Source of the DNA: Polyodon spathula
Lineage: Eukaryota; Chordata; Actinopteri; Acipenseriformes; Polyodontidae
Direction: 5' to 3'
DNA: 64,000 bases
NCBI RefSeq assembly: GCF_017654505.1
Contig: NC_054538.1
Location: 27,119,674 to 27,183,673, forward strand
Part shown: positions 1 to 64,000 of the stretch, one piece after another
How the letters are laid out: each line of letters opens with the position of its first letter
Position numbering within the stretch: position 1 is the stretch's first letter
Notes under the pieces: generated by a model
Told to the model about the DNA's origin: nothing
Databases searched by the model: none
Seen by the model: only the letters and a program-made list of their open reading frames with translations
Translations under genes and position numbers: made by a program

Positions 1-1538
1 TCATGGCAAATTACAGTTATAAATTCCAATTGTATTAAGCTTGGTGATTTCATTTATATTAGCTATAAATGGAAAATGTTGAACTTGACATATATATATA
101 TTTTTTTAAATTAAAGCTAAAACTAAATATTGGATTTTGATATTCTTCGTAGTCCTGGCCATAGATACCTAATAGTATGTGTTCATAATTCAATGGCAAT
201 CCTTTACTCACTTGTGTGCTTGAATGCACTGCTCTATTCAGTAACACATTCTGTGTTTTTTTTTTTTTTTTAATAAAATAAAGCTTGATATTCATCAAAC
301 TGTTCCGGACTGTTGTTTGCTTCATCTTTACAAGTTTTAAGTCTGGAAAACTAAATGAATCCCAATGGAATGATGAAGGGACTTATTGTGCTATGAGATT
401 ATTTTTAAAGGATTGGCAACTACCTCTTTCATTCTGGATGTATGTATTGCTGTATTGCTGCAGCTGTAATGTGAAATCAGTCTGTGTGTGTCTTGAGCCT
501 ATTCACTATGAATCACTCTTCTCTTTAGCCTGTCAATGAATAATGTGATTGTTACTGAGCACAGCAGTTATGCACTATTGTTGTAAATTAATTATGCCAG
601 TTGCAGGTGTTTAGCTATACTGAACTGTACCTCAGGAGACCTTGGTGTCTTGTTTAACCAGTATCTGATGCTTCCTTTTAACCCTTGAGGTTTAAATGTT
701 TATAAAAAGCAATATATTTGGCGGTCTTAGTATTGAGAGCAAGCCTTTTAAAAAAATAGACTTAAAGTAATAAAAATTCAGCCAGAAAGAAAGAAAAGGT
801 ACATGTTGAGGTTTCAGCCAACAGGAAATATTTATGAAGAGAGCTGGAAGGTCTGAATAGGGGACTGTGCTAGTCAATGCAAACTGGCAAAACAGTAGTT
901 CTCTGGCTCTGATGGCATCTCTTTTAGGCTATACATGGTCAGCTGGAGAAGTATATCAGCTTGTGAATTGTCCAAGCATGGGACAGTCCCCTGCTTAACT
1001 GAATCCTTCTATGTTTTTGATTTCGTATTGCTTTTTGTCAATCACTAGGATTACACACAATTAGAAACAGGGGAGCTCACAAATAAAAATAAAAAACATT
1101 TTGTTACTGTTTTTCATTTTACATGTAATATTTTCATAATCCAACATCTTTTAATAATCAAAAGACAAAAAAAGAAACTGGAGCTGATACATTAAACATA
1201 AGAGAAGCAGAGACAGAGAGCTCAATAAAAAAAAAATAAAACAAAGAGGTGTCAATGAAGGTAAGAATGTAGCTGTACAAAATATGTCAAGAAGGCCGCC
1301 AGGCTGTGTGGAGTATATCATCATTTAAGATAGTGTAGTAGATTCCTGATCTACTGCAGGTGAACAATGGGACATCATTTGACATTACAATTAGAAGAGT
1401 CCCATTTCCCTCTTTAATTCTGATGTTAAGATGCTAACAAAAGCCATGGCCAACTGTCTTGAGTCTGTTCTTTCTCCCTTCTAAAATGTCTTTAGAATAG
1501 GTTTTATACCAACATCTATTTGCTGTTATATATGCATC
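1..1538. other. AT-rich flank without recognisable gene
   Basis: Short open frames only, none with recognisable domains. A T-rich tract lies at 256-274 and A-rich tracts near 1225-1240. Nothing more can be supported. Confidence 0.5.
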
Positions 1539-1849
1539 CTGTAGACCAGGGGTTCTCAACCTTTTTGCTTCTGAGACCCCCCATCCCCCAACTATAAAAA
1601 TTCCATGACCCACATAGCAGTTTCACCCATTCCAGGTTTTACAACGAGCTTGATCAACCCCAATGTGGACAAGTTCAGATTTGTTTTATTAAACTTATAC
1701 TACTAAAATCAAGAATGGATCAAACTGCTATGCAATGGAGGTCCGGGCAATAAAATGACTGCTCCCACCTTGCATAGTTTTATTCAGCTTATTCATTTCA
1801 CTGAGTATGTCTGCGAGGTAACCCAGTTCTGCAAGCCGCATGTCATCTT

Positions 1850-2230
1850 TCAGCACTCGACAAGTTTGGGTTTCTTATCAGCTAAGAAAGTACATAACTG
1901 TTCTTTGAGATTAAATAAACTGGTAAGCATTCTGCCTCGAGATAACCATCTCACCTCTGTATGCATGCTCAAGGAATGGTGCTCTGCGCCCACTTCCTCA
2001 CAAAGTGCAGCAAAACACCTGGAGTTTGTAGCTCTGAATTTAAGAAAATTAACAAGTGTTACTGTTGTGTTCAGAACACTGTGTAGACCTGGTTCAAAAT
2101 CTTTCACAGCAAGCGCCTCTTGGTGTAAAAAGCAATGTGTCCAAATAGTTTGAAAATATTGTGTGACTTTGTTGTTCTTTTGAGCTCCTTGCAAAACAAA
2201 GTCTTCCTTTATTCCACACATACCGAACAT
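1850..2230 (-). pseudogene. hAT transposase core fragment (ZBED5/FAM200-like)
   Basis: 126-codon open frame. HCFLHQEALAVKDF, NFLKFRATNSRCFAALCEEV and HTEVRWLSRGRML are the typical motifs of the hAT transposase middle region in the ZBED5/SCAND3/FAM200 group. The C-terminal dimerisation domain is not in this frame, and the fragment cannot be functional alone. Confidence 0.85.
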
Positions 2231-2508
2231 AGGCGAGTAAATGGGACCTTTTACAAATGTCTATGGATTAATCGAGTTATACAACAAAATCAACACAGCC
2301 GATCAACACACTGCGAAACTATGTCTACTGACATAAAAGAAATCTGTTGTTTGACAGTGTCATTTGACATTGGTATTTTTCCCAGTTCCTTGGCCTTCTG
2401 CACTCCAATATTTCCTTAACAATTTCAATGGCACATGGCATTTTCAACTCCTCAGCAATAGTATGTAATTTTGTTTTACCAAATTCTGTGCCACTATGTA
2501 CAATGACA

Positions 2509-2757
2509 CTACAAGCTTTTTATCGTGGATTTCATTATGGCTTTAGTACAAAGCAGTTCCTTAGCTTTACGCTCCAAAAATGAATGCTGTTTGGTTTTAT
2601 ATATTTCATGCTTGATAATTAAATGTCTCTGTAATTTGGTGGGTTTCAAACATGCAATGGACAGTAATTGTACACAAATTACACACAGAAGTTGAAGTAT
2701 ATCTCCACTCCCAGTACAAATAAAATCGTAATTAAAATAGCTGCCTTCGTATTTCAT
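2509..2757 (-). pseudogene. hAT transposase N-terminal zinc-finger fragment
   Basis: 82 codons containing a BED-like finger, CVICVQLLSIACLKPTKLQR then H-x4-H, with ERKAKELLC after it. Same strand and order as expected upstream of the 1850-2230 fragment, in a different frame, so at least one frameshift or deletion separates them. Confidence 0.8.
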
Positions 2758-3225
2758 TAATTTTGCAGGATTAATAACGGCTTTATGTTTTTTACAAACA
2801 ATACCATCTCCTCGCTGTTCTTCAGTGCTTACGGTTAAACTTGTTGAAGGAAGTCCTGTATCATCATTCTGTGGGTTTTGTTGTTTTGATGCTGCTAATT
2901 AAAAATGTATCCCTGTCTGGTATTTATTGTGTGTGTTTCCAACAATTTCCCCTCTGCTTTGTAATCTGTTGTGCTTCCGCTGAAATAGCTGTATTACATG
3001 CTTTGTAATCTGTTGTGCTCCCGCTGAAATAGTTGTATTACACCATACAAAACCCGAAAACGTGTTACTTAACCTGAGAACAAGTTCATTTATGTGCTTG
3101 CTTATGACATGCTGAAGCTAATAAGTTTCAGTGTGTTATAAGCATACAGGGAAAATAACACATATTTTTGGAGGACTGCTTGAAACCTCCACAAGGCAGA
3201 CCCCCTGAGAATCCCTGCTGTAGAC

Positions 3226-6200
3226 AAAAGTGGAAATATACACAAGGTCTTATCCAGATCCAAGGTACATGTTTCCAAAAACTGTTTTTCTGCATTTTTT
3301 TAGAATACATCAACATCAGATATTTCATGGTTTACCTGCCAGATATGTTTTAATTTCTTTACAGTCAGCCTTTACATACACATTATTGCCCAATGTCATG
3401 GAAGAAATGACTTACTCTAGCTGCATTTCTGTACTCAGCTATTTGTGGCTCAGATAAGTCACTGTTATGCTATTCCATTCTGTTCCCTATACCCTCTAAC
3501 ACACTTATTTTAGATAAAGGAGCTCTTGCATGTGTGTTGTGCTTGGTACAGTCAGCAAATTATAGTGGTTACTATGGGTCACACAAAGGGAAGCAGTTGT
3601 AGTCCCTGACTGGTTATGCAGGTCCCCATTCTTGGTAAAATTGTCATATAGCAAATTCTTTTTGGGTTTTATGTACGGTTTTGGTAGACAAGGGGATGAA
3701 ACAATATTAGTTCTTGGATTTTGTAAAGCTTGGTGAACCTGGAAAAGACTGAGAAGAAATCCAAACCAATTCGTTTTATAATACATACCAGTGTTTTTAT
3801 CCTAGTTATACTGGTGAAATGCACACAATTCCTGCTCACCCATCTTCACTGGAATCAGACTGGAATTGTCTCACTTATATGACAGATGTGGGTAAAAGAG
3901 GCTCTGCACATGGGGGCATGGGTGTGTGGGTGTGCACGTGTGTGTAAGAGAGTTTGGTGGCTGGCGGTCATTTTGGTGAAGGAAGCTGGAACCAAGATGG
4001 CCATCCTTGCACTGCCACATGGCAGTGTTTGATTGGTTGATTAATTGATTGACTAAAGTTTGAATGGGAAAGTGTGGAATGTGGCCAGGTGGTGATTGGA
4101 TGATTGATGGAATCAATCAAGCCCCTGGCCTCATGGTATAAAAGGGAACAAAGGCGTGTTTGTTTGGTGAGGGGTGTTTCCCAGCCTCAACAATGAGTAA
4201 GAGGATATTAGGATAGCTGAAGCTTGGGTGTTAGAATTTGTTTGTTTTAAAGAGTTTTCAGGGTTTTTCTTTAAACCTTTTGTTTGGTCCTGTTTTTGAT
4301 TTATTTAAAGTGCACCAAGGCACTTTAAACTGAGGTTCTGTGTTTGGAGTTTGCTGTTTCTGCCGCTGACCAGCCTTGACCGCCAGCCACAACGCCACAC
4401 AGGGATTTGCTGAACTACACAAATTGAATTTAAATAAATGAGCATGTAGAGTAGACTATTTTGATCATTCTGATTTATATACTTGTATATGTATCCACTC
4501 ACTGTTGAACTGATCACTGTTCGTTATAGACACATCTAGTGTATAACATTCATTGTACATAATTACAGTGGCAAGCTTTAATCATTCAGACTATGACAGA
4601 TACCATTTTATATTGGTACAGTTTGAGCACTTCAAGTTTTGTCAGATTGGATTGTACGCTTCCCACTTGCTGGTTTCAAAATCCTTCCAAACCCCCTTCA
4701 GTTTAATTCTGTGTGCTTTTTAAAAGACGTATACTGTTTGTGCATCTCCAAGTGCCAGGCAAATACTGTATGCACACATTGAATTCAAACATTACTTGCA
4801 TATATTTCCCAGATCTCTGGCTTATATTGCAATACACATCTGATGTTTTCAGGTTTGGAAGGCTCCGACAATGCATATGTGTTTATACAGACTTAGACGT
4901 TTTTTAAACCACCTGCAATACTATTACCTGTGAAAAAGTTATTTTTGCATGCACTTATCATGCACACTCAGGAATATAATGGAAGTAGAGAATATATTTT
5001 TCACAGCCCAATTTGCGAAGCTCCAGGAAAACATTTGCATTTGTATTTTGCTAGATCGGATTCATAATTGGTTTGTTTTTCCCTGATTTGAAAAAAACCT
5101 GGTGCCTGCTTTGCACTGGAGTACATGTACATGCTAGTGAATCTGGCGAGACATGATTACAGCCAAACAAATAAGAGCCAAATGTTTAAATGTCCTCTTG
5201 TGCACATGCTGTAATGCAGTCTGGTTCACACCTTAGTTGAGTCACATGCAGCAGCTGAAACATGCCCAGTAATGGAACTCAGGAGTGTAAAACCCCCACA
5301 GCAATGCCATTATCCCATAAACAACATATGCTCTGGAGTAACATATTGCGATTATAAATAGTATCTATGAGGTCATTTGAAATGAAAAACCACTAACACA
5401 AATAGGTTTAAAGGGAGCCATAAGGATGTCGTGAGAAATCGGTAGGGCTATGACATCATATAGCCCACTGAAATTAAATAAAACCGATCCTTGTCATTGT
5501 ATCATTTTGTTGATACCATCGGGATGAAACATGGTATAAGGGGTGGGAATCACCAGTCAGTGAAGTACCTACTGTCAGCCCTATATTCAAATCTCTCATT
5601 GTGTATTTCCTGTGGTGAATGAAACTTACTTGCAACAGGATTTTTTATTTTGCAAAACGTATGTTAAGAATATCATTTGCATCACAAATTGTTCATGTAA
5701 GGGACTACCCATTCACAGTAAGGCAATTGCTATAGGTGGAAGATGTTTATAGTTATTTTGTCCTGACTAGCAGAGATGTGTGAGAAACACACTACACTTT
5801 AATATTATAAACACTCAAACACAACAATATAAAGAACTGTATAAATCCCAGAGTTGAAATCTTTAATGCATATCAAACAAATTATGTGGCTCAATTGTCA
5901 TTTATTAAAATAAAAGATTTGCATTAACCATTTGGTCATATTCTGCTTTGACCAATTTAGCTTGATAATGTTCACACAAATATTTTATGCTGTTATTGTT
6001 GATAACACCAAGTATGTTATCTCCTTTTCAAAGAAATACAGCCTCCTACTGCGAGTCCTGTTGATCTGCACTGAAACCTCATACTCCATTAGAAATCAAT
6101 CTTTAACCTGCTGCAATTCAACCACTGCAGGCTGTGCTGATGAAGGGTGTATATTTCCATCATTCATTTTTATGCCGTCCTTCATTTTGTCATCTGTGAT

Positions 6201-8514
6201 GCCAATCATTCTGAAAGTCACCTTCATTGATTCGAGTATTACGAACTGACAAACCATGGTGATATATTTTAAGCCCCAACAAAGATGAAAAATAGAAGTG
6301 TGATAAAATAAAATTAAAAAAACCACCACAGTATAAATAACTTTTGATTACATTGTGCCGGTATCATATAAGCAGCCAAGATATGTGGGCTAATTAGAGT
6401 GGTGCAGTTGTGACTTGCTCTTCTCCCTCCCTCTGCAGTAAGGAGGCATGTCACTGGGGACTCTGAAGCATTAAACTGGAACAATTTATGGGCTTGCTGA
6501 GGCATATTTTATTTTGTGTATCTCGGCGGATCCACTACCACTTACAAATCTGATTGATCGCAATGGAAATGACGCTCTCGCTTAAAGTGGAGAATGCTGC
6601 TGCCTCTGCTTGTGTCGTGCAGTGAGCGATCCTCTATAGAGCTGTAGAAAAATTATAGAAATGCTGTAGAATTACTTAGTTCACAGACAGACACATGCAC
6701 GCAAACATTTCTATATAAAATATGTTGTTGTAAACTCTGTCCTTACCCACTGTTTCTGATACCTCTACGCCTTAGAAATGATCTGTGTTTAATGTTGCAT
6801 GCTGTCTCCTTCAAAAATGCTGCAATATGTATATTGTTATAAATAATATGTATACTGTTATTAAAACAATGTTTGGTTCTGGACAGATAAATGGTTTGAT
6901 GTTAAAAGATAACTGACAAAGTCAGTCCAGTGAAATAATATATAATATAAATTTCTATGACACAGATATGAGTTAACTTTTCAATTTCCTGCCCGCCATA
7001 TCCCCAGACATTGGGAACACAGAAATTAGAATGTAGGGAGACTTTCACAAAATGACAATCAAATCGGGTGGTGTCATTTGCCTTGTTGCAAACAAACAAC
7101 AAAATTCCTATAATGGATGATAAAATATAAACTCCCATTTTGTACCGTTAAATCAGGTTTTCAGTTCATGAAAAATATTTTCAATTTTACAAATGTTTAT
7201 TTGTAACCAAGTGCTAGCTAACCTACATCTTCTAAAATGAATGAGTATATAAAGTACCCCAAAATAATGTTTCCGTAGAAAACTAGTTAACCACTAGTTT
7301 ACTTTTTTAGTGATTCAGTTGCCAATGTGCCTGGCAGTGGTCCTATAATTTGCACCTGTTTGAATTTAGGGATTGGCATTAGCATGATTTTTACAGGCAC
7401 ATACATGCAAGTCAGAGTGAGTAGTCCTATAGTAAAGAAAAAAAAAAACTAGTTCAACAAGAATACTCACCCATATTGGGAAATGTGGATAAATTTGTTG
7501 TCATAACATTAAAATGAGAATGATAAAAAGCAGTTCAACGAGTTAAAAGTGCCTACAGGATCACTCCTGTGGAGTAAGGATCCCATAATTAACTTATACA
7601 GTATCTCGGGAAAAGGGTTTTAGGAAACAAACAGAGCTCTATGTATCCATTTTTATTTATCGTGCAGCATCTTTTAAACAACTCAAAATGGTCCCCAGCT
7701 TAAAGCTCATTGAATTGTAATCAAAATTAATGTTTGTTAAAAAAACTGAATAGCTGTTTCTGTAAGAGCAAATCGCATGTTTTTGAGGTCAACTTGGATG
7801 CAAGGCATGGTTAATAGTGATGCAGTACCACATAAGCTAGTAAATTAATCATTCCTTTTTAGTTAGTACTGTAATTAAGTAATTAACAAAACAGCAGTAG
7901 TTGAACACCACAAAGCAAACAGGTGTTTCAAGGTTTGAAATGTTTGAAACAAAAAGTTTGAAATGAAATGGACTGGAACCAAATGTATTTATTTATTGTC
8001 CCACTCTAGATGAAAAGCTTTCTGCTTGAATTCTAGATGTGCCGTACCTAAAGGTTACATCAATATTCCACACATAAAAGCTATACTGTATATTTATAAG
8101 TTATCAAGAGGTTATAATATCTATTGCAGTGCCAAGGTGGTTTGTGTTTGTGGAACAACAGTAGGAATTATACAAGAAAAGGTGAGAACACAGGAAATCA
8201 GGTTAAATAGCTAAGTAATATAATTTAATTTCAAACAAAACGTTAAATAATATTAAGACAGAAAATGAGAATTAGGAGTGTCTAATTCTCAGGATGTCTT
8301 TTAAACTATAGCGTGGTTTGAAATGACATGTTGGGTGTACAGCTACATATCTGCTACAGTAAAAAGCACTACCACTTAAAATATATCATGAGCGCTTTTA
8401 AAGTAAAAAAATATATATACCTATATTTCAGTGGGGGCTGTGGGTTTATGAAGTAAGGTGGGTTGATGTATACATTTATAACGAATAGAAAGAATATGTA
8501 ACGGATATGTACAG
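3226..8514. other. Intergenic, no gene recognised; possible LTR near 3.9-4.4 kb
   Basis: No domain-bearing frame found. At 4136-4147 there is a TATA-like ggtataaaaggg preceded by attggttgat and attggatgat motifs and followed by a GT-rich transcript-like start, an arrangement typical of an LTR promoter; no paired TG/CA ends with target duplication could be confirmed. Short palindromes occur at 5436-5463 (blocked by ggctatga) and 7283-7305. Confidence 0.35.
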
Positions 8515-8776
8515 AACAGACCCAGCATGATGACTCCCCAGGTGGTGCTCCAGACCCAGCCGATAAGCAGGAAGGTGACAGTGAAGAGCTAAGTGAGCCC
8601 CACCCACAGGTTGAAACACACCAGAGCCAGCCTCTCATCGCTGCCCACCACTCCTGCCAGTGCTGGGGTCGCGAGCAGCAGTGCAGGGTCTGTCCAGACA
8701 CCACTGTACCTGGAAAACAGCCGAGCAGCAGACTCACACAACGAGATAGAGGACCAAGTTTTCTATAAAAGAACAC
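8515..8776 (-). pseudogene. SPEC3/STUM-like membrane protein, broken fragment
   Basis: Two frames together resemble the SPEC3/Stum family of small two-helix membrane proteins. The first (about 8740-8650) reads LLLGCFPGTVVSGQTLHCCS, like the family's FPGTGTVVSG and CCGRP segment. After a frameshift the second reads LALVCFNLWVGLT, stop, LFTVTFLLIGWVWSTTWGVI, like the conserved FNxWVGxxQLFTVTFLLxGWxWS region. The stop is TAG where the family has Gln (CAG), and GTG is shortened in the first segment, so two or three lesions are present. The rest of the gene was not found; it could be an old gene copy or a captured exon. Confidence 0.55.
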
Positions 8777-9903
8777 ACCCTGGTGGGAGGGGTGATAGCA
8801 TGACAGTCACGTGGTGCTGTTGTTGTTGTAAGTGTGGCGCAGTGGCCAGCTGTAAATGACAGTCCACAGTTACAGGAAATTGCTTTTCAAATTTAGAGCT
8901 GTGGTCCCAACATTTGGCTGTCACACAAGCATTTTAGAGTTCTGTTTATCACAGCTCTGTACTCTGGGGTGTAATTTTATCTTTGGACAGGTTTACTTTG
9001 ATCTGTTTGAGATTATCTGTCAGGTTGGTAAAAGCCTCAAGGTGTGTTTTTCTTGCTCAGCATACAAAGAAATGCTCTCCTGTGGCGCTAGAAACTTATT
9101 TGGAAATGAGAGTGATCTTAATGAGAATTGAGCCAATCAGCAGGTCAAACTCGAGGTTGCCAGGTTCAATAATAAATCTACATACAAGTTGTTAATAATG
9201 AAGTCTCCTCCCTGGTATTGCTTGTGGAAGAGTGACTATAAATATGTAAGATGTGGTCACTTTATTAGGAACCGTAAATAAATGGAGCCGAGTCACATGG
9301 CAGTCCACGTATTCGACGGTGCAAATGTAAGGTGATAGCTGGTTATAAGATGTGTCAAGCCAAAAGGACAGCGGAAGCCTGCCTAAATTGTGACCGACAC
9401 TGCAGCAACTACTGGGAAATGACAAAGAAAGCTAAAAGAAAACTAATGACATCTGAAAGGTGATAATTGAAGTGCACATTAAATGAATGTCATTTGGGAA
9501 GAAATTGTATAGACCAATGCAGTGACAGGTGGGCAGAATGTATTTTTATGAAATGCTGTAAATGTAGTAAATTCCAAATGTATAATTTATTAACTAAAAT
9601 ATTCAACTTAAGAGAAGCGTAGTTGAAAAACGAGACAAACATACATTTCACAGGAAGTGTTTCTGTGTGGGAGTTTCATTCGTATGTTTTTCCAATGTCC
9701 TCTCAAACGTGTGGTTTTGGGTGGTGGTATAATCAAGCTCAGCACAGTGTGAAGTGTGATAACATGAAAAACACCAACAAGCCACTTCTCATTTCCAAGC
9801 ACCCACAAACATAACACGTTGTGTTTCCACCATAGTTGTGTTTGTGGGTGTGTTCCACCAGAAAAGTGATACCGGTAATATACCTGCAGTCTTAAAAGAG
9901 TAG
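8777..9903. other. No gene recognised
   Basis: A CTGTTGTTGTTG run lies near 8817-8829. Several open frames of 60-110 codons occur on both strands without recognisable motifs. Confidence 0.4.
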
Positions 9904-10337
9904 CAGCATTCCAAAAATAAATATCGTTACACATCCCCACGTGTTGCTACAACTGTTTAAATAACGTAGCTGTAACTTTTCATTGTTTTATACCTGTAAA
10001 CTTTTTACACTTATAACTTTAAAGTCTGTTCAAAGCTCCAGTGCACCGACAGTGTAAGGATTATTGCCCACATTGTCAAACAGGTAACCCAGCAATAAAA
10101 ACCCATGATATGGTATTGAACACAAAAGCTTTAATTGCTCATCCTGCAGTGATTTAGAGGACAGATCTCACACTATCAGTGCACTAGAGAGGACATTTTG
10201 AAAATAACTTTAAAACAGACTTTAAAGTTCTAAGTGTAAAAAGCTGTCAGGATGTTAACAATGAAAATAGAAATTACAGGTACAAAACAGTTGTAGCAAC
10301 ACGTAGGGGCGTGAATGCTATATTTTTTGGAACCCTG
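9904..10337. repeat. Fold-back (MITE-like) element, about 430 bp
   Basis: The two halves are inverted copies. The left half contains cgtgttgctacaactgtt, cctgtaaac, ctttttacacttataacttt and aaagtctgtt in order; the right half has all of them complementary in reverse order, ending cagttgtagcaacacgtagg. Ends CAGCATTCCAAAAA and CAGGGTTCCAAAAA suggest a hAT-type non-autonomous element. No target duplication is obvious. Confidence 0.75.
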
Positions 10338-10428
10338 ATACTTAATCTTTAAGCTGTATAAAGTCTTAGCTAACCACACACATATAAATATACGCACTGA
10401 TCATTGTTAGTAATGACATGCTTACAAT

Positions 10429-10573
10429 GGGTGCGTTCACAGAGATCATTCTGTGCAGAATCTGACTAATTTAGCCTATGATCTTCTAAGAATGATCTCT
10501 GTGAACGCACCCATTGGCTAAATTGGTCAGATTCTGCTCATATCTGTGCAGAATGATCTCCATGAATGCACCC
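10429..10573. repeat. Small fold-back element with GGGTGCGTTCAC ends
   Basis: The sequence gtgcgttcacagagatcatt appears at 10430-10449 and inverted at about 10490-10512 (aatgatctctgtgaacgcac), then a second direct-inverted section to 10573 (cattctgcacag block). Terminal GGGTGCGTTCA at both ends, inverted. The structure is typical of a short non-autonomous DNA transposon. Confidence 0.7.
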
Positions 10574-10780
10574 AGTTTGTCACTATAAAAATAACAGTGA
10601 GGGCCCAATTCAATTAACGTTGAGCTAGGAGAAAGGGGTTTTAGGAAAACCCAAATAAAATTCCTCAGTAAATGCATTTGAAATGCACGAGTGTATTTGA
10701 GGAGTGTCCATAGCACAGGGAAAAAAGCTGTATTTTTAAAACCCTTTAATAATTTAGTAATATAGGTTTGGTGGGAAACT

Positions 10781-10817
<37 letters not shown>

Positions 10818-11195
10818 TGAGTATATCTCGATTATTTTGAGCAGGCTGTGTATGCAGTACAGTATATGTTATATAAATGATATCTGTGACTTTCAAAAAG
10901 AGGCAAGCAAAAGATTTAAAAGGTGCTCAGTCGCATGAAAAGATCATCACAGAGAGACCATAGTAAGCCAAGTTAATTTTTACAGCAGCACTACCAATCC
11001 TGGCTGGCCTCAGTTACAAAGATAACTGAAACATGAGAAACACACTGACGGCAGCACCCGAAGGAAAGTTCATTTTAATGGGGGGGGGTCACTGAAGTTG
11101 GATGGCCTGTTGAATAAAAGATTCCTGAAGGGATGTGTACAGCAGACTGCAGATTGAATTAGTTTGTAAGAAATATCAGAAATTTATGTTACGAG
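10574..11195. other. No gene; 28-bp poly-A tract
   Basis: Poly-A/T tract at 10783-10812 and a G8 run near 11081. No recognisable coding sequence. Confidence 0.4.
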
Positions 11196-11950
11196 CATAA
11201 GAACATAAAAAAAAGGTTAGAAACGAGAGGAGGCCATTCAGCCCATCTTGCTCGTTTGGTTGTTAGTAGCTTATTGATCCCAGAATCTCATCAAGCAGTT
11301 TCTTGAAGGATCCCAGAGTGTCAGCTTCAACAACATTACTGAGGAGTTAGTTCCAGACCCTCACAATTCTCTGTGTAAAAAAAGTGCCTCCTATTTTCTG
11401 TTTTGAATGACCCTTTATCATTTGTGACCCCTGGTCCTTGTTTCTTTTTTCAGTTTGAAAAAGTCCCCTGGGCCAACATTGTCAATACCTTTTCGAATTT
11501 TGAATACTTGAATCAGATCGCAGTGTAGACTTTTCTTTGTTCAAGACTGAATAGATTCAATTATTTTTGTCTGTCTGCATCTTTTAAACCAGGAATAATT
11601 CTGGTCGCTCTTCTTTGCACTCTTTCTAGAGCAGCATACCTTTTTGTAGCAAGGTGACCAGAACTGAACACAATATTCTAGATGAGGTCTTACTAATGCA
11701 TTGTACAGTTTTAACATTACGTCCCTTGATTTAAATTCAACACTTTTCACTATATATCTGAGCATTTTGCTGGCCTTTTTTTATAGTTTCCCCACATTGT
11801 CTAGATGAAGACATTTCTGAGTCAACATAAACTCCTAGATCTTTTTAATAGATTCCTTCTTCAATTCCTTGGTGTCTGCCCTGTTCTGAATTCTGTCTAG
11901 GTAATTTTGAATGACCTTTGTTTCTGTTTTTCTGTATTAATTGCCTTGAA
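11196..11950 (-). mobile_element. CR1-type LINE 3' fragment
   Basis: About 80 percent similar by eye to the CR1 tail at 60668-61448, with the same sequence ataagaacataa, gaggaggccattc and gcccatcttgctcg at its 3' end (plus-strand reading). The minus strand encodes YNALVRPHLEYCVQFWSP (11541-11765), a hallmark of CR1/Rex reverse transcriptase C-termini, and is frameshifted on both sides. 5' truncated, as is usual for LINE copies. Confidence 0.88.
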
Positions 11951-11959
11951 CAGTTTACA

Positions 11960-13845
11960 GGAATTAGAAGATTATATGAATGCATTATGAATTGAAGATT
12001 CATTTAAATGAATTCCTTTCTATTGTATATAAACTAGGATCCTTCTTTTGTTTAAATAGCTAATTGGACTGCTTCCGTTTACAAAAAAAATAAAAATGCC
12101 TGAATTAATATTAACATTTAAATTTCAAGGCCTTTATGTCAAGTGTTACCACTGAACCTTTATCAAGAATGTTGCTGTCACTGGTTAACAACATGATAAT
12201 TCTACACCAGGCCTGCCCCTGAAAAGTGTATGCTTGGTTTTGGGTTTCTAAATAAAATATGGTTTTGGTTTGGTTTGTAAATAATAATTTGTTTAATTTC
12301 TTTAATTGGATGGCAGGGCTTGGAGGTTAGACCTACCTGCTTACCTAAATAAAATGAATGTGCAGCAGGTGGCCAGGTTGAATTGAGCAATTGACAATCA
12401 ATTAACCCTGAGTCGGTGCTTGTAGGAGGAGGACGACAACGACAATGACGACAACGACAACGACCCTCACGACTGCAGTTAAACTAGGACCAGAGGTAGG
12501 GATTCATTTAGGAGATTTATTAATCATACCCAAGTTTATTTTAGTTAATGTATGGAGAAGGTTCCTGAAGCAGGACCTCCCTTTCAGCGGGAGTAGCACT
12601 TGCCCGCCTTATATTTCCTAGTTTTTTTTTTGCAGTGTTTTGTTTTGCATTTTTGTCATTCATGTATTGTATTGTAAATATTCTCCTGCACTAGGGCTGC
12701 CATTTCTGGCCACCAACCACTGCAACTGCCTGCAATACTTGTAGGTAATAAAACCTGGATGCCTGAGCGGCATTTCAAATACAAACGCTCTGTGTCTCTC
12801 ACGTTCTCTCAGCGCTTACCCACTTCGTAACAGTACACCAGTGTTACAACCAGCAATAGAATGCGGGCAGATTACAACTTCTAACAGCTCTAGTAAGAAG
12901 CCTGTATCAGTGACTTCAATGGCCTATTGCTGTTAAGTTATTCCAAACAGCTGGCATTTCCAAAGGGAAGACTGCAGTGCTGTGCCAGCTCTGTGTGACA
13001 GACCACTCAGCAGCAGTTCAGTCACAAGCTTTAACTGCAGTGTGGCTCGCAATCTAAATCACTTGCTGGGGTTATTTGTCAGGCTGCAGTTTCTTACACA
13101 AAGATCTGTTTCACTGAAAGTGATTTTCTATTTCCTGGTCAAAATAACTCTTATTGACAGTAAAAGATATCTATATGTTTACATGAATTGTACAGATTTA
13201 CAAGCAACAAGATTTAGATAAAGAAACCCAGCATTTTCTATGCCTTATTCCCATTGTTCTCCTTTATACAACTGCAAAAAAATCATTACATTTCAGGGTT
13301 TAAACTTTTAGTATAACCTTTGAAAGCAATGTAAACAGATATTGATGAATAATTAACTCAGTGTTTTTATTTGTTATTACTTGAACTGATGACTTTCTAG
13401 ATTAAACCCCCACCCCCTGCCCCCCACTGTATACAGCTAGCTGGTTTGTTTTATCCCATAGGGTTGCAAAATCAAACTTCCAGAATATATGATCATTAAA
13501 GAACACTTTTCAGCTTGTTATGCCTGCTCCATAAACACCTTTTACACAAGGCTTATCAGTCCAAAGTCACACCAGTCTGTAATTTCTAATGACCTTGTAT
13601 CTTATTTAGTTTGTAAATTGATGCGTACCACATGTTTTCTTGTTACTGTACCAGTAGATTTTTTAAGTTGGTGCTAACAACAGTTGACAATTTAATTTTC
13701 AAGCGCTCCTTGTTACACACCTGCAAAAGTTTTTCACAACTGGAAATGAAGGCTGGAATGGTTTAAATTGTTTAAACACATTTGTATTTTACTAAACGTT
13801 TAACTGGAAATGTGCTCTTTTATGAAGATTTTGCCTGTCGAATTC
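11960..13845. other. No gene; LTR-like sequence at about 12140-12832
   Basis: 12140-12832 begins TGTTACCAC and ends CTTCGTAACA, with aataaaacctgg at 12749 followed by a CT-rich stretch, which resembles an LTR with polyadenylation signal and U5; the flanking 5-mers do not match, so this is unproven. A short acgaca-type tandem repeat is at 12432-12472. Confidence 0.4.
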
Positions 13846-13849
13846 TACG

Positions 13850-14250
13850 GCACCTCTCTCATTGTGAAAAGGAGGTAGGTAAGAAACAATGCCCAATGAT
13901 TTTGCTCTTGTGTTACAAATCGTCTCAGCATGTGCTTCATGGTCTGATTAAAGCGTTCCAACAAACCGTCCATCTGTGGATGATAGATAGACATCCTGAT
14001 GTGACAGATTTGTTATATTTTATATACCTGCTGTAACGTTAGACAAAAGGTGGTTCAGTCAAGATCTCCTTGGGGATTCCTACTCTAGCCATAATCTGTA
14101 CTAACTCGGTGGCTATTGCAGTGGCACTAGTGGATCTCAATGGAACTGCCTCATCGCATTGCATAATCTACCACTACTAATATATGCGGATACTCGGAGT
14201 CAGAAGGTAACAAAGGGACGACTATGTCCATTGCGATGCATTCAAAAGAA
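13850..14250 (-). pseudogene. Ty3/gypsy-type integrase remnant
   Basis: Minus strand reads MDIVVPLLPSDSEYPHILVV then VDY near 14232-14160, and after frameshifts IPKEILT-like and HPQMDGLLERFNQTMKHML (about 13985-13915). These are the catalytic-core and HPQTDG motifs of Ty3/gypsy LTR-retrotransposon integrases. Several stops and frameshifts; no LTR, protease or reverse transcriptase seen beside it, so it is an isolated fragment. Confidence 0.82.
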
Positions 14251-15249
14251 AACTACTGGAAACAGTAGCTATTTTTGTGGATCCTTTTTGTGGCAGCATA
14301 TACTTTGAGGGCAGGGAAGGGTAAAAAAAAGTATTCAAAAAGAGTATCTCCGAATCCCGGATTAACTTTTGCCCCTACTAGCAACTCGATATATGTCTTT
14401 TTATAGGTCCTGGAAATGAGACAGCGACCTATTTAAAGTTTTAATTATTTTACCAGAAAAAATCTATTGAGTCTCACAACTCATTTTAAAGGAGGTCCTG
14501 GGGAACCACAGAAGCCTATAAAGCCAAGGTAAAAATACAGATCAATTACAAAGAAAACCGAATTACAAAAAGAAACATGTGTTCTTCCAATATCTGTAAC
14601 GTTGCTCACAAATTAAAATAGAAGAAGCAGTGGCAATGACACAGAAGCTAATCTGAGCCAATTGAACATGTATAGTGGTGATCCAATCTGGAAATATAAG
14701 CTTAAATCAGAAATGCTAAAAGAAACTTAAATTGAACTACAAATGTTTCAACTTTTCAAGACATTGAAAAAGACTTCTTGACAAAACATTTGTCACTGAA
14801 TTGAAGTTTATTTTGCTATTTCTTCATTAAGCATTATTGAGTGTTTATTAGTTATGGAAGAAACTTAAATCAACATTGTCTGCATTTTTCATTACCTGTT
14901 TCTGGTATGACGATATTGAGCAGCAAGCAGATGACAGCCAATGGTCTAGTGATGATGGGGATGGCCCCCTAAACGCCAGCTGTCTTCCTATTGATGACAT
15001 CATCGCTGTGTTTCCAGGGGAGAGCTCCTGGCTCACAGCCCTTTGGGATCACCTGATTGTTTCTAGGGTTTCAGAGCTAACTTATCCTCAGGTTTCAGCT
15101 CCACTGCCATACTTCTGAAGAACTCGTACTACTTTCCTCTAAAGTGGCTATTACTCCAAAAGTAGGCAGCTGGTTTTTCATAGTTAATGAATCAACTTTC
15201 TAATTCTGCTTTATAACTGACTCCAATCATTAATTTTTAACAATTATTT
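14250..15249. other. No gene recognised
   Basis: An 80-codon frame at 14876-15118 (plus), rich in Asp/Ser, has no recognisable domain. It may be part of a mobile element because the neighbouring sequence is, but nothing supports this directly. Confidence 0.35.
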
Positions 15250-15600
15250 GTATTAATTTTCCAATTTTCTCCCGTTTTTTTTTTTTGAATGTTCAATTAT
15301 TATTCAACCTGCTCACCGCTGCAACCTCCAAACTATCTCGGGAGAGACGAATATAAGCACTTGCGTCCTCTGAAACGAGTGCCATCAGCCGTCCGCATTT
15401 TTTCACTCAGCAAGCCTGTCATGCAGCCATATCCAGCACTTGCAGTGTCTGAAGAGCACGCAGTTCTGAATTGCATACAGGCCAGCCCGCAGACGCCCAG
15501 CCAGCCACAAGGGTCGCTGGTGTGTGGTGAGCCAATGACTCCCGAGCTGACCTAACCCCTCCCCTGCCCAGGCAGCGCTTTGCCAATTGTGCGAATGAAC
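15250..15600 (+). repeat. SINE-like interspersed repeat, copy 1
   Basis: Order of blocks ccaattttctccc, ctcaccgctgcaacc, ctcgggagagacga, gcgtcctctgaaacg, ggccagcccgcagac and cagcgctttgccaattgtgc. The same block order, diverged, occurs at 28425-28805. Its GC content is well above the surroundings. I recall this family as abundant in non-teleost ray-finned fishes; its class was not proven. Confidence 0.65.
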
Positions 15601-16324
15601 AATGAAGATCAAGGGTGTCATTTGCAAAACGTATGAATCATGTTAAGGACAACCCATTTAGAAATGTATGGTTGGTGTGATGTTCTTTTCCCAGCCGTGC
15701 TCACTCACAAGGTCAGGGTGTGTTTCTTGTATTCTTGGATTCAGAGCTGTCATACCTCAAACTAGGGTGTGCCCCAATTAAACTCCAGACCACATACAAT
15801 ATACAGTTCTGTAGAAGCACATAACCATGTGGCTTTAGGATGAAACTGCATCAGTGCTACCAGTAGAAACAGCATGGAGTCCAGCAACAAAATAAACTGC
15901 TAAACTGATACCAAGTTTAATTTCATGGGACGTCAGTACTCCTCTTAATAGGGCCGAAAATCAAGTGTCTCCCAGCAGTTCGAAACTTGCTTTCACCAAC
16001 AGTGTTAACCCGATACTTATACCGACATTTTTTTCTGCCACAAAATCAAAACACTTTTCTGAAGGTTTCCGACAGTCAGAATGGGTGTAATTAACATAAA
16101 AATTGTCGGAAACACTGTTCTGTATTTAAATGGGAAACCTGTATGTAAATGACGTGAATGACAGGTTTTACATCATCAGCAGTTCTGAAAATGGCAGATC
16201 CTGATGAACAGGCAAATCCTTCAGCAAGAAGTGCCAGAGTGAGGCATCCTGCGATAAAAATAAACATTTACTCAAAGCAAGAAGAATGATGTGATCAAAT
16301 GAATAAATGTAATTCCAAAATGCT

Positions 16325-16326
<2 letters not shown>

Positions 16327-16383
<57 letters not shown>
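16327..16383. repeat. (TAA)n microsatellite
   Basis: About 19 uninterrupted TAA units, within the 3' flank of HNRNPLL. Confidence 0.97.
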
Positions 16384-16385
<2 letters not shown>

Positions 16386-18228
16386 CCTTTTCAGTCATTT
16401 CATTAAAATAAAAGTGAATCTGAATATTTCCGATTAATGTGGAATTAATCACTTAACTTACTCAAACTGGCTAGTAGGCCTATTGTTTATGTTTTGGTAA
16501 ACCTGCAATAATAAACAATAATCTCACAAAAATAATGAAATCAAAAATATTTTGACAATGTGGGTAAAATATCACTTTTATCTTTATTGTATTTTTTTCA
16601 CGCTACTCCCAGCAGGTAAAAGTCTACAGCAAATTGCTTCAGTAGCTGTGATCGATGCTAGTTTTATTACAGTTCATACAACTAAGTAAGCTTGCTTTAT
16701 TTTACCATCTAGGACTGATAATCATTAACATGAAACAGACACACTATAATGAGGACATAAAAAACGATACTAACATTAACCATGCTAACCTTAGACTGCG
16801 ATATTAGGCTATAGCAAATTAAGTAATTAATTAATTAATTAATTTAATTAATTTCTCCTGCTCCATAACATAACATCTTTTGTACTAAATGAGCTACTTT
16901 ACCCGAAAATCCTACAATCTGTTTTAACTGCGTGTTGCGGATAAACAAGCTATACAATACAGCTACTCATTTTGTTGTTTGTTCTTTATCATAACAGTGA
17001 TGTTATGTTTCTCTTATGCAGTAAGATAGTTACTGTATTATGAAATTTCATGTTACATTGCTAGGTTCTTAAAAAAAAAAAGAAAAAAAGATAAATAAAT
17101 ATAAAATACAATCAAGCATTAAAAGGTAAATTGTCAACTGTATTATTTTTCTCCAGTTAACAAGTCGACAGGGTGTTATTGACAATTTCACACAGGCTGT
17201 ATCAAAATTGACATTAATGCAATGGATGCTGACGCCTCTCCACCTTCCTGAAAGTAAGCTTACAGCATTGAACCTGTTTAGGGCAATCTGAAACAGGTGG
17301 AACTCTTTTAGATGGAAAAGACTCATCAACCCTTTTGATTTTTGCACGGGGGTATGCTAATTAGGTACCTGCTTCATTTGTCTAACATTCCCTGAACTGT
17401 TCAGATGCTTTCTGGCCATTTCTGATGTTGGGACAGATCACAGTCGGAAAGCTACAATTCCAAAAAATCCCTCTCTGGCTGTCAGAAACGCTTTGATTTC
17501 CAGGGGCTAATGAGTCATTTGATCCTGCAAAAGCACAGTTCATTTGATCTCTCAAACGACTTCATCTTGATGTTTCTGAAGCACAACTTCTGCGTGCTTC
17601 AAGTTATACATTAAAAAGCCACACATTTGGGACACAGATAAAAAATAAATAAATAAAATACCCTAAATTGCCTGGCAAATGTTTTTAATCATGCTCACAG
17701 TGAGAACTCCATACATGGTAACATTGAAACAGTGCAGCCAAAACACTGAGAACTACGTCAACCGGGAACATGTATGTGTAAACAAAACAGTGTACAAATA
17801 TAGTGTCTAAATCAGATCAAAACTAGTTTTCTTTCTTTTTTTAGACACCAAGTTTTAAATTAGACCCGCCCCCCCAACATTACACACACCTGTATATTAC
17901 AAAGCAGCCTAATTGTAACACTTATAAAGGTGTTGTTATTTTAAGTGCAAGCTTACATATGGGATTTAGGCAACCATTCTGTTAAATTAAGATTTTAATG
18001 TTATAATACAGTGCTGACTATAATCAATGACATCGATTCAAACTGACATCCGGGAATCATTTCTATGTGGTCTTCTATGAAATGATAACAACTGAACCAT
18101 ACAACAGCAACAGTTCTTTTTAAAAAATGGCTGAACAGACTTAACCTGCATGGTCACTTCATTAAAACTGGTGGCCATTCTCAATCAACATTCCTAATGT
18201 CTTTTGTGCAGCAGATTACACCAACAAG

Positions 18229-18262
18229 AGTTTATTTATTTATTTATTTATTTATTTATTTG
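18229..18262. repeat. (TTTA)n microsatellite in HNRNPLL 3' UTR
   Basis: About eight TTTA units; on the gene strand they read TAAATAAA, containing overlapping AATAAA hexamers about 220-250 nt after the stop codon. Confidence 0.95.
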
Positions 18263-18480
18263 TTTGTTTTCTATTTTTTTAAAGAGAATATGATCAGTTC
18301 AGTGTTTTGTACTTCTTACAGATTTTCTTTATCATCCTCCTTCCTGGTTAAGATACACTTTCCATGTGAATGAAGGTGAGAAAGGGCAACTTTATCTCAT
18401 CTCTTCCCATTCAACGTCAGGGTGGCTGCTGGCTCTCCAGCAATAGTTCCACAAGCATCTCCTGCTGTGGGCACCTTGTC

Positions 18481-18536
18481 TTATAGATGAGAAGATGTAG
18501 AGAAACAGAGTTTCAACGTGTATGGATTGGAGCCAT
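18481..18536 (-). CDS. HNRNPLL: HNRNPLL last coding exon L
   Basis: 56 coding bp. Acceptor gactttgcag completes the Asn codon, then [17 protein letters not shown] and TAA at 18483-18481. The 3' UTR continues to lower coordinates; its end cannot be fixed by eye. A TTTA microsatellite (18229-18262) reads AATAAA repeatedly on the gene strand and could act as, or hide, a polyadenylation signal. Confidence 0.94.
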
Positions 18537-19708
18537 CTGCAAAGTCAAAAGCAATTGCACATGTTTAAATCTCAAAGTGTAAAAAGATTTAATTTGCAAA
18601 AATGTTCAGAAAAAAACAACCATTATGCACATAACACACAGTGTACTCACCCAGGCAACAAGTTCATGCCCTCCATTTTAGGGCTATCACACTTGTGCAT
18701 TGCCGATGCTCTGACAGAAAGGCAATGTACAGTACTTGAATGTATCCCAGAAAAGTAACTTAATTCAGGTTTAAATTTCTGCATGAATTTGCACCTTTAA
18801 CAAAATAGAAACCTCCCTCTGAAGGCACAGGGCTTACCTAATGCAATTCCTCTTCTCTCTAAATTAATTTCATGTCACTTTTCAAATCAATTCACATGTG
18901 CTGGTTCTGCTCTGTGTCGTTGATTAGGTTTGTGGTAACTAACTCAGCATTTCACATTTTAAAACTCAATTATAATCGTTTCTGTAACAGTACGATTTAT
19001 TGCTAGTAGTTGTTATTATATATTTTTTCAACAATGTGCATTTTATTTTTCAATTTTATATCTTGCCCCATGGGGCTTCATGTTATACTAAACTTTTGTG
19101 GTCTCATAGCAAAATCTTTTGAAAAATAAGTATTCACTTCAACAATGCAAAGCAGACCAGTGTTTCCTGAGGTAAGGCAACAGGGGTTAAATAAGAACTG
19201 TGCAGACAAAAAGATTAAGCCAAATGGTAAATAAAGATTTTACACCTGCAAGCCTCTCTGCTTTTGAGGTGTTGGCGCGTCTTGGAAGGTATTTGTTTTG
19301 GCTCTAAAAAAAGCAAGCTTGTGAAAATGCCTTCTGACAAGATATGCAACTCTAAACTGATGCTGTAGGGTGAAAAGCCGAGAGATGGTAGTCAGACTGT
19401 CTGGTCCTTTTTTGTTCCACAGAAGAGATAATAAACTTGGTTACAAATTATAACTCATTACGGATTTGTTTATACACAGACACATGGCTGTGGAGTATCT
19501 AAAAAACAAGCCTATGAGCTGCATTCCAGCCATTTACCTTGACCTTATAATGCAGGACATTAACATTCTTATGCCAGAGGTTTACAATCTGTTTTCAGAG
19601 GGGTAGCATGAATTTACAGTTTAACAATATTTTATAAGTTGTTAGGTTTTACTATTTAAAAATTAAATTGGTTAAACTGAAATTGTGTTTAATGTATATG
19701 TCTATGTA

Positions 19709-19789
<81 letters not shown>

Positions 19790-22700
19790 GACATATATAT
19801 ATAATTAAGTTTGAATAAATATGCAGTTCAATTAAGGCACAAAGACGTGTTTTTTAATTAACTAAACAGATCCCAAAACCACATGTAGGGTAAAACTTTC
19901 ATAGAACCATTGTGGGACACAGGCAACAGCATAATATATGGCTTCATGTAGGGTAAACCACTTACTTGGTATCCTGATCTGGTAATGATTCAGTACCGTG
20001 AGGACCTCCACAGCATGCGTCTTGGTTTCAAATTCTAACAACCCTGATATCGTTTTGGAAGAAGCTAAAGGAAATTAAACAAGATTTACCATCAGAGTAC
20101 TAATAATAATAACAATAATAATAATAATATAAAAACTGTACTTACGTTTTGCATCAAACACCTTGTACTTTATAAACCCAGGTACATCATGTGTTGCACA
20201 CAACTGGGAACAAAACAAAAACAGCTGGTTAAACATTTCTAAAGAAATCTGTACACTGGGTGAAAGGTTCCCCACAGTTATGTTATGTGGAAAACTTGCA
20301 TGAGTCAGAAAACGAGAGGAGTAGATGCTAGACCATTTTATCACCACTAGATGGTGCTCACTAACACACAGTTTTCTTTGTTTTGTTATTTTTAAAAAAC
20401 ATTTTTTACAGAACGTGCCTCATTCTACTTTCAATTGTGTTATCAATTGAATAAGCAATTGTTTCAAAATTCTAAATCTTAAAATTAGCCTTAACTCACT
20501 GCTAGAAAGGCTATAATGATGCTTTAGAAAGACAAGAAACCACCACCACCACTTATAATGTGGAAAAACACTAGATATCATTCTATTAGAAAAGGCACAC
20601 TATAATTTGCAGGGAATTAAAAGAAAACATACAATACTTTGGTCAGATGCAATTAAACAGATACTGATATGCTATATTGGTATTATTTTAATTTGAAATT
20701 GTATTGTAAGGAGTTCAGAGTTTTCAATGTAGAGGATTCAACTTTATTGTAGGGATTTACGGTATCTACTGGTTATGTATTAAAAAATTAATACAATTAT
20801 ATTCCAAAAAAAAATATCTAAATCTCTTTGGAGCTCTCAAGGCTACACTGTCCTCTTATGTTGCATAAGTTTTGCCTAACTCTGAATGTCGGGTTAACGT
20901 CATTAGCACTAATGTGACATGGAGGCTCACCCCAAAAAACGTACACACGAAGCCTCACCTGCTGCAGCTCCTCCTCTGTGACACATGGGGGCACGTTGTA
21001 GAAGTGCAGGACGCAGGAGGGGGGCTGGATGATGTTCTTGGAAGCTTGACCGGCGCTGGTAAATCGATTGTTCCTGGTCATGGCAAAGTCCTTGTAACTG
21101 CTTGTGCCGTCCTCCAGCTCAAACACCTGGCTTGGTATAACTGCATGCTGCTTTGACACACTTTGAAAAACAATCAGAAATAAACTTAGAATCAGAGGGA
21201 TTATGAAGCATACCAGCAAAGAAAACTTGAACATACTGTCTCCTAGTACAACAATGCGGGGGGGTAAACACATCTTATCTGCTAGATGATGTAAAAAAAA
21301 ATTAATAAAAAAAAGTCACTTCAATTGCTGAATTGTTTTTTTTTTTTATCCCTTGCTATAGCCAATAAAAAAAACTGAACAAGTAACTCTGAAAACTAAC
21401 ATCTCTATGCAAAAAAAAACATATTTAATCAAAAATCTAAAACACAAAGGACTACACATTAATTAATATACTAATCACGATAAACAAAGTGTTCCGTATA
21501 AATAGGATTCCAAACCCAAACCTGTTATTTATTAAATTATTTAATGGAATAAACCACAATGGCATATTGGAAGGGTAACTACTCCTTACATGCCACTCTC
21601 CCATCAGTGATATGTGTTTGCATGGTGACTACAGACACAGTAGGACACAGAAAGGTGATTGTAGGTGTTATTTTGTCTATGCATCTGAACTTTTAAAATT
21701 AGTATATCCCATTAACCATTACTGAAGAGCTCTTTGTGTTGCTTTTAAGATGAGCACAACAGTCTGCAAAAAAAAAAACCCTGCAATCTGCAGCATGCTC
21801 TGTGCATGTTAAAACCCTACAATCTGCAGCATGCTCTGTGCATATTAAAACCTGCAATCTGCAGCATGCTCTGTGCATATTAAAACCCTACAATCTGCAG
21901 CATGCTCTGTGCATATTAAAACCCTGCAAACTGCAGCATGCTCTGTGCATATAAAAACCCTGCAATCTGCAGCATGCTCTGTGCATATAAAAACCCTGCA
22001 ATCTGCAGCATGCTCTGTGCATATTAAAACCCTGCAAACTGCAGCATGCTCTGTGCATATTAAAACCCTGCAATCTGCAGCATGCTCTGTGCATATTAAA
22101 ACCCTGCAATCTGCAGCATGCTCTGTGCATATTAAAACCCTGCAATCTGCAGCATGCTCTGTGCATATTGCAAAATCTTACCAGACATTGAGTCTCTTTC
22201 CAAACACCTTGATGCTATTGAGATGCGTGATGGCTCGGTCCACGGCATACTCGTCGCCCATTTCCACCAGTGCTGTACCGGGCACACTTTTCATAAACTT
22301 GACCTGGAATGAGAGAAATTACTGTTGAAGCGATCCACTTAAGAAACATGTTGGGCTAGATTCTCAAAAAAAATCATAATTATTTATTTTAGTTTTTTTT
22401 TAAATCGTCTAATCACAGTTAATAGTAAATCAGCACATCACCATTTCCGCTTAAACTTTCATTCTGTGTCCCGTAAACAAATATAAATCAGAAAAAAAAT
22501 GAGGGAGCACGAAGAATCATTTAAAAAATCAAGTTCAAATCCACGATATCAAATCCGAGACCCATAGAGACTTCGGAAACATATATCAAGACAATTCAAA
22601 ACACAGTTGCATATATTTTTTAAATGGTAATTCCTTTTTTGGATGTTTCGGGTGTTGACTATTAGCTAATAGTAACGTATTTCAATCTGTAGGTTTTCTA

Positions 22701-25700
22701 TAAGGAACAATTTTTAAGAATGGAGAAACTTTTATAAAGCGAGAGATCTAAATAATGTACTTGCTCTCCAATAATCAACATTCGAAACATCTAAAAACGA
22801 ATCTTCCTGTTGGACAGTTCCTCCGGATTAAGAGGATTTGTACTTCAAACGCTGATTAACATGCTGGCATTTTGGCAGAACGTTTTATGGCAAGGGGTTA
22901 TACACGACAGATAGTCCAGCCAGCATGGGATAGGGCAGATTCTACAAACAGGGATGACTTATTACAACAAAAATGTAAGAACAAATCAGAATCTCCCTTA
23001 ATCTATTCAACTAAATTTTCAGTTGGAGCTATGGAAATTAAAAACATAATATAGTTTCAAATGATACTCAAATCTATAAGGTTTAAAAAACAAAACAAAA
23101 CAAAAAAACATTGTCAATTTTAAGCGAGGGCAAAACATTAAGGATAAAGTAGTACATACTATGCATACTGTAGAAAAGGAATTAGAGTTGTCTTTTACAT
23201 TGCATCCTCCCCCAGCTGGTAACTACAGATATGGGAGGTGTGCTCAATGTAATAATACACAGAAAATAGATTATTTTCGTCACCCATACACAGGAAAGAA
23301 ATGCCCCATTCATCAATTTATCAATTGTAGTACCACCCATGTAATCTATATTCTGAAATGTCTGTGCCGTTTAATTTATGTTGGAAAAACAACTCAGCAA
23401 CTCCGCAAGAGAATTTCAGAACTTAAGAGTTCTATCAGAAGGAAAGATCCAAATTATCCTGTAGCTTTACATTTTGCAGAATCTGCCCATCCCTTCTCCT
23501 CATTACAATTTATGGGAATAGAGAAGGTAACTATATACACAAGGGGAGGTAATCTGGATAAATAATTACTAAAAAGAGAGATATATTGGATTTACACTTT
23601 GGAGACTTTGAAACCAAACGTCTTAAATGATGAATTAGATTTTAAACCTTTTTTATATATATATATATAGTTATTTGAAGTATGATGACATTTTTTCGAT
23701 CCTTCTTATAATACTGTTGTTTTGAATTTTCACTTAAAATGTATGCAATCAAATGGATAATTGTTTAATTGTGCAGATCTATTGATTAATTAGAAAATTA
23801 AATGTCTTGACTTCTGTGAATGAAATGTTTTTTAATTGAATTTTGTATTTTCTTTTTTGTATTGACTTGAGCATTTTTGCATTTAGGACACGTAAAAGGA
23901 AAAATAATGTATAAAAGAGAAAAACTGAAGATGTGAGCCAATTTATTTATATTTAATATTCAATTGAGGAGTGTCCCAATTACCATTTAAAAAATTGTAT
24001 AAAATGCAACTGTGTTTTGAATCACCTTAATTGCCTTGATAAAGGCTAAACGCCAGAACATTGATATAATTTTCCGAGGTCTCTATGGGTCTCGGATTTG
24101 ACATCATGGATTATAAATAATATAGAACCTGATTTTATAAATGATTTTTCGTGTTCCCTTATTTTTTTTTCTGATTTAATCACCTAATCAAATTATCAAA
24201 CCAGAAATAAACAACTTAAACATTTATAGTATAGGTTTGTTAACAGTCTCAGTTATTGTTTTATACGGGTAACTTGTGTTTTCTTTGTAAGAAGGAAATG
24301 CACTAATGAAGATTTGGAGTTAGTTGTATGACAATGAGAAATATCTTCCTGCTACAGATGTAAAACATTGTTTTTCTTTTAAAATATAAACAGTATATAT
24401 AAAATGAAACATTTGGATGTTTAAAAAATATTTATTTCAGCATGTTTAAGAAGGGTTTTGTCTGAAACACCCCGAAATAAATAAATTGTACACTGCAGTT
24501 ATACAGTACCTCCTTTTAAACCTATATACTTGGTTTAAAGCGCAACTGGACGTTCCAACACAACAACGACCCAAAGCACACATCAAAATCTACTTCAGAA
24601 TTGCTAAAGAAGAACAGAGTCAAGGTTCTGGTATGGCCAAGTCAAAGTCTTGATCTAAATCCGATTGAGAATCTTTGGTATGAGCTGAAGAAGTCTGTGC
24701 ACAAGAGATTTTGACGATTTTGCGTTGAAGAATGGTAAAAAATCACTAAAGAACCATGCCAAAAACCCATTGACAAATATCCTAATCGTTTAAAAGAGGT
24801 TATTATTGCTAAAGGTGCCTCAACTAGCTATTAATTAAATTTTCCTTTTCAGGGTATCAGTACTTTTGAATTAGCATTTTTTGGGTTTTGCGAAACAAAT
24901 TTCTGAAATAATTAATTGTAGACATCTATTTCTTGTAACTTTTTCCCACAAAAGCAAAGATTTTTCCTATAATTTTGTTTGAGAAATTTCTAGAAATGAT
25001 AAATTAAATTATGGTATGTAAACTTTTGACTACAACTGTACATATTAAACTTAATTGCCTCAATATGGGCAATATACAACATATGTTCCTGTGGCAATGT
25101 TGCCCCGCTGTGTGTATTTCTGTGTTGTACGTTGCGTGTGGTGTGTTAATGTTGGTGTATAGTCATTGGTACACGGGATATAATATGGGTTACGAGCACG
25201 AGTGTTTAAAATGTATATTTGTATTTAGGCACGAGGATTGCACAGCACTTCACTTGCAGGTAAAATGTAATAATATGCGAGCACGGGGAATTGCACTTTA
25301 TTAATTCACATGCAGTTGTACCGAGACTCCAACTGAATGATTGATTAGCAATCGAGTCTCAGTACAGCTGCATAAAAGCAGCATGTTTTCACTCACTCGG
25401 GGTTGTGTGTTTGGTGAGTGGAGAACGGGATTGGAGACGGAGGTAACAGTTAGAATAATAGTTACAATAATACCAGCTCACCGTGTGTCTGTGTAGTCCT
25501 TTTTGTTTGTCTCTTTGTTTTGGCTACGTGTGCCGTGTCCTGTGTTTTGTTTGGCTTTCAACCTTTTATTTTCTGTTTGTTCATTTATTAAATGCTGAGC
25601 ACAACCAAGCGCTCAGCTTCACCAAACACCACGTCTCTCTGTTTATTCCTTGTTGGCTCCTGGTTCTGGTCTGACGTCACCCACTACAGCTGTCTTTGTG

Positions 25701-28700
25701 ACAGTTCCTTACCGGTTGATGTTAAATGTTAAATTAAATTTGTTTCCAATATACTTTCAAATAATTCCTTTTTATCTTGTTAAACCATTCCTTTTTTAAC
25801 TTAATTTCAAACAACTTTTCCTGTTATGCGGCTTCCTACTACAGTTTCTTTGTTCTACCTGACAAAAACAAAACAAAACAAACAAACAATGACAGAAAAC
25901 AGAAAACGTTAGGTTATTATAATAATCCTGGTTCCCTGAAATAGAAATGTAACATTATCCTTTAATACCATTCAGGGTAGATGGTATTAGAGGATAAATA
26001 CCCACGAGGTAATGGTTGCATTTTGTACTTGATGTGGAACTAAACAGTGTGCCCACTCACCTTCTCAATGTTCCCATACAAACAAATAAGGTTGAAGATC
26101 CTGGTGCAGTTCATTCTCTTGGCATGCAGACCGCTCACCATGGCAACAGAGCTGGAGGAGGATGCTCCGTGGCCCATGTAGGAGGAGGTTTGGGGGAGTG
26201 GGTAAGTAACCACCTCCGGGATATCATGAGAGCCCATTTTATATCGATTATTACTCGACAAGGGCAGTAGGGGGCAGTGAGAACCTGAAGAACAAAAAAA
26301 AAGGAACACTCTGTTAAATCTCTGTTTCTCAATCTGTTAAATCTCTGTTTTTCAATCTGTTAAATCTGTTTCCCAATCTGTGAAAACCCTGTTTTTCAAT
26401 CTGTGGATCTCTGTTTCTCAATCTGTTAAATCTGTTTCCCAATCTCTGAAAACCCTGTTTTTCAATCTGTTGGATCTCTGTTTCTCAATCTGTTAAATCT
26501 GCTTCTCAATCTGTTAAATCTGTTTCTCAATCTGTTAAATCTGTTTCTCAATATGTTGAATCTTTCTCAATCTGTTAAATCTGTTTCTCAATACACTGAA
26601 TCTGTTTCTAAATCTGTTGAATCTGTTTCTCAATCTGTTGAATCTGTTTCTCAATCTGTGAAAACCCTGTTTTTCAATATATTGAATCTCTCTTTCTCAA
26701 TCTGTTAAATCTGTTTCTCAATATACTGAATCTGTTTCTCAATCTGTTAAATCTGTTTCTCAATCTGTTGAATGTTTCTCAATCTGGTGAATCTCTCTTA
26801 ATCTATTGAATCTGTTTCTCAATCCGTTGAATCTCTCTCAATCTGTTAAATCTCCATTTCTCAATCTGTTAAATCTGTTTCTCAATCTGTTGAATCTTTT
26901 TCAGTCTGCTGAATCTCTCTTAATCTATTGAATCTGTTTCTCAATCCGTTGAATCTCTCTCAATCTGTTGAATCTCTGTTTCTCAATCTGTTACATGTTT
27001 CTCAATCTGTTAAATGTTTCTCAATCTCTTAAATGTGTTTCTCAATCTGTTGAATCTCTTTCTCAGTCTGCTGAATCTCTCTTAATCTGTTGAATCGGTT
27101 TCTCGATCTGTTGAATCTCTCTCAATCTGTTGAATCTTCCTCAATCTGTTGAATCTCTGTTTCTCAATCTGTTAAATCTGTTAAATCTGTTTCTCGATCT
27201 GTTAAATGTTTCTCAATCTGTTAAATCTGTTTCTCAATCTGTTTAATCTCTTTCTCAATCTGTTTAATCTCTTTCTCAATCTGTTAAATCTTTGTTTCTC
27301 AATCTAAATCTAAATCTAACCAAACTATCCCTCTTTATTTGCATCTTGGCGTAAGCAGCCATATCTGCTATTATTATCCTGTGCAGGGGATACACTGGTC
27401 TGTATGTATGTCACTGAGGCAGGGCAGAAGCCCTGCTGCTATAAATGGTGTGTGTGTGGGAATATAAGGTTGGCAGGGATGGGGTTAAGTCTGTCCCTGC
27501 TAGCAATCACAGGTGTGTCCATTACCCAGTTAGGTAACTGGTGCTATTTGGGGAGTGTCCACATGTAAAAAATGAGCCAGAAATTCTTGGTTGGGGAAAG
27601 GAGTTTGTGCTGTGATGGTATCTGTAGCAGCCTGCAAGTCACTTATTCTTTTGTTTGAACATTTTACTTTGGATCTCGTGCCAGTTTATTTTGTTCCTAT
27701 TTGACTAAAGTAAAGTGTGACTGTGACGCTACCCTGTCAGTCACACTTTACATTTTTGTATATATCTAAAAGATGGAGTTCTGTCTGTCACACTTATATT
27801 GTACTTACATGTATCTTGAGAACACAAGAAGTTCTACATTCAGGAAATCAGTCATTTTAATATACCGTAACAGGATACAAACACCTCATCTGCTTATCTC
27901 ATGACATCTGATTTTACATAATCCACCTATAATTTGTATTAAACTATTCACTGGCATTTCTTATTTGATCCTATTCTTTATATATTGTTGATCATACTAC
28001 TGATAGGCTCTAATTTTGAATGTACAGCCATGGGAGGAAGGTGTACATTACAGGGTTCTTACGCTATTTTTCTGGGTGAAATCAAGGACTTTCAAGAATT
28101 TTTCATGGCCACACACATTATAATTTCCAAGACCAAAAAAGAATGTCACGCTACAATGCATATGTTTTTTCCCAATCAAAACTCCAACTGCAGTTACCTC
28201 AGCTGTATCGCAATAACTAAAACTATAATGGTGGTGACAAAAAATATATCATATGTCATAAAATGTCATATCACCCAAGAAACAACATTAACACTTGGAC
28301 ACACAAAGTCATCACAAAATTAAAAGGTCCGACTTAGTATATTCCATTAATAAAATATTAACTGACAATCTTATGTGGCTGTTTACTTGGTATTTTTAAA
28401 TTTATTTTATTTAGTGTGTCAAGTTATAATTTTCAATTTTCTCCCAATTTGGAATGCCCAATCGCTTTTCTCCTCATCGCAGCAATTCCTCACATGGCTC
28501 GGGAGACCGGAAGATTCAATGGGTGTCCATTGATCCCACGACAAAGCCAGCTTCCTTTTTCACGCAGGAACTAGAGAGCGGAAGTCAGTGAGCTACAGAC
28601 CTCTGGAGGACAAAGGCCACCCCTGAGCACACTGGGCGACAGGCCAGCAGGGTTTGCTGCAGAGCGATAAAGAGAAACAGCGCGTGCCGGTTTTACCTCC

Positions 28701-31700
28701 CTAACCCACAGGAGCACCTGGGCCAATACGACTCTTTTTGGAGTTCCCAGCGAAGACCGGCCTACTTCACACAGCCAGGATGCGAACCTGCGCTGTATGA
28801 CTCACAATATGATTCTACATGCAGGTTTTCAACTTCAAGCTCCTTATTCACCTAAAACCCTGACTCAACACTTGCCTGGCCATGTGAAAGAAGCAGCACA
28901 TTTTGAATAACTTTCCAAATCTGTAAAAGACGGATTACACTATGTAACATAATTTTCGTTCCTGGGTAGTAAGTGTTATTTCCTAATTGCTTATGCCTCA
29001 AAAGTATAGAAAATGGCTATTATTCCCCACAAACTTTGCTTTTGTGACCAGGACAGTGGTATTTCAAAATATCACTATTTCCAATGGGAAAATGGGCAAA
29101 TGTGTGTCTTTTCGTTCACATAAAGTCAGAAAAAAACAACATATGAATCCAAATTAACATGTATTTATACTAAAGTAATACAAAAATGACTACAAAAGAT
29201 TTAGAAGTGAGTAGTTTTTCAAGATTTACGATTATACTGTAAATACAGTATAATCGTAAATCTCGATAAACTACTCCTAAATCTTTTGTAGTCATTTTTG
29301 TATTGCTTTAGTATAAATACATGTTCATTTGGATTCATATGTTGTTTTTTTCTGACTATGTGAACGAAAAGACACACATTTGCCAAAAAATTGTTACAGT
29401 GTTATTGGCCATGTTTTTATACAGAAGGACATCAACTCTGTCATTCATTTCATAGTCTTTGAATCTTGCAGGAGTCATTGTCACTTCCATAAACTCTCCA
29501 AACTGGTGAAGTATACTGTCACACTTACTCTTTTGGCATCCACTAAAATCTTCAAAATTTTCTTCACATTTTTTGCAGCACTTATCTCTACCACAGGACA
29601 TAAGCCTTAGATCTATGGCAGACATGATTCTCACAAGAGCATATTTGATTGGCAATTTCTCCATTAATTTATTCACAATCTTAGCCAGCGTAGTTCCGCA
29701 ATGCATTTTAAATTAGAGCACTTTAAGTTCACTGACTTTTTTGGCTGTTAACACTTTTTAAAATACCTTTTAAAACACTGTCTCCCACAAGGCCCACTTC
29801 CACCTTTCTGAAGTCACAGAAATGTTTATTTTTCACTGGATCCACTTTCATAGGCTTAACAGCCGTTGTGGCTTCTTTAGAAACATCACATCAAACAAAT
29901 CTTTGATTCAGTCTTCTAGTAACATGTTTCCTATCATCGCTAAGGAAAGGCACCATAGGTTTATCAATCTGGTAGGCAGTAAGCAATGGTGTGATATGTT
30001 TAGCGACAGACAGAAAAATAAAGATTTTAGCAGTAACCAGGTTGTTACTGTACATCGCTATTTCAAAGGATTTTGTTTTTGGATCAGCACACTTCTTTTC
30101 GTTCACCAGTTTAACATACTTAATGACATTAGACCAAATGTCAAGGGCTCTCTGCTACCAGAACATTTTCTACTCACCTCTGCTGACAATTTCAAAGTAA
30201 AATGTTCACTACTTGTGACCACTATAATCTTCCCTCCTAGCTGCGGTATCTTTGAACAGCCAAAAAATACTGGATGGCACTTTGGTAATTTACCAACTAC
30301 ACCCACGAAAACCATCCCTAAAAGCTCCATTAACAATATGCAGTCCGCAGCTCCCAATGCTGTATTGGTGGCACTCGAGACAACTGCAATACTGACCTTA
30401 GCGCAGGGCACTCCAGACGCTCTGAGGTTTACAAACAAAACTGGACAGTGGCCAAAATAAACAAACAAACAAGTTTTGTGCTGGTTTAATTAGTAGCAAT
30501 TGTTATTTCTTTTCAGTTCTTACTTTTACATTCCTCCTCTTTGAGCAGCCTCAACCCTGAGGAGCGGCTGATCCACTCTTTATATATATGCGGCCATCTC
30601 CAAATTGGTAATTACTTAATTAATTGAGAGATGGCCACATTATGCACGTTATTAGCTGGATGGGGAATTACAACTCCATCTGTGCTGTAAAACAGTAACA
30701 ACAAAACATTGTGTTTTAAACACCAAACAATACATTTAAATCATAATAACACAAAAGGAAATACATAGATTGATTTTTTTCAACATAAGCTCTAAACTTC
30801 TTAAGCATGATGTTGGCGTCAGCGTGACCTAAAAATTGGGACCCCTAATATCTTGAGGCTAATTTGCAGTTTTCCACACAGGCACACATGGATTTGCTTA
30901 GATTGAGATTTATGGTTCAGATTCTCGTCATATAGCAACCCAGACTGATCTGCTTTGCTGACTTACTCCAATAACATGGACTTGAAATAGGGAGCAATAT
31001 CATAACAACAAAGCATTTCCGTTCTCCACAAGAAAATCATATCACATGATTTGTATGAGTAGTGATATTTAATTCCATTTAATTCCAATATTATTTCAGA
31101 CTTTAAGTAATCGGTTTTGGTTACATAATACGATACTGTCCCAGAGACACTCGACTCTTAAGTATTAGAAGGCCTACTGAGACTGCTTGAAGATGCAGCT
31201 ACGCACAGCGATTTAACTGATGAATCAGTCATCTTTAATGTTCATTGCACTACCCTCTTTGCTGACTTAAATCACAATATTTTTGCCTTCCCGTGTGACT
31301 TTTTAGCGCCGACTTGCCCATGTTGCTGATGTCGAAGTTTTTCATGCAATACCAGCGCCATGCTTTATATCGATTGATTTGTTTTCCTGCAGCCGGTCAC
31401 TGTTGGCCTTGTTTTCAAGCCATACTTTATTGAAATGGCACTTGCTCAATAACTAAACACACAGCTAACGGAATTGTTATTAAGTAGTAACCACAATTTC
31501 CCCCAACTCAGGCGACCACAGAGCTCACACAAAACTACACTTGACTGATAAGACGGTGAGCCAATCCAAAAGCACGAAACAGTGCGCCAAACAGAGTTAG
31601 GTCACACCCGAATAGTTGTTTGAAATACATTTGTGGGGCTTAAAAAATGTGGAATGCAACAAATAAATAAAAAAAAATTACCCAATTAAACAAAAAAAAT

Positions 31701-33575
31701 GTATGACTTTTCCATGATCCTATAATAAAATGCCAATTTTCCAGGGTATTCCAGGAATGGATTTTGTAAAAGCAGATTTCTAGGAGATTCTGTGTTTAAG
31801 CACCCGTATGAAACCTAATATTATTAAGGAAGGTGTATATTATTAAGGAAGGTGTATATTATTAATGAAGGTGTATATTGCTGGTATACTTGTTTTTAAC
31901 AGTTCTGATACTCTAAGGGGATGTGGCACATGAAGTGCTCCCAGAGGCAGTTGTATTGCTTGTTGGAAACAGCAGGAGCTTGTGTGAAACTCACCATACC
32001 CACTGTCACCATAGGAAGATGGGTGCTCTCCTAGGATGGCTTGCCGCTGCCTTCCCTTCCCCCTATCTGAAAAAAATTGCAATTGTTACATTACATTTAA
32101 AAGTGTTACCGCTAAATGCTAAAAAATGTGTAGATATATTGACCCACAGACTGTAAACAACAGAAAAACAGACTGCTTGACCAAAATCTCAGCCAGGTCA
32201 CATATCAGACCAAGGTCTCCAATTCTACAGCTATGGCCAAACGTTTTGCATCACCTAATAAGAGTAACTAATTTTGCTTCATAAAGTCGAATGAAACCTG
32301 TGGAATGTTACGTTAACATATTGAATTGCATACCTATATACATAATGAAAAACTGGCAAAAATTTAAAATTGTAACATTTCGAAATCTAAAATGAAATAC
32401 TGTACTGCTATTATGTCTTCTGGTAGACTTTTGATACAGTCAGAACTCGGATATCTGTTACCCAGTGACACGTCAAGTCGCGTTTTACGTCCTTGTATTA
32501 AGAATAAACCCAAGCCCCATTATTTATATGTAACAAATGAATGCACTTACCCGTCGCACGCGATTTCCGACTCTGTCACCAGTTTTCTGGTACAAAGCCC
32601 ATCTCTTCATTGTTACAGTTTATTTAAATATCCGCCACCACCCGCAGTTTTTTTTTTTGTGTGTTTTTTTCGTTTCGAAATTCCTCTAATTTCACATGAT
32701 GAAAATGCAGTAAAAACAAAGTGAACGAGACAAGCTACGGTAATGTAAAAGTTAATCATTAAACAGTTTTAGGTACTGTGATGCATTTTTTTTTTTTAAA
32801 TGTGATCTTCAGTTACTTTTGTGCATTTTCATTTGCAAGTGAACTGTGACAATTGGGCCTTATTTAGCATTATATTCTGCAATTTTGAATACTGATTTTG
32901 GATACTGTTTTACAGTAACTCTAGAAACTGTGTTTTTTAATCTTTTGCTAAATTGCATTGCCTTTTATATTTTACAGAGTTCTGTGCATGGGTAACATTT
33001 TGATTACATTTTTGGGTCGTTAATAGGGAATTTTACACAATGCTACAATAAGTATCGTACTGTATTACAGTCCACGTGTTGTTTCTTTTGGCAATCAGAA
33101 CAATACAGTTCTGAATTAAAATACTTACTCTGTTGAAAATACAGTACTGTTCCAACAAAACCAACTACAGTACATCAAAATGGAAGCCTACTTCTTTTAA
33201 AACACTGTCCTTTCAGCTATATATTTTTGACATTGTATCTTTTTTGTGTTCCCTGAAAAAAACATGGCATGGGTTGGAACAGACCAAAATGAAATAATCA
33301 GATAAGCGTCACACTCGTTTAACTGACACAGGAGTCAAAATTCATGTATCATTTTGTAGTTTCTTTGATTACATAATGCTAAGTAAAATATCTAAATTAT
33401 GTTCATACAGTTTATACATTTTTTAAAATGATGGTTCAATCCTAAAATTCTAGATGATGCAAAACCTTTAGCCACAGCTGTACAAGTGACTAGTTGAAGG
33501 TCATCTTTCAAGGTCAACAGTTCCAGAAGTATATGGCTTGTGCTTAAATGCCCTACAGACAAGCCAAATAATTCA

Positions 33576-33647
<72 letters not shown>

Positions 33648-36094
33648 CAAATGTTTATATAATTCAGCAAACTCACAAGTGAGGGCTGTAGCAGAGTATA
33701 GCACTAGTACAGGATTGCAAATAAAGAAAAAAAACTATATAGCAACTACAATACAGACATAGTACAGAACATAATTTGGAAAAATAAAAAGATTTATACA
33801 CCTTCGGGAAGAAAAAAAAAAACTTTACACAGTGCAGATTACATTCTTTAGAAAGCTCTTGTGCACAATTGGGGAAAAACAGTACCTGTGTTTTTACCAC
33901 TAGCGTCAACACCAACATTTTCAATGAGGCCTTCTTTAAACTTGCAAGAGGGGTTTCAGCACAAGCGAATAACATCAACCTGTGTTACAGTCAGTACATA
34001 CATAGTTCAGTGGATACAACTTGTAACAGCCTAAGCATCAACCACAGAAGAGGAGGGATTGAATTGAAAGAACAGCAATGCTTTCAGATTCAGATGACAT
34101 TTCTGTTTCTTTATACTGGATTTTACTTATAAATCGTTCTCAGTATCCGTTGTCTATTTGCCAAATATAAAGAAGCACACATTCTAGTACCACAAGGCAT
34201 TTTATAGCATCTCCATTACATGATGGCACCATTACTTGGATTAAGCAATTATAAAGTGAAGTGTTGAAGCCAAAGCAAAATACAAAATTTCTGGAATAAA
34301 ATGGTAAATGCAATTTAGTAGCAAGTGTCAGGCAACAACAGGCAACAACTGTTCATTCAATTCTGTGTCACACCATGAACAGTGGTTTCAGCTAAATATC
34401 AATACAATACCATTCATCTTTTTTGTTTCTTAACAACCAAACAGGACATAGACCTCTCTAGATGACATTTTTCATGCAGTTTTCTGAAGTTCTGGCTATT
34501 GTCCACTAAGCTGTCAATCTGGTAAGTGAACAATAATACAGAATAAAAATCCATAATGTCACTCATCCCTGGCATGCCTGACAAGTCTTATTTGATATAT
34601 AACTGTAAAGACATGCCTGGATTAAAGCTGTAACATCCTTTCTTGTCCTCATTATTTAGAAGATAGATAGCTGTCTAAATTAGTAGTGTGAAAAAAGCAA
34701 AGAGATATTGCAGCTTTAAAAAAAGATCACCAAACCATCACTTGTTTGTATCAGGAAATATATTTCAATGAGGTGACCATGACAATGGCAAGACCACTTA
34801 GTTTTGAAGCCTTTGAATAGACTTATTATTGCAGAGTAACTACAGAGAACAGAGTTCCCTTGTTATTTAAAAATGTGATAAATGAATTTGTGAAGTAATA
34901 CCCATTCAGTAGGTCTAGCTGATCTGTTATATATGTAAACTGTACCTGTATAATTTGTTACTGTGAAATAACAAGGGAGTACTGTAGTTGGTGGTTAGTG
35001 AGTTTATAAGTAAAAAATGAGTAAATCTATCTGACATGGAAGGGGAGATGTTAGTCTTAAGGTCATTCGTAATGCAGTACTTTTTTAATAGAGATGATTT
35101 GGTGACAATCAGATTTTTTTGACAAATTGTCCCCTAGAATTTTTCAATCAAATAACTGAATATACACAAAAACTTCAGGCTCAGTCTAGATGGGATATTG
35201 ATCCACGCACAGGGAGAGTCCTTCCTTTTGAGACGTGTTGAGGTGGTGCATGTATTCAAGATGAGTGGCAAGTCAGGACTGTCATGCACGTATGCATGAT
35301 GAGGTGCAGAGTCTGCCTGACTGTCATTCTTTTTGCTTCCATCTCTGAACCCTCCCCCCTCGCCTATTCGGAAAAGTCCTTTCCACAGTGAAGCAGCGTG
35401 CAGGTCGGTAGGTAGGAGTTTTAGGTTGTGTTTATTCAATCAGTCCTAATTCAGGTTCTCTTTTACTTGGGAATTGCGTGTTGCTTGGAGAGATAGAGAG
35501 TCTTATGTGCTGCTGGCTTGTCTGCATGTTTGAGTTCCACCTTCACTTGTGTCCATTATTGTCAATAGAACCAGTAGGGGGCACTAGAGTCAGAGTACAG
35601 CTTCATATTCTCAGTTTACACCACATGGTGGCCAGCAACATTTGCACCTTTTTTTACTCTTCATATCACTGTTAACATTTCTAAATTTATTAGCATTTCA
35701 GCATTTAATCAAATCTCTTGTGCATTAACATCTCTTTGCCAACATCTACTCACACTTTATTAAAATGATTGTATCATAAGAAAAATACTTCAATGTCAGT
35801 ATGAGTCCAGGGCAGCAATTATAAAACAAAAAAACATTTAAAAGGGAAAGTATACATATTTTTGTGAAAATCCTCTTAAAGCATATGGATCATAAATATA
35901 TACAAGTATTTTTTAAAGAACAAAAAAAGCTTTTCATTTCTCTTCCCCACTATCCCTTTCTCCCCTAGTCCCTGTAGACTGACTGTTGGGAATAGTAACT
36001 CTGACAAAATATCAAATGTGAAGAACTTCACTAAAATATAGATTCTATATATCCTGACCTCATTTTAACTGCTAAGTACATTTTATCTTAAAAG

Positions 36095-36167
<73 letters not shown>

Positions 36168-39100
36168 TAAAGTAACCTTACCTCGTCTAACCAGATATGG
36201 TTTAGTGTAGTCCCAACTATCACTGTCATTTCTTATGACGTTAAGACGGGTTGGCTATTGGAAAAAGAGAAAACTTTAGGTTATTATTGTAACCCTGGTT
36301 CCCTGAAATAGAAATGTAACCATTACTGAGTGGGTATTTACCTCCGAAACCTATAAAATATATCAAAGCTGCCTGCAGAACCTGTGACACAGTCATTGCC
36401 CGCCCCCGAGGGTACAAAATGACACCAGTTTGCCGCTGGTTTGTGCCCTGGAGGTGGTTGCTTGTGATGCATGCGCACCAATTACTTTGTGGATTCCCGT
36501 GTGTGGTGAATGCGCTGCAGCATCTCGTCCACGTGTGCTTGGGAAAGCCAAAGCTGTCTGCGTACGGCTACCAGCACAGCCAGGTTTCCACCTACAGCCT
36601 GCCCGTTCAGTTTTGACAGACGGAACAGGTTCTTATGAATCAGGCGCAGGGCCTGTGGCTGTCAGAGAGGAACCTCAGCAAATAGGACCAGTAAACTACC
36701 AGAATACTATTAAAAGTTGCCCAGCCATGCGGCGAATGCATTGGTTGAATAGGCACGCTTGAGGATCACCTCCGAGACCCTGCACTGTTTGTTGGTGCAG
36801 ATAGTGCCCTTGGACAGGAGTGCTAAATTAGTTGTCTGTACCAGCGCGGCAACTGAAGCCTCTACCAGCGGAAATTAGGCCAGGCCCAGCTTCTCCACAT
36901 TGTGCACCCATATATAGGGTGTCCATAGACTGGGAAATAACAGGATCTGTAGCCAGGTGACCCCAGGACAACTGGATCCATTGGGGGTGGGGGCACGGGA
37001 GATGTGGTAGGCTAGTCATCAAAGATGGACTGTCTTGTTTCACCTTCTGAAGGCCAGCGCACTTGAAAGACTGCAGTGGCCTGCTGACAGGGAGAGCTTA
37101 ACCGCGGGGGATGTGCTGTCTGACTCCACGTCCTCAGACAGGAACACCAGCTCCTCAGAGACAGCGATGGACAGCATGTCATCCTGCAGTGAATCTGCAC
37201 TCATAGCCCCCTGGGATCCCAAAGAGATAGGTGGGGCAGGCAGCGTCGAACGTTTACGTAACTCTGTGAGCACCGTTCCTTGATGGGAAACTGTTGCCCA
37301 GAGTTTCTCCATCTGCTCCGAGCCCGCTGATCGCTTGGAATGGCGACTCTTTTCTTCTCTTCTTCCTCTTCCTCGAAAGAAAAGAAGGAGAGGCATAGGA
37401 GGATGAGGGAGTCTGTGAGGACAGCTTCCTTCATAGGCTACTTTCACGGGTGCATTGTCTGCTCTCCCTTGGCACAGAGCCATGGGGGGAGGACGTAGCC
37501 ACCTCTCTAATGTTGAGGGTGATGGGGAAGAGCTCTGTGCAGGAGTGAGGGACGCAGAGCACTCTGTAGAGCTGCGGGAGAGGCATTTCTCCAGCATGCA
37601 CTTGGAGAAACGTGCACAAAGCTTGTGGCTCACCAGTGCCTCCTTTGCGTGATCTGGCTCAATGCAGGAAGAGCATCTGCTGTGCTTGTCCTCAACAGGC
37701 AGACTAGCCTTGCATGTCTCACTGGGAAAAAACACAGGAATTATGCAAGTAGCAATGCAGTGTACAGTAACACTGGACAGGTGCTGCTTCAGTCTGCTTA
37801 AAGACAGCAATGGGGCTGCTCAAGGTTGGTACCAGATCGAGGATGTAACCTTTGGTTGGTAGTGCGTCAGAACCGGGACGGTACCAGTTTGGTTTGGTGA
37901 CTTTATCACTGGGTCAGTAATGTATGGTACTGGTTTGCGGCAACGGAGCAGGTCGGTGACCTCGGTACCAGTACGGTACGGGTCCACCAGTACGGTACGG
38001 GTCCACCAGTTCGCAGTTATCGCGGGTAGCACTGTACAGAGAACCTATGAAAGCTACTGGCAAAGCCAAGTTAGTACTCACACGAAACTGAGGGTAGCCT
38101 GCTTGTTAAAATGAACTAACAGCCCAGTTGGAACTGTGACACTACCAGGTAGGTTCACTACTGGTTTGGTGACTTCAGCACTGGGTAGGTATGGTATCTG
38201 TTCGGTCACCTTGGTCCCAGTTCGGTACAGTATGGTACCAGGTCAGGAACGGAGCGGGTCAGTTACCTCAGTACGGTATGGTATGGTAAGGGTCCACCGG
38301 TTTGCAGTTACCATGGGTAGCACTTTACACGGATGCCCACCTGTGCACGCTACTGGCAAAACCACTAAGTCAGTACTCACACGAGACAGAGGGAAGCCTG
38401 CTTGTTAGAATGAACTATCGGCTCTCGCGATGGTGATGCAAAAGCTGTCACCAAAACGGCATCAAGATGCTGTGGTAAAGATTGCAAGCAACCACAACCG
38501 AAGAAGCCTCTTGATCCTGCGCAACGCTGCTCTCAATACACGTGTGCCGCAGCACATAATGCAGACAAGTCTGCATGTAGTCCCTGTTAAAACAGAAAAA
38601 CACAACGAGAAAAGAAAAATATTTCTCTCATACAAAATACAGTAACAACAATTACTTTATTATACAAACCGTCTCGTAATTTTAGCCGAAGCCAAAACAA
38701 AAATAAAATAACTCCAACCAGAGCTATTGCAGCCTGGGGGAAGAGCAGCCAACTTACGTTGCTTGATCCCTGGGAAGGAGCGACTCAAGCCGCTGGCTTC
38801 ACGTGGGACACAAGCCCTCTGCAGGACGTAACAAACAGGCTGTAGTGCACAATATACCCGTAATTAATTTTGAAAAATTATTACAGCGTAAATAAATTAT
38901 CGCATTAAAACATAACAATTAGAGAAAATTATACAGTCATAAGCTACAAGTAGTCAACTGATAGGCTCCTTCTGTCAGGTCAGTCTAGAAAGAAAAATGG
39001 TGCAGAGGTCTGTGAGTGCTGTCATTTTGCGCCTGGGGGCGGGCCATGACGGCCTCACATGCTCTGTGAGCAACTTTGACATATTTTATAGTTTCGGGTC

Positions 39101-42100
39101 TTTAGGAGGTAAATACCCATTTGGTAATGGTTACACTTAGTACTTGAATGGGAAAAAACACTGTATGTTTGTTCAATGAAAAACTGTACAAATCTGGACA
39201 AGCATAAAGTTGTTACCCTTGCGTATTCAATTTTCAACGTGCAGCACCCAACATAGATATCAGCTCCGTTGAGGGCAGCTTTGGCTTTTTGAGCACTTTG
39301 AACAGATTCGAATGTAAGTACAAGTTAAGGATCATTACATACCCTGTGTTGTCTTTTCTTCCTAACTGTACAGCTACAGCCAAAACTGTTGCATCACCTA
39401 TACTTTTAGGATTGAGACACTGGAAGCCATAATAGTAGTATAGTACTTCATGTTAAATTTAGAATATGTCAATTTTTTTAATTTGTCAGTTTTTTGTACA
39501 TTATATGCTAAACTACAAAGCGGTATGTAATTCAATGTTAACGTAACATTATTCATCAGGTTTCATTCAACTTTATGAAGCAAAATGAGTTCATTCTATA
39601 GGGGGATGCAAAACATTTGGCCATAGCTGTAGATTCATATTTAAAGGGGCCTACAGGTAAAAAAAAAATACATTTCTGAAAATGACCCTCAATTAATACG
39701 TCTTTTAAAGTGGCAATCTTCATAGAAGATAATAATTTGGTGCTTGTCTATGAAACTAGGCTTGACAACCTGTCATTTCAAAGCCAGGTAACCTAGCATG
39801 CTGTAGTTTCAAGTGCAATTCATAAATGAGCTGTAGTACTGAACTGAGACAAAGATCAAATTATTGTTGTCTATAAAGGCCGTACAGACAACTATCAATT
39901 GTAAATATTTAGCTTTCCAGATTATTTTTTTAACCCAGTCAAGGGACAAAAATACATTTTTTTAGATACTTTTCTAAAATAAATCAATCTCTCCCACAGA
40001 GATTTACTGCGTCCCTGACACGGAACACTTTGCGAGGACAGCAAAAAAACGAAAACATTTTTTTCTTTGCAAATCTGTTTTTTGAGCATGAATCAAGGTC
40101 AGTAAAACATCAGGAGATACATTTTTTAAAAGCTAAGAAGCATGTTGAGTTTCCTTTGCAACGACTGCAGCAGATCTATGACCATCTCTTAAAATAGTAC
40201 AATGGAGTTTCATTTGCTCTCGTTGTATAGGTCATAGCATCAGATATTGGTTGAGGTTATCGTCCAACTCTCAGGCTATTGCATTTACCACTCTCATTTG
40301 GTAGACACTGTGCATTGCACCCAGCTCTTTGGCACGCTTCCCGAGCAGGATAGTTTACCACTTTTTCATTTAACCAAGAGGGTTCATTTCTAACAAAAAC
40401 TATAAAGTTATTCTGGTCCCGATCGGAATAATCTACTTGTAAAACAAACAGCGCATTATTTTCATGACAAAGCTGGTAAGAAGGCTTTTTACTGGCACAA
40501 CCAACACTGAGTTGCACTGGACTGGAAGAGTGAAAGAGGCAGTTTAGTCCCTTTCTGCTCCAAATGAGCAATCAGTGCAGCTCATTGAAACGTCTTCCTT
40601 CAGCTCTGCAGCTGCAGTGGAAAACTACACATTCCCAGTTAATGGATGGATCTAAAAGGATATTCCACCATGGCCTGTATGCCATTCCTCTTGAATATTA
40701 CAATACGGAGGACGTTTCCAGTCGGGTTGCAGACAGTGTATAAAACATCCTGTAAAAAGAAGACAAAAACACAGAAATAAAATTAAAAAAGCTAACGAAC
40801 ATCAGTTACTTATAAATGGTTCATTGGGTTTATCATGTAAATGATATGTCCATTATTGACACTGCAGCTAGGGCACTAAATAAACCTGCTCATGCAAACA
40901 AAAAAAAGAAAAATGAATAAAAACCAACAACACATTAATTTGTTTTAAATAAATAAAAAATACTGTAACTGAAACGTCTGGTTAGATTACTGGAAACTAT
41001 CAAATACTGTAAACAAGTAAAGCGCAAGTAATCTGTACTTTCTGTGTAATTTGAAAATAAAACTGTAAAAATCTGGACCAAAACACAATAGGCTTGCGTC
41101 AATGTTATAGGAACCGGAAAAAAACAGAAAAAAACACCCTGATTTGTGGTAGAGATTTCCCGCAGTTTCAATATGGTGTTTTGCTTATAAGCTACAGATT
41201 ATTTTTTTGTGTATCTACGGAACAATAAAGATAAGAATTTAAAGCACTTACCATTATTCTCACATTTAAAGGTCATGTTTTTATTCCAAGCTTTACCCTG
41301 TACAATAAGGCCCACACCTTAAAAGCAGTATGCTACACAAAAATGAAGCGAGTTACGTCTGATGGTTTCCACTCGTGAGCGTTATATTTATAAAAATATA
41401 TTCTCTGCATTCAATATGCACTCACTTCAAAGGGTTTCTCATTCCTTGGCACAATTTCGAGGCAGTCAGTTGTGTGCCGAATGGCTTCACTAGATTGCAA
41501 ATAAAAGACAGCGTTCTTACCGTTGTTATGGGGTAAAGAGGATTCTGAATGGACAACAGCAAGACATTATTGCCGCTGTTGGGGTTGTCTGAGTGTGTCG
41601 GCCGGGTGATCTTTTTACTGGTAGAATAATTCAAGAAGGCTTGCTGTCCAGCTATGTAGACAGCCTCATTGGCTCCGCACGCCACACACTTGTCAGCACT
41701 TTCAACCCCCTCAAACTCCACCAGAGCCTGCCTCTTAAAAGGCATCATCATCACGTAACTGGAAAAGTAAAAGGGAATGACAAGTTAGCATTCTAATCAG
41801 GTCAAGTAAGAGACAACACTCTGAGCTGCTCAGCACACCGGTCATGTAACAGAACAGTCCTTTCTTTGTGCTTTGACCTTTTATTATATACATTTTTTTT
41901 CATGAAGGCTCATTATCCAGTTGGTTTGTAAACATCACATGATTCCAGATGTGCCAAGCTAACATGTCACTCAAGCAACATTGTGATGGGATGATAATCC
42001 AAACGAGCAACATCTCCACACACTGCAAGGGACAGATAATGCCAGCTAGAAAGGCTAAATATAAAGAGCAGATGATACAGTGTGCCCAAAGTGGTAATAG

Positions 42101-43405
42101 ATCAGTAAAGGAAAAATGTCACCTAAATGACATACTACCATTGATATGCCTGTCATCAGTCATGCTTTTTGGATATCATGATGAGCTGAGATTCGACATG
42201 CAACATTACTCAGGATTTGCATCTGTAAACAGTGTTGCAACTGGAGGGCACAAAACAGCTGTGCTTGGTTATGAACACAGCATGATGTTGCCCTATGGCA
42301 ATAAAACCTGCATTGCAGCACATGGAACAAACAATGTGTTACACTATGATGAGTAAGAAAAAAGAAAAAAAAATTCTGAAATGTTTAAAAAAAAAAAAAA
42401 AAAAAAAGCCATGAACATTTCAATTTTGCAAAAAAAAGTACCTAAGTTTCCACTTACAACCTCTATATCAGAAATACTGCAGGAAACAACAAAACTGTCT
42501 TTCCTTTTGTAGGTATGGAACTAGTCCTTCTTATTAGACCAGAATTTACATGGAAGGCAGAAGGGCTAAATGCTGGTTTCACAATGTAGCCATATGCCAA
42601 ATTAATAGTAAAATGTGGCTTTGCAATTCCACAAAACTAAACTTATTATTCTTGATCAAGCAGTTGGTTGTAATAACAGCAGACCACAAGATACAACAAA
42701 AAACATACATCATTGTCATTTTTTAAATATGGACAACGTAGACTTGGAATCAGCCTGCAAGGCAAACAGTGTAATGTGAACTGTCTTGGAGAACACTAAA
42801 AATAAGCTATGAATTTGCCATGAATGAAAGTTGACATCTTCACTGGTAAATTGTATTCGAGCTCTGAATGCATTCCACATACTGTGAAAACCTGTAACAA
42901 GACTTGGTAAAGTGACAGTAACCCATACTGGAACATGTTGAGATTAGTCATTTGCTCAGACAACAGATTGTAAACTATACTAAAAATGCCCTGTCTAGTC
43001 TGTTTTATGTTTTTTAAGCTTCAATTGAATACAAAATCAGCAGTAGTACAGCTGTAAATGTTTTACACAACTACAACACCACTGATGTTTGGTTTCTACA
43101 GCTGCTAGCAGCCCAGATTTCATTATGATAGCATGGTTTGGGTCAGCACCTTGGCGAGAAAGGGATTTGTTACAGTCTAATTTTTTGTTGCTCTCTTGAG
43201 CGGCTGAATAAGCAGGCCTGACAACACATAAAAAAGTGATTGGAAATGTTGGCCAGCTAATATTATAGCCACAAGCTAAGACGCACCATATCGTCCCGAA
43301 CTTCTCCAGGGCTTCAACCAGGTCTGCCTCCACGACGGACTCACACAACCCCCGCACATGGACCACCGGGGAGGGGGGAATCCGGTGGGTTTCGTTCCCA
43401 TTGTC
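18481..43405 (-). CDS. HNRNPLL: HNRNPLL gene, 12 coding exons (2-12 plus last); first exon not in window
   Basis: hnRNP L-like, a nuclear RNA-binding protein with four RRMs; the family binds CA-rich RNA and controls alternative splicing (CD45/PTPRC exons in mammalian lymphocytes). Twelve exons total 1446 bp, 481 codons and a stop; mammalian HNRNPLL is about 540 residues, so roughly 60 N-terminal residues are missing. RRM1 starts at SPVVHVRGL with RNP1-like RQALVEF; RRM2 at VLLLSIQN with IQAMVEFE; RRM3 at VAMVSGLH with [11 protein letters not shown]4 at VLHFYNVP with GLLEFE. The C-terminus is [10 protein letters not shown]. It is HNRNPLL rather than HNRNPL because of [32 protein letters not shown] and [13 protein letters not shown], and because the HNRNPL proline/glycine-rich linker is absent. 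Every exon is open and phases agree at all 11 junctions, so the gene looks functional. Ten introns are GT-AG and one is AT-AC. Confidence 0.96.
19714..19785. repeat. (TG)n-(TA)n microsatellite
   Basis: A short TG run (19709-19722) continues into about 31 TA units, in the intron between exon K and exon L. Confidence 0.97.
19966..20064 (-). CDS. HNRNPLL: HNRNPLL coding exon K (RRM4)
   Basis: 99 bp. Acceptor tttcctttag, donor gtaagtgg. Encodes [20 protein letters not shown] and [13 protein letters not shown] with a split Asn codon at the end. The GLLEFE segment is RNP1 of RRM4. Confidence 0.95.
20146..20203 (-). CDS. HNRNPLL: HNRNPLL coding exon J (RRM4)
   Basis: 58 bp. Acceptor gttcccag, donor gtaagtac. 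Encodes [19 protein letters not shown] plus the first base of a Pro codon completed by the next exon. A TAA/CAA microsatellite follows the donor at 20097-20131. Confidence 0.94.
20342..20357 (+). promoter_or_regulatory. CTCF-like motif
   Basis: tcaccactagatggtgctca matches the CTCF core CCASYAGRKGGCRS at all but one or two positions. Motif match only; no evidence of binding. Confidence 0.35.
20959..21160 (-). CDS. HNRNPLL: HNRNPLL coding exon I (RRM4 start)
   Basis: 202 bp. Acceptor gtttttcaaag, donor gtgaggctt. Encodes [59 protein letters not shown] and CVTEEELQQ. The most conserved exon of the protein, nearly invariant between fish and mammals. Confidence 0.96.
21776..22170. repeat. 36-bp minisatellite, about 11 units
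   Basis: Unit contains CTGCAATCTGCAGCATGCTC followed by tgtgcatattaaaacc. Because 36 is a multiple of three, both strands read as long repeat-encoded open frames, which are artefacts. The array begins after a run of ten A and ends about 10 bp from the 5' splice site of HNRNPLL exon H. Most units differ at one to three positions. Confidence 0.96.
22182..22303 (-). CDS. HNRNPLL: HNRNPLL coding exon H (RRM3 end)
   Basis: 122 bp. Acceptor tcattccag, donor gtaagattt. Encodes [20 protein letters not shown] and [20 protein letters not shown], then V and a split Cys codon. The donor lies about 10 bp from the last unit of a 36-bp minisatellite. Confidence 0.95.
22484..24178 (+). mobile_element. Penelope-like retroelement with inverted terminal repeats
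   Basis: Arms 22484-22635 and 23976-24178 are inverted copies sharing aaatcagaaaaaa, cacgaa-aatcattta, tcaaatccgagacccataga and attcaaaacacagttgca blocks. Between them lies a truncated Penelope ORF: a reverse-transcriptase linker segment ([14 protein letters not shown] at about 22803, [15 protein letters not shown] at 22886) and a GIY-YIG endonuclease (23161-23565). Penelope elements are known to carry pseudo-LTRs that may be inverted. Most of the reverse transcriptase is missing. Confidence 0.88.
23161..23565 (+). pseudogene. Penelope GIY-YIG endonuclease domain fragment
   Basis: 134 codons. [20 protein letters not shown] carries the VIY and YVG halves of the GIY-YIG motif, with a Cys-rich stretch before it ([19 protein letters not shown]) as in Penelope and Neptune elements, then [25 protein letters not shown] and FMGIEKV, typical of the same family. 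The C-terminal part of the domain is followed by a stop (23566), so it may be slightly shortened. Confidence 0.88.
24530..25038 (+). mobile_element. Tc1-like transposon, 3' half
   Basis: Plus strand reads [20 protein letters not shown] and later [20 protein letters not shown]: the second Asp and the Glu of the DDE triad in Tc1/mariner. Three stops follow. The right end is the fish Tc1 TIR: tatgtaaacttttgactaca and caactg, then TA at 25039. The left half is missing. Confidence 0.9.
25090..25703 (+). mobile_element. Solo LTR, copy 1 (same family as 44392-44985)
   Basis: Begins TGTGGC and ends TGACA, flanked by an identical 5-bp duplication gttcc at 25085-25089 and 25704-25708. TATA-like cataaaag at 25371, attaaa polyadenylation-like signal near 25585, then a CT-rich U5. 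614 bp. About 80 percent identical by eye to the second copy. No internal retroelement sequence beside it, so it arose by recombination between two LTRs. Confidence 0.88.
25902..26040. repeat. DIRS terminal-repeat derivative
   Basis: Starts gaaaacgttaggttatta, contains tggttccctgaaatagaaat, and its right half is the inverse of the middle of its left half (gggtatttatcctctaatacc). Same termini as the DIRS element at 36269-39154. It is essentially two terminal repeats joined without the internal region. It ends about 20 bp from the HNRNPLL exon G donor. Confidence 0.75.
26061..26284 (-). CDS. HNRNPLL: HNRNPLL coding exon G (linker and RRM3 start)
   Basis: 224 bp. Acceptor ttgttcttcag, donor gtgagtggg. 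Encodes [40 protein letters not shown]3 RNP2 VAMVSGLH, and [18 protein letters not shown]. Flanked on one side by a 1-kb short-period satellite (26290 onward) and on the other by a DIRS terminal-repeat derivative ending about 20 bp from the donor. Confidence 0.95.
26266..26284 (+). promoter_or_regulatory. CTCF-like motif inside exon G
   Basis: gcagtagggggcagtgagaa matches the CTCF core well, but the bases are also fixed by the coding sequence CPLLPL of exon G. Match only. Confidence 0.25.
26320..27315. repeat. Short-period satellite, CAATCTGTTAAATCTGTTTCT type
   Basis: About 1 kb of irregular 16-24 bp units on the theme tctcaatctgttaaatctgt, with variants such as tctcaatctgttgaatctct and ctgtgaaaaccctgtttttc. 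It starts about 35 bp from the acceptor of HNRNPLL exon G. Confidence 0.95.
27405..27790 (+). repeat. LTR-like sequence
   Basis: tgtcactgaggcagggcag, gctataaatggtgtgtg as a TATA box, a GT-rich body, and gtgtgactgtgacgctaccc near the end resemble a retroelement LTR. Neither the end nor a target duplication could be placed. Confidence 0.45.
28425..28805 (+). repeat. SINE-like interspersed repeat, copy 2
   Basis: Same family as 15250-15600: ccaatttggaatgcccaat, cagcaattcctcac, ctcgggagaccgga, gagctacagacctctggagg, acaggccagcaggg, gggccaatac, ggatgcgaacctgcg. More GC-rich than its flanks. Confidence 0.6.
29095..29384. repeat. 290-bp near-perfect palindrome
   Basis: Left arm 29095-29241 and right arm 29244-29384 are inverted copies (about 145 bp each, roughly nine differences) separated by only 2 bp. 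Centre is tactgtaaatacagta. RNA from either strand would fold into a very long hairpin. No TIR of a known family at the outer ends. Confidence 0.95.
29356..29706 (-). pseudogene. Transposase-like protein, C-terminal fragment
   Basis: 116 codons. [32 protein letters not shown] and [14 protein letters not shown] resemble the C-terminal part of an uncharacterised TE-like protein seen in many fish genomes, in which 'DRVDxFFY' precedes the hAT-like WEVVKxLLxLSHGQA region. Here the frame stops inside the palindrome. Function of the family unknown; identification by memory only. Confidence 0.5.
29891..30468 (-). pseudogene. Transposase-like protein, middle fragments
   Basis: Two overlapping minus-strand frames (30468-30103 and 30106-29891) shifted by one base. 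The second contains [20 protein letters not shown] and [20 protein letters not shown], matching the 'ITPFLTKYQTDxPMLPFL' theme of the family that includes the 29356-29706 fragment. The frames look like one protein broken by a frameshift. Confidence 0.5.
31995..32066 (-). CDS. HNRNPLL: HNRNPLL coding exon F (linker)
   Basis: 72 bp, phase 1 in and 1 out. Acceptor tttttcag, donor gtgagtttc. Encodes [20 protein letters not shown] and DSGYG, the linker peptide that sets HNRNPLL apart from HNRNPL. Being a multiple of three, it could be skipped without loss of frame. Confidence 0.95.
32228..33480. mobile_element. Mariner/Tc1-type non-autonomous element, long copy
   Basis: Ends CAGCTATGGCCAAACGTTTT and, inverted, CAGCTGTGGCTAAAGGTTTT, each flanked by TA (32226-32227 and 33481-33482). 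1253 bp, no transposase motifs seen; the interior may carry other insertions. Shares subterminal tttcattcaactttatgaag-type blocks with the short copy at 39371-39629. Confidence 0.8.
33582..33643. repeat. (TA)n microsatellite
   Basis: About 31 uninterrupted TA units in the intron between exons E and F. Confidence 0.97.
35570..35587 (+). promoter_or_regulatory. CTCF-like motif (strong)
   Basis: accagtagggggcactagag: CCAGTAGGGGGCAC matches CCASYAGRKGGCRS at every position. Lies inside the intron between exons E and F. Motif match only. Confidence 0.5.
36099..36163. repeat. (TA)n microsatellite next to exon E
   Basis: About 32 TA units ending 19 bp from the exon E donor (36181). Confidence 0.97.
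36182..36254 (-). CDS. HNRNPLL: HNRNPLL coding exon E (linker after RRM2)
   Basis: 73 bp. Acceptor tttccaatag, encodes [20 protein letters not shown] and LVRR plus one base of a Gly codon; donor gtaaggtta. A (TA)n tract starts about 20 bp downstream of the donor, and a DIRS element begins about 15 bp upstream of the exon, so both splice sites are crowded by repeats. Confidence 0.95.
36445..37810 (-). pseudogene. DIRS gag-like ORF (LAP2alpha-like domain), frameshifted
   Basis: Starts near 37810 in a 256-codon open frame with a Cys-His cluster ([20 protein letters not shown] then C-x6-C), then Ser-rich and charged stretches. After frameshifts downstream comes [20 protein letters not shown] (about 36990-36930), [36 protein letters not shown], and [20 protein letters not shown] with [14 protein letters not shown] near 36560-36500. 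This order is that of DIRS-family gag, the source of the LAP2alpha-specific domain of mammalian thymopoietin. At least one frameshift near 37040. Not functional. Confidence 0.8.
37860..38420. repeat. Two tandem ~280-bp units in the DIRS leader
   Basis: Unit 1 (about 37860-38121) and unit 2 (about 38122-38420) share ctggtttggtgact, gggtccacc, gcagtta, gggtagcact, cacgctactggcaaa, gtactcacacga and gcctgcttgtta in the same order. Inside each, gtaccagtacggtacgg is itself repeated. They lie upstream of the gag-like ORF and may be its leader or promoter repeats. Confidence 0.8.
39217..39313 (-). CDS. HNRNPLL: HNRNPLL coding exon D (RRM2 end), begins after an AC acceptor
   Basis: 97 bp. Its first A completes GA|A TTC GAA, giving [20 protein letters not shown] followed by [13 protein letters not shown]. 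The acceptor dinucleotide is AC, not AG; there is no AG in the preceding 30 nt. Donor gtaacaac, phase 0. Confidence 0.93.
39314..40663 (-). other. HNRNPLL: U12-type AT-AC intron of HNRNPLL
   Basis: 1350-bp intron. 5' splice site ATATCCTTTT at 40663-40654, branch site TCCTTAAC at 39331-39324 (perfect consensus), acceptor AC at 39315-39314, branch adenosine about 11 nt from the exon. These are the three diagnostic elements of minor-spliceosome introns, and splicing here gives the conserved AMVEFES peptide. It also holds a mariner-type element (39371-39629) and a 104-codon open frame of unknown meaning (40257-40571, minus). Confidence 0.92.
39371..39629. mobile_element. Mariner/Tc1-type non-autonomous element, short copy
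   Basis: 259 bp. Ends CAGCTACAGCCAAAACTGTT and, inverted, CAGCTATGGCCAAATGTTTT, flanked by TA on each side. Contains gaatgaaacctgatgaat in inverse orientation compared with the 32228-33480 copy. Sits in the U12-type intron. Confidence 0.85.
40664..40749 (-). CDS. HNRNPLL: HNRNPLL coding exon C (RRM2), ends at a U12-type donor
   Basis: 86 bp. Acceptor tttttacag, then [20 protein letters not shown] and NGIQAMVE. The exon ends ATG GTG GA, and the intron begins ATATCCTTTT, the consensus of U12-type AT-AC introns. No GT donor at this place keeps the conserved reading frame. Confidence 0.93.
41521..41758 (-). CDS. HNRNPLL: HNRNPLL coding exon B (RRM1 end, RRM2 start)
   Basis: 238 bp. Acceptor cttttccag; its first T completes the Cys of [12 protein letters not shown]. 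Contains RRM1 RNP1 ([10 protein letters not shown]), [18 protein letters not shown], and RRM2 RNP2 ([17 protein letters not shown]). Donor gtaagaacg, codon phase 0. The family usually has V after IT where this protein has T. Confidence 0.95.
41759..43286 (-). other. HNRNPLL intron between exons A and B
   Basis: Contains a 135-codon plus-strand frame (41949-42356) followed at 42384-42405 by a poly-A tract, and a mostly unique remainder. No second exon is required by the coding phase. Confidence 0.6.
43287..43405 (-). CDS. HNRNPLL: HNRNPLL coding exon A (start of RRM1)
   Basis: 119 bp, phase 0 in and 2 out. Acceptor ttggttccag before GAC AAT GGG; donor gtgcgt after the TG of a split Cys codon. 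Encodes the end of the N-terminal region and RRM1 RNP2 with [20 protein letters not shown]. Probably exon 2 by comparison with the mammalian gene; residues before HRIPPSP belong to the variable N-terminal segment. Confidence 0.93.
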
Positions 43406-44391
43406 CTGGAACCAAGAGACAAGATACCACATGTACAGTAGTCCGTCGCATATCTGTTTGCGGTGGGACCAGAGGAAGGGCATATATATAAAAAGTCGGA
43501 TAAATGAATTGTGTTTAAAATACCATTATACACAGCTGCAACAATTACTATATTCACACAATTATTGTTTTAAGAGTCCACTCTGGAGTTGGGTACAATA
43601 GTACAAACGTACGATAATACAGAACCCCAACACCCCCACCAGCACACACCAGATGGGCGGATCAGTTATATGTTTTATCACTATGTATTGTATTGATATG
43701 ACAGACTCCGGTAGTGTGTTTACATATACAGTTATATGTGTTCTTCACTGCACCACAGGCATATCCGCATCCAATGTGTGCCATCAAAGTACAGAAATGA
43801 AGATTGAGAGAAAGATGAAGAGGGGAGGGGGGGGGGCTGCCTGTTATCTTTGCTGTGTGTTGTCACACATCTGTAAATTAATTGTATAAATACATCATAC
43901 ACCCATCTTGTGGCCTGTTGCTTTATTAATCTATTCCAGATTGCTGCGTATTACAGGTGTAGGGGTGAGCAGCTGCATGTCAGAGAGACAATCACTGTCA
44001 GGGCGCTCTAGCTGTGAAAGGCATGCTTATGTTTTCCTAAAGCCAGACTGGAGATACGAGCAACCAATCAAAGACCTGTATTATCTCTGCAGCAGTCCAA
44101 TCATAAGTTAGCTGAAGCAGGACAAAAAGTTATGTTAACTGTAATTTCTGGCTGTTTATGCATCTGTCCAGTCTGCTGAATGTTGATGTTGCTAATTGTA
44201 CAGAGACTGTTAATTTATTGAGAAATCATAGTAGGCTACAATTAACATTTTAGGAGTGTATTTAGAATTAATTATTATTCTTACAGAAAAAAAAAAAAGT
44301 GTCATAACGAAAAAAATCCATTCCAGCAACACTCAAAATTTACAAACTGAGCTTAATTATCATGTTCAAATGGGTGAATAGAATGAATAAC
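43406..44391 (-). other. Start of presumed HNRNPLL intron 1
   Basis: No further exon upstream of 43405 could be recognised to 64000. A G-run (43822-43836) and several short open frames only. Confidence 0.5.
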
Positions 44392-44985
44392 TGTGACAAA
44401 GTGCCAGCCCCTATGTATACTGTCTGTTATATGTTGCGTGTGGTGTGTTAAATGTTGGTGTATAGTCATTGGTACACGGGATATAAACGGGTCTGTGTAA
44501 CACGAGTGTTTAAAATGTATATTTGTATTTAGGCACGAGGATTGCACAGCACTTCACGTGGAAGTAAAAAGTAATAATATGTGAGCACGGGGAATTGCAC
44601 TTTATTAATTCACGTGCAGTTGTACCGAGACTCCAACTGAATGATTGATTAGCAGTCGAGTCTTGGTAGAGTTGCAAAAAAGCAGCATGTTTTCACCCAC
44701 TCGCGGTTCGGTGAGTGGAGAACAGGATAGGCGATGGAGGTAATCATTGTGATCATAAATAATATAAATAAACTATCTGCTCACCGTGTTTTGTTAGTCC
44801 GCTTTTTTTGTTTGTTTATTTTGGCGAATGTGCCGTGTCCTTGTGTTTTTGTTTGTTACCACCGTTTATTTTCTGTTCTGTTTATTTATTAGAGACCATT
44901 CGCTCAGCTATACCAAACTCCACCTCTCTGTCATTTATTTCCTGTCTCTGGTCTGACTCCACCCACTCCGGCCATCTTTGTGACC
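44392..44985 (+). mobile_element. Solo LTR, copy 2 (same family as 25090-25703)
   Basis: Begins TGTGACAAAG and ends TTTGTGACC, flanked by identical ataac at 44387-44391 and 44986-44990. Shares tgttgcgtgtggtgtgtta, gtatagtcattggtacacgg, gtatttaggcacgagg, gcacagcacttcac and gttgtaccgagactcc with copy 1. The last base has changed (CA to CC). Confidence 0.86.
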
Positions 44986-46405
44986 ATAACATAAAGCATT
45001 TCTATGTATTGTGTATATAAGAATGCTTGATTGATGTTTACTTTGCAGTTGAATGAACTCGTTGCATTTACAAAATCAGAGAGTGCGCTACCACAGTAGA
45101 CTTTGTAACTGCACGACTTGCATAAAATAAAAAAAAAGTTTGAAAAAAAAAAAAAAAAAAAAAACTGACAGTATCCAAAGCCTTTTTTTTTTTTTATTTT
45201 ACTTCAAAAACATACAGCTATGTCGGATCAGCTGGCCTTTAAAGAAACCTATATAGTATTTCCTTGTGATACAATACTGTCCGTATTCAATAAAATAGTG
45301 GCGTTATCAGTACATTCATTTGAAAAGTTGGCACCTAGTTATGGAGCCAGTTGTGTATTTGAATGGTCTGTATGTATGTGTGCAGGATATATTGTGTTGT
45401 CTTGTCTGCTGTCATATCGGTACATACTGTGGCAACAGCAATGATAGCAGCTGGTCGAGGTAATGCCATTACTAATGTCCATCATTCTGCATTCTCGCTT
45501 GGCTGTTGTGTGCACTTGCTATATTGGTAGTGAATGTGCAGATGTTTTTGCGAGGCACAAACAGATTTGCGAATTTCTCCAAAAACTGCTATATTCCAAT
45601 GTCTGCTACTTTGTGCCTTTTTGGAATAGCTCTCTTTTTGTGCCAAAGCACTATTTTTTTGCGAGGCACAAATTTAGCGAGGGGATTGCGCGAAGATCAA
45701 AGATCAGGCCCAGTATGTGTTAAGGAAGATGATACTTATTGCTTTTATTCATTTTAAAACTATGTTTGTTTTTTTTATTGTGTTGCAAAACTACCTTAAT
45801 ACACGCTTGTGTCCCAATATTTACAGGGCTGTCTTTAGTGGGTTTTACTGTTTTTATTATTATTACAATGCAAACTGTTATTACCCACAGACAAACCTTT
45901 AATGATGTGGCTGAAGTGTTGTAATTTACTTATGTCGTTTCTATAAGGTTGTGCGCAGGCAGCTTTTTCATGATTGCATCTGAAGTATTTGCAGATGTTA
46001 GTGATATTACATAATAAATGCAGAGTCTCAAACAGTCGCTGGGGCTACTGGCAAATATTGTAAATAAACGCTGGAGCATTTATTTAAAGTTTTACATTAT
46101 ATCTCTGGCAAGCACACTAAATAACAAAATACAAATCCATTATCTTCCCACCACTTTTTTATCACAATCTGATTCAACAAACATGTATAAAAAACAATGC
46201 AGTTGAGTTGCAAATGAGAGGGAGTACATCACGACTTCTACGTAATACTCAGTGGTGTACACTGCATTTCATTGCCCCACAGCAAGTAACTGCAGAATAC
46301 GGAGTTAGTACGTGTACAGTACCAAACAATTTAAAAAAAATCCCATCTCTGGGATTTCATAGCAGCGAAATCATCCACAATCTTGTCCGTGTTCAATTGT
46401 CTTGC
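44986..46405. other. No gene recognised
   Basis: Poly-A (45147-45163) and poly-T (45182-45196) tracts. tttgcgaggcacaaa occurs twice (about 45548 and 45658). Several 60-80 codon frames without recognisable domains. Confidence 0.4.
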
Positions 46406-46610
46406 TCATACTTGTTCTATGCTCAACAAGGCTAGTCCAGGCAGTCTTTCTTGAAACATGGTACTTTTGGTGTGTGTTGTGATCAGCTTAAGTTTAGAAA
46501 ATGATCTCTCAGCAGTAGCAACAGTGACAGGAATGATTAAAAATAGCTCTGGCAACCATGCAAGCAGTGCAAAATAATCCCATTTAGATGATGACACTCC
46601 AGCAAAAAAA
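46406..46610 (-). pseudogene. hAT transposase C-terminal (dimerisation) fragment
   Basis: Minus strand reads SSSKWDYFALLAWLPELFLI, PVTVATAERSFSKLKLITTH and STMFQERLPGLALLSIEQV, the C-terminal hAT dimerisation motif in the ZMYM/TTF-type group. An isolated fragment with no detectable TIRs. Confidence 0.85.
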
Positions 46611-47820
46611 AAAAAATTAAATCATTAGTGTGGACGTTGTTTGGCTTCAAAAAGAATGCAGACTGCGTGGTAACCGAGGACTGCTTTCCAGTGTGCCGAA
46701 CCTGCAAGAAAAAAATTGCTGCAAAATAATGTAAATGCAAACAGCATGTTTGTCCGCCTCCGTGACCATTATCCCACATTCTACAGAGACACAGTGCGAA
46801 CTGCATCTTCCAATGGATTATTTTTGTTTGTTTGTATTTTAAAGCTTTATGTGGCTTTGCAAAGCAACCTGTCAGACTACAAAGGATTACGATTTTATAT
46901 AATACTGGATACTCTGTTTTACTGAAATGTTTAAATATTCAGGTGCAGAAAGATCAGATAATGCACATCTGAGCAATACTGTAGGAGTCTGAGTATCACT
47001 GTTTTGTTTATTTGTAGGAGGTTAAGAAATATTTTTAAGATCTTTATTTTTTAAATGCATAACTTTAAATATGCCTTTTTAGTGTCAAGACTGTTAGTGA
47101 AAATGTGACTGTTTCAAGGGTTGTAAGCCCTATATAAAATTGTCGGTATATTTTTTAAACAATTAAACAAACCCAAATTGATTATTCTTTTTCTTATTTT
47201 TGTATGCCCAATATCAGTCAAAATGCTTGCTTGCATTTGAGGCAAGCTTGATTTTCATAAAGTGGTTTGTTTTTACAGATATAAATTTTTTAAGAACACT
47301 AAGGGCCCCATTTCGAAGCGAGTACAAAGTTTGTACCTCATCTGTCTGAAAAGAATAAAACCATTTTAAGATAGTAAAACTAGTAAGAAACATCTCAAAA
47401 GAATAATGCAATTGCTCCACCTTGCACCAAATCTGTTTCTTGATAGTCTCAAAATATTGATGATGTTTTTTCCTTTCCGAAAAAAAATGCGTGGAAAATT
47501 TTGCAATTACAGTACTAATAAATCAGGTCCGTAATATCGCGATACTCAATATATCATGATCATTTCTGGACTAATATTGCAATAATTCCAGTGTATGTGT
47601 ATCTTCATATAAGAAAATAAGTTTGTGTGTTTATTTAAATCTTAAAATGAAAACAGCAAAAGGCACATCACACAAATAGGATCTACATGTCTGGTAATTT
47701 TCATTTCAATTAACTTGGTAGTTTTAGAGAACCACAAGGGTGAATTTTGTTGTACTGTTGTAAATGAGTTTAACATGGAAGCTGATTTTAACCTTACCTA
47801 CAGTGGCGCTACTGCACCAC

Positions 47821-47887
<67 letters not shown>

Positions 47888-48439
47888 TATATAATCTCAT
47901 ATAGATATACCCAGTCTTGTGCCAAAAACTGTCACCTTTCATTTTGAATGAGTATATGAAAATGGAACAACTGGTTTTAGAAAGCATTTACATTTTTTTA
48001 ACTGAGGAAATACCCTAATAATTGTTGCAAAAATCAACAAAAAGGTTTAAGATGATATGAGGACAAGTTCTCTTTAGAAGGTAACAAAGTAGAGTATTTA
48101 AAATGCTGTTACAGAACCGACAAGAGTAGTCTGCAGATTAGTCTTCAGTTTTTCTTTACCCACCAGATTAATCTGCAGATTAGTCGGCCGTTTTTCTTTT
48201 AACAGTTTGACACCTTAATGAAAAGTTATGCTTGTAAATAGAGAATTGGTAATATGTATTAGAACAGTCATGTTCCGTATATTATCTGCTTATGAATGTA
48301 CCAGTAAAGAGTGTTTCACTGTATGCTCAGCTATTAAATAACTAAAAGTAGTTATTTCAAATTACCCCAGTGTATGGAAATAAAAAATCCTAAAAAACAA
48401 GATTTACATTTTTATATATATATAGATATATATATATAG

Positions 48440-48477
<38 letters not shown>

Positions 48478-50559
48478 TCTTGTTACAAACGTGTTTGCAT
48501 CCTCAGCACATGATTACACACACTGAAAGGTAAATGTAGACAGTATTCTGCTAAGCTAAAGAAGTAATTAGCAGTACAATGTTCTATGAAACCCAAAAAC
48601 AAAGAACGCAACACAATTCAAATATCAAATCAATATGACGGTTATACGAGCTATTGCACATTGTTACTTTAGTCGTGATCTTCAATGAGACACAATTGTG
48701 CTGGCGACCCTATCTGCCAAGGGACACTATTTAGCATAACACCTGGCCCACTTGGTGCCCGGGCCTCAGAGCTATGTATGGCCCGTACGGCTGCTATGGT
48801 GGTGTGTAATTAATTTAGGATGGGTGCTAGTGGCAACGTGGTCAGTGAATAAACACATATATTAATTAATAAATAAATAAATAAATAGTGTGCATTAAAA
48901 AATGTCAAATTCTTTATTTGTTTTTTTCTTTCTTTCTACTCATAGCCCATGTTTATTTGCCGTTCAAATATTCATTTTGTATCTCGGTATCTATGGTAGA
49001 GACTACTTGCTGTACCATTTTGTTTTAGCAACCTTTTTTTAGTGCATGTTTATGAATTTGACATGTTTTGATATTTGAATGCTTGTTGCAATATTGATTA
49101 ACAATTAATTAACCCACTTTTGTATTTCTGAAATAAAAATAAACAAACAAATAAATAAATGCATCAGATGGTTTGATCATTTTAATTAAAAGCATAGGTC
49201 TGCAATGTATTTATTATTACCAGATTAACGTTGTTTATATTTTAATTTTCTTTATTTTATTATTATTTGCAAAGTAGCATAGTTTGACACATTCATTCAA
49301 AATAGTCTCACTTTGACATGAAGGGATGATCAGATCTTCTTCAGGTCAGCTTAGGGTAAAGTGAACTGTCTGCGTCCGCGTTTGGATCAGTTGCAAAACA
49401 ACCCCAAGCCGAACACGAAAAAATGTCAGGTTTATAAAAGTGTCAATTAACCCTAAGCCAATGGAGTCGACCTGATCGCAATGAGGTTATATTTCCGCTT
49501 AAGAGTCTAACATATAATAGTGTGCGGTTTGTAAGCACATCGCTTGTAAAAACCTGGGAGCTTTCATAAGGTCAGGCTGACTAACTGTCCAATTACCTTT
49601 GCGTTATTTCACATGCACTTCAAAGCGTTTCGAAGCAACTGTCTTACAACAGTAAGTGTAGCATTCATAGTCATGCAACTAAAAGCATTCACAGCTGCAA
49701 AGAAAACAGTGTAGTTATAAATAGAAGAGCCACAAAAGCATGCAATTATGAGTGATTCAGATCACACCATTAAAACACAAGCTCAGATTGTCTACTGTGA
49801 CACACTACCACTACACATACAGAGCTGTTGTTTTTTTGTTTGTTTGTTTGTATTTAATACAACTACCAGTGATCTTAATTTAGTTCAACTAATGCAGGTT
49901 TGTCCATTAAAATAAAAGTAAGCCACAGGGTAGTTGCACGGGCAAGGAACAAAAAACAAACAAACGCAAGCAATGGAAGAATATGATCGTTGTTTCTAAA
50001 CATAAAATATCATGAAGAGGAGGGAGCTACCATGAAGAAGGAGCTGCATGGCACACAGTGCACAAACACAGTGAGTTGAGACAAGATTACCTTTGCGTTT
50101 GTTATAGTTACAGCAAAGCATTTTCACATACAGCACTTACAGTTTAATCACACGAGAAATCAAACTAACCTAGATTATATGTAAGGTACAGAAATAAAAA
50201 TACAAATTTGCATTTTTTTTATGGGATGGGGTGTAAAATCAGAGTCACACATTGCTCTGAAAATTAACGCCTCAAATACTGGCCCTCCAAGAGAAGGAAA
50301 AGACAGCCGCAAAAAATTGCAGGATTTTTGTAGCATGTGTGTGTAGTGTATGTGTGAGTGAGTGTGTGTAGTGTAGTGTATGTATGCGAGTGTGTGTAGT
50401 GTATGTATGTGAGTATCTGTGTAATAAAACATGTACATAAGTTCTGCCGCTGCACCCCTCACACCCTCTTTCTTTTGCAGAGTTCCAGTTTTTTTTTTGC
50501 TTTAATAAATATTATACCTATTTTTAGACTACGAAATGCCATGAAGAAGCCATTTTTAC
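46611..50559. other. No gene; microsatellites only
   Basis: Imperfect (TA)n at 47821-47882 and 48415-48441, poly-T at 48444-48470, TTTG/AAAT runs (48873-48888, 49840-49852), GT-rich repeat at 50332-50420. An almost repeated stretch with cagattagtc at 48135 and 48176. No coding match. Confidence 0.5.
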
Positions 50560-51025
50560 TAGAGATGGGTACGAGTACTCAAATACTGAGTACTCGCCAA
50601 GGACGTTAGTATTCGTTAACATATGGAGTTTACAACAATATGCTGGATTAATTTCATAAGCGTGGTAAAATAAAACATAAAAAGCGTGATGTCAATGTGG
50701 TATTGTGAAATAGATAGACCATGAAATTTGAAATGCTTACATTAACAGTACATTTTTAATGCAGTTTTTGCAACGACATGTTATTCAGAGTTGGGGAAGG
50801 GACTGTTTCAGCTAACGCTGAAATCATGTGGTTTGCATCACATCCTTCACTAGCAGTAGTACCAGACACTGTGATCCCGCCAGACCAGAGCAGATTACAC
50901 AGTTCTTAACTGTTTGTCACGATATGCTCCTTCTAAGCTTTGTGGAGGGACAGGGCTTCCACGAACTGATGGACTTAGTTAAGTCAGAGTATTAAGTACC
51001 ATCGCAGAGAACAATAACCACGAGA

Positions 51026-51360
51026 GTGGAGAAGAGGTACGACGAGAGGGCTGTGAAGTTAAAGTGTGACCTAAAGAGTGTCGACATGGTAACTATTACT
51101 GCAGACTCGTGGCCCGCTCTCACAACCGAGTCATACGTGACTGTTACTTGCCACTTCACCGAGGACTGGGAAATGAAAAGTGCTGTGCTGCAAACACGCA
51201 GCTCTGAAAAGCTGCCCATCTCAGAAGAGCCACGGAGGAGCGGGGCGTGTTGGAGAAAGTAAGTGCGTGTGTCCAAGACAATGCCAGCAACATGGTTCTA
51301 GCTAACCAGAGCCTTCTCCAGTGGGAATCTGTCCCATGTTTTGCTCATACTCTCCAGCTT
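51026..51360 (+). pseudogene. hAT transposase fragment, first part
   Basis: DMVTITADSWPALTTESYVT and VTCHFTEDWEMKSAVLQTR are the catalytic-region motif of ZBED-like hAT transposases (usually DxWTS, YxxVTxHF, W). After a frameshift the sequence continues ACVQDNASNMVLANQSLLQW and CFAHTLQLA, ending in a stop. Confidence 0.87.
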
Positions 51361-51951
51361 GCCATGTAACAGTGGCTTTAAGATTGCAGGTGTGAGTCGT
51401 GTGGTAGGCGCAAGCAGTAGATTGGTGGCTCATTTTCACCACAGCACTGTCGCAACATGTGCCCTGAAACGAAAGCAAGAACAACAGAATCTGCCCGACC
51501 ATAAACTAATTCAGCATTGTCACACTTGATGGAACTCTGTGTGTGAAATGTTCAAGCAACTCCACGAGCAAAGATGGGCAGTGTCAGCGACCCTCTCTGA
51601 CAGAGACATCACCAAGCTCTCTGATGCAAGAACACTGGAATTGATAGATGAAAACTGACACACAATCAAGGACATTTTGCCTGCACTGCAATTGCTAAAG
51701 TAGGCCTCAACAGCCCTTTGTAGTGAAACCCATGTCTGCATCTCCATGGTGCAACCAGTCGCACACAGCCTGCTTACAACAGAGTCACGCAAATTATCCG
51801 AATTCAAGACTGCAGTGGCAGAATCCCTGAGAAAACGCATAACCCTAAACAGCTCAATGGATCCAGGTAAGTTGCAGATTTTATTGGTAGCCTAGTTCGC
51901 CTACACAAACAACAACCTAGCCTATGAAACATTATAGCTACATTATAGCCT

Positions 51952-52320
51952 ATGGTTTTCTATACAGGCAAGGCAGCGCTTATTGCCTCTGCACTACATC
52001 CCAGGCATAAGCATCTCCGTTTTGTGGAGCCAGCATTCCACCTGACCATCCGAGAGAGACTGGCCGAACTGCACTTCAGTGTTCCTGAACTGAACACCAC
52101 CAGAGCTGATGCCCAGACAGAAGCGACAAGCCACAACGATCAAAACCCATTGCAATGGTGGAAAATCAACAAAAAAAAAAGTACACCAAACTTAGTGTCC
52201 TGGCTAAGCAGTACCTATCAATCCCTGCAACCTCAGTTCCAGCAGAGAGGGTCTTTTCCACAGCGGGACAAATCGTAAATCGGCTCTGCACTCGCCTCTC
52301 CCCTGAGAATGTAGACATGC
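51952..52320 (+). pseudogene. hAT transposase C-terminal fragment
   Basis: ASALHPRHKHLRFVEPAFH and NPLQWWKINKK in frame, then a frameshift at the A-run (about 52174) leading to LAKQYLSIPATSVPAERVFS and TAGQIVNRLCTRLSPENVDM. That is the hAT dimerisation domain. The frameshift lies at an A10 tract. Confidence 0.88.
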
Positions 52321-52794
52321 TTATTTTTTTTTAACAAAAATGATTGATTTGCTAGCGAAATATTTAGGCTATGTGAACTTTCTTCAAACTTTTGCATAAG
52401 AATGCGTCAGGCCTACGTCAAGTATTTATTTCGCTCAGATTTCAGTTACTGAAATAACTTATTTATGTTAACTTTTGACGGCTTCATTAAAAACGGTTTA
52501 ATTATGCAATAGGCTAAATGTAGTCTAGTTACTTAGAAGGACACAAAGTGATCCTCCATTCTCATGTTTAATAAATTATTTTCAAATTGCACTTGTTTTC
52601 ATTGTTGACTCATGTATGAAATGGCAAACCTTAGCCATTACAATCCGTCATGGTTAACAAGACTTGCATCATGGCTGGCATTAGGATAATTTAAATAAAT
52701 GTGAACCCATTAAATATTCAAGAGTACTCAATAATAATATCATGAGGGTTCTCGAATAATTAAATAATTCCAAATGCCCATCCCTAATTTTTAT

Positions 52795-55700
52795 CATGAA
52801 AAAATACAACCTTACACATGGCTAATATCTCAAAATGTACTGCATACTTAAAAAACGACACCAAAATCAGTTTAACAAAATGCAGCGATCATGAATTGAA
52901 CTGGCAAGACATTTTTTGTGTGTGTTGTCTCAGCCTTCATTGCCAGAATGCTAAGTAGTTATAAAAAAAAAAAAAAAACGGTATCTGTTCTCGTACTCAA
53001 ACACAACAACTGTCTATAGAAATCTAGAATACACAATATCAGAATATTGCAGAAATATTGGTATCCTTGTATTATTTTTACAGAAAATGAGCAGGAAGGA
53101 CAGCAAAGTGTAATACAGAATCACTATCCAATTGTACTATAACTGTTAGCTGTGACTTTAAAAGCAATGTTCTTTCTGAGATCCTCAAATATTTGCAGAA
53201 TTTACATTCTTTTCCCTGTAATAGTTTGTTTGTTTGTTTTGTGCTAAAAATAATATCTTCCTTTTATAATATCAACCGTCTGTTTGGGAGGAGACTATAA
53301 ACAGTTAATAGGCAGTACTGTATATGATAATATGAGGGAAATTTTGTTTCTGAACTTTGTTTTTCTTTTCTTTTTTTATAGAAAATGATTTATAAGGACA
53401 GATGACATCTGAAGCCAGATCAGCCTGAAGGGAGCCAGCCGGGACATGCTCTTGTATAGAACACAAATAGAAATAGGGTTCCACGCTTATGAACAATTCA
53501 ATATGAGCTACAAATCTATTTTGATATATTTAGTACTCAGATTCTACAGATATGCACACTGAAGGTGAGCACCTTCCCTCAGGGGGAGAACAAAAAAATA
53601 TATACAGTGCATAATGAAATCAAATACATACAGTGCATAATGAAATCAAATACAGAGTGCAGAATAAAATATAATAATACAGCTTGTTTGTCCGTGGCGC
53701 TCAGCTTCTCTCTCTGGCATGCAGCTGATTGCAGGCCAAGCACTTTGAAGTGACTGTCAACTCCCTTACTGGGGAGTGCTGCTCTTTTCAAAGAGCACCT
53801 TTTGCACTGCAGAACTGGAGGTGTATTAATCTAAAGCTACAATGTCACACATTCAGTTCTATACAAATATATTTACTGTGTTCAGTCTTTCTTTGTGTAG
53901 AATCTGCTTTTGCAGTAAACAGACTTTGTTGACTAGTTGATCTAAGAACCCACGCTCAAGCAGCATTAGGTTATGGCTCTGTTATAGCTCGAGAAAAAAG
54001 GATAATATATATTTTCTAAACGAAAAATACTTAATTGTGTGAAAGCTATTTTAAAAATGGTATACTACAGTATTACATCAGAACAAGAAAAAGACTGACT
54101 GTGACATAGAAATTTACCTTATTTAGAGGTTAATACTGTACAAAATTACAGACTGCTTCAGTATTTAAACTGGGATAATTTCATAGAATACTGTAGTTGG
54201 AACAGATTACACTGCAGTGTAGACAATGTCCTTTGTGTGCCAGAATTGAAAATATTTCTTTGGTCGTGCCAGTAACAATGAAATTGTGGAACTAACCTTG
54301 TGTTATTGATTAAATAGCTATAATCAAAACAGGCTGTGATGCATAACTACACTATATTACTATTTTCAGCTCTAATGCTAATTAAGTTGTCAATAATATC
54401 TGCAATACTGAACCAGATGTACTGTACCACTAACTGCTACAGTCTATCTTACTGTTCAAAATGCTCACTTGATTTGTTGGCCAATGCAAATTTACAGCAT
54501 GCTAAACATTACAGGATGTCAAGTAAATCATGGGAAGTAAGCTTCCCTCCTTAGCACCTGTAAACCAAGGTCTGAATACATGCAACACCTTATACTGCAT
54601 GGAAAATTCCTGACACTAATAGGGTGCAGGCTTATATTTAGCTTGAAATTGCTGCTATAATTGTATTCAGTGCATTATTTCCAGACACAGTACTAATAAG
54701 TATGAATCTGATTTTTTTAAAGTATTATCTGAAAAATACAATGCACATTATTCCAGCCAACAAATTCAGGATCTAACAATATACTGTACTATACACAATA
54801 TACAGGTAAAGTGCTTGTTGAGTTAGGGTGCTGAATATCAGGTTTTACCACTGCATTAGTTAGGGCTGATTTCACTCTGAATTTTCAATAAGGCAATATT
54901 GTTGTACAGAAAGACTATTACAGTTTTCCAATAATGGATTTTGTGACTGGGCTGCTTCAGGCTGCCTGACAGAGGATGATGTGTCTGCTGTGAAATATCA
55001 CATCGGCAGACAGGTGCTGCAGTGAAAAACAAAGGTTAGGAAAAAAAAAAAAACACACACACACACAAAATAACAGCAGTCCTGGCACAGTGATAAAATC
55101 AAGTTAATAAATCTAATAAGATAGAGTGTTTCTGAAACTATGCACACTTTCAACACTGCAGAAATGGAACTTGAGGTTGATACAGTTTCCGCAGTAAAAA
55201 CATAACTGTGTGAACATTTTGCATTTAAAATGGCGCTAGGTTCTATACAGTAGCACAGTCTTCATTTGGATCACCTTGCTATATATTAAGACAATCGGTT
55301 GGCTGAATGTTTAACCCTTTGTTCCCGGTTACCACAGCAGTTTTAGCAATGGTTTTAGCAATGTTTTTTCTGATACCCAGTTGTTCCAGTTTTGTGTCAT
55401 TTCTGGAATACGACACACAGTAGAGTTGTATTACAAACAGGAGTTTCACTCCTCAAGCAATGTACACACTATAAAATCAATAAAAAGGACTTTGTTACTC
55501 AACCATTAATTTGTGCAGCTCAGAAAAAGATTGACTGATTGCATTTATTACAGATGGCAAGATGAAAGCACAATTAGTTTTTAGTATATCAAGCTCCACT
55601 TACTGTATGCTTACAATATATATTGGATCATGCTTGGAATACATTTCCCTTTTTTCTCAAAACCCACAATCAAAGCACCAACAACCGCACAAAGGTCACG

Positions 55701-57230
55701 CTTGCAGTTACAGACAATCAAAGACTGCAGCCGTTCTTCTAATAATCGAATTTATTAGGCTGCTATGGTTTTAATGAGTTAAAGGTATAATTGTTTGCTG
55801 ATGACGCTCTGAATATTATTATTTTAAATCTGGCTCAGAATAAGCTACAGTCTTGAACTACTAGCACAGCCTGTTTCTTTTCAAGCCTTTGTTCTTACTA
55901 AATTGATCCTGTACCAGAGATATAAGGTGCCAAATTAATCAAGATACTGCATTTTCTGCTGTTTGCTTGAGCTAATTTACATTAAGATAGCTTCCCTCTC
56001 ATTAGTGTAAAACTAGTTGACTAATCAGCCATATTACTGTGGCAACATCTAAGTCTCATGTTACAGTAATAAATTGTGTAATGTTACTTTATCGTTTTCA
56101 CTGAAACTTTTGTGTGTTTTAAAAGGATAAAAGCTTTAACGCTAACCAAGTTGCTACCAGTTTCTGATAGCCAAATAAAGTAAACATTTCATAGTTGCAT
56201 ATGGTGACTACAGCTACATCAAACAAATAGCGGTACAACATCATTGTTTTTAATCGTTTTACAGTAGCAGCTAGGGGCATTAGACTACTCTTATTTCAGA
56301 TCACTGGAAAAAAAAAAAGTAATGTATTGCATGGGCTTTACCAAAAGAGCCAGGGGTAAGAATGCAGTTTAACTCCATTCCCTTTGAATCTCACCAGATC
56401 TGACAAACTTACAACCTCGAGTTAAGATTGATACATTTCATCGGCTTTCCAGAAAGAATGACATCTATATCAAATATAAACCATGAACATAAACTGCTAA
56501 ATAAGCACCACAGTTCCCTGAATGTCGAAAGCAGAAACATGCAGCAATGTTTTAAATAACATGTTTACACAGATAATCACGAATAAACTAAAATAAAGGT
56601 GGTAGCGTCTCGCTTTCATCTTGGCAAATTTGTCAAACCCTGCCTGTAAATCTAATGTTTTTGCCGAACTAGCAACATTTCCATACGGTGAAAATGTGTT
56701 AGAAAAATAAATCCATTGATTTTCATGTATAACATTGTCTAACCATTATTTCCACATACATGCATATTTAAGCAATGTGACATTTTAAAACAGTAGTTCT
56801 AACAGTACATTTCAACCAGAATGTAGCTGCACACTGTAGTTTACTACCTTAAATATTATTTTCTGCCGGTCCACTGTGAAAAAGAACAATGAGTTTATAG
56901 ACAGCTTTGCAAACTCAAAAACGCACAACACAACCGAACCCTATACACACCCGTCTCAAATCTGTCCCTCCTTGTTGTCTTGCTGCATTTAATTTATTCA
57001 GTTTTCCACTTGCTGTGACAAACATATCCGATATTTGCCTTTGACTCATCACGATGTCAATAATATTACATTATAATAGAAATAATACAATATAATGTCA
57101 TTTTTTGTTGTATAGTTACTGGAAAGCGATGAATAAAAAAAAAATTAATGAATGCCCCTAACGGACGCATTGATAATCTGAGCGCGATTTGAGAACGATT
57201 ACATCACATGGCAACCATCGAGGACTTCAT
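52795..57230. other. No gene recognised; presumed intron 1
   Basis: Poly-A tracts (52962-52977, 55037-55050) and a short CA repeat (55051-55064). The 55250-56850 stretch is poor in simple repeats; any conserved non-coding element here would need alignment to see. Confidence 0.4.
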
Positions 57231-58190
57231 TTCGGACCCGTGTTAGATTCAGGGGCGTGCACAAGAGGAGGCATGCAGGGACACTGGCACCTCCAATAAT
57301 CATCTCCAAAATATTGATTTCTGCTTATCAATGTACTGTGTTTGCACTTGCTGTCACTGACACTCACAAACAACGTATTTCCTCATAATATTTGCACGCG
57401 CATATTCTTGTCCACTTAATGTTTGTGTCCAGCTGCAGTTGTGCAATTAGTGGAAAAACAACACATTTTTTAAAGTACGCTATTTTATGTTAGCACTTAT
57501 TTTGCAGAGGGAGGACATTGGTTTAGCCAGTGCAGTGTCTCAGAAAGCCGTTTAAAAATTTGGCGCATCCTGTGAACTGACGAGAAGTTAGTTCTATTAG
57601 TAGGGTAGACCGGGGACAGTTGTAACAGTTTTTACATTTTGCATCATAACTCCGAGATTATTTGAGCTGGTTTTCCTATTTTTTGATACAAACAATTTAC
57701 ACCTGTCTGTTACCAATTCCCACAGATTTCATGTTTGTAGCGGTAATGTAAAGACCACAGTATTGCTTCAAATGCAAGGAGTCCGGTGTTACAATTGACC
57801 CTATGTCCGGGGGCAGTTATAACAGTGGTCGGGGTCAGATGTAACATTTTGTGTATTTTATTTAATGACAAATAAACAACAACACATTGTATTTCATTTA
57901 AAAATTGGATATCTTTATACAACAAGATATATATCTTTAATACTCAAACAATGTTCAATAGCATAATAGGAACAATTGTCATACATTCTAATTGAATTAA
58001 TCAAACTTTACCGAAATATTGTCAATGTTTTTCTTTTGTAACAAGAACAATTTTAAACATTTATTTTGTATCTACATTGAATCACTTAGAATATGTAGTG
58101 TTTTGTACTAGCTGAAAGCAGACCTACTTTCAAAACTTAATACTTTGAAAACTAGGGCTTTTCAAAATAACTATTTCACTCTGACTCACA

Positions 58191-58196
<6 letters not shown>

Positions 58197-58264
<68 letters not shown>
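58197..58264. repeat. (TA)n microsatellite
   Basis: About 33 TA units inside the pogo-like element, downstream of its PHD-like finger. Confidence 0.97.
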
Positions 58265-58268
<4 letters not shown>

Positions 58269-58276
58269 TTGCCTCA

Positions 58277-58700
58277 TTCAGTGCAAGCTAGCTTTGTGGG
58301 CCCAAAACTTGCAGGACCAGCACTGAACCCATACTTCCTTGGGTCGGGATGAAGCATAATCTTCAAGGCACACTATACAAATGTTCTCTTCCTCATCAGA
58401 AAGATCAAACTCTTCCTTTCTCAGGTGTTATGTCTTTGCCGTTTTCTTTCCGGTTTTCTTTGTTTTATCATTGACCCACAGTTTTTTTTCAGCTTCCATG
58501 GCTAATTTTACAGGTGTGTCAGTGAGAATTGCTGATACTCTCCTCTTTCTCCCTTTTGTTTTGACTTCCCTTGGGACTGCTTTAGGGAATGGGTGGACAG
58601 TGACTGGAGAGAAAGCTTCCTCTTGTGTCTCCTTTTGGAGAGCTTGATTAGAGCCTGATGTACTTGCCTCTGGAGAGGTGGCCTGACATGTTGTTAGTGA
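58277..58700 (-). pseudogene. Pogo-like transposase C-terminal tail with PHD-like finger
   Basis: Reads TSLTT-rich linker, PREVKTKGRKRRVSAILTDT, PVKLAMEAEKKLWVNDKTKK, a stop, then DEEENICIVCLEDYASSRPK and EVWVQCWSCKFWAHKASLH. The C-x2-C, C-x2-C, x4-H spacing is that of the PHD-like finger on fish pogo transposases; the final Cys is replaced by Ser. One in-frame stop at about 58425. Confidence 0.8.
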
Positions 58701-58724
58701 GGTGACCTGAGGTGTAGTTAGTGA

Positions 58725-58768
58725 GGTTAGGGTTAGGGGTTATGGTTAGGGTTAGGGTAAGGGTTAAG
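58725..58768 (+). repeat. Interstitial telomeric repeat (TTAGGG-like)
   Basis: About seven units: ggttagggttaggggttatg then gttagggttagggtaagggt, with single-base variants. Sits exactly where the transposase core is missing, between the N-terminal HTH and the C-terminal linker. Confidence 0.93.
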
Positions 58769-58790
58769 ACGCGAGTTGAACTGTAGCAGC

Positions 58791-58985
58791 CTACAGGAGG
58801 TAGATTAATAGATCCTTCCTCAGCTTACTTTTTTCTGGCCTTCTGTACAATGTTACGTGACAAATCTCAAATGATTTTGCCACAGCTCTCACTGACTTTC
58901 CCTCATTGTTAACTTCACTGGATTCTTGCTCCAAGATGTGTAATGGCACACCCCTACTTGTCTTCCTCGGTCTAACTCTTGGCAT
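58791..58985 (-). pseudogene. Pogo-like transposase N-terminal HTH_psq
   Basis: Starts MPRVRPRKTSRG, then EVNNEGKSVRAVAKSFEICH and VTLYRR: the pipsqueak-type helix-turn-helix of pogo/Tigger transposases, 64 codons including the start. The next part, the CENP-B DNA-binding and DDE regions, is absent. Confidence 0.86.
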
Positions 58986-60667
58986 ACTGAAATAAAAAAA
59001 AAAGAGCTAGTTTTGTATGGGGTCAATTGTAACGCGTGTAACAACTGACCCAACCCTGGGAGCCATGATTAAACTGCATGTCCTGGCAAGAAACAACAAA
59101 ACTAACAACAAACAACAGTGTAAATTATAAGTACACAGATCAGCTATAAAAAATATATAGCTTTAAATTAATTAACTGGGAAACTCAGGGATATATCACA
59201 AAAATAAATTTGGTGAAAAAAGTTACTTACCTACCTCAAAAATCATTTTTTGTGGATAAAATCTTAAGCTTTTATCACAGGAAGTCTCTTTTCCACAGAC
59301 AGGCAGGGAACCTAACTGAGCATGTGCAGAGTGATATGCATCACTCTAGCTTGTCTCTGATTGGAGAAATTCAAGGTGTTACAACTGACCCCGGTCTCCC
59401 CTACTTTTTAAAAGCTAAAAATCATGCCAATGAACTGAATCTACAAATACCAACCTTCAGGAAAAGGCACCAGACAAAAACACTGGAATATTTTTTATTG
59501 GACTCCCACAGCCAGAATCCTATGTTTTTTAACCTTTGCATGAGAAATATAAAGTCGATTTTTTTTCCCCGAGCTTGAATGCTACAATAAGTGAGATCTA
59601 TAGACAATTTAGTCAGAAAAGTAGAGAAATACTCCAAGCCATGTCCTATCTTGAAAACTGAAAACCTGAAGACTGTTTATATACTAAAGGAAAGCATTTG
59701 TGAAGCTGAATCAAGAATTTCAATGCTGTTCCTGAAACGCAGTATGATTTATTTGTACACCACACTGAATCTATTTTAACACAAGGGAATCAAACAATGC
59801 AATGTCTAAGCCAGCACTCATGAAGGTCGTAAAGAACATGACCTGGGACTCCTGTATCCTGATGCATTCGACCTACTGGTCCTTTTGGCCACACTACCTG
59901 TTACAGTTGCAACTGCAGAAAGATGTTTCAGTGTTAAAAAGCTCCAAAGTGTGTGGACTTTCATTGAAAAGGCAAGTGAGTGTAATGCTATTTATTTATA
60001 TAACCATATCAATGCACACACATTTGTATTCCTATACTTGTGGGGACTTCTCAATGACACTCACTATATTTTTATTTACTATTTCTAACTCCAGTCAGAC
60101 ATAACTGCACACAGGGTGAAAGTCGACAACAAACTAAATATTTTGGCACTTCTATTTTTTTTTTAAATGCATATTTAGTACATAAAAAGGTGTTTTACAA
60201 AATTTATTTCAGACATGGTTCATACAGTATGATCTGTTTTGTAAATTCCTGACTTATGATACAATTTTCTGTTCTCAGAAAGTTGTAAAAGTGGTAATAA
60301 AACAGGTAACGGTACTGTACATGGAAGAAGTGAAACCCTGCAGACACAGTACCTTATTAGGTGAACTACAGGGGACCCCATCTGTCTGATATATTTTGAT
60401 TGTAGGCTTATGGTTAATTTACCATTACTAACTGTAATGCAAAAAAACAAAACCAATCATGCACAGTGCAGGAGGTGTCACTTTGAAGGCTGTCACGCTG
60501 TACAGACTGAACTAAAATAAAACCTTTACTGATTTCAGCTACAGTACGGTGAGCTGCCAAAAAATAACTACAGTACACCAGACCCTCACTAATCTAAACA
60601 CTGGCTGTGCGAACTGACCAATAATTCTAGATAATGAAATGCAAGCTCGAAAAAAATGCAATATAAG

Positions 60668-61448
60668 AACATAAGAACATAAGAAAGTTTACATACGAGA
60701 GGAGGCCATTCGGCCCATCTTGCTCGTTTGGTTGTTAGTAGCTTATTGATCCCAGAATCTCATCAAGCAGCTTCTTGAAGGATCCCAGGGTGTCAGCTTC
60801 AACAACATTATTGGGGAGTTGATTCCAGACCCTCACAATTCTCTGTGTAAAAAAGTGCCTCCTATTTTCTGTTCTGAATGCCCCTTTGTCTAATCTCCAC
60901 TTGTGACCCCTGGCCCTTGTTTCTTTTTTCAGGCTGAAAAAGTCCCTTGGGTCGACACTGTCAATACCTTTTAGAATTTTGAATGCTTGAATTAGGTCGC
61001 CACGTAGTCTTCTTTGTTCAAGACTGAACAGATTCAGTTCTTTTAGCCTGTCTGCATATGACATGCCTTTTAAGCACGGAATAATTCTGGTCGCTCTTCT
61101 TTGCACTCTTTCTAGAGCAACAATATCTTTTTTATAGCGAGGTGACCAGAACTGCACACAATATTCAAGATGAGGTCTTACTAGTGCATTGTACAGTTTT
61201 AACATTACTTCCCTTGATTTAAATTCAGCACTTTTCACAATGTATCCGAGCATCTTGTTAGCCTTTTTTATAGCTTCCCCACATTGTCTAGATGAAGACA
61301 TTTCTGAGTCAACAAAAACTCCTAGGTCTTTTTCATAGATTCCTTCTCCAATTTCAGTATCTCCCATATGGTATTTATAATGTACATTTTTATTTCCTGC
61401 GTGCAGTACCTTACACTTTTCTCTATTAAATGTCATTTGCCATGCCAT
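60668..61448 (-). mobile_element. CR1-type LINE, 3' end with intact ORF2 C-terminus
   Basis: 237 codons open from 61448 to 60735, covering the last part of reverse transcriptase and its C-terminal extension: MTFNREKCKVLHAG, EKDLGVFVDSEM, ALVRPHLEYCVQFWSP, ERVQRRATRIIPCLKG, LNLFSLEQRRLRGDLIQAFK, VWNQLPNNVVEADTLGSFKK. 3' end carries the octamer-like repeats ataagaacataagaacataa. 5' truncated. No stops in 237 codons, so it inserted recently in comparison with 11196-11950. Confidence 0.93.
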
Positions 61449-61449
61449 A

Positions 61450-64000
61450 TTGGAATTCTTCGATGAGTGTAAAGTATTTATAACAGACTATACAGTTTTT
61501 TTCCAAAGGGTTATTCCTGATATTGGATTAAATACTTACAAAAGTCATTTTTAGTCCAGTACAGGTTACGAACAAATCACTACTGTCTGCTGCCAACCGT
61601 CTCGGATTAGTAAGACTAGTTTATTAGGGGCACTGCAGAAAAACTTTTTAAAAGACCAAAGAGCTGTTAAACTGGTTTAACAATCTGTTTTCTGGAGAGC
61701 ACTCATAGGTTAGTACTGCAGAACACTTTTTCAAAGGTCATTGTGAGTGTGGCTTTGTCACCTGCTGATGGCAAAAGGGGTTGGTAACAACTGAAGCTGT
61801 TCTGATTTTATTACACACAGTAACGGCCTCCTATAAAGGAAATCATCTCTAACATTAACAGATCCACGCAGTTGTAAAAAATTAACTATACGCAACGCAT
61901 CTGTTAATCTTAAAGAACAACCAAAACATAAGAAATTCTCTTTTAGAGTTAGGGTTTGTTAATGACGCCACAGACAATAATGAAATGTGTTCTCTCACAG
62001 CAGTGTTACCTTTCCTGGAGCAATTAAACATGTGCTAAATTGGATTTTAAATGATACGCAATCAGCTGCCTATTATAATAATGCTTGTGCTTTCATTTGT
62101 GTAAACCTGAATGGAATGGCACTGAGATAAAGGTACAGCGTTTATCTGTGAGCAGGCAGCCATTGCTTGGGGCTGAGGAATCAAAGTGTTTTCTCTGTGA
62201 TTAGTGAAAGCTGATCCCCCATAGAAGATTTGTGCAGCCCTGAACATAATGCAGCACTTTGGGATGTTAATCCAGGGAATACTTTTATTGCTTCCTCGTA
62301 ACTGGAGCCAAATGTAAATCTGACAAAAAAGAGAGCTGCTCTAAAAACAGGGTTTTACTGTACAAAGCAATGAATGTAGGGGTTCACAGAGAACAGAAAA
62401 GCTAATCGCAGCCTACCACTGACACAAGGACAGCCAGTACCCTACTAAGAATTTTTAATACCTTAATCTACTGAACAGCATATCCTTATGCTAGCAAGCT
62501 GCTTTTTATAACATGTACATTTTAAAGCGTCACACCAGTCAAATCAAACTAACTTGAGACTACAGTGTTTTGAGGGTTTGTCTTCAACTCCAGCGTGTTT
62601 GAGGTCCATAGAAGTGTGAACACCCAAGCACCTTGCACTAGATGCTTATATAATACAGTAAATTAACCCAGGTTTATGACACAACACTAAAATGGACTCC
62701 TTTTTTTGCACCCATGAGAAAGGCATTTTAAATTTTTAGAATGTGAGTAATTTATTTACAAAACGTGGTAAATATTAATTAAATAAGAAGAAATGCGATT
62801 TTCCATTTTAGTTTTAGAATTTTAAAGAGGCTAACTTAACTTTAAAAAACATTGGAAATAACCCATACAGTGTGCACATTTCAGTTCTTAAGTTTTTACG
62901 GGCTGAGATAGTTGCTTTAAAAGATGGTTTGTACTAAAAGGCTAAAATATGTACAAGAACACAGAAATTGGACTATGGAACAATGGTCAAAGGTGCTTTG
63001 GACTGTTATATTTCAACAAAATACCTACCAATAGAAGTGTTTTTTTGTTTGTTTTTTTTAAGGTAATGGTTTTTTTTAAACAATATACTGCTGCAAGTCG
63101 TTCTTTTTTTTAAATTGACAAGTCCATCATAGTCTTTTGTTCTTTTTTAACATTGACAAGTCGATCATAGTCTTTTATTCCAGTGAGGCAAAATATGTTT
63201 GCCGGGCTTCACTAAGTAACTGCCTCAAGAGAGCTAATCTCCACAAGTTAGTCCGAGGCATACGTTTGTTTGTTTGTTTTATTTGTTTCTTTGTTTGTTT
63301 GTTTGTTTGTTTGTGTGAGTCAGTGAGTGAGTGAGTGAGTGTGTGTGTGTGGAGACCGCGGGCATTGCGTCGGCATTGGCAATAATATACTGTATTTCAG
63401 AGATAAAACTCTTCATTAGCCGTTTGCATTGTTCTTTTTTCTCCAAAATATGTCGTGCAGACACGTTAAATGCAGCAGATAAAGGACAATCGTAGGGAAG
63501 AAGAAAAGATTGAACGACTGATCTGCGATGGTGACTGCTAATGTGAACATGAACACACTTTTATTTACCAAAATAATGAAGAATGAAAATAAACAAATAC
63601 CGCGTAACCCTTTTAACTGAATTAACCCTGGTGGTTGTGCCTCTGCGGCGAATCCAAATAATTGCTGTGTTGTGACAACAAAACAGGGTAGTGCTGAACA
63701 AAGTACATGCGTGCTCAAATATCTGGAACAATTATATTACATTTCCTCAGCTTCTTTATGTTACAATACTGATGTATAAAAAACACCATGATTGTGTGCA
63801 TAGGGTATGCCAAACACCAGTGAAAGTAAAACGTTACTCAAGCTGAACATGCAGATCCGCAGGAGAACATTATAACAGCATTAATCAGGGATAAATTCAA
63901 CGGAATTTTAAAATGTGATTACTGAAACTAAATGAGGTTTTTATAGGTAAAGAGATAAAGAGGCGTGTATTACAGTATAAATAATATAATCCGAAACAAG
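61450..64000. other. No gene recognised; TTTG and GT/GAGT repeats at 63265-63350
   Basis: A (GTTT)n run at 63265-63313 followed by gagtgagtgagtg and (GT)n at 63314-63350. No coding match; the first HNRNPLL exon was not found here. Confidence 0.5.

Follow-up and report, generated by a model that had tools for sequence, protein, structure and literature searches.

We found that the HNRNPLL gene of the paddlefish Polyodon spathula carries, in the coding region of its second RNA recognition motif (RRM2), what appears to be a genuine U12-type intron with AT-AC termini, with the U12-type intron known from the human gene as its most likely orthologue; judging from the sequence, we assign this reading a probability of about 0.96. 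A U12-type intron in HNRNPLL is already known and is not a new finding. Our analysis adds the lack of an in-frame U2-type alternative in the range searched, an excess of indels at this junction among orthologues, VEYP read-through in annotated proteins of the paralogue HNRNPL, and a pair of flanking exons that could be skipped in frame.

The window, i.e. the whole stretch of 64,000 nucleotides that we analysed, contains most of HNRNPLL on its minus strand, with 12 coding exons running from position 43405 to position 18481 (Table 1). The joined exons formed a single open frame of 481 amino acids with a terminal stop, and the assembled protein was identical to residues 56–536 of P0001 (HNRNPLL isoform X2 of P. 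spathula), although P0001 is a database protein and the agreement is not fully independent. Next in rank came sturgeon proteins (98% and 96%) together with another HNRNPLL protein of P. spathula, P0005 (96%), which places the window in paddlefish or an extremely close relative. The 61 residues spliced across the AT-AC intron aligned end to end with the PDB chain of HNRNP L-like (7evs_A) at an E value of 1.5e-31, compared with 5.7e-30 for HNRNPL. This match and the 481-residue identity both confirm the gene assignment made in the first-pass annotation. Four RRM models scored above the Pfam cut-off on P0001, and RRM_10 fell below it; the numbering of the motifs used here (start of RRM1, intron in RRM2) is assumed from the family. 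We did not find the N-terminal 55 residues of P0001 anywhere in the window, including positions 43405–64000, and exon 1 therefore probably lies beyond position 64000, with an intron 1 that is probably longer than 20 kb.

Table 1. Features of paddlefish HNRNPLL in the window, in the order of transcription
Feature	Positions	Strand	Remark
Exon, start of RRM1	43287..43405	-	
Exon	41521..41758	-	Ends LYPITT, phase 0
Exon upstream of AT-AC intron	40664..40749	-	86 nt (DVLYT...AMVE)
Predicted U12-type AT-AC intron between two RRM2 exons	39314..40663	-	1350 nt, phase 2; splice model and translation; product, P0001
5' splice site ATATCCTTTT	40654..40663	-	8/8 to RTATCCTT
TAA stop met on intron retention	40639..40641	-	After VEYPFRSIH
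U12-type branch site TCCTTAAC	39324..39331	-	8/8 to TCCTTRAY
3' splice site AC	39314..39315	-	11–12 nt from branch A
Exon downstream of AT-AC intron	39217..39313	-	97 nt (FESV...EYAR)
Exon	36182..36254	-	Starts PTRLNV, phase 0
Exon	31995..32066	-	
Exon	26061..26284	-	
Exon	22182..22303	-	
Exon	20959..21160	-	
Exon	20146..20203	-	
Exon	19966..20064	-	
Last coding exon	18481..18536	-	With stop codon (SSHL*)

U12-type introns are removed by the U11/U12/U4atac/U6atac spliceosome, show no distinct polypyrimidine tract ahead of the acceptor, and have the consensus strings RTATCCTT at the donor and TCCTTRAY at the branch site. On the minus strand, the junctions of the HNRNPLL intron read exon ...GGCCATGGTGGA / ATATCCTTTTAGAT ... 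TCCTTAACTTGTACTTAC / ATTCGAATCTGT, and the position and AT-AC termini first proposed for it (40663–39314) were exact to the base. The proposed U12-type donor and branch site also held, each matching its consensus at all eight positions. The acceptor had been placed 11 nt from the branch site, which is correct when counted from the second of the two A's in TCCTTAAC (the two precede the final base of the intron by 12 and 11 nt) but not from the end of the motif, since TTGTACTTAC, which leads from there to the end of the intron, is 10 nt long. The distance of 11–12 nt from branch site to AC falls inside the published optimum of 11–13 nt (PMC3584512). The intron is in phase 2, in keeping with the bias of U12-type introns against phase 0, which is a tendency rather than a requirement (PMC7367187). 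The AT-AC subtype had been called a rare minority of minor introns; it is indeed uncommon, but the wording was a little strong for a subtype to which 24% of minor introns belong (PMC8280824).

An intron with AT-AC ends might instead be of the U2 type and be removed by the major spliceosome. However, the U12 class is defined by donor and branch site and not by the termini (PMC3584512), and here both elements fit the U12 consensus in full and lie at the right spacing; we therefore regard a U2-type AT-AC intron as highly improbable.

The motifs alone are unremarkable. RTATCCTTT occurred once in the window, compared with 1.60 expected in shuffled sequences, and TCCTTAACN{4,12}YAC occurred three times, compared with 0.63 expected. 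What matters is the exact placement of the motifs at both exon edges. By our own arithmetic from the shuffle rates, finding both at the junction by chance would have a probability of ~1e-5 × 5e-6, or near 1e-10. Ten of the 11 modelled HNRNPLL introns are GT-AG introns, and these matched the U12 donor at no more than 5/8 and the branch site at no more than 6/8 positions of the consensus strings given above.

Several other elements were noted in the window. A 36-bp tandem repeat (21775–22169; 11 copies, 96% matches) begins roughly twelve bases past the donor of exon 22303–22182, on its downstream side, and an array of 47 copies of a degenerate 21-bp unit (26310–27305) ends ~25 bases upstream of exon 26284–26061. 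On the plus strand, opposite to the gene, an ORF at 23080–23565 within the HNRNPLL intron 26060–22304 showed a weak match to a GIY-YIG endonuclease (21 bits, below the cut-off of 22.6) and presumably resembles a Penelope-like element. A 250-residue ORF on the minus strand (60735–61487) matched no Pfam family at thresholds up to E = 1; by eye, we take it to resemble the terminal part of a reverse transcriptase from a non-LTR retrotransposon. No Rfam family of structured RNA reached its gathering score in the window, and a bacterial-type promoter scan of the region returned 5 sites compared with 4.8 expected, a result that is meaningless for a vertebrate gene.

Splicing at the AT-AC pair had been predicted to restore the residues EFE, and the spliced product indeed reads VEFES, which is included in the end-to-end alignment with the PDB chain. 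Among register shifts from –8 to +8, the same mRNA resulted, apart from AT-AC, only at +1 (TA..CA) and +2 (AT..AT), and AT-AC is thus the sole register with known termini. We enumerated GT-AG, GC-AG, AT-AC, GT-AC and AT-AG pairs, with donors starting 3 nt within the exon and reaching 400 nt beyond the proposed donor, and acceptors from 400 nt ahead of the proposed acceptor to the end of the exon. An open frame was kept by 58 of the 4016 pairs, and the proposed AT-AC pair had the top score (279; the PDB HNRNPLL reference scored 315 against itself). The runner-up scores belonged to AT-AC or AT-AG pairs that lacked the proposed donor, the proposed acceptor or both. The three open GT-AG pairs scored 138, 127 and 98, each losing at least 24 of the 61 residues (24 in the best), whereas the best GC-AG pair scored 190 with 16 residues deleted. 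Within this 400-nt margin, no GT-AG or GC-AG pair restored both the frame and RRM2, and the earlier claim that no GT-AG pair does so was confirmed for the range tested. Accordingly, in this one enumeration, GT-AG, GC-AG and mixed pairs around the junction were rejected, as none rescued both frame and domain. A minor intron can thus be found in raw sequence through the protein frame that its splicing restores.

We compared annotated orthologues at the same place, using 120 listed of 1247 HNRNPLL matches; most are from fish, and they represent database clusters, some of the same or sister species or genus, and are not independent events. An indel within 6 residues of the AT-AC junction was present in 27 of the 120 listed orthologues, making this junction a hot spot of disagreement between gene models, whereas the other ten junctions showed 0, 1, 5, 8, 8, 1, 1, 0, 0 and 10 among the same 120; this excess is descriptive. 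QAMVEFE[ST] was read at the junction in 88 of the listed proteins, the read-through form QAMVEYP in 11, a cut directly after QAM in 17 and QAM.TF in 2, with 2 otherwise different. VEYP is the translation of GA/ATATCC, which implies a similar donor in the fish whose proteins show it. Gene predictors restricted to GT-AG must fail at an AT-AC intron. In the relative PTBP1, 0 of 120 listed proteins (of 3820 matches) showed an indel at the equivalent place, although this control is imperfect, with named entries from tetrapods compared with mostly fish for HNRNPLL, and it presupposes that PTBP1 has an intron there.

These orthologues also bear on the possibility that a sequencing or assembly error turned a GT-AG intron into an apparent AT-AC intron, which is conceivable in that the window comes from one assembly. 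The VEYP read-through in other fish annotations implies ATATCC-like bases, however, the branch site and its spacing fit as well, and the U12-type intron of the human gene has been published (PMC3564746). We consider the chance of such an error almost negligible.

The first-pass annotation suggested that the human gene figures in lists of minor-intron genes, and it does appear in Table 1 of Janice et al. (2013, PMC3564746) and again in a 2021 review (PMC8329584). According to the former, human HNRPLL is one of 18 twintron genes; its U12 variant has 537 residues and its U2 variant 536, with slight differences between them in an RNA recognition motif. The U12-type form of these twintrons is described as ancestral and the introns as conserved in vertebrates (PMC3564746). 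The latter describes HNRNPLL as having an external U12-type with an internal U2-type intron (PMC8329584). The two accounts, as these sources give them, fit poorly together, because use of an internal U2-type intron should lengthen the protein, whereas the table gives one residue fewer. The paddlefish gene resembles the human one in being the same gene with a U12-type intron affecting an RRM; this comparison rests on gene and intron class rather than on splice-site bases, termini or RRM number.

By this precedent, paddlefish might also have a U2-type intron that competes at this position and yields a second RRM2 variant. The 17 listed HNRNPLL orthologues cut after QAM would fit a GT donor in ATG/GTGGAA, the 2 reading QAM.TF suggest a shifted pair that would use this GT, and paddlefish carries the same GT at 40668. 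In contrast to the human case, however, none of the GT-AG or GC-AG pairs enumerated within the range preserves both frame and RRM2 in paddlefish, and the GT at 40668 takes part in no open GT-AG pair. A donor deeper in the intron could not code, since read-through stops at 40641, and the cut orthologues may be artefacts of gene prediction under the GT-AG rule. A paddlefish twintron is therefore very unlikely, and a single U12-type AT-AC intron is the reading that we retain.

We also analysed the paralogue HNRNPL, taking 120 listed of 1567 matches (P0121–P0240) to a human HNRNPL query. The canonical form was found in 101 of the 120 listed proteins, and QAMVEYP read-through at the equivalent place in 11, including camel, two birds, a gecko and teleosts. 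In 4 listed proteins, LTFDS preceded the exon, as expected from ...CTTAC/ATTTGAC. The 11 read-through proteins support a shared intron, and an AT-AC minor intron common to HNRNPL and HNRNPLL would be the simplest reading, which we consider likely. Indels at the equivalent place occurred in 14 of the 120 listed HNRNPL proteins, compared with up to 119 of 120 at other mapped junctions, where the high counts probably reflect divergence of HNRNPL and HNRNPLL; the per-junction indel count proves nothing in HNRNPL and was dropped as evidence, with only the VEYP read-through being used. No minor intron of HNRNPL was named in the article listings and passages searched, and we make no claim of novelty for it.

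In the mechanism that we propose, U11 and U12 would recognise the donor ATATCCTTT and the branch site TCCTTAAC together, and GTGGA would be joined to ATTCGAA to give VEFES. If minor splicing failed, the intron would be retained and an early stop codon met, directly behind 22 nt of intron sequence and so within the first 25 nt. With no pair that keeps frame and domain available to the major spliceosome in the range tested, the full-length protein should need the minor spliceosome. We infer that the sites are used in RNA and depend on U11/U12/U6atac and on CENATAC, and that HNRNPLL would be sensitive to minor-spliceosome activity. Depletion of CENATAC affected 92% of A-type minor introns (PMC8280824), and the HNRNPLL intron has the same subtype of termini; hnRNPLL is not mentioned in the text of that paper.

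Exon skipping would be another outcome. The two flanking exons together measure 183 nt and their outer junctions are both phase 0, so that losing the pair together would take out 61 residues without a frameshift. In other genes, one or both of the exons next to a minor intron are skipped more often when the minor spliceosome is inhibited (PMC8034651), and eight genes showed skipping of the exon pair and no other event (PMC6717393). The HNRNPLL exon pair is similar to these cases in that it could be skipped jointly in frame; unlike them, its joint-skip junction was found in 0 of the 120 listed HNRNPLL proteins. The single example among the 240 listed HNRNPLL and HNRNPL proteins was human HNRNPL isoform X3 (P0143, 471 aa), in which YSITT is joined to PTRLNV with 61 residues removed in frame. 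Other, partial deletions in the region were present in two HNRNPL proteins (P0141 and P0152). QAM joined to P[TS]RLN, corresponding to skipping of the downstream exon alone, was found in six listed proteins, five of HNRNPLL and one of HNRNPL (P0154, joined to PTRLN). Joint skipping in HNRNPLL is therefore no more than a possibility, and the shared HNRNPL intron, like the in-frame exon pair, is a lead rather than a result.

The AT-AC intron might have a regulatory role. SRSF10 is likewise a splicing regulator with a minor intron in its own mRNA, but its autoregulation was demonstrated experimentally (PMC7244321), whereas in HNRNPLL no competing site was found in the range searched and autoregulation would be hypothetical. 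Autoregulation through CA-rich sites in the intron received no support: with a single ACACA/CACAC match in its 1350 nt, the intron had a density of 0.74 per kb, and only one of the 11 introns ranked lower (range 0–9.10 per kb). We also considered that the AT-AC intron in RRM2 predates the split of HNRNPL and HNRNPLL, has been kept in both, and acts as a gate at which, under low minor-spliceosome activity, the major spliceosome would carry out the in-frame joint skip. This idea is unlikely, and the count of 0 joint skips among the 120 listed HNRNPLL proteins weighs against it for HNRNPLL. If it were true, enough minor-spliceosome activity would yield full-length regulators and too little would yield hnRNP L/LL lacking 61 residues of RRM2, and the level of the minor spliceosome would retune major splicing via both paralogues at once.

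Both hnRNP L paralogues are probably dependent on the minor spliceosome. Should this be confirmed on DNA and RNA, minor-spliceosome disease would have two broad splicing regulators among its targets, and the predicted readout would be a simple one, namely retention of the intron or in-frame loss of the two exons together.
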